From: Diphasiastrum complanatum
Taxonomy: Eukaryota > Streptophyta > Lycopodiopsida > Lycopodiales > Lycopodiaceae
Direction of reading: 5' to 3'
Length of the DNA: 64,000 nt
Assembly (NCBI GenBank): GCA_029204225.1
Contig: CM055099.1
Span: 43,082,597-43,146,596, forward strand
This document shows, piece after piece, positions 1 through 64,000 of this stretch (positions within the stretch are counted from its first letter, which is position 1; each line of letters opens with the position of its first letter). Position numbers and translations under genes: made by a program. The notes beneath the pieces were generated by a model. It was given only the letters and a program-made list of their open reading frames with translations. It was not told the origin of the DNA and did no database searches.

Positions 1-1539
1 AACTCGAAAAAGTTTTTCTTAGTTTGAAAATGTATATCTCAATTTAATAATATTTTATTTTCTAAATACATTTTGAATTATAAAATTGTTTTTTTCGATA
101 TTATAATCTCACTCATATTTTTTAGGTAGACTCTATCCTCATTAACATTAAATGGTGACAAGTTTGTATTTTTTTTTTAACATTTTTATAACATGGGCGT
201 TGAGTCCAAATGCTTGTCGAAAACTTTTTTTTCAAATTAACACAAAACCTGTAAAAAAAAATTGTAGACTTTTTAGCAACTCATGGCGAAAAGCCTATTG
301 ATTCTATAAGGATAGATCTCTAACTATATTTCGTTGTCTTGTAACTTTAGCACAACTCTAACCCCAGCAGCCTAACACTAACCCCACAACTCTAATCCCA
401 TCAATCTAACACTAACCACACAAGTCATTTAAAATAGTTGTGAAGAAGGAGAAGAGAAAAGAGTTAAAGGGAGGTAGCTCATTTATTAATGCCCTTAATT
501 TAATGTTAAAGTATTAAAAAACATTAAGCCATGAAAATAGCAAAAACATGAAAAAATAGCAACATTCATAAAAAAAACATTAGATTATAAAGCAATAGCA
601 CATGAAAATGCTAGAGCACTCAAATTGGTAGAATTTCCTCCTCTCAATTAGCATGTGAAATGGAGTACAAGAGATGTCCTTTTATTCTTGGCCAAAAGCA
701 TGGTTTGGTGGTACCAAAAAAAATCATTTTTCATTGTACATTTTAATAATACATTTCACTTTTTGGAGATTTGAAAAGAAGCTTGATAGATGCTACTCAC
801 GAGTTAATGCAATGAAGGCGTCCCCAATAATGATGGGCCTACTCTCTCCTTTAATAAAAAAAATACTGTATTTTTATCCAAAAAATGTAGTCTTTAGTAG
901 TCCATGTTGTATCACCAAACCATGTTTTTAGCCTCTTGGGAGGCCCAAGCCCCTTTGTTTCTATTGGCTACTTCATTGACGGAAGGATTGAAATTCTAGC
1001 CCTCCAACTAGATCTATGGTGCAAAAAAAGCACGCTCCACCTAGCACCAATTTAACTTTGACTATATTGGGCGAATTTTTTGTGAAGGAATTGGTCCAAG
1101 CGAAAGATCCCCAACGAGGAAAAGACCCACACTGTCCTTACGCGAGTGATTAGGGTAACGTCGCTTCCAATCCTGAGGGTTGTCCTAATCACCCCGCACT
1201 CCCGAGTCAATGAGAGCTTTTCAAGCTCTTAAAAATATGACTGCTGAGAAATGCCACTTTCTTACTACCATCTCATATTATCAGTCAGTCAGTCGGATTG
1301 ATATATTCCATATTTATGTACTTAGTTCCACACATACACTTATTCATGATAGAATTATCACTCCTTTGCTAGCTGTTGGTAGAACTGCTCTTTGTTGCCT
1401 TCTCTCTTGTTTTTTTTTCTTTTCACACTTTTCAACGGCAGGGATGGATTTTTTAGACTGATAATGATTTTGAAAGGAAAAATAGTCGATCTTAGGATTT
1501 GACTCAAACAACAACTCAGCTATTTACTCCTTGCTCGTT

Positions 1540-1607
<68 letters not shown>

Positions 1608-2185
1608 TGGTATGTTGGCTGCTTGCCCTCTTTTCTGCTCAGTTCTGGCTCACTCTTTTGATAATAATCTCAACAACGCACAAGAAAAATGAAACCTATT
1701 CTTATAGGGAAAAAAGAAAGTTTTCCTAGATTAAAATAAACTAAAATAAAAGAATTTCATACTAGGAAAAGGTTTTTTTGCCTAAAAACCAAATCTAGAA
1801 AAAATGGATACATTTTATTTATATAGAAAAATCATTTAGAAAAAAAAAAATTCTAGTTGATTGTCTCTATTTAGGAAAAAAAAAATGTCCCACTTTTTTT
1901 AATATGAAAATTTTTAGTTGTGCTCATTTCAATCTAGGAAAAAAAAATTTTAAAAAACTCACTTTATGTTCATTTCAATCTAGATAAATTTCTAGAAAAA
2001 AAATTTCTATATAAATCTCTCTCTTTCTCTCTCTCAAGATAACATAATGGATTTGAGCAACAACAAAAAAATGAAAATTAAGTTTTCGTCGATAACATTA
2101 CATTTTTCGTGTACCTTCCATTTTCTAGTACTACGAGTTATTTTGCATGACGTTCATTCCAACTTCGTAGATGACATCTAATTAT
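1..2185. other. AT-rich intergenic DNA, no gene recognised
   Basis: No open frame here looks like a known protein; the short open frames are low-complexity. Positions 355-420 hold a short degenerate repeat of the type CTAACACTAACCCC. A moderately GC-richer stretch lies at about 930-1210. Positions 1740-2020 are A-rich, with several scattered TTTCTAGAAAAA-like motifs. The only strong simple repeat is the GA tract listed separately. Confidence 0.6.
1544..1608. repeat. (GA)n microsatellite
   Basis: About 65 bases of nearly pure GA dinucleotides with one AAAG interruption. It creates an artificial Arg-Glu open frame that should not be read as a protein. Confidence 0.95.
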
Positions 2186-5003
2186 TTTTTTAAAAAGACA
2201 AAAATATGATTTATAAAACTTATCTATGAATTAAGCAAGTTAGATGCAATTATCTTTCCATTGGTTACATGACCTGCAATTGGACTTTTGTCTCATCCAA
2301 CCCACATGTGATGTTCTTTTGTTTAGAACATTTATTTCTTAAAAAAAAACAAAAATAAATAGAAACCTACAAAATTAACATTGCACATTCAACATATTAA
2401 ACTTAGCGAATACAGAATAATCCAAAACATTTTCGCATACCTCATAACAAAAACATTGCATCAATGAATTGGGTTGATCAACCTCTGACAAGTCATTTAA
2501 TTGCTAGATAATCCATGACAATCACATTACAAGCTGCATCAAATAATTAAAAATTTCACTTCATGCAAAAAAACATTGAATATTAGTCAAATAAAAAATA
2601 CAAAACTAACTTCGACTCCAAGTTGCACTTACATTTCAAAATTTGCCACCAAAATAAACTCATTTTCAACAACCTAAAATGACAATAATTTAAGTAACAT
2701 AGTCATACGATATACGATGTTATACTGTCATTAATTATAAAAAAAAATTATATTAAAAATCTTGAATTAATTTCTCACATGTCCATCACTAAGACCTAAT
2801 GTGTCTCCTGACGTGTTACCAATGAAACTCTTTCTTTTGAATTACCTCCACTTCAATTGAATACATGTCAAAATCTAAGCGTATATGTTATTGTCTTTCC
2901 AAATTTATGTAATATATAAAAAGTGCATTTGTTTAATTTCAAAGGACCTTGTTCAAATTAAACCTTTGATTTTATCTTACATTGTTTTATTGTTCTTACG
3001 ATTCAAGTTATGTTCTTCCTTTAACTTACTTCTTTTAACCATCGAACAACACACATATAATATAAATAAATAGTGTGTTCTTTAAAATAAAATTTTAATA
3101 CATGTTTATCATATAATTTTTTTGAGATCTTGTCTATTACTTTTGACACATGAAAGATCTCATCATATGATAAGATCTCCACCATATGTGAATCGACCAT
3201 AGTAAACCCTGAAAATGAGCCTTCAAATCTTATAACTTCATTGATTTTTTTTAAGATCATGAGCATTTTTAATAATACTCGAAATAAATGTGTTCTTTTT
3301 TGTAAGGCTCAAAAATTTTTGAATAGCTTTTTTACCTTGTTCATTTGACAACAAATTTAACAATTTTTAAATTGCAAGGTCTGACAATGCTTTCATACTT
3401 ACAAAAATCGTGGCAAAATGTAAATCTCAATAAACCAAAACAACAATCATCTCTTATTATGACAAGTAAATGTAATGTACCTAGATAAAAAACGAACATA
3501 TATAAACTGAGTAGTTAACAACATTACTTGACAAAGAATTTATTAACCCTAAACTCTAAACCATGATAATTATGTACGTGTTTGATTGTAATTTTTAAAT
3601 GTCATTAATGTATGTATTGTGATTTTTAATACGTGTTTCATATTGAATCATGATTTTTTTTTAAACTTATTATACTCTTTGTTAAATAATGTTATTAATT
3701 ATTTAATTTTTATGTATCCATTATTTATTTCGATACATTACACTTACTTGTCATAGTAACAAATTATTGTTGTTGACTTGGCTTATTGGGATTTACAGTC
3801 TACCACAGTCTTTGTAAATATGAAAGCATTGGCAAACCTTGAAATTCAAAGAATATTAAATTAATTTTTGAATGAACAAGATAAAAAAATTATTCAAGAA
3901 CTTTTGAACCTTACAAAAAGAACACATCTATTTCGAGTGTTATTGAAAATGCATATGATCTTTATAAAATCAATGAAGTTATAAAATCTGAGGACTCACT
4001 TGTATAGTTTATTATGGTCGATCCACATATGGTGAAGATCTCATCATATGATGGAATCTTTCGTGCACCAAAAGTAATAGACATGACCTCAAGAAAACTA
4101 TATGATAAACACGCATTGAAAAAAAAATTAAAAAACAACACTATTTATCTGTTCAATATGTGTGTTGTTCGAAAGTGACTAAAAAAAGCAAAGCTAGAGA
4201 AAGAGCATAACTTAGACCTTAGAAACAATAAAATAATGCAGGATAAAATCAAATGTATGATTCGAACAAGATCTTCTGAAATCAAACTAATGTACTTTTC
4301 AAATGTCACATACATTTGGAAAGAACATGACATATACATTTGAATTTTGAGACGCATTCAATCGAAGAGAAAGTATTCCATGGAAAAAAAAACTCCATAG
4401 GCAGCACTCCAAAAGACACATTAGGTCTTTATAATTAATAGGTGAAAAATCAATTTAAAGTTTTCAATACAGCTTACTTTGCAATTAACGAAAGTATAAC
4501 ATCACACTTTGCAATTAACGAAAGTATAACATCGTATGATTATGTTAATTAAATTATTGTAATTTCAAGTTGCTGAAATTGAGCCCATTGTGGTTAATTC
4601 TATATTTTTTTTATTTGACTAGTATTCGATATTTTTTTGCATGAAATGAAATTTCTAATTATTTGACGTAACTTGTAACATGGTTCTCATAGATTATCTA
4701 GCAGTTAAATGGCTTTTGTCAGAGGTTGATCAACCCACCTCATTGATACAACTTTTTTGTTACAAGATATGCAAAAATATTTTGAATTATTCTGTACTCA
4801 CTAAGTTTAATATATTAAATGTGCAATGTCAATTTTATAAGCTTCTATTTGCTTTTTTCTTTTTAAAAAACAAATGTTCAAAACGATAAATTTAGTTACA
4901 AGTCATGTTACCAATTAGAAAATAATTCCATCTAACATATTTAATTCATAAATAAATTTTACAATTGTTATAAATCATATTTTTGTTTTTTTTTTTTTTT
5001 TAG
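2186..5003. mobile_element. Long inverted-repeat (foldback-like) element, copy 1
   Basis: The two halves are inverted copies of each other around an axis near 3,600. The block at 2,190-2,480 matches the complement of 4,700-5,000, including the shared GGTTGATCAACC. The block at 3,130-3,270 matches the complement of about 3,980-4,110, and 3,410-3,490 matches the complement of 3,715-3,800. Each arm is about 1.4 kb and diverged, so the element is old. Both arms carry remnants of one short peptide pattern (YDxIF...KVID...KLYDKH) also present in copy 2 at 8.4-11.96 kb. No transposase is recognisable. The outermost borders and any target duplication are uncertain. Confidence 0.6.
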
Positions 5004-5034
5004 AACAATGACCTGCCATGGATTATCGATCTTT

Positions 5035-5394
5035 GAAAATACTTTTTCACTTTTTGTTGGAAATTTCCAACGGATGTAACAAACCAGTTGCTTTGAGTCT
5101 TTTCACTTTGTTCACTTGGCATTGTTCACACTTTTGAACATAAGACTCGATGTGACCTTTCATTTTTTGTCAATAAAATTTTCTTTTAACAAAGTCAAGT
5201 GTCCTACGTATACCAAGATGTCTCGCACTGGAACTATCGTGGCACTTATGCAGGATTTGGGTTTTAATGTCCGCAATATCTAAAACACAAGCTTTTCCTC
5301 TACCAAAAAGTAAATCATTTCGAATTAAATAATCATCAAATATTTTCTCTTCGCGGGACTTCTTGGAATCCTGCTTTTGAAGATTACTTCTCAC
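5035..5394 (-). pseudogene. Ty3/gypsy integrase zinc-binding (H2C2) fragment
   Basis: Read on the minus strand, this gives the N-terminal part of a Ty3/gypsy integrase. A stretch like LLFGRGKACV is followed by a histidine-rich segment (ILHKCHD...ARHLGIRRT). After an in-frame stop near 5,170 comes YVQKCEQCQVNK, the Cys-Cys half of the zinc finger, and then a GLLHPLEI-like segment. The catalytic core, reverse transcriptase and LTRs are absent. It is a dead fragment directly beside foldback-like element copy 1. Confidence 0.72.
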
Positions 5395-5540
5395 AATAGA
5401 GCTTCTTGCCCAGACTTATTGCTAAATACAACTGAAAAACTCATCGGTCCCGACAAAGATCTCATAAAAAAAGATATAACTCGAATTGGAACTCAACAAA
5501 GCATACCTAATTAACCTCTCCAATCTTGCATTGACACTTA

Positions 5541-5936
5541 ATGATTGAAAATGTAGATCTTCTGGAACAAATGCGTGGACTATTTGCTGCAAGGAATCTG
5601 GTTAATACATCACGTGAGGACAGGTACGACCATAGCGCTAGCACTGATGGGATTAGCTCTAGCACCAACATAGATGGTATCAGCTTAGAAACTCTCAGGG
5701 AAGGTGATCCCATCAACACCTCCAGTGATGGGCTTTGTGGGCTTCCTCATGGAGATGACGTTGCTAGTACATCAAAAGGATCTTCTCCCTTGGGATGGCC
5801 TTTGGCAAGAAGACAGAGATCTCATTCAGGGCTTTTGTATATTTCTCAAAAGCCTCTTTGCAGCAAGGATTCTTTCATTGGGAAGAGAAGAGGGAAAAGA
5901 GAGAGAAACAGAAGCTTTAGATTAGTGATGCAGTGA
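5541..5936 (+). CDS. Unrecognised open frame of 131 residues, possible gene-fragment exon
   Basis: An open frame with normal amino-acid composition: Ser/Thr/Asp-rich in the middle, then a basic C-terminus. It contains the pattern ASTSKGSSPLGWPLARR and is GC-richer than the surrounding DNA. I cannot assign it to a family. It may be a captured exon or pseudogene, since no splice partner is recognised and the flanks are transposon relics. A weak open stretch at about 5,980-6,320 downstream may or may not belong to it. Confidence 0.3.
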   Translation: MIENVDLLEQMRGLFAARNLVNTSREDRYDHSASTDGISSSTNIDGISLETLREGDPINTSSDGLCGLPHGDDVASTSKGSSPLGWPLARRQRSHSGLLYISQKPLCSKDSFIGKRRGKRERNRSFRLVMQ

Positions 5937-5939
5937 TGC

Positions 5940-7254
5940 CCAGTTTTAAGAGTTTTTAGATTGCTGAAATTGTTGTTCTACAGATGAATGTGATGCTCAT
6001 ACAGGTCTTGCAGTTTGGTTTGAAGACATTTGGACAATTGCAGATGCCACAATAGAGGTTGATGATTTTTTGAACTTGAATTCCAATGCTGGTTTTTTTT
6101 CCCACTGCAATAGCTTTTGTTCGTTTGTAGTCGGATGGTTATGGGATTTACGCTTCTGCTCTACTTGCAGATCATCTCAAATTTTATCACAACTTGGTGT
6201 CGCCCTTGTAAATCGATTGCGCCTCACTTTCATGCTCTGTTTCTAAAGCATCCTGACGTTGTGTTCTCAAAATTCATGTCAACCAAATGCCAGTAAAAAT
6301 ATTCCCTCCAAAGCAACGTCATCTGAAGCTTGATGGATTCGAACTCATTATTTTTTTTATTTTGAATCGTTAATGTCTGGTGTCAAATACAAATGATCAG
6401 AGAATGTCATGTTGGCGAGTGGATTTTAATAGTCTTGACATTTATGGGACTGTTATTTATGCAGCTTAAATAAAACTTGTCAATAAGCCTTTTGATTTGA
6501 CCGTCGGATGACAACTCGACTTCTTAAGGATATCCGCAAAATCATCAGTCGTCAATCTTTCCGGTTGACCTCTTCATCAATCTTTATTTTCACGTTCTTT
6601 CATTGAAGCTTTGGCGCACAATCATCTCTCACATATTCCGCCTCTTTTGTAAATAAATCCTCAATTGGATCCAACATGACCCTGTGGAACTGTCTCGGAT
6701 TCTCTATTCCCTCCATTGATCGTTCCATTTTTTATATATTTGTTCTATTTATTGTGGCGCACAATGATCATAGATCATGTCCTGACTTGCCTTGTTTTTT
6801 TTGAGTTAGTGTATAGATGGTTGATCGCCTTTCTTCTTACTTCCTTCCCTGGTAGCGATGCACATGATCTACAATTTGATCCATGAAAAAGATTAAACAC
6901 TTAAGCAAGTCTAAACCTTCAATGGCTTACAATCCTTCTTAACTTGATTCAAACACCCTTGAACTATAAAAAAAATAAACTTGGATACTGGATATAAACT
7001 CACGCCGAAGAAAAATGAAGTCAAACAAATATTTTAGTACCAGATCCTACAACAAGAAACAGTTTATAGAATCAGTCTGCACTAGCAGACGTACCCAGTA
7101 GCAGCAAACAACCACTTGTAAAATCTAAAACTTTTCACCTATCCAAAAATCATCAAGATCTCGATTACCACTAGACAGGTCCAAACCTAAATTATTCTGG
7201 ACTTTAAAAGATAAATCACAGTGTTTCTGAAACACACTCCACACCAAAAGTTGA
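5940..7254. other. Intergenic DNA, nothing recognised
   Basis: Stop codons are frequent in all frames and I see no known domain. The 3' end may contain unrecognisable upstream parts of the copia relic that becomes readable at about 7,255. Confidence 0.5.
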
Positions 7255-8180
7255 TAATTGCAAACTGTCATAAATAGTGAATACAATTCACTGCTCAAAA
7301 TTTAATATGGTCTATTGTAGATCTTCCACCAACGAAGAAAGTCATCGATATAAAATGGATCTTCAAAAGAAAGCTCAACCTAGATGGATTTACTGCCAAA
7401 TGGAGGGCAAGATTCGTAGTAAAAGACTACAAACAAGTTCAAGGTATTGATTACAATGAGACTTTCAATCTCATAGTTATATTACAATCTCTCAGAACTC
7501 TGTTTACAAATGTTGTTATCAACAATTTTGAAATCCATCAAATGGATGTCAAGAAAGCATTTCTACATGAAAAAATTCAAAAAATTTACATCTTGCAATC
7601 TAAAAGATATGAGGTAAAGAACCAAGAACATAAAGTTTGTAAACTGCATAAAGCCCTATACAAACAAGCTCCACGTGCTTGGTTTAATAAAATAAACTCA
7701 TACCTTATGCATATTGATTTCAAACCAAACACTATTGATAACAATGCTATGTACAACATTCATATACTACATCAATGATCAATGCACTTTGTGTTGATGA
7801 TGCATTATTATTTAGCAATAATAAATTTTTATTGTCAAAGATTAAATCAATTCTTTCAAAATAATTTGATATGACTGATCTAGGTGAAATACATTATTTA
7901 CTCGACATTCATATCAATAAAAATAGAATAAATAAAAAGTTTTATCTCAATCAATACAAATATATGCATAACGTGTTGTAAAAATACAATACAAATGACT
8001 ACAAGCCCATCGATTCACCAATGAATGCACTATGCTATGATAGAACCATTTCTGCAGGATCAACTCTATATGGGTACATCGATTCAGATTGGGGTGGAGA
8101 TTTAGATACCACAAAATCAACTTCTGGTTATTGCTTTTAACTAACAGACGGTCTAGTCTCTTGAAATAATAAAAAATAAA
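7255..8180 (+). pseudogene. Ty1/copia reverse transcriptase/RNase H relic
   Basis: On the plus strand the copia RT can be followed across frameshifts. First comes the segment equivalent to KWIFKRKLNLDG, then GIDYNETF at about 7,445. MDVKKAFLHEKI starts at 7,542, then KALYKQAPRAWF. A weakened catalytic box (CVDDALLFSNN, normally YVDD) lies near 7,790, and DLGEIHYLLDI near 7,880. RNase H follows as YIDSDWGGDLDTTKSTSGYCF at about 8,070-8,140. Several stops and the Y-to-C change at the catalytic box show that it is dead. No LTR is seen. Confidence 0.85.
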
Positions 8181-8645
8181 TATCAGTTTCTTTGTCTTCA
8201 ATGAAAGTCTCATAGAAATAAATACAACTACATTAATACAAAAATGACAATTTATTTTAGACAAAACCTTACATCATATAATTTATTGTAGTTACAAATC
8301 CATAAAATGTTTGAAATCTTAGACTAAAATTTGTAATTTATAAAACGTTTATAAAAATTTGAAAGCAAATTCAAGCTTTGAGGAATACTGGTTTATGGAT
8401 AAAAGCAAATACTAATAGTTTAAAAATCTACAAGTACACCAAAATCTAAAAAATATATCATTTGCAATTAGCTCGTTTCATTCTATTGATAAGTAAAATA
8501 AGTACAAGCAATTTAAATTTTATTTTTTACATTTAAAATAATTATCAAACATTTGGTCGCATAGCATAATTATTTTTTTATTTAAAAGTGAAAACAAAAA
8601 TAATCCATTTAAACTACAATTTATGTTGTACAAGATCTCATTATC

Positions 8646-8909
8646 ATGAATGAAATGAACAATACAACTATGAATAACTTTCTTGAATATATCAAGCGAT
8701 TAAAAGAAATCAAACCATTGTTACAACAATTTCTCACCAATGAAAACAAAAAAAGTTTAATTTGTGAAAGTTCGTTTTCACAAATTAAATCCAAAAATAA
8801 AGTGGTAATAAAATCAGACGAGAATGGTCAACATCGTAAAAACTCTACTAACCTTATGATTGATGGTCCTACATATGACCAAATCTTTCGAGTTCCAAAA
8901 AAAAATTGA
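8646..8909 (+). CDS. Unrecognised 87-residue frame in the foldback-like element
   Basis: A Lys/Asn-rich frame. Its inverted counterpart at 11,586-11,314 (minus) shows related residues (KSFMINSFTCNQIFRLLKKK against NLMIDGPTYDQIFRVPKK). A further relic near 55,220-55,520 is broken by stops. The foldback-like element at 2.2-5.0 kb has a similar segment. The frame is not preserved across copies, so it is probably the remnant of an ancestral protein rather than an active gene. I do not recognise the family. Confidence 0.25.
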   Translation: MNEMNNTTMNNFLEYIKRLKEIKPLLQQFLTNENKKSLICESSFSQIKSKNKVVIKSDENGQHRKNSTNLMIDGPTYDQIFRVPKKN

Positions 8910-9053
8910 AATGGTAAAAAATATATGACAAAACTCTTTTAGCAAAACATTTTTTGGATCAGCATTCGATAATTCTTTCCAATCTACAAAAAGTGAAAAA
9001 GTGTTTTAAAAGCAAGTTTAATCAATTACAAAATGTACGTCACAAACTTTTGA

Positions 9054-9055
<2 letters not shown>

Positions 9056-9098
<43 letters not shown>
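9056..9098. repeat. (TA)n microsatellite
   Basis: A run of about 43 bases of alternating T and A inside the left arm of foldback-like element copy 2. Confidence 0.95.
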
Positions 9099-9101
<3 letters not shown>

Positions 9102-12100
9102 AATAATATCCATGATATTACGCCTCTAAATTTTTCGAAAGCCAACTTTTTATTGAAATAAAAAAACATCTACCTTTCAGAGCTTGTTTCAATTCCGTCA
9201 AAAAAAAATCACAAGATGACTTGTGATGAAACAAGTCTTATATTAAAGGTGAATATAACTACGTTATTTAATGACAATCATGACAAACAAACTTTTGATA
9301 TTCAAACACAAGATTGATTTTAATATAAAAAAAAATTATGAAACATTCATATTGACTTTGAGTAAATATTACCTTTTTTTAATTTTAAAAAAGTGCAAAA
9401 AAATGATAAACTTTGTAATCCTTTCATGTAGACTGAATACACACCTAATGATGAAACATAAATTTCAATAAATTGATTTTATTTGATTGTTAATTTTTAA
9501 ACTTTATTATGTAAACACATTTTATGCATGAAACAATTGATTTTATATATTATTTAAACACTACAAACTAATTTATCATACACATAAATGTCTATCGTGA
9601 TTTTTCATATATGATCATGTGTTATTTTTTATTTATTTTTAATTTTTTTTCATTCATATGCAAAATTAATCTATTTATTCAACAAATTTTCATGTTGAAT
9701 GAAAACATACATGCATAATTTAATTGTAATTATAAAACAAGATTATAATAAAATCAAATTAAATTTGGACTTATTTTTTATGGAACAAATATATTAACTA
9801 TGTAAATATTTTATTTTTCAAATTTCATAACTTCAATAAAAATTAATGACACATGTCATAATAAAGTAGAAATTCATAATATGATACAATTTAAGATTTA
9901 CAGTTTAATATAATTTTAATCATTTTTATACTGGTGTAGTTATATTTGTGATATTCTAGTTGATAATGAAAAGGAAAAAAAACAATTAAAAAAGACATTT
10001 GCACCTACGAGTTATTTTACAATTACATTAGTACAAAAATTACTTTAAACACCAAGCTCTAAACCATATAATTTATTTTGTAAACTCATTTTTTTTTTTT
10101 AGTATTTTGAATTATGTTTTTAATACTAGGCATTTTATAATCTTGATAATTTTTTTACAAATACACAAAACATTGCTTTAAAAAAAATTTATAAATTATT
10201 AAATTTGATTAAAACGTTATTAATTATAATTTTTTATATAGCTTATGAAAATAATGTTACATAATTAAAAAGTGCATTTAGATAAAAATTGTGATTCATT
10301 ATTTACATTTTCTATGTATTTTTCTTGAACATGAAAAGACATTCAAATATTTAAAATCATGTATAATAATAAAAAATTAAAAACAAAATAAATTAACAAT
10401 TAAAAATTTATTTTGTATTTATTATATTCATTGTTTTTATTTGAATAAAAAATTGAAATTTAACATTAAGAAAAAATCACCTTATCATGAATTTGTAAAT
10501 CATCATTACATGTGTCATTGATTTTTATTGAAACTATTTGAGCATTCAAATCTAAAAAAAAAATTAATTTAATTTATATATAGTATTCAAAACATGTCTT
10601 TTTTATAATTATTGTTGCATCATATATGTATAAACGCAAAAATGCAAAAAAAAAATAAGAATTAAAAAAATTGACACGTTCATATATAAAAAATTTATGA
10701 GACATTCAAATGCATAATAAATTAATTTGTAACTTCTTTTTTATACAATTAATATCACATCAATTTGTAAATCAAATTATTCATTGATTTAAAAATTTAA
10801 AAATTAATTAATTAATGCACAAACTGCTTTTACATACAAAAGTTTAAAAATTATCAATCAATAAAATTTAATTCATTAAAATTTGTATTTCATCACTAAA
10901 TACGTATACAACCTCCAAAAAAAAGTTTCAAATTAATCATTCTTTTACACTTTCTAAAAGAAATTTAAAAAAATTATTCACTTAAAATTCAATTTTAATA
11001 TCTTATAAAAAAAAGTTATCAAAACTAGTATTATATTAAATATCAAAGATTTATCTTTCATAATTGTCATTAAATAACACACTTATATTCATTTTTGATA
11101 TAAGACTTGTACTATTACAAATCATCACTCTGTGATTTTTTTTTTTATACTTTTTTTTTGGATGAAATCGAAACAGGCATCCAAAAAGATATATTTTTTG
11201 TTTTCAATAAACAATTGACTCCTAAAAAATGCAAAGATATAATTTTATTAATATTATTTTTTATTTTCTGTTTTTTCAAAAACTCGTGATCTTAAAATTC
11301 ATTAAACTCGCTTTTAAACCACTTTTTTATTTTTTGTAAATTTAATAAAAAATATTGAATGCTGATCTAAAAAATATTCTGCTAAAAAAAATTTGACGTA
11401 TAAATTTATATCATCTCGATCTTTTTTTTTCAGAAGTCGAAAGATTTGATTACATGTAAAACTATTAATCATAAAGCTCTTCAGATTTTCACGATGTTGA
11501 TCACTCTCGTTTAACCTCATCATCATATTATCTTTGAATACAATTTGTAAAAACGAACCTTTACAATTTTTTGTTTTCATTGACAAAAAATTGTTGTAAC
11601 AATGCCTTGAATTTCTTTAAATGGATGATATTTAAAAAAAAACATTAATCATAGTTGTACCGTTCATTTAATCTATAACAACGAAAGCATATACAATTTA
11701 TAAACAACGATTGGTGAATCATAAATTACAGCTTAAATGAATTATTCTGATATTCACTCTTGAATATTAAAAAAAACAATTATGTTATGCGAACAAATGT
11801 CTAATAATTATTTTAAATGTAAAAAATAAAATATACTCCAAAAATATTTGTACTTATTTTACTTGTCAATATAATGAACGAACTAACTACAAATTACATT
11901 TTTACTAAGCTTGTAGTTAACTTTTAGATTGCCAAACTGTTGGTACTTGTTTTATGTCAATATTCCTCTATCTTTCTAGTATCAATAAACTTCCAATTAT
12001 GAAAAATTGTGATACAACAATTTCAATCCCTCCATATAATTTTTTTCAATTACATTTTTCATTGATTTCTATCTTTCATCAAACCTCAACACTACTATCC

Positions 12101-12119
12101 TCATGTTTTTAATTTCCAT

Positions 12120-12430
12120 CTATGTTGAAGAGTTTGTGGATATCGAGGCAACCCTAACCATAATTAATAAGTGAGAGATTTTATACCGTACGTGTGTAAG
12201 TCCAACTCGATGATCTCATAATTAATTGATTAGTTATGAATTAGTAAAAGGATTTTAAGCCTTTCAGCGAGATTTTTAATGTAACAAAGCCTAATAATCA
12301 AATGAGTGAATAAAAAAAATTCTCCTCCAAATTTTCAAATGGATTTTCTTCGATTTTCAAATTATAAATATGTAAAATAGAAATTGGCCAATAGGATTTG
12401 AGGCCAAAGCCCTAAAATTCGATACATAAT
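12120..12430. repeat. Diverged segment with an inverted copy at about 54,140-54,410
   Basis: Shared blocks include the GTGTAAGTCCAACTCGATG-type segment, the run around TAACAAAGCCTAATA, and the ATTAATAAGTGA context. They occur here on the plus strand and on the minus strand near 54.2-54.4 kb. No protein is recognisable. This is part of the outer arm of the large inverted duplication. Confidence 0.6.
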
Positions 12431-12593
12431 AATAGTTTCGAGTTATTAATATTTTCTCTCTTCATTTCAATACAAGCAAGTTGGGCCTCTTATGGAATGG
12501 AATGTCCTTCCACTTTTTTTTCCTCCTCTATTTCTCATGTTTTTTTTGGATTTGCTGGATTTGATGCTTGTTGGAGTTGATCATTGTTATACT

Positions 12594-12599
<6 letters not shown>

Positions 12600-12635
<36 letters not shown>
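12600..12635. repeat. (GA)n microsatellite
   Basis: A short GA tract at the position mirrored by the long (CT)n tract at 53.86 kb in the other arm. It was probably already present before the duplication. Confidence 0.9.
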
Positions 12636-12637
<2 letters not shown>

Positions 12638-12787
12638 TAAAATAAAATCTATCATTGTTTGAGTAGTGTTAATTGTTGAAGTTAATAAATCGTAGTGTCA
12701 ATGCTTAGTATTAAACGTGGATCATATGCATTTACTGGATTATGAACTATGTTACCGCTCTCATGAGAACAAATATCCGCGTGACAA

Positions 12788-13180
12788 CTAATTAATCATT
12801 TTCATCTCTTTGATGCTTGTGTAATTGAATTTAGAATTGAAGGTGAATAGGAAATAGCTGCTACAACCTCTCAATACGGCATGGTGAAACTCAGAGATAT
12901 CATCCATATTTTGATTGTGTTGCATAAGCACAACATCATTTTCCTCAAGCCATGGAGGCACACATCCTAAAAACCTTGGATTTAACAATCTCTTACTAAT
13001 ATTGAGGTCTTTTGTTTCATATGCTATGAACGCGGCAATTCTTTCACACTATTGTTGTCCTACTAGTCAAATTTTGAGGGATAGTTGTAATACAACTCGA
13101 TTCCATCCAAAAAAAAAAGACTATAGTTCCTCCACCAAAGGTTTCATTAATATTCCAAAAACATCACCTGATTTTTGAAC
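12788..13180 (-). pseudogene. Unidentified host-gene fragment, left-arm copy
   Basis: The minus strand can be read as RIAAFIAYETKDLNIS, then NPRFLGCVPPWLEEND, then FHHAVLRGCSSYF. The composition looks like a real protein, but I do not recognise the family. A more decayed copy in inverted orientation lies at 53,390-53,720, where an internal stretch encoding the middle part is deleted. The preserved reading here and its loss there suggest a pseudogene pair or one weakly constrained copy. No splice sites are assigned. Confidence 0.4.
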
Positions 13181-13979
13181 AAATTTTTTGCAACTAAATG
13201 GTTCGTAAAATCTCACTGGTAGAGCTTCTCCCAACATTGAAAATAGCAATTTCATGGATGCTTGAAATCCATCAAAATGTAAAAGTAAGGCAAAATTTCA
13301 TGGATCACCTTGTAAGATGAAAACTAAATGTCCCAAGCTTGAGATTGATTGAGTGCGGTGAATGTTGGGGGTGATAAGGATCAAAATCATTTGCTAGGCA
13401 TTAAGTTTGAGCCATCTTGACTGATGAGAATCGAATTTGAGCTATCTAAATTGCATAAGAAGAATTTGAGCCACTCTACCTCTAACAAGTATAAGGACAT
13501 CTGCAACAAAGAACCGATGCACAAGCTTATGCATCCTCGTAGGTGCAAATGTAATTTGACTGACTCTTTCCCAAGCAGAATGGTCTTAATAAGTAATGCA
13601 AGAGTAATTGCAAATTTGAAAACATGAAACATAATTATGTGTAACCATGTTAAAGCTTTGTAAGTTATTATTCCCAAAATTGGCCAACTTTACACAAGCT
13701 AGAAAGCAAACAATTTGTCATATGTTTGATAATCAGTTCACACAAAAGAATGTAGATTATTTCCTCCTCAAAAACATCTTCTCAAGCTTGTGATGACTTA
13801 CTCTTTTAGCTACTCAAATACTCATATGTCAGATCATATCTAAGTCATTTTGATAAGCGTATTTCTAAAAACTCTACAAATTTGATACATCTGTACAAAC
13901 AAACATACAGTGTTCACCAACTTACAAAACAACAAAAATCGAATTTTCACTCTTTCGCCTTCAAATTCAACAACTACCG

Positions 13980-14002
13980 CAGGGTTTAGGGTTTAGGGCT
14001 CT
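13980..14002. repeat. Short interstitial TTTAGGG-like repeat
   Basis: Contains AGGGTTTAGGGTTTAGGG, just over two units of the plant telomere-type heptamer. It is too short to imply a telomere relic and could be chance. The motif is also common in plant promoters. Confidence 0.4.
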
Positions 14003-14334
14003 GGACACAAGAAATGGACCAATTCGTGGTCTTAGCTATTCGTGATGGCAAGCGTAGTCCAGACCCTATAACCATCCGCTAGGCTTTGTGTACACTTTGA
14101 ATGCACACACAGAGACAAGGTGCTCTGAAATGCCACCACATGATCAACAATGTAAGGTGGGTTTTCTATTGCAAATGGGTGTGCTTACATAGGCACAGAG
14201 GATGCACCATCCTTATAAAGTTAACATTTACTTTTTGCTTGTCATCTGAGCTACTAGTTTGTGAATGAAAAGCCATTCCTTGTTGAAACAATACTTTCGT
14301 CCAGCCAACAACGAATGGTGACAAGAATGAAGTT

Positions 14335-14560
14335 CTAACAGTTTGCATTGGTGCTGAAGGAAGCTAAGGAGATATATACAAGGTATTCTAAATCCATGTT
14401 ATCTGACACATCTCTTACTCTCAATGTCTCTTTATCCGTAGATTGGTTAGATAATAATGGATAAGACTTAAAAGGAGCTAGCTGGAATGCAGTCAGGAAG
14501 GCCAAATAAACCTCACCATCAAGGATAGCTGAAATCTTCTTGCTCAAATGGTTGATCTGT
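14335..14560 (-). CDS. Unrecognised exon-like frame conserved in both arms (left copy)
   Basis: The frame runs from an acceptor-like CACACAG at about 14,560 through INHLSKKISAILDGEVY to NMDLEYLVYISLASF and a stop at 14,335. Its inverted counterpart at 44,839-45,061 differs by only two residues of 70 (K to R and L to S). All four nucleotide differences I see there are transitions. Upstream on the same strand lie another exon-like block (YDPKHVRLEKRKK, about 14,762-14,803, between CTGCAG and GTGCTG) and a possible first exon near 15,750-15,904. I do not recognise the protein. It could be a real small gene or a recently duplicated fragment. Confidence 0.4.
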
Positions 14561-15033
14561 GTGCTGAGGGAAGGCAGAATAGTGAGTGCAAGGACTGAGA
14601 AAACTTCAACATTTTTTCAATTCTTGCTCAGCCTTATTTCAGAACAATAAGATAGCACGAAAAGCTTTCCAAAAATACAAAGAAAAACCCAGTCAAAATT
14701 CTGTCTCAGAACTATCATACCTCTGATTATGGCGACTTAAAAGATGCGTCTTGCCAGCACCTTTTTCTTTTTTCCAACCTCACGTGCTTAGGATCATAAA
14801 CTGCAGAAGAACATGTGTAATGTTAAGGCTTTTGTGGCTTTTTGATCACGTAGCCCTTCCTACTTTTCAGCTGGGTGATCTTTGAAGCTACCACATTAAT
14901 TGCTCACCCAATAATGTACTTGTCGTCCTGCTGCAGCATTCAAGTACTAGCATTTGCAGATCCACAGGCCTCCGCTGCAAAATACGTTGAAGATAACTTT
15001 AATAAAGCTTAGAAAAACATGAGTTCCAGTGCT

Positions 15034-15665
15034 AAGAAGCCACATTGATGCTTTCTATCAGTCAAAAGCTTGAGAAGTCTCTGGAAGTCCGACAGAAAAA
15101 AAACAGGGCCTAAAGATTGGAATGGATTACCAGGCATCGTTCAATTCGGTGAAGAAGAGAGCTGAGGTTGCAATCAAGCTAGAAATGGAGAGGTTTACGT
15201 TCACTGGAAAGGAGCTGCGGAAATTATCTTGGAAATGTGCGACAGGCGGGTTGATGTGGATGGGATAGAGCGTCCATTGGTTGGAAAAAAAAATCCCAAC
15301 AACTCAAGAATGTTATAGCAGGAATGGCAGTTTCGAGCTCAAGGTGTGAGACCCTAGCCTACCGAAAAATAGATCCTGCGGAAGGGCCTGGAAGTGAGGA
15401 AGAAGGAGCGACCTGGAATATGCCGAGACAAACCTCGCTGGAGTTCGTGAAGCTATTGCAACATGCCAGGTTGCTGGTATTAAGGTGCGATGGTAACTGG
15501 CGATAATGTGCTAACTGCCAAAGCAATTGCACAGGAGTGCGTGATTCTTAGACCCAGTATCGATGGTGTTGCCCTCGAAGGCAAAATGTTCAAAAGTTTC
15601 AGTGACCATGAGAGGCTCTTGATTTCACGCAAACTGATCAGCGCCAACTGACAAGCTGCTTTTCA
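15034..15665 (+). pseudogene. Plasma-membrane-type (P2B, ACA-like) Ca2+-ATPase fragment, left copy
   Basis: The fragment covers part of the nucleotide-binding and phosphorylation domains of an autoinhibited Ca2+-ATPase. FNSVKKRAEVAIK is followed, after a frameshift, by EVYVHWKGAAEIILEMCD (HWKGAAE is typical of the family). Then come MAVSSSRCETLAYRK, a Pro-poor [17 protein letters not shown] segment, and [17 protein letters not shown] (the TGDN hinge), ending with [14 protein letters not shown]. The rest of the roughly 1,000-residue pump is missing: transmembrane helices, DKTGT site and calmodulin-binding domain. Frameshifts and stops make it non-functional. No introns interrupt about 500 bases, so it may derive from mRNA. 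It lies next to a copia LTR. Confidence 0.8.
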
Positions 15666-15729
15666 AAAACTAGCATAGCAATTGATTTGCAAGCTGCAGT
15701 TTGAACAATTACCACAATAAAACAGAGAG

Positions 15730-15904
15730 AGATAACGCACCTGCGATGGCGGAAGATCACCCAAGCTGGATTGGTAAGGAGAGCATGACGAGGGCGACGG
15801 TGGACGAGGAGAGAAAGACGAGCAGAGGAGGAGGAGAATAGCGCGCGAAATTTGTCATTAATGAGGAGAGTCAATTCATTGCGGCCAGTTGGCCCCAAAA
15901 GCAA
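15730..15904 (-). other. Possible first exon of the unknown arm gene
   Basis: The minus strand shows an Arg/Ser-rich open stretch (LLINDKFRALFSSSS) ending at CCATCGCAG followed by GTGCGTTATCTC, a good donor-like junction. The mirrored stretch in the right arm (43,559-43,656) keeps the frame start and the junction but lacks an internal segment. It may be the 5' exon of the unrecognised gene read toward 14.3 kb. This is weak and based only on splice-like sequence and symmetry. Confidence 0.25.
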
Positions 15905-15944
15905 TCTCTCTCTCTATTTCATTCATTTCGAGGTACGCATAACA

Positions 15945-16115
15945 CGAGGGGAATGCTTAAGGAGTGCACTCCAGCTCTCTAGTGCTAGGCCCACTCCATC
16001 CAATGGTAATGGATGGACATAAGAAAAAGAAAATCTCTCTCTTCCCTTGGATAGAGTGGGGCCTGTGCAGCAGAGGCATTGGATGTGGCTTTGTGGTGCA
16101 CTCTCTAATGAGAGC
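15945..16115. mobile_element. MITE-like hairpin insertion present only in the left arm
   Basis: Ends resembling AGGAGTGCAC and its complement GTGCACTCTCT enclose a partly self-complementary core: a GGCCCACTCCATCCAA-type block, then CTTGGATAGAGTGGGGCC. The equivalent place in the right arm (about 43,410-43,445) lacks the core, so this looks like an insertion after the duplication, or a loss from the other arm. A related hairpin with GGGCCCTTCCATCCAA lies at 29,880-29,990. A TIR-type MITE fits, but the target duplication is unclear. Confidence 0.5.
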
Positions 16116-16254
16116 CAGGAGGAGGGAGCAGTCCCTCTGGCCTAGAGCCACTTGGTGCACCGTGCAGCACCTCCCATTAGTCGTCCACCGATGTGGCCCG
16201 TGCCATCATGTAAGTGAAAGGTATAAGATGGAGGGCGACTTTTAGTGGTGAGCT

Positions 16255-16475
16255 GATGATTTTTGGATTACAAGCGAGAATTATTGTAAAGCTAACCAAT
16301 GATAATCATAAGCAAAACATCAATGCAAGCATCATAAAGAACACAGACACAAGCCAACAATCCAAAAATTGGGCACACACATCCAACCCACCCCTTAACA
16401 TCTAACCCACCTCTTAATAACTGCTAAAATTAACTATTACTTCTCATGACAAATGGCTTATGAAATGCCCCCTCT
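16255..16475 (-). repeat. Copia 3' LTR and polypurine-tract region (left-arm copy)
   Basis: Just 3' of the RNase H domain on the minus strand comes the purine-rich AGAGGGGGC, a typical copia polypurine tract, then a stretch ending near TGATTTTTGGATTA at about 16,257. The same series is present inverted at 42,925-43,270. The exact LTR borders are not certain because no second LTR of this family is intact here. Confidence 0.5.
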
Positions 16476-19400
16476 ACAAAAGGTCACATTCCCTCTCTCA
16501 TTTCATAATGGAGTAGCTACCCATTCTCATCATTTTGATCTTCTAATCCGAATTGATCTCTTAGTGCTAGAAAACGTTGTTTAACTAGTGGCTTAGTCAT
16601 AATGTCACCCAACACAGGATATGTCTGACATTACTCAAGAACAAGTGTCACTTCCTGTACCATATCACGCACAAAGTGGTTCTCTATGGAAATGTGTTTG
16701 CTTCTCTTATGGAAACTAGCATTCTTGCTGAGAAACAAACAACCCTGATTGTCGTTTAGTAGCTTCATTTATTTGTCTTCAATCCCCAACTCGTTCATGA
16801 GACTCTTCAACCAAACGTACTCCTTGGCCGCATGACATACTCCCATGTATTCCACCTCATTTGATAATGGCGTCGTTAATGCTTGTTTTTTGCTGCTCCA
16901 GCTTATGCAACCCCCATCCATCATGAAGATCTATCCACTCGTAGACATTCTATCATCTTGATCCCCAACCCAATCAAAATTCGCATATCCTATCATTGGT
17001 CCGATCATCCTTTTGAACACCAAGCCCCATTCTTGGCTTCCTTTTAATTATCTTATTATCCTTTTCCCTGCTTTCCAATATTCCTCCCCAACATCTGCAA
17101 GAAATTGACTTACCTTTGTCATGGCAGTGGCAATATCTGGTCTAGTGATTACCATGGCGTACATCAAAGACCCAATTAGCTTCCTAAATGGTCGCTGGCT
17201 CATGGCTTCCCTCTCTTGTTGTGATGTGGGACACAATCTAACATTCGGGTCTAAAGGTGTACTTACTGAGAATTCACCCTACTTTTTGAACCTGTCTATG
17301 ATGGCATTTATGAACTTTTCCTGCCCCTTCCATGTTCTCTGACCCTCTTAATCTGAATACCTAAGCAGAAATGAATCTCTCACATATCTTTCATTTCAAA
17401 TTTGCCTCTCAAAAATTGTTTCACATCTTCTATTTTCTCTTTACAGTTTCCAATGATGATTATATCATCTACATATAGCGCAGTTGTTATGAAAATTTCA
17501 TCCTCTCTTGAGACGTATTCGATGTTATCAGAGTGACATCTCTTAAATCCAATGCTTAAAAAGAATTCATCAATCTTCAAGTACCACATCCTGGAATATT
17601 GTTTCAATCCATAAAGAGCTTTCTTTAGACGACATAGCTTTTGGGTACCATCTTCATAGCCCATCGGTTGAGTCATGTATACTTCTTCCATTATTCCCCA
17701 TGTAAAAACGTTGGTTTTATGTCCATTTGTTCTATTTCCATATCCATTATAGTGGCCTAGGAAAGCAGTAGACTTAATGAATCCATCTTGATGGCTGGTG
17801 CAAATGTCTCTTGATATTCAACTCCTTCAATCTGACAAAAACCTCTTGCAACCAAACATGCTTTGATCCTGTCCACGCAGCCGCTTGCCCCATACTTTAC
17901 TTTGAATACCCATTTGCTCCCGATGGCCTTCCTGCCTAGGGGTAAATCCACCAGTTCCCATGCTTCATTTGATTCAATCGATTTCAGCTCCTCATGCATT
18001 GCCTCCTCCCACTCGAGGTTTTCTCTGACCTCTTTCCATGTCTCGGGTTCCCCGACTTCACAAATGCCTTGATTTTGTCCCACGAGTCTCTACACAATGT
18101 ATCTTCTTGGTGGTCTTCTCTCCCTCGTCGACTTCTTAACTTGTCTTGGTGTATCCTCTTCCATTAGTTGCGCCATTCCTCCCTCCTGGTCTGCTTCCTA
18201 CTTTATTCCTTTATTGCCATCCTGAAGATGTATAAGAAAACCTTTCTACTGAATTCATCAATGAATGTTAGGAAATACTTGGATTTTGCTAGTGATTCGG
18301 GCGGGATCCATTGGTCCACATATGACAGTGTGCACTAATTCTAGTAAAGTGTTGGTATTCACTCCTGGTCTCCTTTTGAACGACTCTCTATGTTGTTTTT
18401 TAAGCACGCATGCTTGACAAGTGTATGCATCTCCCTCCCCGTTGTAATCCATTCATGTCACCAGGTCACGTTTCCACATGAGGTTCAATATGTTTGCCCC
18501 TACAAGTCCGAGTCTTTTATGCCATATGGCATTCTTCTTGGTTCTAGCCATGGCCTCTTCGCCCAGTGCAGATGAATAAACAGTAGTAATGTTCAATAGA
18601 ACAAAAAGTATTGTGAAAAATGTACTCGTAATAAAAATTAGCAGGTGAGTACATGGGCGTGAAGCTGATGAGTGCAATTCAGTAGGACTCTGATATTTTA
18701 GAGCTTCCGTCTCTATATAGATAACTAACTAAAAACATATTTATTTACAAGATATTTTCAAGTCTTTCACGTCAATGCTTTTCTACCTACTTAATTAATT
18801 ATAGCTGCCTTTTAAGTAATAAAGACTATGTACAAGTAGCTGAACTGCCGTAAATTCTTGGCTTGACTTTTCTCTGATGACAAAGTCAGGTTGTTCGGCC
18901 TAGTCAGATTGTTTGGTCTAGTCCATTGTCGGCGGTCTTAGATTTGTCGACTACCTCATATTTGTCGACCGAGTCAGATTTGTCGGTTGAGATAGAATTT
19001 TTTAGGATGCTCATTACCAAATGGATTTAGTCCTGAGCATAGAAATCCAACATTGGTAACTTGAGAAACAACTCATGTTGTAGGTAATATGACATGTAGC
19101 CCCGGAATCCAAATACCAGTTCTTATCTCCATCGTGCTTATCCCCTCCCTCGGCTCCCTCAATCGTCAGATTGCTTTGTGCTCTGCCCTCTTTCTTGGGT
19201 GTCATCTTCAATCTTGGACCATAGAGATGACATATCTCTCCCTCTTCACTCTCATCGCTCAATTTTGCCATGAGTGCTACGTTCTATAACTTTTCTTGTT
19301 GCTTCTCCTTTCTTCTACATGTCTTCTGTCTTTTTTCTTCTAGCTATGTGTCCTGCAATGTTGCAATAATAGCATATAACATTTTTCTGTCTTTCTTGAT

Positions 19401-19750
19401 AGTTGGATTTCCTGTTCGTATCCTTTCCTTTCGAAGAGTTTGCCTTGTTCACATTCTTGAGCAACTCCCTTCATAGCTTCCTACTTCTTTTCCATATTCA
19501 CATGCATCAACTTTCCTACTAGTGTGTGTTCATCGATGCAAAATGTACTCTTTCTTCTTTCCTCTTCTTGCAACAGCCTCTATGTGATGTTTTGGATTTC
19601 CAAGTCCTCAACCTTGCATCCTTCCAAGATCATAATCAAAGGTTTGTATGAAACTGGCAGACTCCCCAAGATTGTAAATACCAAATGAGTTTTCTCGACG
19701 GGTGCTCGAGCAACCTCCAGTTGCCTAGCTAGACTTTTCATCTTTTCTAG
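16476..19750 (-). mobile_element. Decayed Ty1/copia element (family A), 5'-truncated, integrase mostly deleted
   Basis: On the minus strand the order is copia-like. Gag is at 19,780-19,300 (LGSLPVSYKPLI, then a decayed CYYCNIAGHI zinc knuckle). The protease has WYLDSGATCHITYNMS near 19,090-19,130. The GAG-pre-integrase block is at 18,550-18,390 (IWHKRLG...CQACVLKKQHRESF). Integrase breaks off after SKYFLTFIDEFSRK near 18,240. RT is at 18,083-17,380, with KWVFKVKYG, QETFAP, and the catalytic YVDDIIIIG at about 17,450-17,475. RNase H covers 17,240-16,500. Most of the integrase core is missing, and stops and frameshifts are common. A foreign LTR interrupts it at about 18.56-19.05 kb. Confidence 0.88.
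18560..19052 (-). repeat. Probable solo LTR inserted in copia family A
   Basis: This block interrupts the coding order between the protease (ends near 19,020) and the GAG-pre-integrase domain (starts near 18,560). Its end, GATGCTCATTACC...CATAGAAATCCAACA at 19,002-19,052, resembles the LTR ends of the copia element at 35.2-38.9 kb (GATGCTCATTATTTG...CATAAGAAATCTAACA). It is best explained as a solo LTR of a related family. I could not find a convincing target duplication, and the left border is approximate. Confidence 0.55.
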
Positions 19751-19751
19751 A

Positions 19752-21232
19752 TGAGCGAATTGCCTATGATGGAAGCCCACTTGAAGACGATGTGTGAGTC
19801 ATGTGTATATGAGAAACAACATGGAGAGAAATTCAAGCGTGTTAGTGTTGCGAGGGTGAAGAACATCCTTGATTTGATCCACGCGGACTTATGCAAACCT
19901 ATGAGGATGATGTCCATAGGTGGGGCATATTATTTCATTACCTTCGTGGATGATATGTCTCGGAAGACGTGAATATACTTCTTAAAGATGAGATCTGATT
20001 TGCCACTTTCAAGAGCTTCAAGACAATTGTAAAAAATCAAACAAGTAAGAAGTTCAAGGACCTAAGATATGACAGTGGAGGTGAGTACAAGTCTACTGAA
20101 TTTAATGACGTCTGACCAATGTGGAGAGTGCTAGATCTATGCCTGTTGAGATGAAAAACTACGAAAGGATTTTGGTCAGAGGCATGCAATATCGCATTCT
20201 ATCTTCAAAATAGAAGTCCTACCATTATCGTACCAAAGATAACACTTGAGGAGGCATTCATGAAGAAGAAGCCAAAGGTGAACCATTTGCAAATCTTTGG
20301 ATGTAAGGCCTTTGTACACATTCCTAAGGAAGAGAGGTGTAAGCTTGATGTAAAAGCTGTGAAGTGCATCTTCTTAGGATATGATGATTGTGTGAAGGGC
20401 TATAGATGCTTTGATCCATTGAAGAACAAAATGCATGTTAGCCATGATGTTATATTTGATGAATCTAAGATGTACAAAGATGAGGATGCTGAGTAGTTGG
20501 ATACATCTAGTGTGGTACAATGATAATTCCTCTTGATGATGGACCATTTGTTGACATTCCTGATGATGGACAGACGGATGCACCTCATGATGCGACACAA
20601 CCTCAAGAGACATGCTGGAGAGGTAGAAATAAACCATTTGGTGCAAAGAGAATCGAAGTTGCAGGTGATAAACGCAAGAAGAAAGATTTACCGTGGGATA
20701 CATATTCGCCGTGAAGCACATCACCTAACAGGAAGCTCCCCAAGTGGTTTGAGAATTGATGGAGAGTCGTGACATGGATGACTTTCATGAATCATCCATT
20801 CAAAGACAGCCAAGGAGATCAACAAGAGAGAAGACACAACCTGATAGGTATGAAGCAAATTATGCTCTCTTATCTAGCATCATTTAAAACAAATAACCTT
20901 TGACTTATGATGAAGCAAAGGATGACGACATTTGGGTCAAGGCCATGAAAGAATAAATGGATTCAATTGCTAAAAACATATCACACGGGACTTGGTTGAA
21001 CCACCAATTGGTCAGAAATCCATTGGTTGTAAATGGGTATACAGGACTAAGTACCATGCAAATGGAAGTATAGCAAAGCACAAGGCAAGATTGGTGATCA
21101 AAGGTTACGCACAAAGTAAAGGCATCGACTATGAGGAGACCTTTGCACCAGTATGTAAGTGGAATACTCTACGTCTACTTGTTGCTTTAGCTTCACATTT
21201 TGGTTGGCCTCATGCTCTTCTACATGAGGTCA
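19752..21232 (+). mobile_element. Copia relic in opposite orientation (integrase to RT)
   Basis: On the plus strand the GAG-pre-integrase tail (CESCVYEKQHGEKFKR, 19,795-19,850) leads into integrase (LIHADLCKPM, YYFITFVDDMSRKT). A frame-broken core follows, then the C-terminal part (HLQIFGCKAFVHIPKEER, VKCIFLGYDD, VSHDVIFDE, 20,280-20,465). RT starts with SIGCKWVYRTKYHANGSI at 21,018 and reaches EETFAPVCKWNTLRLL before it is lost at about 21,230. Stops and frameshifts are frequent, and no LTR is seen. Together with the minus-strand relic ending at 19,750 it forms a head-to-head junction of two truncated elements. Confidence 0.87.
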
Positions 21233-21574
21233 GTGATCCTCATCAAAGATCACATCTCGACATAGGATGCTCTTCTTGTTGGAACAGATGGTATTTTAGT
21301 GTCCCAATCAGTAGACTGTTGATCAGTAATCTTATTTAAAATCTTACATAGTCCTCGTGGACGTGCGATTTCAACTACGAGGCAACTTCGGAACATTTGT
21401 ATTGTACAAGCAAGCTCAAAGTATATTACTCATGTGTCAGAGCAAGTTACCTAGCCTTCTTATTTGGTTAGGGGTGAAAAAAAAAAGTTAATTATCTGCC
21501 AAGAAAATTTATCTTTCAAAATGCCAATGTTTAGTTACGGCAATCAAAAAGTGTCAAAATTTTGTAAATCTATC

Positions 21575-21987
21575 TGCTCACGCTACCCGGGCAGCGCTCA
21601 CGCTGTGACGGACAGCGTGAGCGCTGTCCAAGACCCCTTTATTTTGAATTTTCCTCCATGTTTTTTTTTCGGGCAACGGTCGCACTGCACCACGGGCAGC
21701 CTGACCCTGCCTAGAAAGAAAAACCTCCCCATTTTTCAAATTTGTACCCTCCCCTTTGCCCACCCACCCAAAACTCTGCCCTGCCCGCCCAAAACGCTTG
21801 CCCCTGCCCACAGACTTGCGGGCTCACATCTATTATAATTAAAATTTTAGTGTTCCCGGGCAGCGAGCAGCACTAACGCTATGACGGGAAGCGTGAGCGC
21901 TGCCCGGGACCCCTTTTTTTTGAAATTTTTTTTCATGTATCTTTTCGGGCGGGATCGTGTTGCCCCACAGGCAGCCTGACCCTGCCC

Positions 21988-22018
<31 letters not shown>

Positions 22019-22095
22019 CATTTTTAAAACTTTTAACCCTCCCCTTTGCCCACTCGCCCAAACGCCTGCCCTACCCGCCCGAACACTTGCAAGCT
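21575..22095. repeat. GC-rich tandem repeat with strong hairpins (two units)
   Basis: Two direct units of about 260 bases (21,580-21,835 and 21,845-22,090) share GGGCAGCG...GTGAGCGCTG, a poly-T then CGGGC block, GGCAGCCTGACCCTGCC, and CCCTCCCCTTTGCCCA followed by several GCCC-rich motifs. In unit one, 21,591-21,625 contains a perfect 15-base stem (CAGCGCTCACGCTGT / ACAGCGTGAGCGCTG) with a GACGG loop. Unit two has a decayed version. The GC content is far above the surrounding DNA. It has no coding potential I trust. A MITE or satellite-like repeat is possible. Confidence 0.75.
21988..22013. repeat. Poly-A run
   Basis: About 26 consecutive A residues within the second GC-rich unit. It could reflect slippage, or the tail of an inserted reverse transcript. 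Confidence 0.9.
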
Positions 22096-22099
22096 CACA

Positions 22100-23744
22100 T
22101 TGCTAGTTTTATTAAAAATTTGTTCAATTTATGCAAATTATCCAAAGTTCAAAATTGCAAAAATTCCTCCCAAGCATTAGAAATATACAATATATTTGGT
22201 ATGAGCTTCGATTATCCATGCTAAAAATTCAGTCTACTAGTACTTAAGCTAAGCATGGAGAGGTCAATAAAAATTGACAACCAATTACACAATACTTGAG
22301 AGATATTTTTGGACACTTAATCTCTCTCGACTCTCCAGTACCACTAATTCAAACTCTACACAATTGAGCCTGATCATGTGACCTCACCAATGTATAGCAA
22401 AACAAGTAACTAATGTACTTTTGATGGTTACCTAATAGCCTAGCTTAAAATAGAGTTTACCAATCCTCTTGTGGTGAGTTGCTGAGGACTTACCTTTCCT
22501 CTTGTTGAGGTCAAGGGTTATACACTCCAATGAGAGAAAATATAATAGAGAATTATCACATTATCTATACTAGGAATACCTAGATAATACCACCAGAATG
22601 GTGGATTTTAAACTTCACATAATACGTAATTCTATGAATGTGATTAATCGATAAACATTTAAGTTGCAACATGTCCAATTGATCCAAATACCTCGCAGTT
22701 GGACTGCCCCAATCATTCAGATATAGAATGATATTCACTGGGCAAAGTTCTGCCCAACAGTATCAAGACTGGTAAATGCATTTAAAACAATGACAAGGGG
22801 TGAAATTTTTTTATAAAAGTGTTACATTATGCTTAATTACATGAAGGCTAATTTTGTGCAAGCTAAATACAAAAGTACATTGGAAATGTCCCTACAGCTG
22901 ACATAAGACTTGGCTTGTAAGGATAGAACTGCATAATTTTGTGGCTTTGATTTGGATAAATGATAATGATAAAAATGTAAGAAAGTTTTGCATATCTTCA
23001 TTGCTTGATCTCTGTGAATCATGTGTATGGTCTTTACCACACCGGTGAATCATCAACAATCCCCTCCAAATCTGAGTAGATCTCTCTTTCAATTTAGTAT
23101 TTTGGAAAACACAATTGATACAAATGTGCATAGAGTATGAAGAGCACAGACAACCATACTGGATTACGTTATACACTAGTTGTGCTAGCATTATCATAGG
23201 TACATTGTACCACAGTTTGTGCGGTCCACGATGCTCTCTTTATCTCTGCCTCCATCCAACTAGGATCCTCTGGACTCGTGTATTTCAAGAGGGTCTCCTT
23301 GTCAGAGAGTCCAAACGTTTGCATCATAAACACATCGTACGCCAAGGTGTGGCACAAATACTCTAGTCAACCTAGTGATGGTGTACAAAAAAATCTTTTA
23401 CAGATCTGAATATAATTATCAAGAAGTAGCTTGCAGGACCTTAATACTTTTTTTCCACTGTCCATCTGTTATGCTACTTAATCCAACATTTCATCCTTTC
23501 TGTATCAAGTGCTGCTTTAGTCTGAAAAAATAGGCCGATGACTTTTCAATTGTAAATCTTAGAAATGGTCTACTTCACTCATCATTGAATGGAACAAATA
23601 ATTTCTACGACATGAACACCTGAAAAAGCTAAATGCTTTCTAGACTTTACAATCATTTTGATGGATATATGCTAGGCTCTATTACAACAGAGAACAGTTT
23701 TTGTTCGCAATGATAACAATCTGCTAACATCAATCATGAAGCAC
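22100..23744. other. Intergenic DNA downstream of GCP3
   Basis: No gene recognised. A minus-strand frame at 23,169-23,357 (LSDKETLLKYTSPEDPSW) has ordinary composition but no known domain and no clear partner exon. The last few hundred bases before 23,745 probably hold the GCP3 3' untranslated region; I could not place a polyadenylation signal confidently. Confidence 0.45.
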
Positions 23745-26700
23745 TCAAAATTTAGGAGTCCTTTTCAATTTTATATGCATAGTTGACGTGCCCATGTGCT
23801 GACGAGTGTAGAACTCTGAAAAATCCAATCGGAAAGAAAGAAATTTCAGGTCTACATGCTGCTGCACAGGGAGCTGTGCAAAAAATCCCTCCAGCAAAGA
23901 TGAATATTCAGCTGCAATTACATCCATCTCTTCCCCCATGCTTGCCAAAAGCTCCTTAGTAAGTTGCACAGTTGGGAGCTTCCGGAATCCAGTATTGTAT
24001 GGTACACTCGCCTGAAGCTCTTTAACCTTCCTTCTGGCAGCAATTTCACCCCTACAAGCAAAGAAAGTTAGATTCAATAGCCAAGGATTCACTACAAATA
24101 GAACATATCTCAAGTTTGTTCCCTAACTCTACAGCAAAGTACCCAGTTTACGGTAAAAATTTGAATTCTGCAACAAGTATATTTCCTGACATGTTGAAAA
24201 ACCTCCAATCTAGGTCGTGTCAACGTCATTATAACGCAAGTTGAATGGAAATACAAATATAAAGACAATATGCATGACCCTTAATATGCAGCCGGCTTGG
24301 CAAAAGCAGTATACAATCTTCTAGAAAACTAACATTGTTGAAAAAGCAAACGACAAAGTTTTAAGAATGTGTTAGATGATGAGAGCCATTTCTAAGATCG
24401 GTTCTAAGTGGGAAGGTTCTATCATAGAGCAGCTGAGGACGAGAAAGCTAGTTGCCGGGCGGGAATCAGTGAATAGGGCATACAATTAAAGCAGTGGATA
24501 GGGCAGTATGATAAATTGTTAGAAGCTAGAAGTTGGTCCAAGCGACAGGCAACAACAGGCACACTTAGTCCACGACTTCTTTGATAGGCTCTAGCTCCCC
24601 TGTTGTCTTATGTGTATACAATTTGCTATCATATTCATTAAATGACTAGAGAGGCAGAGCCACAGGATGTTGTGCAGGTATTCATTGAGAGCTTAGTAAT
24701 TACTACTTTCAATAATTGAATTGCAGTTTTTGCACAACGCAAACTACAAATCCATTAGATCTCAATGCCCAAACTTTGAAACTTGATTTGCTCATCCAAG
24801 TTGTGCATTGTACAGATTGTCATTGACAATGGGGAGAATTATATTGCCATGGGGAACCCCGTCAATGAGACCTATTCCTCACATATTTTGGATGTGTATG
24901 CTACAAACTGCCTAGACATCCTGTTGGAGAATATTTTAAGGAGGTGGCTGACACAGCACGGTTCTTGGTGAAGTTTTTCACTAAGGGACAGAGGATGTCC
25001 TCTTTATGTTGAGGACCTATCCTCACCTGGAGGTTCTGAGATCTACCCACAACAGCTTTGCATTTATGCGCATTGTTTTGAAGTGGCTCCTGAACTTGAA
25101 AAGGGAGGCCACACATATTAGAACCTCATGATTTGAGTAATGCTCATGCTTAATCTGCACCCGAAATCTTAAATAAGCAATTTTATAGTTGGCAAAACAA
25201 TAAAAATTGATTTCTTTTGCAAAATTAGAAAGCCTAAAAACTGATTCGATTTGGTTCTTGGGCTTCTGATTTGAATCGGTCAGATTCAAACAGCCAATTT
25301 GAATCGGTTTCCTTCTAATCTCTCTCTCTCTCTGGCACCATTGAGGAAGTCAAGAAGTTTTTGACGGATACACTTCAACATCACGACACCAGCCTTGATG
25401 AAGCTTGGGGTACCAAAAAGGATGGAGAAACGTTGGTTATACTTTTCCTGTCAACAGAACATAGGAGGGATGTACTCTACCAATGAGCTAACTTGACAGA
25501 CACTCGTATCTTTCTGGACAAAGAGGTAACTTTTGTACAAGTGGAAGAACGTAAAAATGCTCGGCAAGAGGCTAAAGACACAGGGAAACGTTTTATTAAC
25601 AGAGACAGGATCGGATTTGTTGAGAATAGAGTTAAAGAGTTAGAGAAATGAAGAGTTGTTCAATTGATCTGTAAATGGTCGCAGTACCACATTCCTGAAT
25701 TAGATACCCTCGCTTCACAGGCAGGTTGAATCTAAATTAGGGCCACATGAATATTTATGAAGCCAGTATGGTACAATCTTGGAAGCACAGATTTGGCCAT
25801 AACAAAAGGCAGTACCAGCAAAAACAAAGCCAAGTCCACTAGATTTCTACTCCCCCCCACACACATGTGGCATATGTGAAGAATTTATAGATTAGCACAC
25901 ATGCTTGATTGCAACAGAAGCTCCCATATATGTAAGAGAAAACTTTATGATGCCAAACTTTATAGATGTAGGGTAGGAGTGACAACTACAAAGAAACCAG
26001 CTGGGCAAGAATATCTATCAAAACTTGTCCAATTAGCCATTCCTTTAGCTTGTAGCAACAAAGTGCAAACTGAAAAAATCTAGAGCAGAGGTTGCATATG
26101 CGGTGAAGTCTTTGTCAGATCACCTTGCAAAAACAGAGGCTTTTGAATACGCTCTTAACAGAGATGAAAGGAAATATGCTAAGTTCAAAATTAGTGTTCT
26201 CAAGCTGCCCAGTTTCACATCCAAAATTTGCAGAGAAAGTAGTGCTTTCTACAAGAAAATTCATTGCAAAGGAGAATACCTGGTCTGAACTTCACGTGCA
26301 TTTTCATAAAGACGGTCGGCCAGGCCCCGAAAACGTAGGATGAGATCGAAAAGCGTAAAGAGCGTCTTACAAAGAAGCTGAGATCTCTCTCCAAGGAGGG
26401 CTTTCTCAACGATAGAGCTCAGATATCTCTCGTGTGCTACTATGAGTTCATCTAAATCATGTGCTTCCTCCATCTCATCCAAAAAATTAGCCCAGGAGTG
26501 TTCTAATACTTCAAACATGATGTAATATTGCAAATTCGTAACAAAATGATTCATCTCATTTCTTAAAGTCTGGCATCTTCTCATAACAGCTGCAAGTTGG
26601 GATTTAGTTCCCCCGTCTATGGAAGCCCAAAGTCTAGCTATTGAGCAGTTTGGCTTCATGGTCTGCCATGTTGCACTCAATGCATGATCGACACACCTAA

Positions 26701-28660
26701 GCCTCCACAGAAAATTGAAGATCCGTAGATATCGGGCCATCACGAACTCGGTGAATATTGTGGTCAAGGGATCACGTGCATTATACTCTAAAGAAAAAAC
26801 ATCCCAACCTCTGTCCCCTTCATTATGGGGCATCATTCTGACCCTTAACCGATCCAAAACATCACTATCATCATACTGTGCATTTGAAGACCTGACTGCA
26901 CTCTCCAGCAACCCAGCCAGTTTGAACGAACTTACAGTATTTGCTGGCTGTGATAAGTCGGGCCCAACAAGATCCATAAGATACTGAATAAAATCACCCT
27001 GACCCAACAGCAAATACCTCTTTATTGCAAGACAATGCTCCCGAAATTTGTATTGATCATAAATTATCCTGATAAGGTGCCTATCAATCCTAGCTGCCGC
27101 TTCCACTACCAAAGCCTCTAATGTTTCCGTTTCCCCATATCCAATGCCACCTCCACCTGCAGGAGTTCCAGCAGCTGCCAGAGCATCAGCTGCTGCAGTT
27201 GCCCAGCCCTGGTCTTCGCAACAAACCCGAAGAAAGTTGATTGACTTACCAGTCCTCAGTATACGCTGAGCAAGAGGCTCTGGGATGAAGGAAGGAAGCA
27301 TGCCAGTCTGAAGCTGATAACCCTCCCTCCACAAAGCCTCTGCCTTGACAGGCTGTGGAACAACAAAAAATTCTCCATAGAGATCGTCAATCTCCCCTTC
27401 AAGTACCCATTTTCTAACCATCTCAAAGAGAGGTGAACAGACTCTCCTAAGGAGACTCCCCATGAATCCTCTGACTAGAGGATCCCCGTGCTGAGCATGC
27501 ATGTGTATTGCCCCTGCCATTGCGCCACCTCTCAAGCTTTTACAGTCATCCACCAGCACTGCCATTAATCTCATCCTCACCAGTGGCTCTGCCAGCCAAA
27601 CCCAGAGTCGCCGCAAAGAGAGATAATTCCCAGCACCTTTTGCCCCCTCGACAGTAGACATGAAAGGAATTGGATTATGAAGTTGAGCTTCAAGAACTGC
27701 CATAAGTCGATAGTAATCCGAGAGTTCCTCCTGCAAAGCAGCACAAAATGCTTGCCCTACGGTCCCAATGACCTCCATTGGACCTTGCTCAAGGCTTTCT
27801 GTGATGTGCTCTTTCACACGCCTGTAAAGCCAGCCTACCTCGCACAGCCTACGGATGAGAACTTTCGTAGCCTTGGGAAGTTTTAAATTATCATTCACCT
27901 TATAACCATCTATCTCCTTGTCAAATTTTATATAGCGCCCGTCAATACCTTGGCAAGCATACACCACGTCCCTCACTAAAGCCATTTCTGTGACTTCCGA
28001 AAATTCTTGATTAAGTTCAACATATTCCCTTAAGGCAGCAGCTTTCAAATTCTCGGCATCTTTCGAAAGAAGCAACATTCCCCCTGGAGCTAGGCTTTCT
28101 TGCTCTGATGCATAGCCCTTTTGGAGATTTGCGCTCCTCTGAGCCCTTTTGGGAGCGTACACAGAATCGGAGACTCCATTTGACAACCGTGCCTTGACAG
28201 GGGAGTCGGGCAAAGCAGCCAAACCCCCTAAAGCAGCCGGGCGAGAGATAGTGGATGTCAAAGGACCTGCAATACCCCTAGTTTCTGACGGCTCTCTACG
28301 TTGATCCTCCGAGATCGCTTTCAGAAGATACAGCACTGACCATCTGTTTTCTATGGAACCTGCCCCACTCAACGAGGAAAACCTCCGATGCAAATCGGCA
28401 AAAGTAAGGGCATCAGAGGATCTGCCCTCCAACACAAGCTGCCTCTTGACAGACTCCGCCATTGCGGCCTCATCGTTTGCCAGGGATGGAACGATGCGGC
28501 TACCGATGATCCGCATTGCGTATTTATGGGCTCGCTCCACGACATCATCAACAACTTCTCCATGGCTTCCAGCACCATCCTCCGCAGACTTGCTTCTACT
28601 GGGAAAGATCCTTAGAACCAACTGTTTTACTAAACCTGACACCACCTCCCCTTCCATCAT
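23745..28660 (-). CDS. GCP3: Gamma-tubulin complex component 3 (GCP3/SPC98), two coding exons
   Basis: GCP3 joins gamma-tubulin and GCP2 in the complex that nucleates microtubules at the nuclear surface, cortex and spindle. Exon 1 runs 28,660-26,280; exon 2 runs 24,051-23,745. They join across a 2,228-base GT-AG intron that splits an Arg codon (AG|G). The product is about 895 residues. The Spc97/Spc98 N-terminal region starts near residue 207 (ALREYVELNQEF) and includes NYLSLRRLWVWLAEPL (about 346-360) and GYQLQTGMLPSFIPEPLA (about 447-465). The C-terminal region starts near residue 545 (IKRYLLLGQGDFIQYLMDL). Exon 2 has EYSSLLEGFFAQLPVQQHVD, typical of plant GCP3. The start is the first of two tandem ATGs; the second has the better context (ATGG). 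The last residues (STMHIKLKRTPKF) look like a species-specific tail. The frame is intact. Confidence 0.95.
24783..25130 (+). pseudogene. hAT-family transposase-like relic (DUF659 region)
   Basis: The plus-strand reading IVQIVIDNGENYIAMGNPV, then LDVYATNCLDILLENI, matches the pattern of plant hAT-type transposases. There the sequence is roughly VVTDNGSNYV, followed about 20 residues later by an A-x-H/N-C-x-D-L-x-L-E motif. A decayed continuation (HLEVLRSTHNSFAFMRIV) fits the next conserved block, normally LLRPxxTRFAT. The reading is frame-broken, with no termini found. It lies within the GCP3 intron, antisense to the gene. Confidence 0.55.
25345..25650 (+). pseudogene. Unidentified decayed coding stretch in the GCP3 intron
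   Basis: On the plus strand, one frame gives TIEEVKKFLTDTLQHHD and then, after one stop, LTDTRIFLDKEVTFVQVEER and ARQEAKDTGKRFINRD. The length of near-open reading (about 100 codons with one or two stops) and its composition suggest a decayed protein gene, perhaps a retroelement ORF1-type protein. I cannot assign a family with confidence. Confidence 0.35.
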
Positions 28661-29420
28661 CAATCTGCTTTGAAAAGCACTTCAAAAACTGCTCCATATT
28701 ATTTGCATTCAGACGTTCCCACGCACAACCAGTTGATCTCTAAACTATCTAAATCCCACAAGCGGCTTACCATCTTAACAGGTGGAATGCATGCAACGTC
28801 AAATCTTCATCAATGTAAGAAGCGGAAACCAATATCTAGTAGGGTAAACACTTATCTGCAGCAGAAAGTAATACCTCTGCAGATTACCGTACTTCTTTGA
28901 CGAGAAAATTTGTAAATAAGTAATCAAGATCTTGTGCTGCTGCGTCCATGTGGAGTGAAGACAAACCTAGCAGCCATCTCAGTTACGCAGAATGAAGCAG
29001 CAGCACCATGAGTCTGCAGAATGACAGAAAAATAAGGAGAGGTTGAGGCTGAAGACAGAAAGAAACGAAGAAATTCATTGAAATGGGCACAATGCAAAGA
29101 GCAGAAAATAGAGTTCCCATACAGACAGGAGTGAAGAAATTTTGCATAGATCCAAGCTTTTCTGATGATCCTTCGACTGCAATCCGCTTCGGCGATGGCG
29201 AGATCTTCCAGAAATTTTTGTGGTTTGATCGAAAGAAATTTATCGTCGCCCGAAAACTGACACACACAAAACTGAACCAGTGACAAGACGACGAACAAAA
29301 ATGGCGGGGTAAACCCCTGGTCACGCAACCAGTCAAAATGATGGCCCCACCAAATATTCTTGGCCCCTTGGGACTTCAACCCACCCCTCAAAGCCCCAGG
29401 GGCATCACCCAAGTGGTCAC
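28661..29420. promoter_or_regulatory. GCP3 5' flank: probable 5' UTR and promoter
   Basis: This is the stretch immediately upstream of the GCP3 start on the minus strand. No convincing TATA box was identified. A GC-richer portion up to about 29,410 could include the transcription start or a 5' non-coding exon. The open frames seen here have no recognisable domains. The assignment rests on position alone. Confidence 0.35.
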
Positions 29421-29839
29421 CACCTGGGAATACATCTCAGGCATTTCCTTGGTGAACGGGTGACCCATTCTATCCAACACCTAAAAGTTTATTTTTCTTA
29501 AACCCATTCCGCACTGATCGACCCGTTCGGTGACCAGGCCACATGGAAAGGCACCCTTAATGTCATGACAACTTTTCCGCCCACCAGCTCAGATGCTAGC
29601 CACATGTCACATTTGCCACGTGTGAACCTCTTAATGGATAATTTGTAAGACTAGGCAAATTTTTGAGTGTCTCTGAAAATATCCAATGGTTGCCATTTTA
29701 AGATACTTAGCACAAAGGAGTTTATGTCACTCTATGACTTGATGGAATTGTAACCGAGGGTGGAGTTCGAGATGTGAAGGGCTAGCCCCTCCTCTTCAAA
29801 GCATAGTCTAGATTTCCAAGGACGAGAGATGAGGTTGAG

Positions 29840-30050
29840 GCATTTAATGACGATAGTCAAAGAGTACTCTCTTTGGAGTAGCATATTTTGCACGCAGTGC
29901 TGGGGCCCTTCCATCCAATGATGGAAGGGCAAGGAGAAATGGTGGAACACCCACCACCACCCTTGGATGGTGTGTGGCATGCTAGTGATGGTGCACAATA
30001 CACTGCTTCGTGAGTCCCCTCTCCTCGAGCTTTGTTATGCATAATAGAAA
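29840..30050. mobile_element. MITE-like hairpin related to the insertion at 15.95 kb
   Basis: GGGCCCTTCCATCCAATG at 29,904-29,921 is followed by a second, inverted block (CCTTGGATGGTGTGTGGC) near 29,961-29,978. Flanking GCACGCAGTGCT and GATGGTGCAC motifs resemble the hairpin at 15,945-16,115. Non-coding; a non-autonomous DNA element is likely. Confidence 0.45.
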
Positions 30051-30197
30051 TGTTTGCAAAGCTTTCTTATTGAGCCAAGGTAGTGACAAATGAAAGGACC
30101 AGCCATCATATCCAAGAGGAGTGTATTTCTTAAATGATCAATTAAATGTCAGTGGTGGGCTCCCAAAGATCTAAGAATTGAGAGATAGCATACTATA

Positions 30198-30901
30198 TGT
30201 TAGAACCTTCACTCCATGTCCCGGTTATTTACCGTTTTTAGAGACACGTGTACGCTTTGTAATTATTGTCATTACTGAAATGGCTAAGTCACCGGCCTGT
30301 GGTGACTTTTGTAAGTAAATTGTAAATAAACTGTAATTACTTGGCATTGGACCTCAAAGAGTCGTGCTTAACTTTGGCATAGGGTACTGGGTCATTTATT
30401 AAGAGTGGCTGGACTGACCTCCTAGAAATTAGGAGAATTGACTAGTCAACGAGACATGTGTCATATGCTCATTGGGACACTTGGTCCAATGAATGGGTGA
30501 CACGTGTTAGGGTTGATCGGTCAAACATGACACGTGTCACATGCTCACTGGAACACTTGGTCCAGTGTATGCGTGACCATGTCAGCATACTCACTTGCCT
30601 ATGTGTCATAGTACTGCCAAGTGGCAAGTGTCAACTGTGCATGGAGTTGGCCATGTGTCGACGTTAGGAAAGGTCAGGGTTAAGGGGTGCTTGAGGATTG
30701 TGCATAAGTGAGTCTAGAGAGAGTCATTCCTCGTCATATTCTATGCAGCAAAGGTTGGGAGGAGACAAGGCAGCCAGCTCCACCAAGTTTCGTGTGCTCT
30801 GATGTTTGTAAATGCAGGGAAATCGACAGGGATCGACATTGCTAATTGCTACGGATAGATAAGCTAGGTTTTAAGTGAAGTTTCAGATTTGGAGTTTGAC
30901 A
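30198..30901 (+). repeat. 5' LTR of a Ty3/gypsy element
   Basis: The 704-base block begins TGTTAGAACC and ends GTTTGACA. It is followed at once by TTTGGTATCAAAGC, which matches a primer-binding site for initiator Met-tRNA. It contains two imperfect copies of a CACGTGTCAnATGCTCA / ACACTTGGTCCA module at 30,445-30,580. Gag-like sequence follows downstream, so this is the left LTR of the element running to about 39.16 kb. No right LTR is present in the window. Confidence 0.7.
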
Positions 30902-32629
30902 TTTGGTATCAAAGCAAAGGTTAATCAAGTTGGAAAATATGATGATTTGAGCCCCAAAAAATTGGTTTAAAGACTGCAAGACAGCGCTAACAGCTGGGAG
31001 CAAAGAGGCTTCGATCTTGATCTCAATTTGTCACCGAAATTACCCTAGTAACCTATGATTGGTTGTGTATTGTTGTGGCATGGTGTAGGGATACTTGATT
31101 TCTATGAATGTGATGGATTTGCAAGAAAAATAAGGGCTATTGAAGGCTGTTCTAGCCATGACAGATCTGGTGCATGCTTCATAGGAGGGTTTTGTGAGCG
31201 AAACACCTGATTACTCTCATTTTAGACCTTAACTTGGGTTGGCAGGGTTGGAAAGCCATAATTAGTGATCCACGAGAAGGTACTGGCACTAGATTAACCA
31301 GGGTTGAAGAAGTGGCAGCTAAGGTGGATGCTATGGAGGCCATATTTCAACAAATCCTTGAACAGTTGAAGACATCAAGATCCTCGATATGATTGTTCCA
31401 ATGTTTTATTTTGTGGAGGGCTTGCATGGAAGTCTCAAAACCTTTCGTTGTAAAGAAGCAAACTCATAGCCTCGAAGGAGCAGTTCAGATAGCTCTAAAA
31501 CACGATAATAAGGTTCAGGCGGTTTTTTGGCTCTTGGGGTAACCAGAGGCTCAAAAGGATTAAAGTCAATTTGTACAAAGGCAAGTGTCAAGTGACCTGA
31601 AAGGAGAAGGAGCAGGGACTTCCGAGGACAAAGGATTGTATGGGCGGTCTAATGTCCAAAGAGGTCAGCATCCTTCAGTGCGACAAGTAGTTGTAGCTTC
31701 TAGGGACAATGATCGTATGGGCAATCCGATGCTTAGAAGGGGCCAACGATCTTAGTTGCTAATGTTGCATGACCAAGAGTGTTCCAAATGAGAAAGTTTT
31801 GCTTTGTTTATTTGGTAGGATGCATGTGGAAGGAATGTCCATGGAATCCAATGCGAACTTCGTGCAATTTGCTAGTGAAGCAGGCATGAGCACCTATGGC
31901 CATTGAAGAGCTGGACCAGGATGAACTCCATGTTAGTATTCTTCACCTTGTGAAAGTGTCAATGATCACGTAAGGTTGATGTTATTTCTTTTGCCACTAT
32001 TTAAAACGATGCAACACATGTATCAATTTTCAGGTACTTCTTCATTTTTATGAATGGACAGTTGTGTGGTATGAATGTGTGTTCTGCTGGACACTAGGTC
32101 CTCTCATAATGTACTTGACTTTGATTGAAAGGTTGATTGTGAGCACACAACCATCCACGTACCAGTACACATTCGTGAGGGCTGATGGAAAGGGTAGTTG
32201 GGGGAGGTTTTGTGAACTCGAAGGTGAAGGCATGTCCTAAGTTCTTAAAGGCCAATAGATTTATTGACTTATCAATTCACATCAAACAAAGTTTTGAATC
32301 ATCTTAAATGAAAATCAAATAAGACTTTAAATTAAAGTAGACTTGGAAACTAAAACTCGAAAACAATGCATCACATAAATTCATTCATATAACAACGGAA
32401 GCACTGAGGGGTCAAGATGGGGACACCACCACCCCCCCCCCCCCGAAGGATTCTTTCTTGTCATTATGCAAAATCAATTGGCCTATGCCAATTACATATA
32501 CAATGGATTCCAGTAGGGGTCTCAAAATAGGAACATCAACTTACTTCCTTTCAATGATCTTAATTCCATATCTAGCTTATCAGAAGCATAGAAATTTTTT
32601 CATAATTCTTAATCCTTCCGACACACAAT

Positions 32630-33110
32630 CATGAAGGATCTTAGATACTTGACATACAATCATGAGGGTTCATAAATTCTTGACATGCAATCATGTTGGA
32701 TCATAGATTATTGAAATGCAATCAAAATGGATCTTAGATACTTGACATGCAATCATGAGGGTTCATAGATTATTGACATGCAATCATGTTGGATCATAGA
32801 TTCTTGACATGCAATCAAATTGAATCTTAAATACTTAACATTCAATCATTAGGGATCATAGATTCTTGACATGCAATCGTCTGAACTGACATGCATGGCC
32901 ATTAGGAAATGGATGGTGTGACATGCAAGCTTCAAATTTGACATGCAAGCTCTAGATCTGACATGCATGGACAATAGGCCACAGATGGCATGGCATGCAA
33001 GAGTCTAAACTGACATGCATGGACATTAGGCCACATATGGCATGACATGCAATGGTCTGAACGGACATGCATGGACATTAGGCCATAGATGGCATGACAA
33101 GTAATGGTAC
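32630..33110. repeat. CATGCA-rich minisatellite (two unit types)
   Basis: The first half repeats a roughly 31-base unit (ATTCTTGACATGCAATCAT plus GnTGGATCATAG) about eight times. The second half repeats a roughly 60-base unit containing GACATGCATGGACATTAGG and CATGACATGCAA. The motif GACATGCA is common to both halves, so one probably arose from the other. Confidence 0.85.
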
Positions 33111-33167
33111 TAATCAACCCTTCTTACATGTGGATATCAGATTCAAGATCATACCATGGTTTCAGGA

Positions 33168-33169
<2 letters not shown>

Positions 33170-33242
<73 letters not shown>
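33170..33242. repeat. (GA)n microsatellite
   Basis: About 73 bases of GA repeat, immediately downstream of the CATGCA minisatellite, followed by an interrupted GA-rich tail to about 33,290. Confidence 0.95.
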
Positions 33243-33245
<3 letters not shown>

Positions 33246-35889
33246 GAGTGAGAGAGAGTGTAAGAGAGTAGCGAGAGAGAGTGTGTGTTTGTTGGAAATT
33301 CCAAATAGCTTTCGAATCCAAATTTGACATAGCATCCCTATGCCATAGCTCCAAAACTCCTTCTCCAAGCACTTACACACAAAGAAGCAAGAGCAAAAAG
33401 AAATCCAAAAGGAAAGAATGGTCATTAGCCTTGGAGGGGGGCGAGTTTCTCCTCTTATAGGAAGGGGGGGGAGTGGATGAGGTGTTAGTACAAGTGTGAG
33501 AGGTGTATGGGGTAAGTAGAATGAGGGGGTGAGGTGTATTAGTTAAGGGGAGTGAATGGGTGATGTGTATTAGCTTGGGAGAGTTATTATGATGATTTGG
33601 CATATGAAGTGAGAGTGTAAGAGGGCGCCCCATTCTAGGTGTCAAATAATGCATGTGTCAAAGTAGGTGGGAGGTAGGTGGTACAAGGTTTAATCTTGAC
33701 TTTTAATTACGTATAGTTTTTCATGGTTATAACTTGGGAAGAGCCAAGGTATATGTCCATCTTGTTTTGCATAATGTCCATCAATTTCTAGGCCCCTTTT
33801 TTTTCTAGAGGTTGCTCATCCTCAATCATGGTCATTGGCATTTTTTTCTAGAGGTTGCCTTGTCCTCAATCATGGTCATTGGCATTTTTTCTAGAGGTTG
33901 CCATGTCCTCAATCATGGTGAATAGGATCAAAAGAGTGATCACTCCCTCGGCCTATTCATGATCTTTAAAAATATACTACACTGAGCCTTCATTATAGAC
34001 TCTTCTGAGCCTTCATTATAGACTTTGTCAAAAGCCTTCTTGGATAACAATCTTGAGCTTTGAAAGCTTCTTGTTCCGATTCTTGTTCTTCTGGCACTTT
34101 CCTGAGTACCTGCACATACCCTCAAAGAGAGGTTAGTCTTTAAGCCTAGAGGGCTTCTTATTCTTGTTCTGATTCTTCGGGTACATTCGTGAGTACCTGC
34201 ACATCCCTTCAAAGAAAGGTTAGTGTTTATAATACCATCAAACATGGTTTTCTTAGTTCTACAGATATCAATGCTTGTTACTCAATTCATTAAAGTAATA
34301 AATTCATACAATATCCTAAAAGAATATTGATCATTGATAATTCTATATCATCAAAGTCTATCTGGGTTTGAAGCTGGGAAAGTCTTTATTACTTAGGGGC
34401 AATTTGTCTCTACAAACTATAGGTTTCAGGTTTGTGGGTGCCATCAACCATTCCAAGTTAAAAAGTTGGATATAAAGATAATGCATTTGGCGTGTTTTGA
34501 TGTGGTACTTGGGATATGCTGGCACGTAGTACGGAAACTCTACATCGCTTGGGGTACTCATGTGTGCAAGTTCCAGCGCGATGGTAGAATCTATTCACTT
34601 TGAGGTGAGCCCGATGTGCCTCCAGGACCTTTGATCATGGCAGCTTAGTATGTGGGGATTCATTGCAAGTATGTGTTAATATGTTTACTGCTGGTTCCAA
34701 AAGTAACATATGGCAAGAACAAGTTGACTTACTTAAGAACCTAGACTAGCAGGCGGGTCATGGCGTATGTGTGTGGGCTTATCTATGCTTGAACTCCCCA
34801 GGGGCAAAGGACGGTATGAGATGCCCAATGTTCAAGGAGTTTGTCAAGCATTGATATCCTATTTCGCATATTGATGATCTGGTACTGTACGGTGCTACTG
34901 TTTTAGCAAAGTTGTTTGAAAAATGGATATTAATAACTCAGAGTTCGTGAAGTGCATGTGCATAAGACTGCCTTCAGAACTTGTTTCAATCACTGAAACT
35001 TTTTGGTTATGTCTTTGATTGACTAATGTCCCAACAACATGTATGATGTTGATGAACGATGTACTTTGCTGTTTATGGATGACATTTTGGTTTACAGTTG
35101 TGGTGACGTGTTGCACATAACTCGCCTTAGAACGGTTTTGTCAACTTTGAGGGATAACATCTTGTTTGTTAATGATAATAAAAGATAGCGTATTTGGGTG
35201 TTACCGTGTTAGCTGAAGGTATAAAATCGAGAACAAGATGTCGTAAAACGTGGGGATGATTGGCAGCGGAAGCTCGAAGCTTTGAGCGTAGGCGTGTAGG
35301 AACATAAACGCAACAGTTAGCAGCAGAAATATTCAAGTAGAATGATTCATACAGATTACGCAAATGAACAATACAATAGTGAGACAAAGATTGCACACTG
35401 ATTATTATCAACAATGAGTACAATGGCTTGAAATAATAACTTCAGCTTGTTGAGCGTGATAACGCTGGCTACATATAACTCTGATTGATTAAAAGAATAC
35501 GATTAAAACTTACATAGCTTTATTCAGCTTGTATATATATTTACAAGTGTTGAGGCCACTATGTCGTTTTTTTCGCGAAAGTGCAAAAAAGGCAAAGGTG
35601 TCTTAAAAAATGTTAAGGCGTAATAAAATATCAAAGAAAAAATGTGAAGGTCCAAAAACATGTAGTCAGCCTTCAGTTTTCAAGATGCTCATTATTTGAA
35701 CGATTTTTCTTTAAGACTGAGCATAAGAAATCTAACACTCCCCCTTAATGATGATCTTGAAAACCGTTGATCTTCAGATTTAACATATCGTTAAATATGA
35801 GATGTTGCTCATTTGATAGAGCCTTTGTGAAGTAATCTGCTAACATGTAGTTTGTCCTGTAGAAGTCCAATGCTACTTCCTTGCTATTC

Positions 35890-36930
35890 ACTTTCTCTCT
35901 AAGTTAACGATACATGATTTTAATATATTTGCTTCGAGAGTGAAATCGTGGATTGAGAGATAACGCTATTGTGCTTTGATTGTCACAATAGATTGGTGTA
36001 GGAAGTGTTTGTACAAGGTTGATGTCTGCAAGGAGTTGCCTTAGGCAGATCGCCTCTTTGGTTGCATTTGTGGCAACTATGTACTCAGATTCTGTTGATG
36101 ATAATGCAACCAAGGTCTGCTTCCGGTTGTTCCATGAGATTTGGCCTTGGTTGTATAAAAATACAAATCCAGAAGTTGATTTCCTGGCGTCGACATCTCC
36201 TACCCAATCCGTATCTATGTAGGCTTCAAGGATGTTGTCAATGTGGCTACCTTCGTAGCAGAAGAGTTTTCGTTGCTTGGTTAGTGCTTTCCAATGAGTT
36301 AAGTTTGAATTTGATAGAAACTGGCTAAGTGTACTGATTGAATATGCAAGGTCTGGTCGTGGGCAGATTATTGCATACATCAGTAAGTCGATGATTGATT
36401 GAAACGGGTAGCGCTTCATCTCTTCCTTTTCTGCCTCAGTTTGAGGAGACTTTTCCTTTGATAACTTTAGTTCAGGGTCGAGTGGAAAGTGACTTGGTTT
36501 GCAGTTGGCCATTCCATACTTTTCTAGCATGTTGTTGATTGATAAAAATCAGTCTACTTGGTCGATCTCGTTGGATTTGGATTCCAAGACAATAGTGGGC
36601 TGGACCCATGTCAGTCGTTTTGTATTCCTAGGCCAGCATGCATTTTGTATTCTTCATCAGATTCAGATTGTTACTAAATGTAAGTGTATCATATATAGAG
36701 TGATGATAATGAAGTAATCTGATACAGACTTGAAGTAGACATTCGAGTTTGTTGAGTTTGGAATAAACCCATTCTCTATCAGAAATACGTTGATCTTTTG
36801 GAACCAAGCTCTGTGTGATTGTTTCAACTCGTAGAGCGCTTTGTGAATTTTGCAAACAAGGTGTTGTTGCTTGCCGTTGAGTTCGTATCCCTCTGGCTAC
36901 GTCATATAGATGGTGAGTCATGTGTTGACT
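35890..36930 (-). pseudogene. Copia RT end and RNase H (family C)
   Basis: The segment from about 36,920 begins with protease residues joined directly to an RT part (LVCKIHKALYELKQ in a shifted frame). The open RNase H section follows (36,530-35,904), with SIIDLLMYAIICPRPDLAYS, AYIDTDWVGDVDARKSTSG and LSSTESEYIVATNATKE. The YVDD box lies in the deleted or decayed part, so no active RT can be made. Confidence 0.85.
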
Positions 36931-36966
36931 TGCTCCGAAATCTAAATACCAAGAATCGATATCCAG

Positions 36967-37866
36967 TTATTCTCCGACTTTGGTCATGAAAGCTGCTTCA
37001 TCTTCTTCTTTTTCTTGCTGATTTGAGTGACTGGTTGTAGCACTATGTGCTTGTTGTTGGAATAGCTTCTTCTTTTCGTTGTTGTATTTAAAAGTTCGAC
37101 AGTCCTTGATTTCGTGGCCAGTCCTCTTACAGTATCTGCAGAAAAGTTTATGCACTGGTTGGAATGATGAAGAGCTTGAATTTGATCTTGAACTGGAATT
37201 TGGTCTAGACTGCATGTTGCTCTTCTTGTCAGTATAGTTTGACTTTGTAGATCTCTTGGATCTAAACTTCTGATTTTTTGAATATAGAGCTTGAGGATCC
37301 GATCTTGAGCCTGAGGAGGATACTGATCTTCTAATCTCCTCTTGTAGGAGCAGCGAAATTACTCTTGATAGAGTGAGGTGCTCCTGGGTAGAAATTTCTA
37401 TTAGCCAATTTTTGTAGGCTTCAGGTAGACTCAATAATAGAGTCATGAGTGCATCGGAATCTTCTATGACTGAGCCAGTTGCAGTCATCTACTCCGTAAA
37501 ATTTTTGAATCTATTGAGATGACTCAAAACACTATCTGCATTAGACATTCTAAGATGAAGCTTGGAAGTAACGTCTCTGATGTCGTAGAGAGTTGCTAGG
37601 ATGTCCCATGCATCCTTAGCAGTCTGAGCAACACGTATGTGGCTGATCTAAGTACCCTTGATGTTGAGGGTGATTATGGAAAATGCTTTGTCATATTTTA
37701 GTCTCCACTTGGTGATGATGGCTGCATCACCTTCTGGTTTGAGCTCTGTGCCATCAACGATGTCCCGCAGTTCTTTGGCTAGTATAAACTTCATCTTGAA
37801 TTTCTAGAGATGGTAGTTATCTCCATCGAGTTTGTCAATGAGAGATGAACTAGATGATGGATCCAT
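36967..37866 (-). pseudogene. Copia gag (family C), with in-frame stops
   Basis: ATG at 37,866 opens MDPSSSSSLIDKLDGDNYHL. Then come DAWDILATLYDIRDVTSK, LLSLPEAYKNWLIEIS and a Gln/Ser-rich stretch. The zinc knuckle CRYCKRTGHEIKDC (CX2CX4HX4C intact) lies near 37,095-37,140. Three in-frame stops break the N-terminal third. It runs into a protease start (WYLDFGASQHMT) just beyond the stop near 36,967, and is then fused to RT sequence by the internal deletion. Confidence 0.85.
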
Positions 37867-39245
37867 TCTGGTTGAACGAGATCGTTGGTAGAAACAACAA
37901 TTGTCGGAATATTGTTGGCTGCACATTTGCTAGAAAGACGTCTTGATAGAAACAAGACTGATAATCCGCAATAGAAATGCAGATTATTGAAATGTCTGCT
38001 CTGATATCATGTCGTAAAATGTGGGGATGACCGGCATCGGAAGCTCGAGGCTTTGAGCATAGGCGTCTAGGAATGGAAACGCAACAGTTAGTAGCAGAAA
38101 TATTCAAGTAGAATGATTCATACAAATTATGCAAATGACAATATAGTAGTAAGACAAAAATTGCACTATGATTATTATCAACAGTGAGTACAATGGCTTG
38201 AAGTAATAACTTCAGCTTGCTGAGCGTGATAACGCTGGCTACAGATAACTTTGATTGATTAAAAGAACACGATTAACACTTACATAGCTTGATTAAGCTT
38301 GTATATATATTTACAAGTGTTGAGAAACAAATATTCTACATGCCTTAAATGCCATTTACGCCAGTCTTTGTATATGTACAAAGTGGTTAACTGCCCTTGG
38401 GATATTTAGCGGTCCAGCTGGTTTTCGGGTTAATGCTAAGTTGGCAACGTTGGTCTGCCATTGTGGAAAAAATTTGAAAAACCCGAAGGTGCCCTTAGAT
38501 TGAGGCCGAAAAACCCGAAGGTGCCTTTAGACTGAGGCATGTAAATCCTGAAGGTGCCCTTAGAGCGAAGGCAAAAAAGACGAAAAAGCTGAAGGTAGGG
38601 AAAAAGTGAAAAAGTCGAAGGTAGGAAAAAGCGAAAAAGCCGAAGGTAGGCCATAAATGGATTCTAAGGCATTCTGGCCACTATGTTGCTTTTTTTGCGA
38701 AAGTGCGAAAAAAGGCCAAAAAGATGAAGGTGCCTTAAAAAACGTCAAGGCATAAGAAAATCTCAAAGGAAAAATGTGAAGGTCCAAAAACATGTAGTCG
38801 GCCTTCGGTTTTCAAGATGCTCATTATTTGAACAATTTTTCTTGAAGGCCGAACATAAGAAATCTAACACAAGAAAGTCGTTATTCTCCTTCCGTGGCCT
38901 ATACCTACAGACTTGACGGTATTGAGAGGCTCTCTTGGACTGTTTGGGTTTTATTGCAAGGTGTGAAGGGTTGTTCACACATGGCTGCACCTTTGATCGA
39001 TATGCTATAGAATAATAAGTGGACGGAAGTTCAGCAATGAAATTTCAATGTTTTGAAATAAGTTGTGGCCGACTTTGTCACATTAAATATAGTAGACCCT
39101 CATAAACCATTTGTCATAATAACAAATGCGAGTGATGTCGTCAGTTATAATGACTGTCAACGAGCGTGAAACAATACAGTTACTAAAAAGTACATAAGTG
39201 AACTGTAACGTAGTGTGCATCAGACAGGGCAGAGCAAGTTGACAG

Positions 39246-39300
39246 GATGTGCAAATACCCATATCAGTCAATTATCAACTGATATGGGTATTTGCACATC
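39246..39300. repeat. Perfect 23-base inverted repeat at a transposon junction
   Basis: GATGTGCAAATACCCATATC... at 39,246-39,268 is repeated exactly as its complement at 39,278-39,300, around a 9-base loop (CAATTATCA). It sits where the gypsy relic ends on the left and the minus-strand copia relic is truncated on the right. This fits a snap-back repair junction. Confidence 0.95.
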
Positions 39301-42294
39301 TCTTTCTTTTCTACATCAGTTGTTAGGCACATATCCTTCGACAGTTTGAGTCATGGGTCCATAGGCGAGTCTATTGACTTGTAATTTTTCATGCCATACC
39401 TGTAGAGTACACTAGTTAGATACCTTTCTTGGCTTATCGTGATACTTTTGTTCGTTCTATCTCTAGTTATCATCTCAATTCCCAAAAGGTAGTGCACAAG
39501 ACGTGAATCGATCATTTCGAATTTCTTCGACAAAAGTGACTTTGTCTCACGAAGCAAGTGATTTGAATTGTTGATGATCAGAGAGTCATCAAATATAGAG
39601 CTATTATGACATAGCTTGAGCCTCTGTGTTTGAGATAAACATTAGAATCAACAGAGTTAGGAATGAAGTCGTGCTGCAACAAGAATCAATTGATTCTATC
39701 GAACCAGGCCCTTGGAGCTTGCTTTAGCCTATACAGAGCTCTTTCCAGCTTACACACCTTATGTTCTTGGCCTTGAAGAACGTACCCTCAGGTTGATAGA
39801 TGTAGATGTCTTCTTGTATGTATCCATTCAGAAAAATAGTTTGAACATCCATCTGGTGAACTTTCAGATCTTCGGCAACTGAAGATCGAATTGATTGAAG
39901 TTTTACGACTGGACTGTAAGTCTCAGTGTAGTCAATTCCATAGGTTTGTTCATAACCTTTGATGACTAGTCGAGCTTTCCGTTGGGCTATCGAACCATCT
40001 GGATTAAGCTTCAACTTGAAGATCCACTTAGTGTTGATTATTTTTGCATCAGGAGGAGCTTCGACAAGACACCAGGTCTTGTTCTTTATCAATGAATTGT
40101 ATTCAGCATGCATGGCAGAATGCCAGTTGTCTGCATTTGAACTCGACAATGCTTATGCTATTGAGGCAGGTTCATCGTTGTTGATGAATGCACGAGGGGT
40201 AAAATGATCAGGCTCTTGTCGATGTCGAGTAAATCTTCGGACAATAGTTGGTTGCCGAGATGATGATTCTCCTTGCTATGCGACATGGGTATCTTCGATG
40301 TTTGTTGGGACAATCGCAAGTCGAGGCCTGTCGATGGTGATGGGAGTCGTTGGAACGAACTCTTGCATTGGCTGCTTCTGCTTGAAGTCGAAGAATCTGT
40401 CTTTGAGGAAGATGACATGTCGACTAACTAAGATACGACTTGACTCGACATCATAGATTCGATAGGCTTTGTGTGATGTCGAGTATCCAGTAAAGATACT
40501 CTTGCAGCTGACAAGGTCAAGCTTCTTTCTCAGATTAGAGGGAATATGTACATAGCAAAGATAGCCAAACACTCGAAGGTGTCTTAGAATCACTTTTGTA
40601 GCGATAGAAGACTTCGAAGGGAGTCTTTAAGTCGAACATATCGATCGTGCTGCATTGAGTAATGTTCGGTTCTTCCTTTCGGCTACTCCATTCTGCTGTG
40701 GTGTGTAGCTAGTGGTGACCTAATGATGAATGCCGAGCGATGTCAGATAGTCGAACATTTCGTCTAATAGAAGCTCTCCACCATTGTCTGTACGCAGTGT
40801 CTTGAGTCGTTGACCAGTCAGTGTCTCAACAAATTGTTTAAAATATTTGAAACAGCTGAATGCCTCAGACTTGTTCTTAATGAACATAATGCTGGTAAAT
40901 CTCGAATAATCATCAATAAAAGTGATAAAATATATTGCCGAACCAAGAGATGGAATGCTCATAGGGCCACACAGATCACTATGTATCAATTCTAGAATGG
41001 ACTTAGCTCTAGTGGCTTGTCCATTTGGGAATCTTGATCTAGGCAGTTTGCCTAGGAGGCACATCTCATAGACATGTCGAATGTCAGTGGAGACAATATT
41101 AATGTTTAAATCTTTGACCATACTATTGTGATGCATGTACAATGTTTAAGTGTCCTAATCTTTGATGCCATAATTGGGCATTCGAAGTGCTCACATTAGT
41201 AAAAAGTGCATATTCGTGACCCATAATGTACAAATTACCTTCTTTGTTTGCAGAGAGGACTTCTTTACAATTCTTATCCGAAATGGTACATTGCTTCGAA
41301 TTGAACAAGGCTATGCAGCCCTGATCAATGAGCTTGTTGACTAATAATAAAATTTTGGTTAGTTTGGGTACGTAAAATACATCCTTGAGCAAGCTCAATT
41401 TACCATCTGGAAGATAATTGCCTTCAATATGTAGTGCACTTGAGTTACTGAAGTAGACATACTTCGAATCTGCTGATGTGAGGTCTTCGAATAGGGACTT
41501 ACATGAAGTCATATACTGATAAGCACCAGAATTGAGATACCAATCCATTGCATCTCTAATGGGTTCATCTTGTACATTAGTAGAGTTGGGTCTTTTTGAG
41601 AGATTCTGGCAGAATCATATCCTCCATCCTGCTGCATCTTTTTCTTGGCTTCATTGTGTCTGAGAACTCGACAATCCTTGATGTCGTGATTGGTTCTCTT
41701 GCGGTACTTGTAGAAGAGTCTGGTCTTAGGATTTTGATGTTGTCGATTGTGCTGTTGTGGTTGTTGGTCTGAATTAGTCTGCTCAACTTTTGTCTTCTTG
41801 TCCTTCAAAGATTTCTTCTTCTAGAGTTGTTGCTTATTCGAGTAAAGAGCGATTGTCTTTGAATTCGACGTAGATAAGCTTTTCCTTCTTACTTCTTCCT
41901 GCAACAAGGTTGTTGTCACCTTTTGAAGAGACAAATCAGGAGCATTGCTAAGTGGCAATACTACATTGTCGTAAGAGAGAGGAAGACTGGATAGAAGAGA
42001 CATGTTAGCATCTTTGTCCGATACTGGCGGACCTATTGCAGCTAACTGATTGAGTAGCTGTTTGAATTTGTTTAGATGATCAATGACAGAGGTCCCTTCA
42101 CTCATCTTGAGCGACAATAACTTCTTTCTCAATAACTTCTTTCGTATAGAACAGTAAGAATGTCCCATGCCTCTTTGGAACTGGAACAATTAGCTACATG
42201 AGCTATTTGTGAATCTTTAAGATTCAAATATACAATGACAAGAGCTTTGCCATCTTTAGCTTCCCAAGTGGTCAGCATGTCAAGTTTAGATGGC
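39276..42294 (-). mobile_element. Truncated Ty1/copia element (family D), gag to RT
   Basis: On the minus strand gag starts at the right edge (SSKEAWDILTVLYE, SLKMSEGTSVIDHLNKFKQL). A decayed zinc knuckle lies near 41,690. The protease is near 41,500-41,540 (WYLNSGAYQYMTS; the Asp of DSGA is replaced by Asn). GAG-pre-integrase follows (LWHQRLGHLNI, VYEMCLLGKLPRSRF). The integrase core has HSDLCGPM, FITFIDDYSRF and TLRTDNGGE (41,030-40,740), and its C-terminal part lies near 40,590-40,420. RT has KWIFKLKLNPDGSIA, TETYSP and MDVQTIFLNGYIQEDIY, then after a gap KKFEMIDSRLVHYLLGIEM (39,520). It is cut at both ends: gag abuts the inverted-duplication arm at 42,295, and RT ends at the palindrome. 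No LTR remains. Confidence 0.88.
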
Positions 42295-42295
42295 T

Positions 42296-42920
42296 CTAAT
42301 TGGGTTTTTGATGTACGCCATGGTAATCACTAGACCGTATATTGCCATTGCCATCACAAAGTTAAGTCATTTTCTTGCAGATCTTGGGGAGGAACATTGG
42401 AAAGCAGGGAAAAGGGTAATAAGATACTTAAAAGGAAGCCAAGAATTGGGCTTGGTGTTCAAAAGGATGATCGGACCAATGACAGGATATGCGGATTTTG
42501 ATTGGGTTGGGGATCAGGATGATAGAAGGTGTACGAGTGGATAGATTTTCATGATGGGATTGCATAAGCTGGAGCAACAAAAAGCAAGCATTAACGACGC
42601 TATTATCAACTGAGGCAGAATACATGGGAGTATGTCATGCGACCAAGGAGTACGTTTGGTTGAAGAGTCTCATGAACGAGTTGGGGATTGAAGACAAAGT
42701 AATGAAGCTGCTCAACGACAACCAGGGTTGTCTGTTTCTCAGCAAAAATGCTGGTTTCCATAAGAGGAGCAAACACAATTTCATACAGTACCACTTTGTG
42801 CGTGATATGGTACAAGAAGGGACACTTGTTCTTGAGTATTGTCAAACAAATCCTTTGCTGGGTGACATTATGACTAAGCTAGTTAAACAACGATGGGAAT
42901 GGGTAGATGCTCCATTATGA
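42296..42920 (+). pseudogene. Copia family A RNase H fragment, right-arm copy
   Basis: The plus strand gives LIGFLMYAMVITRPYIAIAI, LGEEHWKAGKRVIRYLKGS, GYADFDWVGDQDDRRCTSG and then, past a stop, TEAEYMGVCHATKEYVWLK and GDIMTKLVKQRWEW. This is the C-terminal end of a copia polyprotein and the inverted equivalent of 16,500-17,179. It is followed by the purine-rich AAAGGGGGC tract at 42,949-42,957. Confidence 0.88.
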
Positions 42921-43739
42921 AATGAGAGAGGGAATGTGATCTTTTGTAAAGGGGGCATTTAATAAGCCATTTGTCATGAGAAGTAATAGTTAAGTTTAAC
43001 GGTTATCAAGGAGTGGGTTAGATGTTAAGGGGTGGGTTGGATGTGCGTGCCTAATTTTTGGGTTCTTGGCATATACACACGGTGATGTGTGAATGGGACA
43101 TCTTTTTGGCATGTATTGTGAGCGTGTATTTAACGTTAAAAATGTCGTGTGACACACATCCTTTTGTCTATCATTAATGTGTTTGTGTTCTTTATGATGC
43201 TTGCATTGATGTTTTGCTTATAATTATCATTGATTAGCTCTAGAATAATTTTCACTCGGGATCCAAAAATCATCAAGCTCACCACTAAACGTCGCCTATC
43301 TTATACCTTTCACTTACATGCTAGCACGGGCCACATCGGTGGATGACTGATGGGGAGGTGCTACACGGTGCACCAAGTGCCTCTCGGCCGTAGGGACTGC
43401 TCCTCCTATGGTACTTTGCTCCTCCTATGGGTAATTCGAAATGTATAGGATTACTTCAAAATGTGTGTGAGAGAGAGAGAGAGAGAGTTGCTTTTGGGGC
43501 CAACCATGAATGGGTGCTTTTTTGGGAATTCTGGCGCAATGAATAGACTGTTGAATGTTCTCATTAATGACCAATTTCGCGCGCTATTTTCCTACTCCTC
43601 TCCTCGTTGCTCGTCTTTCTCTCCTCGTCCACCATCGCGATCTTCCGCCATTGTAGGTGCGTTATCTCTCTCCGTTTTATTGTGGTAATTGTTCAAATTG
43701 CAGCTTGCAAATCAATTGCTATGCTAGTTTTTGTAAAGC

Positions 43740-44390
43740 AGCTTGTCAGCTGGCGATGATCAGTTTGCGTGAAATCAAGAGCCTCTCATGGTCACTGAAA
43801 CTTTTGAACATTTTGCCTTCGAGGGCAACACCATCGATACCGGGTCTAAGAATCACGCACTCCTGTGCAATTGCTTTGGCAGTTAGCACATTATCACCAG
43901 TTACCATCGCACCTTAATACCAGCAACCTGGCATGTTGCAATAGCTTCACGAACTCCAGCGAGGTTTGTCTCGGCATATTCCAGGTCGCTCCTTCTTCCT
44001 CACTTCCAGGCCCTTCCGCAGGATCTATTTTTCGGTAGGCTAGGGTCTCACACCTTGAGCTCGAAACTGCCATTCCTGCTATAACATTCTTGAGTTGTTG
44101 GGATTTTTTTTTCCAACCAATGGACGCTCTATCCCATCCACATCAACCCGCCTGTCGCACATTTCCAAGATAATTTCCGCAGCTCCTTTCCAGTGAACGT
44201 AAACCTCTCCATTTCTAGCTTGATTGCAACCCCAGCTCTCTTCTTCACCGAATTGAACGATGCCTGGTAATCCATTCCAATCTTTAGGCCCTGTTTTTTT
44301 CTGTCGGACTTCCAGAGACTTCTCAAGCTTTTGACTGATAGAAAGCATCAATGTGGCTTCTTAGCACTGGAACTCATTTTTTTCTAAGCT
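43740..44390 (-). pseudogene. P2B (ACA-like) Ca2+-ATPase fragment, right copy
   Basis: Inverted copy of the left-arm fragment with the same frame breaks. FNSVKKRAGVAIKLE and EVYVHWKGAAEIILEMCD lie at about 44,260-44,140. [15 protein letters not shown] is near 43,860-43,900, and [13 protein letters not shown] near 43,760-43,800. The residue after KKRA is Gly here and Glu on the left; Gly is the usual residue in the family, so the right copy is closer to the ancestor at that site. It is non-functional for the same reasons as the left copy. Confidence 0.8.
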
Positions 44391-44838
44391 TTATTATAGT
44401 TATCTTCAACGTATTTTGCAGCGGAGGCCTGTGGATCTGCAAATGCTAGTACTTGAATGCTGCAGCAGGACGACAAGTACATTATTGGGTGAGCAATTAA
44501 TGTGGTAGCTTCAAAGATCACCCAGCTGAAAAGTAGGAAGGGCTACGTGATCAAAAAGCCACAAAAGCCTTAACATTACACATGTTCTTCTGCAGTTTAT
44601 GATCCTAAGCACGTGAGGTTGGAAAAAAGAAAAAGGTGCTGGCAAGACGCATCTTTTAAGTCGCCATAATCAGAGGTATGATAGTTCTGAGACAGAATTT
44701 TGACTGGGTTTTTCTTTGTATTTTTGGAAAGCTTTTCGTGCTATCTTATTGTTCTGAAATAAGGCTGAGCAAGAATTGAAAAAATGTTGAAGTTTTCTCA
44801 GTCCTTGCACTCACTATTCTGCCTTCCCTCAGCACACA

Positions 44839-45061
44839 GATCAACCATTTGAGCAAGAAGATTTCAGCTATCCTTGATGGTGAGGTTTATTTGGCCTTCC
44901 TGACTGCATTCCAGCTAGCTCCTTTTAGGTCTTATCCATTATTATCTAACCAATCTACGGATAAAGAGACATCGAGAGTAAGAGATGTGTCGGATAACAT
45001 GGATTTAGAGTACCTTGTATATATCTCCTTAGCTTCCTTCAGCACCAATGCAAACTGTTAG
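44839..45061 (+). CDS. Unrecognised exon-like frame conserved in both arms (right copy)
   Basis: The inverted twin of the frame at 14,335-14,560. It starts after an acceptor-like CAGCACACAG, reads INHLSKKISAILDGEVY and ends NMDLEYLVYISLASFSTNANC before a stop. Two residues differ from the twin. The exon-like YDPKHVRLEKRKK block lies upstream at about 44,597-44,638 between CTGCAG and GTGCTG. I do not recognise the family. Expression data would decide whether it is a gene. Confidence 0.4.
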
Positions 45062-45860
45062 AACTTCATTCTTGTCACCATTCGTTGTTGCTGGAGGAAA
45101 ATATTGTTTCAGCGATATCTTGGAATGGCTTTTCATTCACAAACTAGTAGCTCAGACGACAAGCAAAAAGTAAATATTAACTTTTCAAGGATGGTGCAAG
45201 CACACCCATTTGCAACAGAAAACCCACCTTGCATTGTTGATTATGTGGTGGCATTCCACAGCACCTTGCTTGTGTGTGCATTCAAAGTGTACACAAAGCC
45301 TAGCGGATGGTTATAGGTTTTGGAGTACTCTTGCCATCACGATTAGCTAAGACCACAAATTAGTCAATTTCTTGTGTCGAGAGCCACCCTTCCACCACGT
45401 GGTAGTTGTTGCATTTGAAGGTGAAAGAGTGAAAATTCGATTTTTATTGTTTTGTAAGTTGGTGAACACTGTATGTTGGTTTGTATAGATGTATCAAATT
45501 TGTAGAGTACGCTTATCAAAATGACTTAGATACGATCTGACATATGAGTATTTGAGTAGGTGACAGAGTAAGTCATCACAAGCTTGAGAAGATGTTTTTG
45601 AGGAGGAAACTATCTACATTCTTTTGTATGAACTAATTATCAAACATATGACATAAATTGTTTGCTTTCTAGCTTGTGTAAAGTTGGCCAATTCTGGGAA
45701 TAGTAACTTACAAAGCTTTAACATGTTTATACATAATTATTTTTCATGTTTTCAAATTTTGCAATTATCTTTGCATTACATATAAAGACTATTCTACTTT
45801 GGAAAGAGTCAGTCAAATCACATTTGCACCTACGAGGATGCATGAGCTTGTGCATTGGTT

Positions 45861-45973
45861 CCCTCAAGCCACACTTGGTTGGGGTCCTAGCTGTCACCTG
45901 CCCCACAACTTGGGCCACCTAACCATGGCTTTGAACACCATGAACTGTTAGGTCTAACTTGGCTCTGATACCA
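45861..45973 (-). mobile_element. Copia leader with primer-binding site
   Basis: On the minus strand TGGTATCAGAGCC (complement of 45,961-45,973) directly follows ...TTTCTAACA, the usual copia LTR end plus Met-tRNA primer-binding site. About 110 bases of leader follow before the duplication arm begins. The rest of the element is missing. Confidence 0.6.
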
Positions 45974-46002
45974 TGTTAGAAATCCATAAATCATAATATG
46001 GA

Positions 46003-46075
46003 TGGACAGACTAGGATTCGAACCCAGGACCTCCCTCATACCGGATGGGATGCTCTACCACTGAGCTATCCGCCC
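46003..46075 (-). tRNA. tRNA-like sequence (pseudo-tRNA or SINE head)
   Basis: On the minus strand a 7-base acceptor stem (GGGCGGA with TCTGTCC, two G-U pairs) pairs fully. The D arm GCTCAGTGGTAGAGC is canonical, as is the T arm with GGTTCGAATCC (box B). The anticodon stem is imperfect (TCCC...GGGA around an oversized loop) and no U33-anticodon can be assigned, so a working tRNA is unlikely. It lies 30 bases upstream (minus strand) of a copia LTR-end/primer-site junction. A tRNA-derived SINE or pseudogene is more likely. Confidence 0.55.
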
Positions 46076-46639
46076 TGTTTGATAGTTCTCTCTAGAGTGT
46101 GGATTGATATTCGAACACATTGTAGGAAAGCAAGAGTCAAGTCACCAAGATCTAGTTATCAATCAATCTCCACAGAAAACAAGAGAAAAGAGGCTGGGCG
46201 TCCAACTCTAAGAGAGAGAGAGAGAAAACAGCAACAAGAGCAATGCTTAGCCAACTGTAAAAATGGAATACACAATGAGCATCTAAGTACTCTACCTGGA
46301 TGTGACCAAATGCCACCAAACCCTAAGGGTAACCACTTACTAAATGTAGGGCACCCCCAAAAGTCAAGATAGGGCCCCTAAACAAAATTAGACCCCTAAG
46401 GACCCACGAGTCAATACATGACCAAAATTGGGTCCAACTGAACTTAAGACAAACTTAAGATGACCTAAATAACTAAATACTCATGGTTACACAAATCTCG
46501 ACCTTTTGGGTCAAAGTAATCTATGGATTAACTTTAGCATAGTCATTCATTTCTAACACTTGACAATGCAAAAACTGAAATCTTCACTATGTAACAAAGC
46601 CAACACGTGGTATCAAATTTAAAACTTTGCATAAAGTTT

Positions 46640-48230
46640 CAAATTTGACTCTAGGCAACGCCTTAGTGAAGAGGTCCGCAATATTATCCTCCGTAGGACA
46701 ATATTCAAGTCGCCATCATGAAGTCTCTCTCGAACAAAGTGATAATGGATCTCGATGTGCTTCGTCCTCGCATGAAAAAGGATTCCGTGCAATGGCAATA
46801 GCACTTTGACTATCACTCAAGATAAGAGTGGCTGAGGGCTCGCCCAACTTCATGTCAACAAATAGTCTTCTCAGCCATAAACACTCTGTTGTGGTTGAAA
46901 ATATCGCTCTATATTCTGTCTCACTAGAAGAAGCAACAGTGGGCTGCCTTTTTTTTACTTGACCACGAAATTGTAGAACCTTCATAGAAAAAGCAATGTC
47001 CACTTGTAGAGCGTCTAGTGTCTTGATCTCCACCCCAATCCGAGTCACTAAAACCAACCAAACATGCATCATCACAAGCAGGGAAAACTAGTCCATGACT
47101 TCTTGTTCCTTGAAGATATCGAAAGATCCTCTTCAACGTTGCATGCATGAATTGACTCATGAGTGAGACACTATAAGAAATGTCCGGTCTTGAATTACAT
47201 AGGTAAATGAGATAGCCAATAGCTTGACAATAGGAAGTAGTGTCAAATGATTCACCATCACCTTGACTACTTAATTTTAGACCTTTCTCCATAGGTGTAG
47301 CAATCGGCTTGTAATCTTCCATCTTGAACCACTTTAAAATCTGCCCAATGTAGCGTTCTTGAGAGATGAAGATTCCAGCCCCTTCTTGTACAAATTCAAG
47401 ACCAAGATAAAAGTGCAATAGGCCTAAATCTGAGGTTTCAAAAACCATACCAAGATCAAGTATTACGACATCAATCTGCTGCTCATTACTTCCCGTAATA
47501 ATAATATCATCAACATAAAGCAAAATAATGATGATATAATCTGAAGTATGCTTGACATAAAGAGTAGATTCACTAGGACTATTAGTAAATCCTCGATCAC
47601 AAAAGTAGGCATGTATCTTTTGATACTACATCCTTGGAGCTTGCTTTAGTCCATAAAGTGCCTTCTTGAGAAGACAAACTTTATCTTCTTGGCCTTCAAC
47701 AAAAAAACCAGCAGGCTGTTGAAGGTACACTTTCTCATTGAGATCACCATTGAGGAATGCTGTCTTTATGTCAAGTTGTCGCAAACGCCAACCAAAGTGG
47801 GCAGCCAAAGAGGTTACTACCCTCATGGTAGTCATCCGAGCAGTAGGAGAAAAAGTCTCCTCATAATCAATCCTCTTTTGCTGAGCATAGCCTTTGGCAA
47901 CGAGCCTTGCCTTGTACCTTTCAATGGTACCATCTGCCTTATATTTGATTTTGTATACCCATTTAGAAACAATTGTTTTCTTCCCATGAGGAAGTGAGTC
48001 ATACTCATCTTGCATCGCATCCTCCCAACATTTTTTCCCTTGGCCTGCTCATAGAAAACAGGTTCTTCTGCAACATCTCCATGAGATGTAAGAGCAAAAT
48101 TTGAAAAATCAACATAGTCCATTGATTTTGTAGAGGCATGTGCCTTTCCATCATAAAATGAACTTACTTTGCTGTCTCGCAAAGTCGACAACAGCCACTG
48201 TGGGACTGTTTTGGGCTGTCCAACAGCCAT
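46640..48230 (-). pseudogene. Copia reverse transcriptase and RNase H (family E)
   Basis: RT has KWVYKIKYKADGTIERYKA, YEETFSP, LDIKTAFLNGDLNEKVYL and KALYGLKQAPRM (47,960-47,626). A short frame break precedes the intact catalytic MLYVDDIIITGS (47,523-47,490). RNase H has SDSDWGGDQDTRRSTSGHC (about 47,050-46,990) and, after a break, SSETEYRAIFSTTTECLWL (46,950-46,900). This is the best-preserved RT in the window, but it is split over at least three frames. Confidence 0.88.
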
Positions 48231-48499
48231 GTCTCTTCTTACAATTTGCTATCCAAGATCCTCCGACACCGCACTTGGCTGTCCAAGATCTTCCAAAATT
48301 GGTCCTTGCTGTCCAACAATTCCTGCAGGTTGATTATGAACAACAATGGGCGGTTCTTGATGAACATTAGGCTCTAAACTTGATGAGGTGTTGGGCAGGT
48401 CGAAACTGGTCGATTGCTGCCCCTTATCTCCAACAATAGAAGATGGTACCAAATTTGGAAAAACGGGCTGTCCCCCTCCAAGATATGAGTTGGGGCCAC

Positions 48500-49800
48500 A
48501 TCCAATGAATTCTTTTCATCAAAATGCACATCACGACTAACAATAATCTTGTTAGTGCTCAAATTGAACAGCCTATAGCCTTTGCTTTCACTATTATAGC
48601 CAACAAAAATGCATTTAACTCCTTTATCCTCAAGCTGTGTACGAAGTTTATTTGGAACAAAAGCATAAGCCGTACAACCAAAAATGCGAAAGTGAAAGAT
48701 TGTAAGCTTCTTTCCATACCAAACTTCATAAGGAGTTAATACTTTCAATGCTTTAGTAGGACAACAATCGCTTATGTATGCTGTTGTTATAACCGCTTCA
48801 GCCCAAAACTTGTGAGGCAGCTCCTTTGCTTTGAGCATGCAACGAGCCATCTCCATAAGTGTGCGATTCTTTCGCTCGACAACACCATTTTGTTGAGGCG
48901 TATAGGGAGTTGTCATTTGATGTAGAATTCCCTTTTCTCGAAGAAATGTACTGAACGTATTTTAAATGTATTTCCCTCCTCGATCGGGGTGCGTAGGGTC
49001 TTCAAAGAATGCCCAAACTGATTTTCCACCATTGCTAGAAAATCTTTGAAACGTTGAAAAACTTCCGATTTAGCCTTCATAGGATAGATCCATGTAAAAC
49101 GGGAAAAGTCATCAATAAAAGTCACAAAATAGATGCACTTTCCAATGGATTCGGTCCTCATTGGACGACAAACATTATTATGAACCAAATCAAATTTATC
49201 AAGAACCCTTATAGTTCCATCAATTGGAAAAGGTTTCCTTTGAAACTTTCCAAGTATGCACCCCTCGCATACATGGCTGCTCAATAGTAGGAATGTCTTC
49301 TACCATAATAAATGTCTTCAGCTTCTTCAAACTTGCAAAGTTGAGATGCCCAAACCTTGCGTGCTACAATTCAGCGAACTCCAATGATTGTGATGTAAAA
49401 GCAACAAGACATGTAGAGGGAATTCGTCGCTCATAGGTATCCATAATGAATAAGCCAGCATGCATCGTTCCCGAAACAATAATCAAGAGTGATCTTTTAG
49501 GATCCTTGACAAGACGCTTATCTTCTTTGAACTCAACAACTAGTCCTTGTTTCAACATAGTTGAAAGATTCTTCTTGATTCCCGGAACATAAAGCACATT
49601 CTTAATGTACTTTTATTCACCATTAGGCAAAATGATGGCTACAATTCCAAATCCATGAATAGAATAAGATGCATTATTCGCACATTGTACCTTACTTCCA
49701 TTTTGCACGTTCACTAATTTAGTGAATGCTTCTTTGCAAGAAGTCATATGTCGAGTAGCACCACTATCAATCACCCATTCAATGGGCTGGAAATCAGCAA
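48500..49800 (-). pseudogene. Copia protease and integrase (family E)
   Basis: The protease motif WVIDSGATRHMTS lies near 49,760-49,800. A GAG-pre-integrase region follows (MLYVPGIKKNLSTML, CEGCILGKFQRKPF). The integrase core has LVHNNVCRPMRTESIG, YFVTFIDDFSRFTWIY and KTLRT. The DNGGE site is broken by a frameshift at about 48,960-48,990. It resumes with YTPQQNGVVERKNRTLMEM and HFRIFGCTAYAFVP. The Asp and Glu catalytic positions can no longer be read in one frame. Confidence 0.85.
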
Positions 49801-50480
49801 CTTGCAAAACAGAACCTGAATTCCTCATAGATGTAGAAGTACTAGTAGAGGCAATAGTTGACACAAAAGCATAGTCTTGGTTGAAGAGATCACCACTAGC
49901 TTCAAGCTCTTGCTCCAAAATAGCAAGTGAAGCACTAGTATCAATTCCTTTACTCTCCTCTTTCGCAAGCTTTTTTTTACAATCCTTGATGAAGTGTCCA
50001 TACCTTTTGCAATAATGGCACTTCCCTTTTTTCTTTTGAGTGTTGACATTTTGACCTCCAACGGGCTTTTGCTCATCCTTGGAAGGAGGCTTCCCCTTTT
50101 CTTTTGACTTGCCTTTGCCCTTGCCTTTCGTGAAGAAAGCTTGATCTTGTTGAGTGTCACCCGCAAAGTTTTGCCTCGTTTGCTCCTCTTGAAGAAGCAG
50201 CCCAACAAGTTCATCAAAGGAGAGTTGCTGTCCCCTAAGAGAGATACTCAAAGATGAAACAATGGAAGATAAGATGAAGGTAATGAGTTGAGAGTAATGG
50301 TCACTTGATCCCCTTCTTGCATCTTCAACAAAGAAATCTGATTTCTAAGATACACCACTCTTGCTGGATTTTTGACTCTATACATAGTATAAAGTGTATC
50401 CCACGCACTTTTAGATGTCTTACAAGACCTAATATGAGGTAAGAATGTGAGCAGTGATGAAGAAAACGCATTTCGTGTGT
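49740..50480 (-). pseudogene. Copia gag (family E)
   Basis: The N-terminal part reads SAWDTLYTMYRVKNPARVVY and ITLNSLPSSYLPLF, followed by a frameshift and SISLRGQQLSFDELVGLLLQ. After a Lys-rich stretch comes the zinc knuckle CHYCKRYGHFIKDC at about 49,980-50,020, with all four metal ligands intact. The start codon is not identifiable. A GA-rich leader lies upstream. Confidence 0.85.
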
Positions 50481-50626
50481 TTTAATTGGGCCACGTTTGC
50501 CCTAGAACGTATTTGATGGTCACTTGAAGGGCCAGTTGAAATGGATTGCAAGGCACGCGTTTATTTTTGAGAGAGAACACGTGCTTCTAGAAATGTCTCG
50601 AAACAGAATCGAGAGAGAGAGAGATC

Positions 50627-50692
<66 letters not shown>

Positions 50693-51016
50693 GATCTCAT
50701 GCCCTGCTCCTGTTGAATAGGATGAAGTGCATCGCGAGAGTGAGGGAGAGACAATAGGGTGAAGGAGATAATGTGAGATGAGAGAGGGAGAGGGAGAGGA
50801 AAAGAAAGTGAGAGTGTAGTGAGTAGCGATGGAGAGAAAGAGCGAGAGAGAGGGAGATGGTCTTCTTAGCATTAGCCATCAGTTGAAGCTCCAGAATTAG
50901 TCGCAAATATGTTTTTGGCAGAAGTTGAAATGGGTGAAGGAGAGATGGAGGGTGAAAGAGAGCGAATATGGTGAAGGAGAGATGGAGGAGGTGAGAGTGA
51001 AGGAGAGATGCAAGAG

Positions 51017-51089
<73 letters not shown>

Positions 51090-51951
51090 GGAGCGCGTGC
51101 GTGGAGAGGAGGGTGAAGGAAAGAGATGGGAGGTGAGAGAGCGGAAAGGGGGAGAGGTAAGAGAGAGCTGCTGGGAAGGGGGACGAGGAGTTAAGTGATA
51201 GGTGAGAGACAATGCAGGACGAGCAGATAGAGGAGAGAGAGTGTATGGGGAGTTTTTTTTTGGATTTAGGGTTTTTTTAGGGTTAGGATTTTTTTAGGGT
51301 TTTGAATTTGGAAAACTGCAATAATGTGAGTTGAGAGAGAGATAGATCTTTTCACAGCAAGAGCAACCATAGAATGTGCTTGTGCATCCTTTCTATCTAA
51401 TTTTCCAAAAGATAATGGATAGATGGCTGTCTTTCTGCACAAAAAAACTAGCTTCTTGAAAATTAGGTTAGCTTCGATTGAAGCCTACACCGAAACCCAA
51501 TTAGGAAGCCAAATAGTGTGATCAACACACACTTCAATAGAGCTGTTGAAAGCGCCCTACTACTTGATGAGAATATGCAAACTAACCCTGAATAGGGTTT
51601 GCTGAATTTTGGGCGCCCTCCTACACAAATGCAAACTTGAAAACAAAAACATCAAGATAAGGAGACAACACAACCAAAAGTCAGTAGTAGATTTTTGGGC
51701 GCCCTCCTCCAAACAAAACCTGTTGAAAATTTGTTGCATAAAAATCAGATTTGAGATTCTGATTTTTGGGTGCCAAAAATTGCTCCTCCAAGATCTCTGA
51801 TGGCCACCCTCCTTCAACCTGAAAAGAGACAAAAAAGTTGATCCAAAGTCCACTTGAAAAGATCAGCAAGATGCTAAAATTTCACAACAAAAAGCAGAGA
51901 AGCTCCTCTTATGGTAGGGCGCCAACAAACAAGCTTGCTGCAGATCCGGTA
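50481..51951. repeat. Leader of copia family E with GA tracts and a GGCGCCCTCCT repeat
   Basis: It contains long GA tracts at 50,630-50,690 and 51,029-51,081 and GA-rich DNA between. At 51,600-51,930 several spaced copies of a GGGCGCCCTCCT-type motif occur. No protein is supported. The size is large for a copia leader, so part of it may be a later insertion or microsatellite expansion. Confidence 0.6.
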
Positions 51952-52412
51952 GCTCTGATACCATGTAGGAAAGCAAGAGTCAAGTCACCAAGATCTGGTT
52001 ATCAATCAATCTCCACAAAAAACAAGAGGGAAGAGGCTGGGCGCCCAACTCTAAGAGAGAGAGAGAGAAAACAACAACAAGAGCAATGGAGAGCAATGCT
52101 TAGCCAAACTGTTAAAATGGAATACACAATGAGCATCTAAGTACTATACCTGAATGTGACCAAATGCCACCAAACCCTAAGGTTAACCTCTTACTAAATG
52201 TAGGGCACCCCCAAAAGTCAAGATAGGACCCCTAAATATAATTAGACCCCTAAGGATCCACGAGTTAGTACATGATCAAAATTGGGTCCAACTAAACTTA
52301 AGACAAACTTAAGATGGCCTAAATAACCAAATACCCATGGTTACACAAATCTCGACCTTTTGGGTCAAAGTAACTCATGGATTAACTTTAGCATAGTCAT
52401 TTATTTCTAACA

Positions 52413-53010
52413 GATTAAGCCTTGTGACTCTGATACCAGTGATGGAAACCGACAGCGCCGAACAATCGGGTAGCTCTGCGTCTCTATTGGGAAGCAGTCG
52501 CTACTGCGATAGGGCGATGTTTTCGAATGGAACTCAGATGGAGCCAATCTATCGGACAAGGCTACTGTCTCAGGCCGTGATCAGTCATCCTCCGAATAGC
52601 AGATGGCTATTGCTAATCTGACAATAAGTTTATGAACAACAGACAATGTCAAGTGGCAGCGAAAATATATCTACTGACAAAATTAAACAAGCATCACAAC
52701 ATTTAGAAATTGCACATTGATCATAGAATATGTAACTCGTCCATATCATTAAAATCGAGTGTACATGGGAGGTTCTTTCTTGAGGGCGCTGTCTGAGATC
52801 AGCGCGTTGGCGTGAGAGAGACTTCTCTTCTCTCACGAAATTGAACTAGCTATTGCTAGAACTAACTTTCTTGATATGCATCTTTGTGTGTGTTGCGTTC
52901 AAGATTCTGTCTATATTTATGTTTGGCTCTGATCCAATACATATATCATACTGGATTAGATTACAAGATTGATTAACTTAGTTTAAGCTAAGCATCTGTT
53001 TAAACAAGTT
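52413..53010 (-). repeat. Older copia LTR with primer-binding site, truncated
   Basis: TGGTATCAGAGTC (complement of 52,427-52,439) is a Met-tRNA primer site. Immediately to its right the LTR begins TGATGGAAACCGACAG (minus-strand LTR end) and can be followed with normal complexity to about 53,000. It belongs to a different family from its neighbour E. Its interior has been removed where element E now ends at 52,412. Confidence 0.55.
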
Positions 53011-53019
53011 TCTGTTAAC

Positions 53020-53385
53020 GTTGCATGGCGACGGTGGATTGTGATAGTTTAAAAAATTTCACGCCTTGGGTAGTTGAGGTTCGAAAGTTTGTCCATGCTC
53101 GATAATTCGTCCTCACCCTGGTTTGCATATGGATATTCGGAAGTGTCAGCTTTTTGAGTATGTGGCAAAAAAGCCGAAAAAATCGAAGGTGGGCTGAAAC
53201 TTAACCTTGGGTGATTTTAGACCTATTGTCACTTTTTTACCAAAATGCAAAAAATGCGACAAACAACGAATTGTGCGAAAAATAGTTCAAATATGTAGAC
53301 TATGCAAAAACTAGTTAAAATATGCAGCAGTCCAAAAAAAAAAAAAGGCAAGGAAAAATACTAAGGCTTTAGAATAGAAACTTAA
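53020..53385. repeat. LTR-like remnant with GCCGAA-type motifs
   Basis: A run of AAAAGCCGAAAAAATCGAAGGTGGGC and CACTTTTTTACCAAAATGCA resembles the extra segment in the 5' LTR at 38,460-38,720 (GCCGAAGGTAGG, CACTATGTTGC...GCGAAAGTGCG). It is probably a fragment of a related LTR. Borders are not clear. Confidence 0.4.
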
Positions 53386-53389
53386 TGTT

Positions 53390-53720
53390 TTTACAGGAAC
53401 TAGAGTCTCTCTTTTTGAATGGAATCAAGTTGAATAAATTTATTCCTCAAAATATTTGACTAGTTAGACAACAATAGTGTTAAAGAATTGTCGTGTTCGT
53501 AGCATATGAAACAAAATACGTAAATATTAGAAAGAGATTGTTAAATCCAAGTTTTTAGGATGTGTCTCCATGGCTTGAGAAAAAGAATGTTTTGCCGTAT
53601 TGAAAGGTTGTAGCGGGTATTTCCTATCCACCTTCAATCCTAAATCCAATCACACAAGTATCAACAAGGAGATGAAAATGACTAACTAGTTGTCACACGG
53701 AGATTCGTTCCCATGAGAGC
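53390..53720 (+). pseudogene. Unidentified host-gene fragment, right-arm copy
   Basis: Inverted, more decayed copy of 12,750-13,180. AGAGATTGTTAAATCCAAG and TAGGATGTGTCTCCATGGC are shared. The stretch encoding the middle of the left frame is shortened, and stops interrupt the reading. It marks the start of the outer right arm. Confidence 0.5.
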
Positions 53721-53850
53721 TTTAACATAGTTCATAATCCAGTAAATCCATATGATCCACGTCCTACGATCCATTAACATCAACAATTAACATTACATTC
53801 ATTAATATTACTCAAACAATGATATATTTTGTTATTCTTTTTTTTTTTCT

Positions 53851-53960
<110 letters not shown>

Positions 53961-54669
53961 TATAATAATTATCAACTCCAACCAACATCAAATTCAACCA
54001 TTAGCAAATCTAAAAAAAATATGAAAAATAGAGGAGGAAAAAAAGAAGAGCAAGGACATTTCATAAAACGTCCAACTTGTATTGAAATGAAGATAGCAAG
54101 TACAAATAATTCGAAACTACTATTATTTGGCCAATTTTTATCTTACATATTTGAAAATTGAAAATTGAAAATTGAAGAGAATCCATTTGAAAATTGGACA
54201 GGAATATTTTTTATTCACTAATTTGACTATTAGGCCTTGTTACATTAAAAATCTCGCAAAAAGATTTAAAGTCATTTTATTAACTTATAACTAATTAGTT
54301 AACTATGTGATCATCGGGTTGGACTTACACACGCATCGAGTTGGACTTACACGAAGGGTGCCAAATCTATCACTTATTAACTATGGTTAAGATTGCCTTG
54401 TTATGTGCAAACTCTATAATAAAAACATGCGTGTATGATTAGCAGTGTTGAGGTCTGATAAAAAGCAAAAATCAATGAAAAGTGCAATTGAGAAAAAGTG
54501 TTTGGAAGGATTTGAATTGTTGTATTATAATTTTTTATAATTGGAAGATCATTGATATTAGAAAAGTAGAAGATGTACATATAAAGCAAGTTCCAATGAT
54601 TTCGCAATCTACAGTTAATCACAAGTCTAGAAGAAATGTAATTTGTAATTAGCTCGTTTATTTTTTCAT

Positions 54670-54671
<2 letters not shown>

Positions 54672-54731
<60 letters not shown>
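54672..54731. repeat. (CT)n microsatellite
   Basis: About 60 bases of CT repeat. The corresponding place in the left arm (near 11.88 kb) has no such tract, so it expanded or inserted in this arm only. Confidence 0.95.
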
Positions 54732-54734
<3 letters not shown>

Positions 54735-55059
54735 TGAATGAGTCTATTATGGGTGATTGGATATGGAACTCAAGATTTCAAATTTGAATGCAAGTTACTC
54801 CAATGGATTTCACTATATTAGGGGTGATTAGATTTGAACTCATTATTTGTGTGTCCATTTTTTTGTAATTCAGAGAAGGTAAATATACTTTCAAGATTAT
54901 TAACCTTGGACGAGAGTGAATCATTTTTTGTGGTGAAGATCTTTGTGGATTTTTCCTTTTAGAAGCAAGTGAGAGATTAATTTCATCTAATCATTCTATT
55001 TGGATTTTTCCTTTTAGAAGCAAGTGAGAGATAGGTAAAATAAATATAAACATTTTTCG

Positions 55060-56142
55060 AGTAGATTTTATTTTTTACATTTAAAATAATTATTAAACAT
55101 TTGGTTGCATAACATTATTGTTTCAATATTCAAAAAAAGATTAAGAATGATATATTTAAACTGCAATTTATGTTTTATCAATCGTTGTTTGTAAATTATA
55201 TAAGATCTCGTTGCCATGATTAAAATGAACGATAGAATTATGATTAAACGATAAAAGGAATTTAAACCATTGCTACAATAATTTTTTGCCACTGAGAACA
55301 AAAAGAAGGTAAGTTGTGAAGAATTTTTTTTCAAAAATTGTATCCAAAAATAAAATGATGATGAGGTCGAACGAGAGTGATCAACATCGTGAAAATTTTA
55401 ATTATTCTATAATTGACAATTTTACATATGGCCAAATCTTTCGAGTTGCGAAGAAATGATCGATATGATAAAAAATTATACGACAAAATTTTTAGCGAAA
55501 CATTTTTTTAGATTAACATTTAATATTTTTTATAATTTATAAAAAGGTTTAAATTCAAGTTTGATTAATTTTGAAATCTACGTCAAAAGATTTAAAAAAA
55601 AAAAACAAAAAACATAATAAAAAATATTTTTTTAAAAAATTTATATCCAAAAGCCAACTATTTATTAAAAGAGAAGATTTACGTTTGGGTGTTTGTTTAG
55701 ATTCCGTCCAAAAAATATATATGAAAAAAAAAATTGATAATTTGTGATGATACAAGTTTTATATTAAAGGTGAATATTATTGTGTTATTTAATGACAATT
55801 ATAAAAAACAAGCTTTTGATATTTAACATAAATTTAATTTTGATATAGATTTTTTTTAATGAAATATTAAAATTGATTTCAAAAATATATATTTTTTTTA
55901 AACTTTAGAAAGTGTAAAAAAATAATAAACAAAATTTTTTGATTGTTAATTTTTAAACTTTAGTATATAAAAATATTTTGTGGATAAATTAATTGATTTT
56001 TAAATTGCTAGATTAATAAATAATTTGACTTAATAAATTAACGTGATATTAATTGTATCAAAAAGAAAATTATAAATTAATTAACTATGCACATGAATGT
56101 TTATCGTGAATTTTTTTTATCTATGATTATGTGTTATCTATT

Positions 56143-56174
<32 letters not shown>

Positions 56175-58250
56175 TGCGTTTTTATGCAAAATTTGTTTGT
56201 TTATTCGACAAATTTTCATGTCGAAAAAAAGTATACATGTATAATTCAATGATAATTGTAAAAAACATATATATATATTTTTTATTAATGTATAAATTAA
56301 ATTAAATTTTTTTTATGAGGCATGAATATTGACTATGTAAATATTTTATTTTTTAAACTTTAAAAAATGCAAAAAGATGAAGTAAAAATAGTTTCAATTA
56401 AAACTAATGACATATAAACTTATGATGAAGTAATTTTTTTATTTAATGCTGAATTTTAATTTCTTAATCAAATAGAAACAATGAATGAATTAAATATAAG
56501 GTAAGTTTTTGACTGTTAATTTATTTTATTATTATACATATTTTTAAATATTTGAATGTTTTTTCATGTTTAAGAGAAATACATAGAAGATGTGAATAAT
56601 GGAACACAATTTTAATCTAAATAATTTGTGAAACTACTCCTTTGCATTTCTAAATAATATAATTCAATAATTTATGAAAATGTTTTAAATAATGTTTTGT
56701 ATATTTGTAAAAAAATCATAAAAAATACAAAGTATTTAATGTTAAAAACAAAATTTAGAATACAAAAAAAAGTAAACGAGCTTTCAAAATGATATGGTCG
56801 AGGAGTTAAAATCTAAAGTAAATTTTGTACAAATGTAATTGTACGGTAATTCGTAGGTGCAAATATCCTTGTTTTAATGATGTTTTTCATTTTCATCGAC
56901 AACTAAAATATTACAAAAATTTAATTACATTAGTACAAAAATGATAAAATTTATCTTAAACTTTAAACACTAAATCATATAATTTATCTTGTGAGCTCGT
57001 TTACTCTTTTTCATATTTGAACTTTGCTTTTAACATTAGACATTTGATACTTTTGATGATTTTTTTTACAAATATACAAATATATTGATTTAAACATTTT
57101 CATAAATTATTAAATTTGATAAAAATGTGTATATCAAATAATTAAATATAAATTTTAAAAAATGCACATTTTGAAAGTGATGTTGCATTATTAAGAAGTG
57201 TAAGAAAGTTCATGAGATTATTTTTTAGTTATTTCACAAATCATGAATATGAAAACTATGTTTTATTATTCACATTTTTTATGTATTTTTTTTTGAACAT
57301 GAAAGACATTTAAATATTTAAAAACATGTATAATAATTAAAATAAAAAATTAAAACAAAATAAATCAAGAGTAAAAAAATTATCTTATATTCAATTTATG
57401 CATTGTTTTTATTTTACTGTCATATAAATTATAAGTTAAGTTATATATCAATTTAATAAATTAAAATTCATTTAACTCATAAATGAAACATTTATATAGT
57501 AAAAAATAAAATTTAGTACTAAAAAAATTAATGTATTTTGAGTTTGTACTTTATAATCACATGCATTTTCAGAATCATTTTTTGATATTTTTTGAAGTTT
57601 GAAAAATAGAATATTCACATTACTAATATTTTTGTTTCATAAACAAAAGTCTAAATTTGATTTGTACTTTAATATTAAAATATATTTCTTATAATTATCA
57701 TTAGATAATACATGTACTCTTTCATTCGACATGAAAATTTGTCGAATAAATAAATTAGTTTTGAATATGAACGCAAAAGATATTCAAATAAATAAAAAAT
57801 ACTACATATGGTCATATATGTAAAGTCACAATAACATTCATATGTATGGTAAATTAATTTGTAATTTTTTTTAATACAATCAAAATCACATTAATTTGTT
57901 AAATCAAATTATTTATTAATTTAATAATTTAAAACTAATTGATTTATGCACAATATTTTTACATACTTAAATTTAAAAATTAACAATCAAGTAAAATCAA
58001 TTCATTAAAATTGATAACTTATCACTAGGTGTATATTTGACTTTCGTGAAAGAATTTTGAAGTTTATTATTTTTTTGCACTTTTTTTTTAAATGAAAAAA
58101 AGAAAACATTCATTTGAAGTCAATTTTGATGTCTCATATATTTTTATATCAAAATTGGACTTGTGTTTAAATATCGAAAGTTTGCTTCTTTTTTTTTTAT
58201 GTCATTAAATAATACAATTATATGTGTATTATCACAAGTCACCAACTTGG
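55060..58250. mobile_element. Foldback-like element, copy 3 (right arm truncated)
   Basis: Inverted counterpart of copy 2 in the large duplication: 55,060-55,120 matches the complement of 11,760-11,840, and the cap region near 56,865 corresponds to about 9,990. It is itself a palindrome with an axis near 57,000 (55,770-55,830 pairs with 58,150-58,220). The distal arm stops at about 58,250 instead of reaching about 58.9 kb. The coding relic at 55,220-55,520 is full of stops. It is strongly AT-rich throughout. Confidence 0.6.
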
Positions 58251-58445
58251 ATAATATTATCTAATAGCAAAACGAAGAGAGCCTCTACACAGCTTGCAAA
58301 TCTGGAAGCTGAAACCTTTCAACAAATTCACGAATATAAAGTTGAGTTGAACAAATTTATCTTTGAGCTTCAACAGAACAAAACTCTAATTATTTCACTT
58401 GCAGTTGAAATTGAAAGCATGCGTGGCATCCAAAGCATCTGTTAG
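58224..58445 (+). CDS. Unrecognised 73-residue frame, coiled-coil-like
   Basis: The frame contains LANLEAETFQQIHEYKVELN and FIFELQQNKTLIISLAVEIE, with heptad-like spacing of hydrophobic residues, and so may form a coiled coil. It starts exactly where the truncated foldback-like element ends and differs in composition from the AT-rich DNA to its left. I do not recognise a family. It could be an exon of an unknown gene or a transposon fragment. Confidence 0.3.
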   Translation: MYYHKSPTWIILSNSKTKRASTQLANLEAETFQQIHEYKVELNKFIFELQQNKTLIISLAVEIESMRGIQSIC

Positions 58446-58449
58446 TGTT

Positions 58450-60921
58450 GAGATTAATTCATCTTTGCAATTCACAAGGCAAATTGCAACTAGAATTTTT
58501 TCATAAAAAATCTTACTTCCTATCAAAGAAATAAAGAATTGTCTCAGAGAAAAAATCATGACAGTATATGATTTTATTTGAAGTCAAATTAGTAAATTTT
58601 AAATCAGTTCAGTGTCTGAGCATATATTGCATCATGCATGACATTTCCTGCAATGAACTAGAAATAGACATAGATGATTTAATAAAGAGCTGTGTTTAAT
58701 TTTATGCAGTGTTTAAAATTGCGATTTGTAGGTGTTGGAGACAATTTTTCATGATCAATAAGAATGATTGATTGAATTGAACGAAAGAAAACAAACATTA
58801 ATAAACTTCAAACAATATTCTTTGATCAATATAAATTAAGGCAGAGGCTCAAGGACACGTTTACGGTCTCATTCATGACAAAGATGGCCGTCATCCTAAA
58901 ATTTTCAGCTCTTCGAAACATTTGTTACTATCCAACTATTGAAATATTTGTCACATTTAAGCTATTTAACTATTCCACTATTCGACTATGTTTTTGACGC
59001 AAGGCGTCCCATCGGCCATGAGCAAACTTATGTCGCCTATAGATGAAACTTAAAAAGCATGTTTGACGTGAAATATGATACCTTATGGTCATTGTTTGAC
59101 AAGAGAGCTTACATCTATTAAATCTCCTTTGTGTTCCATTTCCTTTGAATCCCATGTGACAAATATGTTATCCAACAGTGATGATTTTGTTGCTTTCCAA
59201 GTCCACATGGTGTTTGTTTTCCTAAAGAGGACCGCCTTAAATATGGCAACAAATACGGTGATCGGCACATAGATGCTAGTGTAGACTCGTTTGGATTCGA
59301 TGTTAACTTGTAGGCATAGTTATTGCTTTGTGTAGGGTTACCTTTAGAGGTGTATTATGTGTGTGAACCCTTGATTTAATCTGAACCATTGAATATTCCA
59401 TGTTATATGGACCATTCCTTCTCAGTTGTTAATTTTTTATTGGTACATGTGTCATCATTAACACTAATTATAATTAGAAAAGAGGCTATTTTTGAATCCA
59501 AAAAGGGCCCTAATGTCTTGGAAACTTGAAAATCTTGATTTCTACATCAAATTACTTAAAGATTTACATAGATCTTTATACGTAAGCAACTCGGATCTAG
59601 GATTTAGGGGGTGTCCCCAACCAATAGCTCTTTCTAGCATGTCCTAAAAACACGGCATATTCTTTCATTCCATAATACCTCTTCTTTATGCTTGAATTTG
59701 TTTATGTGTGCAGGCAAGAAGGATGAAAATCTGAGACATAAAAATAATGTCATACTTTCAAAGTGTAGTTTCTATCAAATGATATTGGTTTATTTACAAG
59801 AAAGAATGAGAAAGCGAAGCCAAAAAAGAAACAACAATGGAAACTCAAAACTTACCACAACTCCCAATAGAAGCAATGCGAAAGGAATCTGTTGATTGGA
59901 AATTCCTTTTCAAATGCATACTTGATGCAAATGTTGATGGAAGCGTATTAAAGAAAAAGCACTCTCATAAAAAAGTCAAAATGAATGTGTATTGTTGACA
60001 ATTCTTCCACCACCTAAAGGCATACTTCACCTCGAAGGGAAAGGGTAAAGTTGATGAATGGAAACCAATTAGTGATCTATCTCGAGTCAGCGGACCTGAA
60101 ATAACGTTTGAGTAAGCAAAAGCAAAGCTCAAAGAAGACTTTGCTTTTATCAGTTACATATTTTTGCTAAGTTACAAATGCCCTTTTGAAATCTAGACAA
60201 CATGGCTATTAATGCACAATGCATCAACTGTGTTCTATGAAGGTTGATTGCTTGCAAGCTTGGTCAAAGGTTAAACTACTATGACAGATTAATATATAGT
60301 GTGAAACATTGACTATTCTCTTGAGAGCAGGCATACATCCTCGTTGGGTCTGGTTTTGGAGGTACATCATAGAATTGTCACACTATTTCCTGATGTACAA
60401 AATTGGGTTCTCTGACACACATCATAATGAACAATGTCTGTGCAGAGTATGGAAGGCCGACTCAAACTGTGACTGAAAAGGACTCTTGCTACACATCCAG
60501 AATTTAAACAAGCCAATTAGCCATCATATATTACTCTCTGTGAGATTGTCTAGTACAATGAATAGAACTTTCAATCAAATATTCAAGATTCAGTCAATGA
60601 TTTTTGGTGTGGTTTAAGCCACAAATCTGTTTATAATCAAGAAAATGCATTGGATTTTTTGATTGCTTTAACTAAAATCCAGATCAACAAGCAGATATGA
60701 TTTAGAAACTCTTTGATTTATGTATTTTGATACACACAGAGTAGCACAACCAAACATTGAAATATTATAAAAATAACAATGTCGGTTTAGTCCAAAAAGC
60801 AAATGCATATAAACTTGTTAAGTTGTATCACCAATTTAAATCAGGTGAACTTAATTATTATGAAAATATGTCCTCAATGGTTAAAGAGCAAGCGTGACAA
60901 AAGTTAAATTCCGGTTTCTGG
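58450..60921. other. Intergenic DNA between the foldback-like element and the OAT gene
   Basis: No gene recognised. A plus-strand series of nearly open frames at about 59,830-60,235 (LPIEAMRKESVDWKFLFKCI, then YFTSKGKGKVDEWKPISDLS and VSGPEITF) has protein-like composition with a few stops and could be a decayed gene of unknown type. Nothing else stands out. Confidence 0.4.
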
Positions 60922-62449
60922 CTATCTGCATGTGTGACGCCCGCATCTGTCACATGGTTCAGGAAGGTTCTGTGGAGCCTGACTCTTTGCATCCAACCGT
61001 AACTTCTCTATGCCACACTCGAGAATCTCCTGCAAGGAGTCAGCTGCAAGTCGAAGATGTTCTAATCTGAAAAAGAAGAGACATTGTGAGATGAGATGTG
61101 GGAGTGTAGTTTACAAAAAAGTGTTTGTTTCAAAGGGTACGTGCTAGAGTGAGAACAAGAGGCATCCGATTAGATTTAGCCTGTGAACTTATTATTGCAA
61201 GCAATGCTGATGGTACATCAAACACAGGAATCTCAATACCACCACCAGGATGCACATGAAGTAGACATCACAAAACCTCTGTATAAAAACAAACGAACTC
61301 CTTGGAGTACAACAGAAATACCTGATTGTTAATGGCGGTGAAAGCCTTATGATAGTCTCATGTGTGGGTTTTGCAAGTATCCCCTTCTCTTTCAAAGCCA
61401 TGCAGATATCAAAAGCTGACACAGGTCCCAAACCTGTCGGGTTCAGTTCAACTGCAGTCAAAAGGCCTCTCCCTCTGACCTCTTTCACCAAATCTGGATG
61501 CAATTGTTGCACGTCTCTTAAATATCCTCTAAATTCTTCACCCAGCTCTGCAGACCTGCAAGACGACTTAAATGTGTGTCAGGATTCACTGAGATGTGAA
61601 TCCTGATTAGTATGGCAAGACTGATGGTTTTAGCCAGCAAGCACTAATGGTACCACTGCTGTCAAGTTACTACATTTTGTGGAATGAAATTGCTTCGATC
61701 AATACAGCTTATCCAGGGGTAAATCATAACAACATCTCATATTGAGTCATACAAATAGCATCTGTCACCACTCACTCTCAGTAACTTACCAGTTACAAAA
61801 CCTTTTTTTGGTAAACAGATATTCAGCCCTTATATGAGAACTGTTTACATTGAAAATTTTATATATGCTTGTGATTCCACAAAACAGTGAGATTTTGCAT
61901 GGAAGTGACACCCTCTCATCAAAATCGAAGGAAAAAAAAAAAGCATTGTATAATGAGAAACATCAACATCATCCCTAACATCAACGAGCACCCCAATGTT
62001 TGAATTTGAGGGTTTCTGTGTCACAATCGATGGGTGGAAGGGAGTTTAGGCCCTGATCAACCTGGAGGAACTCAAGGGCTCAAGCACTCAAACAACTCAT
62101 GTACATTGATGTGTGTATCTACAAGTGGTCTACGCCTTTGTAACCAATTCACTGCAAAGGGAAGTGAGTTAAGATAATGCATATTATCACAAGACACAAA
62201 AAAAAAGGATAATGCATGTTGGTATCAAAGGCACACAAATATCAAACCTCCAGTTTAAAAACATGGAATTAGTTATCTCCTGAAACATTAGATCTAAGTT
62301 ACACGCACTGAAGGAAAAAACCAACACTAAGCGAAGGAACATGCAGAAAACAAAGGCTAAAATATCACCTTTCAGCAAGCTTTTCTTCTTGAACAACCTC
62401 TAGAGCAGCAATAGCAACCGCACTTGCCAAGGGATTTCCTCCAAATGTA
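60922..62449 (-). CDS. OAT: Ornithine aminotransferase, 3' exons (partial)
   Basis: Ornithine delta-aminotransferase is a PLP enzyme, usually mitochondrial. It converts ornithine and 2-oxoglutarate to glutamate semialdehyde and glutamate, linking arginine breakdown to proline/glutamate. Three exons are visible: 62,449-62,369 ([20 protein letters not shown]), 61,555-61,322 ([48 protein letters not shown]) and 61,066-60,922 ([13 protein letters not shown]). Borders are GT-AG, codons split as AG|G and AG|A, and the frame stays open to a TAG stop. The C-terminus ends in a Cys-containing [10 protein letters not shown] tail, resembling the CDRCGR-type tail of some plant OATs. The exons with the PLP-binding lysine and the transit peptide are not visible and must lie at or beyond the right edge. 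Confidence 0.92.
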
Positions 62450-62846
62450 CTGTTAACAATCCAGCAATTCTCTCTCAAAAATCTAAACTTCGGGATAGAA
62501 GCATACTCTAGTTGTACCTTCAAGAAGAGAGTAAATTTCTATTTATCAGAAAATGTGAAGGCCTTCAAAGTTTTCTTTGTAACGTTCATGAAAAAACAAA
62601 ACTCAATTTTGTTTTGTCCTCCAGTAATTAATTTTGAGCATTTGATTATGCGATTGTTCTACAACTGAAAAAAACATCAGGATACATATATATCATCAAA
62701 AAGTCATGAGTCTCAGTGAACTAACTAGGAACCATGGCTTTTTCTTGCTGCTCCTTAAAAAAGGACATAGCATGAATATATCTTATCCATATGACAGCTG
62801 CAACTGGTGCCCTTTGACCAGGTATCACGTTACAATTAGCTTTCAA

Positions 62847-62939
<93 letters not shown>

Positions 62940-64000
62940 TTTTTGACATTACAAGAACATAGGAATTGGTACAACTAATGTGAAAGCCAGCCTTGTCATA
63001 TCCAGATTTATCACAGGTACACTACAGCCACATAGAATCAGTAATATGACTGTCCCTCAAAAGAATGACATTACTACAGAGGTAACACGTATTCTAGCTA
63101 TCCATGCTGCAATAAGAGACGTAACCAGCCATTACATTCACAGAAATTTGACAATATCAATGGCTTCTAAAATTTGAATACCCATACTAATCGGCCTTTT
63201 GCTATTGCAAACAAAAACACTGATCGAAGACATATGTGTTGTTATTCTTTGGGAAACTAAAGAAACTCTCTTACTTATTTTGAGTCAGATCCATGGAGGT
63301 GATACAGGGGAATGTGGAAACTCCACATTTTGAATGTACAACAACATGTTTCCAGAAAGGCCAACTTCAGGAACATGACTATGGGAATGTGACATAGAAT
63401 TGCATTCCCAAGGCATAGAGTGCTTAGGAACATGTTTTCTGGCCACAGATCCTACACAAATGCAAAAACCAGAAAGCTGAAGGAGGAAACAAAAGGAGGT
63501 ACTTAACATATATCTTATGTACCAGTGTGCTTGCATAGATACAACACTCATCGTCTATCTCATTCGAATAATGCATAATTTTGAAATATATAATTCTAAA
63601 ATACAAACTTCTTATCAGTTCCAGCTCTTATGCATACAATCATACATATTATATGTTACTACGCTGAATTGGCATTCTCTTTCCTGGTTTCTTAGAGACG
63701 TTTCTGTTCCCATTCCCAGTTCCTGTTCCCTACAACTATGTTCTACTATTAGGAGATCTATACTTTGAAATAACTTTTTCACAGAGACCCCTTTGTGAAA
63801 TATGGCATTTGAAATCTAAGATATTGTAGCCTTACGAAATGGTGAAAGTTCTGCTAGGTTTCTCAAAAGAGACATTCTATGTTGTTGAATCGAACTTTGG
63901 ACGTCATCTAGTGTCTAGTTAATAAACAAATGACATATTTATAGGATCCACTAAGACCTACAAAATGTTGGCCCAACACAAATTTTATCTTTATCTTCTA
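62450..64000. other. Probable OAT intron or upstream part, no exon recognised
   Basis: No further OAT exon could be read here, so the next upstream exon probably lies outside the window. A minus-strand frame at about 63,285-63,452 starts after an acceptor-like TTTGTGTAG and contains CNSMSHSHSHVPEVGLSGN, but matches no known domain. Confidence 0.4.
62851..62935. repeat. (CT)n microsatellite
   Basis: About 85 bases of uninterrupted CT dinucleotides, probably inside an OAT intron. It is the longest pure dinucleotide tract in the window. Confidence 0.97.

Follow-up and report, generated by a model that had tools for sequence, protein, structure and literature searches.

In Diphasiastrum complanatum, two inverted copies of a 3.6–3.7-kb block lie 25 kb apart and are diverged throughout, except across a core of about 1.2–1.3 kb in which they are nearly identical. 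We interpret this island as the outcome of recent non-allelic gene conversion from one inverted arm to the other, following duplication and neutral drift; we put the probability of this reading at roughly 80%, and it is from sequence comparison that we infer the recombination mechanism. Arm-to-arm conversion had been proposed in an earlier note on this DNA, and the finding of one sharp, significant island amid uniform flank divergence supports it.

Inverted arms and their surroundings

The window, which is the whole stretch of DNA analysed here, comprises 64,000 nt (Diphasiastrum complanatum C8:43,082,597–43,146,596) within a nuclear genome of 1.74 Gb. The arms were delimited by blastn and MAFFT, each against the other, and the spacer was annotated from reading frames and Pfam:

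13,511–17,179, plus strand: arm A, probably the source of the inverted duplication
17,180–42,295, no strand assigned: spacer; it holds Copia-like frames as well as a gene for a gamma-tubulin complex component
42,296–45,861, minus strand: arm B, the inverted copy

The gamma-tubulin complex component gene is an 806-codon frame on the minus strand (26,261–28,681), and both PF17681 and PF04130 were found in this one frame. Within the arms, positions 15,875–16,119 of A are non-homologous to B save for a 28-base CT-rich match, and this interval was omitted from the mismatch counts. A dispersed repeat (13,321–13,637) crosses one border of arm A, and the match to it in arm B stops within the arm, about 31 bases from the border. 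The other border of A is crossed by a Copia reading frame (17,048–17,278); in B the Copia sequence stops at the border. Because both sequences run across the borders of A and end at or inside those of B, arm A is the likely source of the duplication and arm B the copy.

Several further features were observed in the window. Outside the arms, 10,684–13,131 and 53,395–56,120 share an inverted, AT-rich similarity of about 70% in palindromic order that was absent in a reversed-sequence control; they may represent an earlier, outer arm or else an AT-rich repeat in more than one copy. A 2.8-kb foldback (2,192–4,992) matches its own reverse complement at 72.7% identity, and the reversed control gave a match of only 33 bases. 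Just outside arm B lies a Copia-type element (46,121–52,412) with an RVT_2 frame on the minus strand, located between direct repeats that are 92% identical and are likely to be its LTRs. Beside arm B we also found a tRNA-Thr-like sequence (46,003–46,075) with the anticodon GGT, which is unusual in nuclear tRNA-Thr; it is possibly an organelle-derived or SINE-like piece. An aminotransferase class-III frame occupies 61,192–61,578 on the minus strand. Elsewhere in the assembly, the locus pairs L005/L006, L014/L015, L020/L021, L022/L023 and L024/L025, each of 3.1–3.5 kb, lie on the same chromosome 0.2–20 Mb apart and are 98.5–100% identical, and L027/L028 form a similar near-identical pair, but on two different contigs. 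Such pairs are probably uncollapsed haplotypes or false assembly duplications, or else recent large duplications.

An island of near-identity in uniformly diverged flanks

Alignment of the arms divides the block as follows, with coordinates on arm A unless stated:

13,511–14,299, plus strand: diverged left flank, 60 of 757 sites mismatched (7.9%)
14,300–14,468, plus strand: intermediate zone, the soft left edge of the island, 4 of 168 sites mismatched (2.4%)
14,469–15,640, plus strand: strongest part of the identity island, 5 of 1,171 sites mismatched
14,300–15,640, plus strand: maximum-likelihood extent of the identity island, 9 of 1,339 sites mismatched
15,641–15,874, plus strand: proximal part of the diverged right flank, 14 of 199 sites mismatched (7.0%)
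16,120–17,179, plus strand: distal part of the diverged right flank, which holds a Copia retrotransposon fragment (Copia-like frames), 85 of 1,001 sites mismatched (8.5%)
43,757–45,095 of the window, minus strand: arm B counterpart of the island (alignment coordinates)

In total, the flanks differ at 159 of 1,957 sites (8.1%), and their three parts are homogeneous in divergence (p = 0.76). The number of mismatches per flank block has a mean of 3.97 and a variance of 4.13, a Poisson-like distribution of the kind that uniform drift predicts. Pfam identified RVT_2 in a frame (17,383–17,817) that adjoins the distal right flank.

The best-fitting cold segment (14,300–15,640) holds 9 mismatches in 1,339 sites, compared with 166 in 1,967 outside it, and its log-likelihood gain of 61.4 far exceeds the maximum of 10.3 reached in 200 permutations of sites. 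When the arms were divided into 65 blocks of 50 sites, the lowest 23 consecutive blocks contained 6 mismatches, a value that was reached in none of 20,000 block permutations (minimum of 21). The longest runs of complete identity span 530 bp (14,469–14,998) and 335 bp (15,166–15,500), and the strongest part of the island carries five substitutions and one indel between the arms. Expressed as corrected distance, the core stands at 0.0043 (95% interval of 0.0014–0.010) and the flanks at 0.086. This ratio of about 1:20 points to recent homogenisation of the core.

The earlier note had described a sharp change of divergence within the duplicated block, and a proper alignment bears this out, giving an island set in uniform flanks instead of uniform divergence along the arms. 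Its count of three to four differences over 14,561–15,500 agrees with the 3 mismatches that we find at 939 aligned sites, to which one 1-base indel near 15,096 is added. That the flanks are diverged was likewise correct, but the figure of 8–12% was slightly high against the measured 7.0–8.5%.

Make-up of the core and competing explanations

A genome search with the core as the query returned at least 17 matches; among the matches listed, only the two arms cover the whole core, and the remainder tile it as a mosaic of four other genomic places. Together with a gene-related stretch in the left flank, the parts are:

13,909–14,255, plus strand: left-flank stretch related to PQQ-type dehydrogenases, about 72% identical to a C10 gene and in part also similar to a C3 gene
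14,314–14,471, plus strand: first part of a stretch related to C16:33.04 Mb, 84.6% identity
14,469–14,817, plus strand: stretch related to C8 (37.0 and 39.4–39.6 Mb), at and beyond the 3' end of frames resembling methyltransferases, 75–85% identity
14,818–14,965, plus strand: second part of the C16:33.04 Mb-related stretch, 86.7% identity
14,967–15,063, plus strand: C20:40.16 Mb-related stretch, identity of 89.8% in arm A and 91.8% in arm B
15,068–15,660, plus strand: pseudogene fragment of an autoinhibited-type Ca2+-ATPase, 77% identity to a relative at C1:1.47 Mb (arm A, gaps counted)

The two C16-like parts are adjacent to each other on C16 and are separated in the core by the C8-like stretch. 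On frames of the C10 locus, Pfam found PF13360 and PF01011, and PF13578 was present at L011, the one methyltransferase-like locus on C8 that was put to Pfam; one C16 frame and one C20 frame gave no family match. As judged by these similarities, the arm is a head-to-tail mosaic related to several places in the genome, at least three of which are genes.

Three single-frame pieces of the core had no Pfam match at E 0.01, and the identity of the pseudogene rests on nucleotide and translated matches to genes on C1 and C13. The C1 relative is a stop-free frame of 1,108 codons with the Pfam domains CaATP_NAI and Cation_ATPase, from which the fragment differs by substitutions at 62 of 588 sites. We used the C13 gene to polarise the changes: at the 461 sites where C1 and C13 agree, 35 changes are shared by both arms (7.6%), 2 are private to A and 1 is private to B. 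For comparison, 333 sites of the left flank that could be set against the C10 gene show 16 changes private to A and 10 private to B, a pattern indicating that both arms have drifted there.

The alternative to conversion that survives best, although we regard it as quite unlikely, is that the core is younger than the duplication and was inserted independently in both arms, or in one and then copied over to the other; this second route is itself gene conversion. The maximum-likelihood island lies within 14–20 bp of both edges of the C16-to-ATPase mosaic (14,314–15,660), a near-coincidence that counts against conversion between older arms and would be expected if the core came in as one piece. 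Such a late arrival has to contend with homologous flanks that, in each arm, adjoin the core at either end. It must also accommodate the decay of the ATPase fragment, as the 7.6% that is shared by the arms exceeds the approximately 4.3% per arm that has accrued since the duplication (half of the corrected flank distance of 8.6%), so that at equal rates the fragment would be older than the duplication; this decay may, however, have built up elsewhere before a move. Finally, the mosaic overhangs the strongest part of the island, and the overhangs are more diverged than that part (6/175 versus 5/1,171, p = 0.0012; 4/155 at 14,314–14,468 and 2/20 at 15,641–15,660), but the edges of the island are themselves set at mismatches. 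With the two bounding mismatches removed, the count falls to 4/173 (p = 0.020); if the maximum-likelihood island is used instead, the right edge alone overhangs (1/19, p = 0.13). Separate later insertion of the core, which the earlier note had raised, is thus disfavoured by the adjoining flank homology and the older-looking shared decay, and the edge divergence test adds weak evidence.

An artefact, in which assembly or polishing overwrote one arm's core with that of the other or made the two alike, retains a small probability because near-identical locus pairs do occur on the same chromosomes of this assembly (L005/L006, 100%; L014/L015, 99.9%; L020/L021, 99.9%). The core of the arms nevertheless carries the private changes noted above, which can be polarised with outgroups, and no haplotypic duplicate of it appeared among the matches listed in the genome search. 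Reads should, moreover, easily tell apart arms that are diverged by 8%.

Purifying selection on a functional core, whether protein, RNA or regulatory, could in principle keep the arms alike, and it would accord with the high identity of both copies and with the derivation of some core parts from genes. We consider it very improbable. Set against the C1 gene, the ATPase fragment carries nine indels that are the same in the two arms, and five of these disrupt the frame; the substitutions common to both arms are distributed 12:12:11 over codon positions 1, 2 and 3. On the strength of this even spread and the shared frame-breaking indels, the fragment decays neutrally and without constraint, and we reject selection for the pseudogene part. 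The other stretches of the core are about 8–15% diverged from the nearest relative found, and Rfam, run across the window, gave no family at the gathering score save one tRNA outside the arms. For the half of the core formed by the pseudogene, neutral and frameshifted decay therefore contradicts the selection alternative in the earlier note.

We dismiss as having a negligible chance, and reject, the idea that cytosine deamination speeds the decay of flanks that are methylated and transposon-like but not that of the core: the right flank does hold Copia sequence and transitions make up 99 of 164 flank differences, but the left, proximal right and Copia flanks are equally diverged, and transversions, which deamination does not produce, are by themselves less frequent in the core (2/1,149) than in the flanks (65/1,959) by a factor of about 19.

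Order of events and comparison with known systems

With gene conversion as the preferred reading, a 3.7-kb block, itself a mosaic from several places joined to a Copia piece, would have been copied from A, in inverted orientation, to a site 25 kb away, after which neutral drift in both copies would have set them about 8% apart. More recently, one arm would have served as the repair template for the other over some 1.2–1.3 kb, erasing the differences between them by non-allelic gene conversion in a single tract or in a few overlapping ones. The five substitutions and one indel in the strongest part would have been gained since then and amount to about one-twentieth of the flank divergence. The 2.4% zone at the left edge (14,300–14,468) is at odds with a single clean tract and suggests more than one conversion event. 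Given that this zone borders the tract and that the tract edges lie at mosaic edges, the pair may even be a recurrent conversion site, with homogenisation repeated and bounded by the mosaic edges; exchange between the arms might then also flip the 25-kb segment that carries the gamma-tubulin gene, as a polymorphic inversion. We regard this extension as unlikely.

Non-allelic gene conversion is already well known as a process. The island offers a clear example of apparent conversion in the nuclear genome of a plant, acting on neutral DNA, and it is a clean one because the tract holds a dead gene, the decay of which can be traced by comparison with relatives whose frames are open. A further lesson is that duplication dates taken from a short near-identical stretch can mislead, here by about twenty-fold.

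Pack-MULEs carry captured gene fragments between long terminal inverted repeats, and the ends of Helitrons are 5' TC and 3' CTRR with a hairpin. The arm has the appearance of captured fragments strung together, as in Helitrons and similar transposons, and transposon capture may have assembled it; its mosaic of gene-related stretches resembles the gene-fragment-capturing transposons (Helitrons, PMC3288121; Pack-MULE and CACTA, PMC1947982). It differs from them in that neither arm region contains long inverted repeats, the longest being 19 nt within 13,000–17,400 and 21 nt within 41,900–46,400, although the true ends of an element may lie elsewhere.

Large ampliconic palindromes have long arms, identity above 99% and a short spacer. 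The arms described here, at 3.6–3.7 kb, with about 92% identity outside the island and a 25-kb spacer, do not suit the label of a large palindrome that the earlier note had brought up; an arm identity above 99% is also the value given in PMC8981503. A closer parallel is found on the W chromosome of Salix purpurea, for which PMC7023750 describes a 3-kb region without differences between arms inside older palindrome arms. Both cases concern inverted copies in a plant with a limited conversion patch in older arms; the willow palindromes, according to the same paper, are two in number, span 200 kb and lie on a sex chromosome, whereas the arms in D. complanatum are 3.6–3.7 kb long, 25 kb apart and made of decayed fragments.

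For non-allelic gene conversion in yeast and rodents, PMC3924818 gives average tracts of 200–500 bp. The present tract is longer, at 1.2–1.3 kb, and several events may therefore be needed to account for it; it also differs from the conversion between duplicates described there in including a dead pseudogene. In its other properties, namely a significant island, homologous flanks of one uniform age (p = 0.76) and a pseudogene part for which constraint is discounted, the locus has the marks of a conversion tract, and it shares with the duplicates in PMC3924818 a sharply bounded stretch of near-identity within uniformly diverged paralogs.
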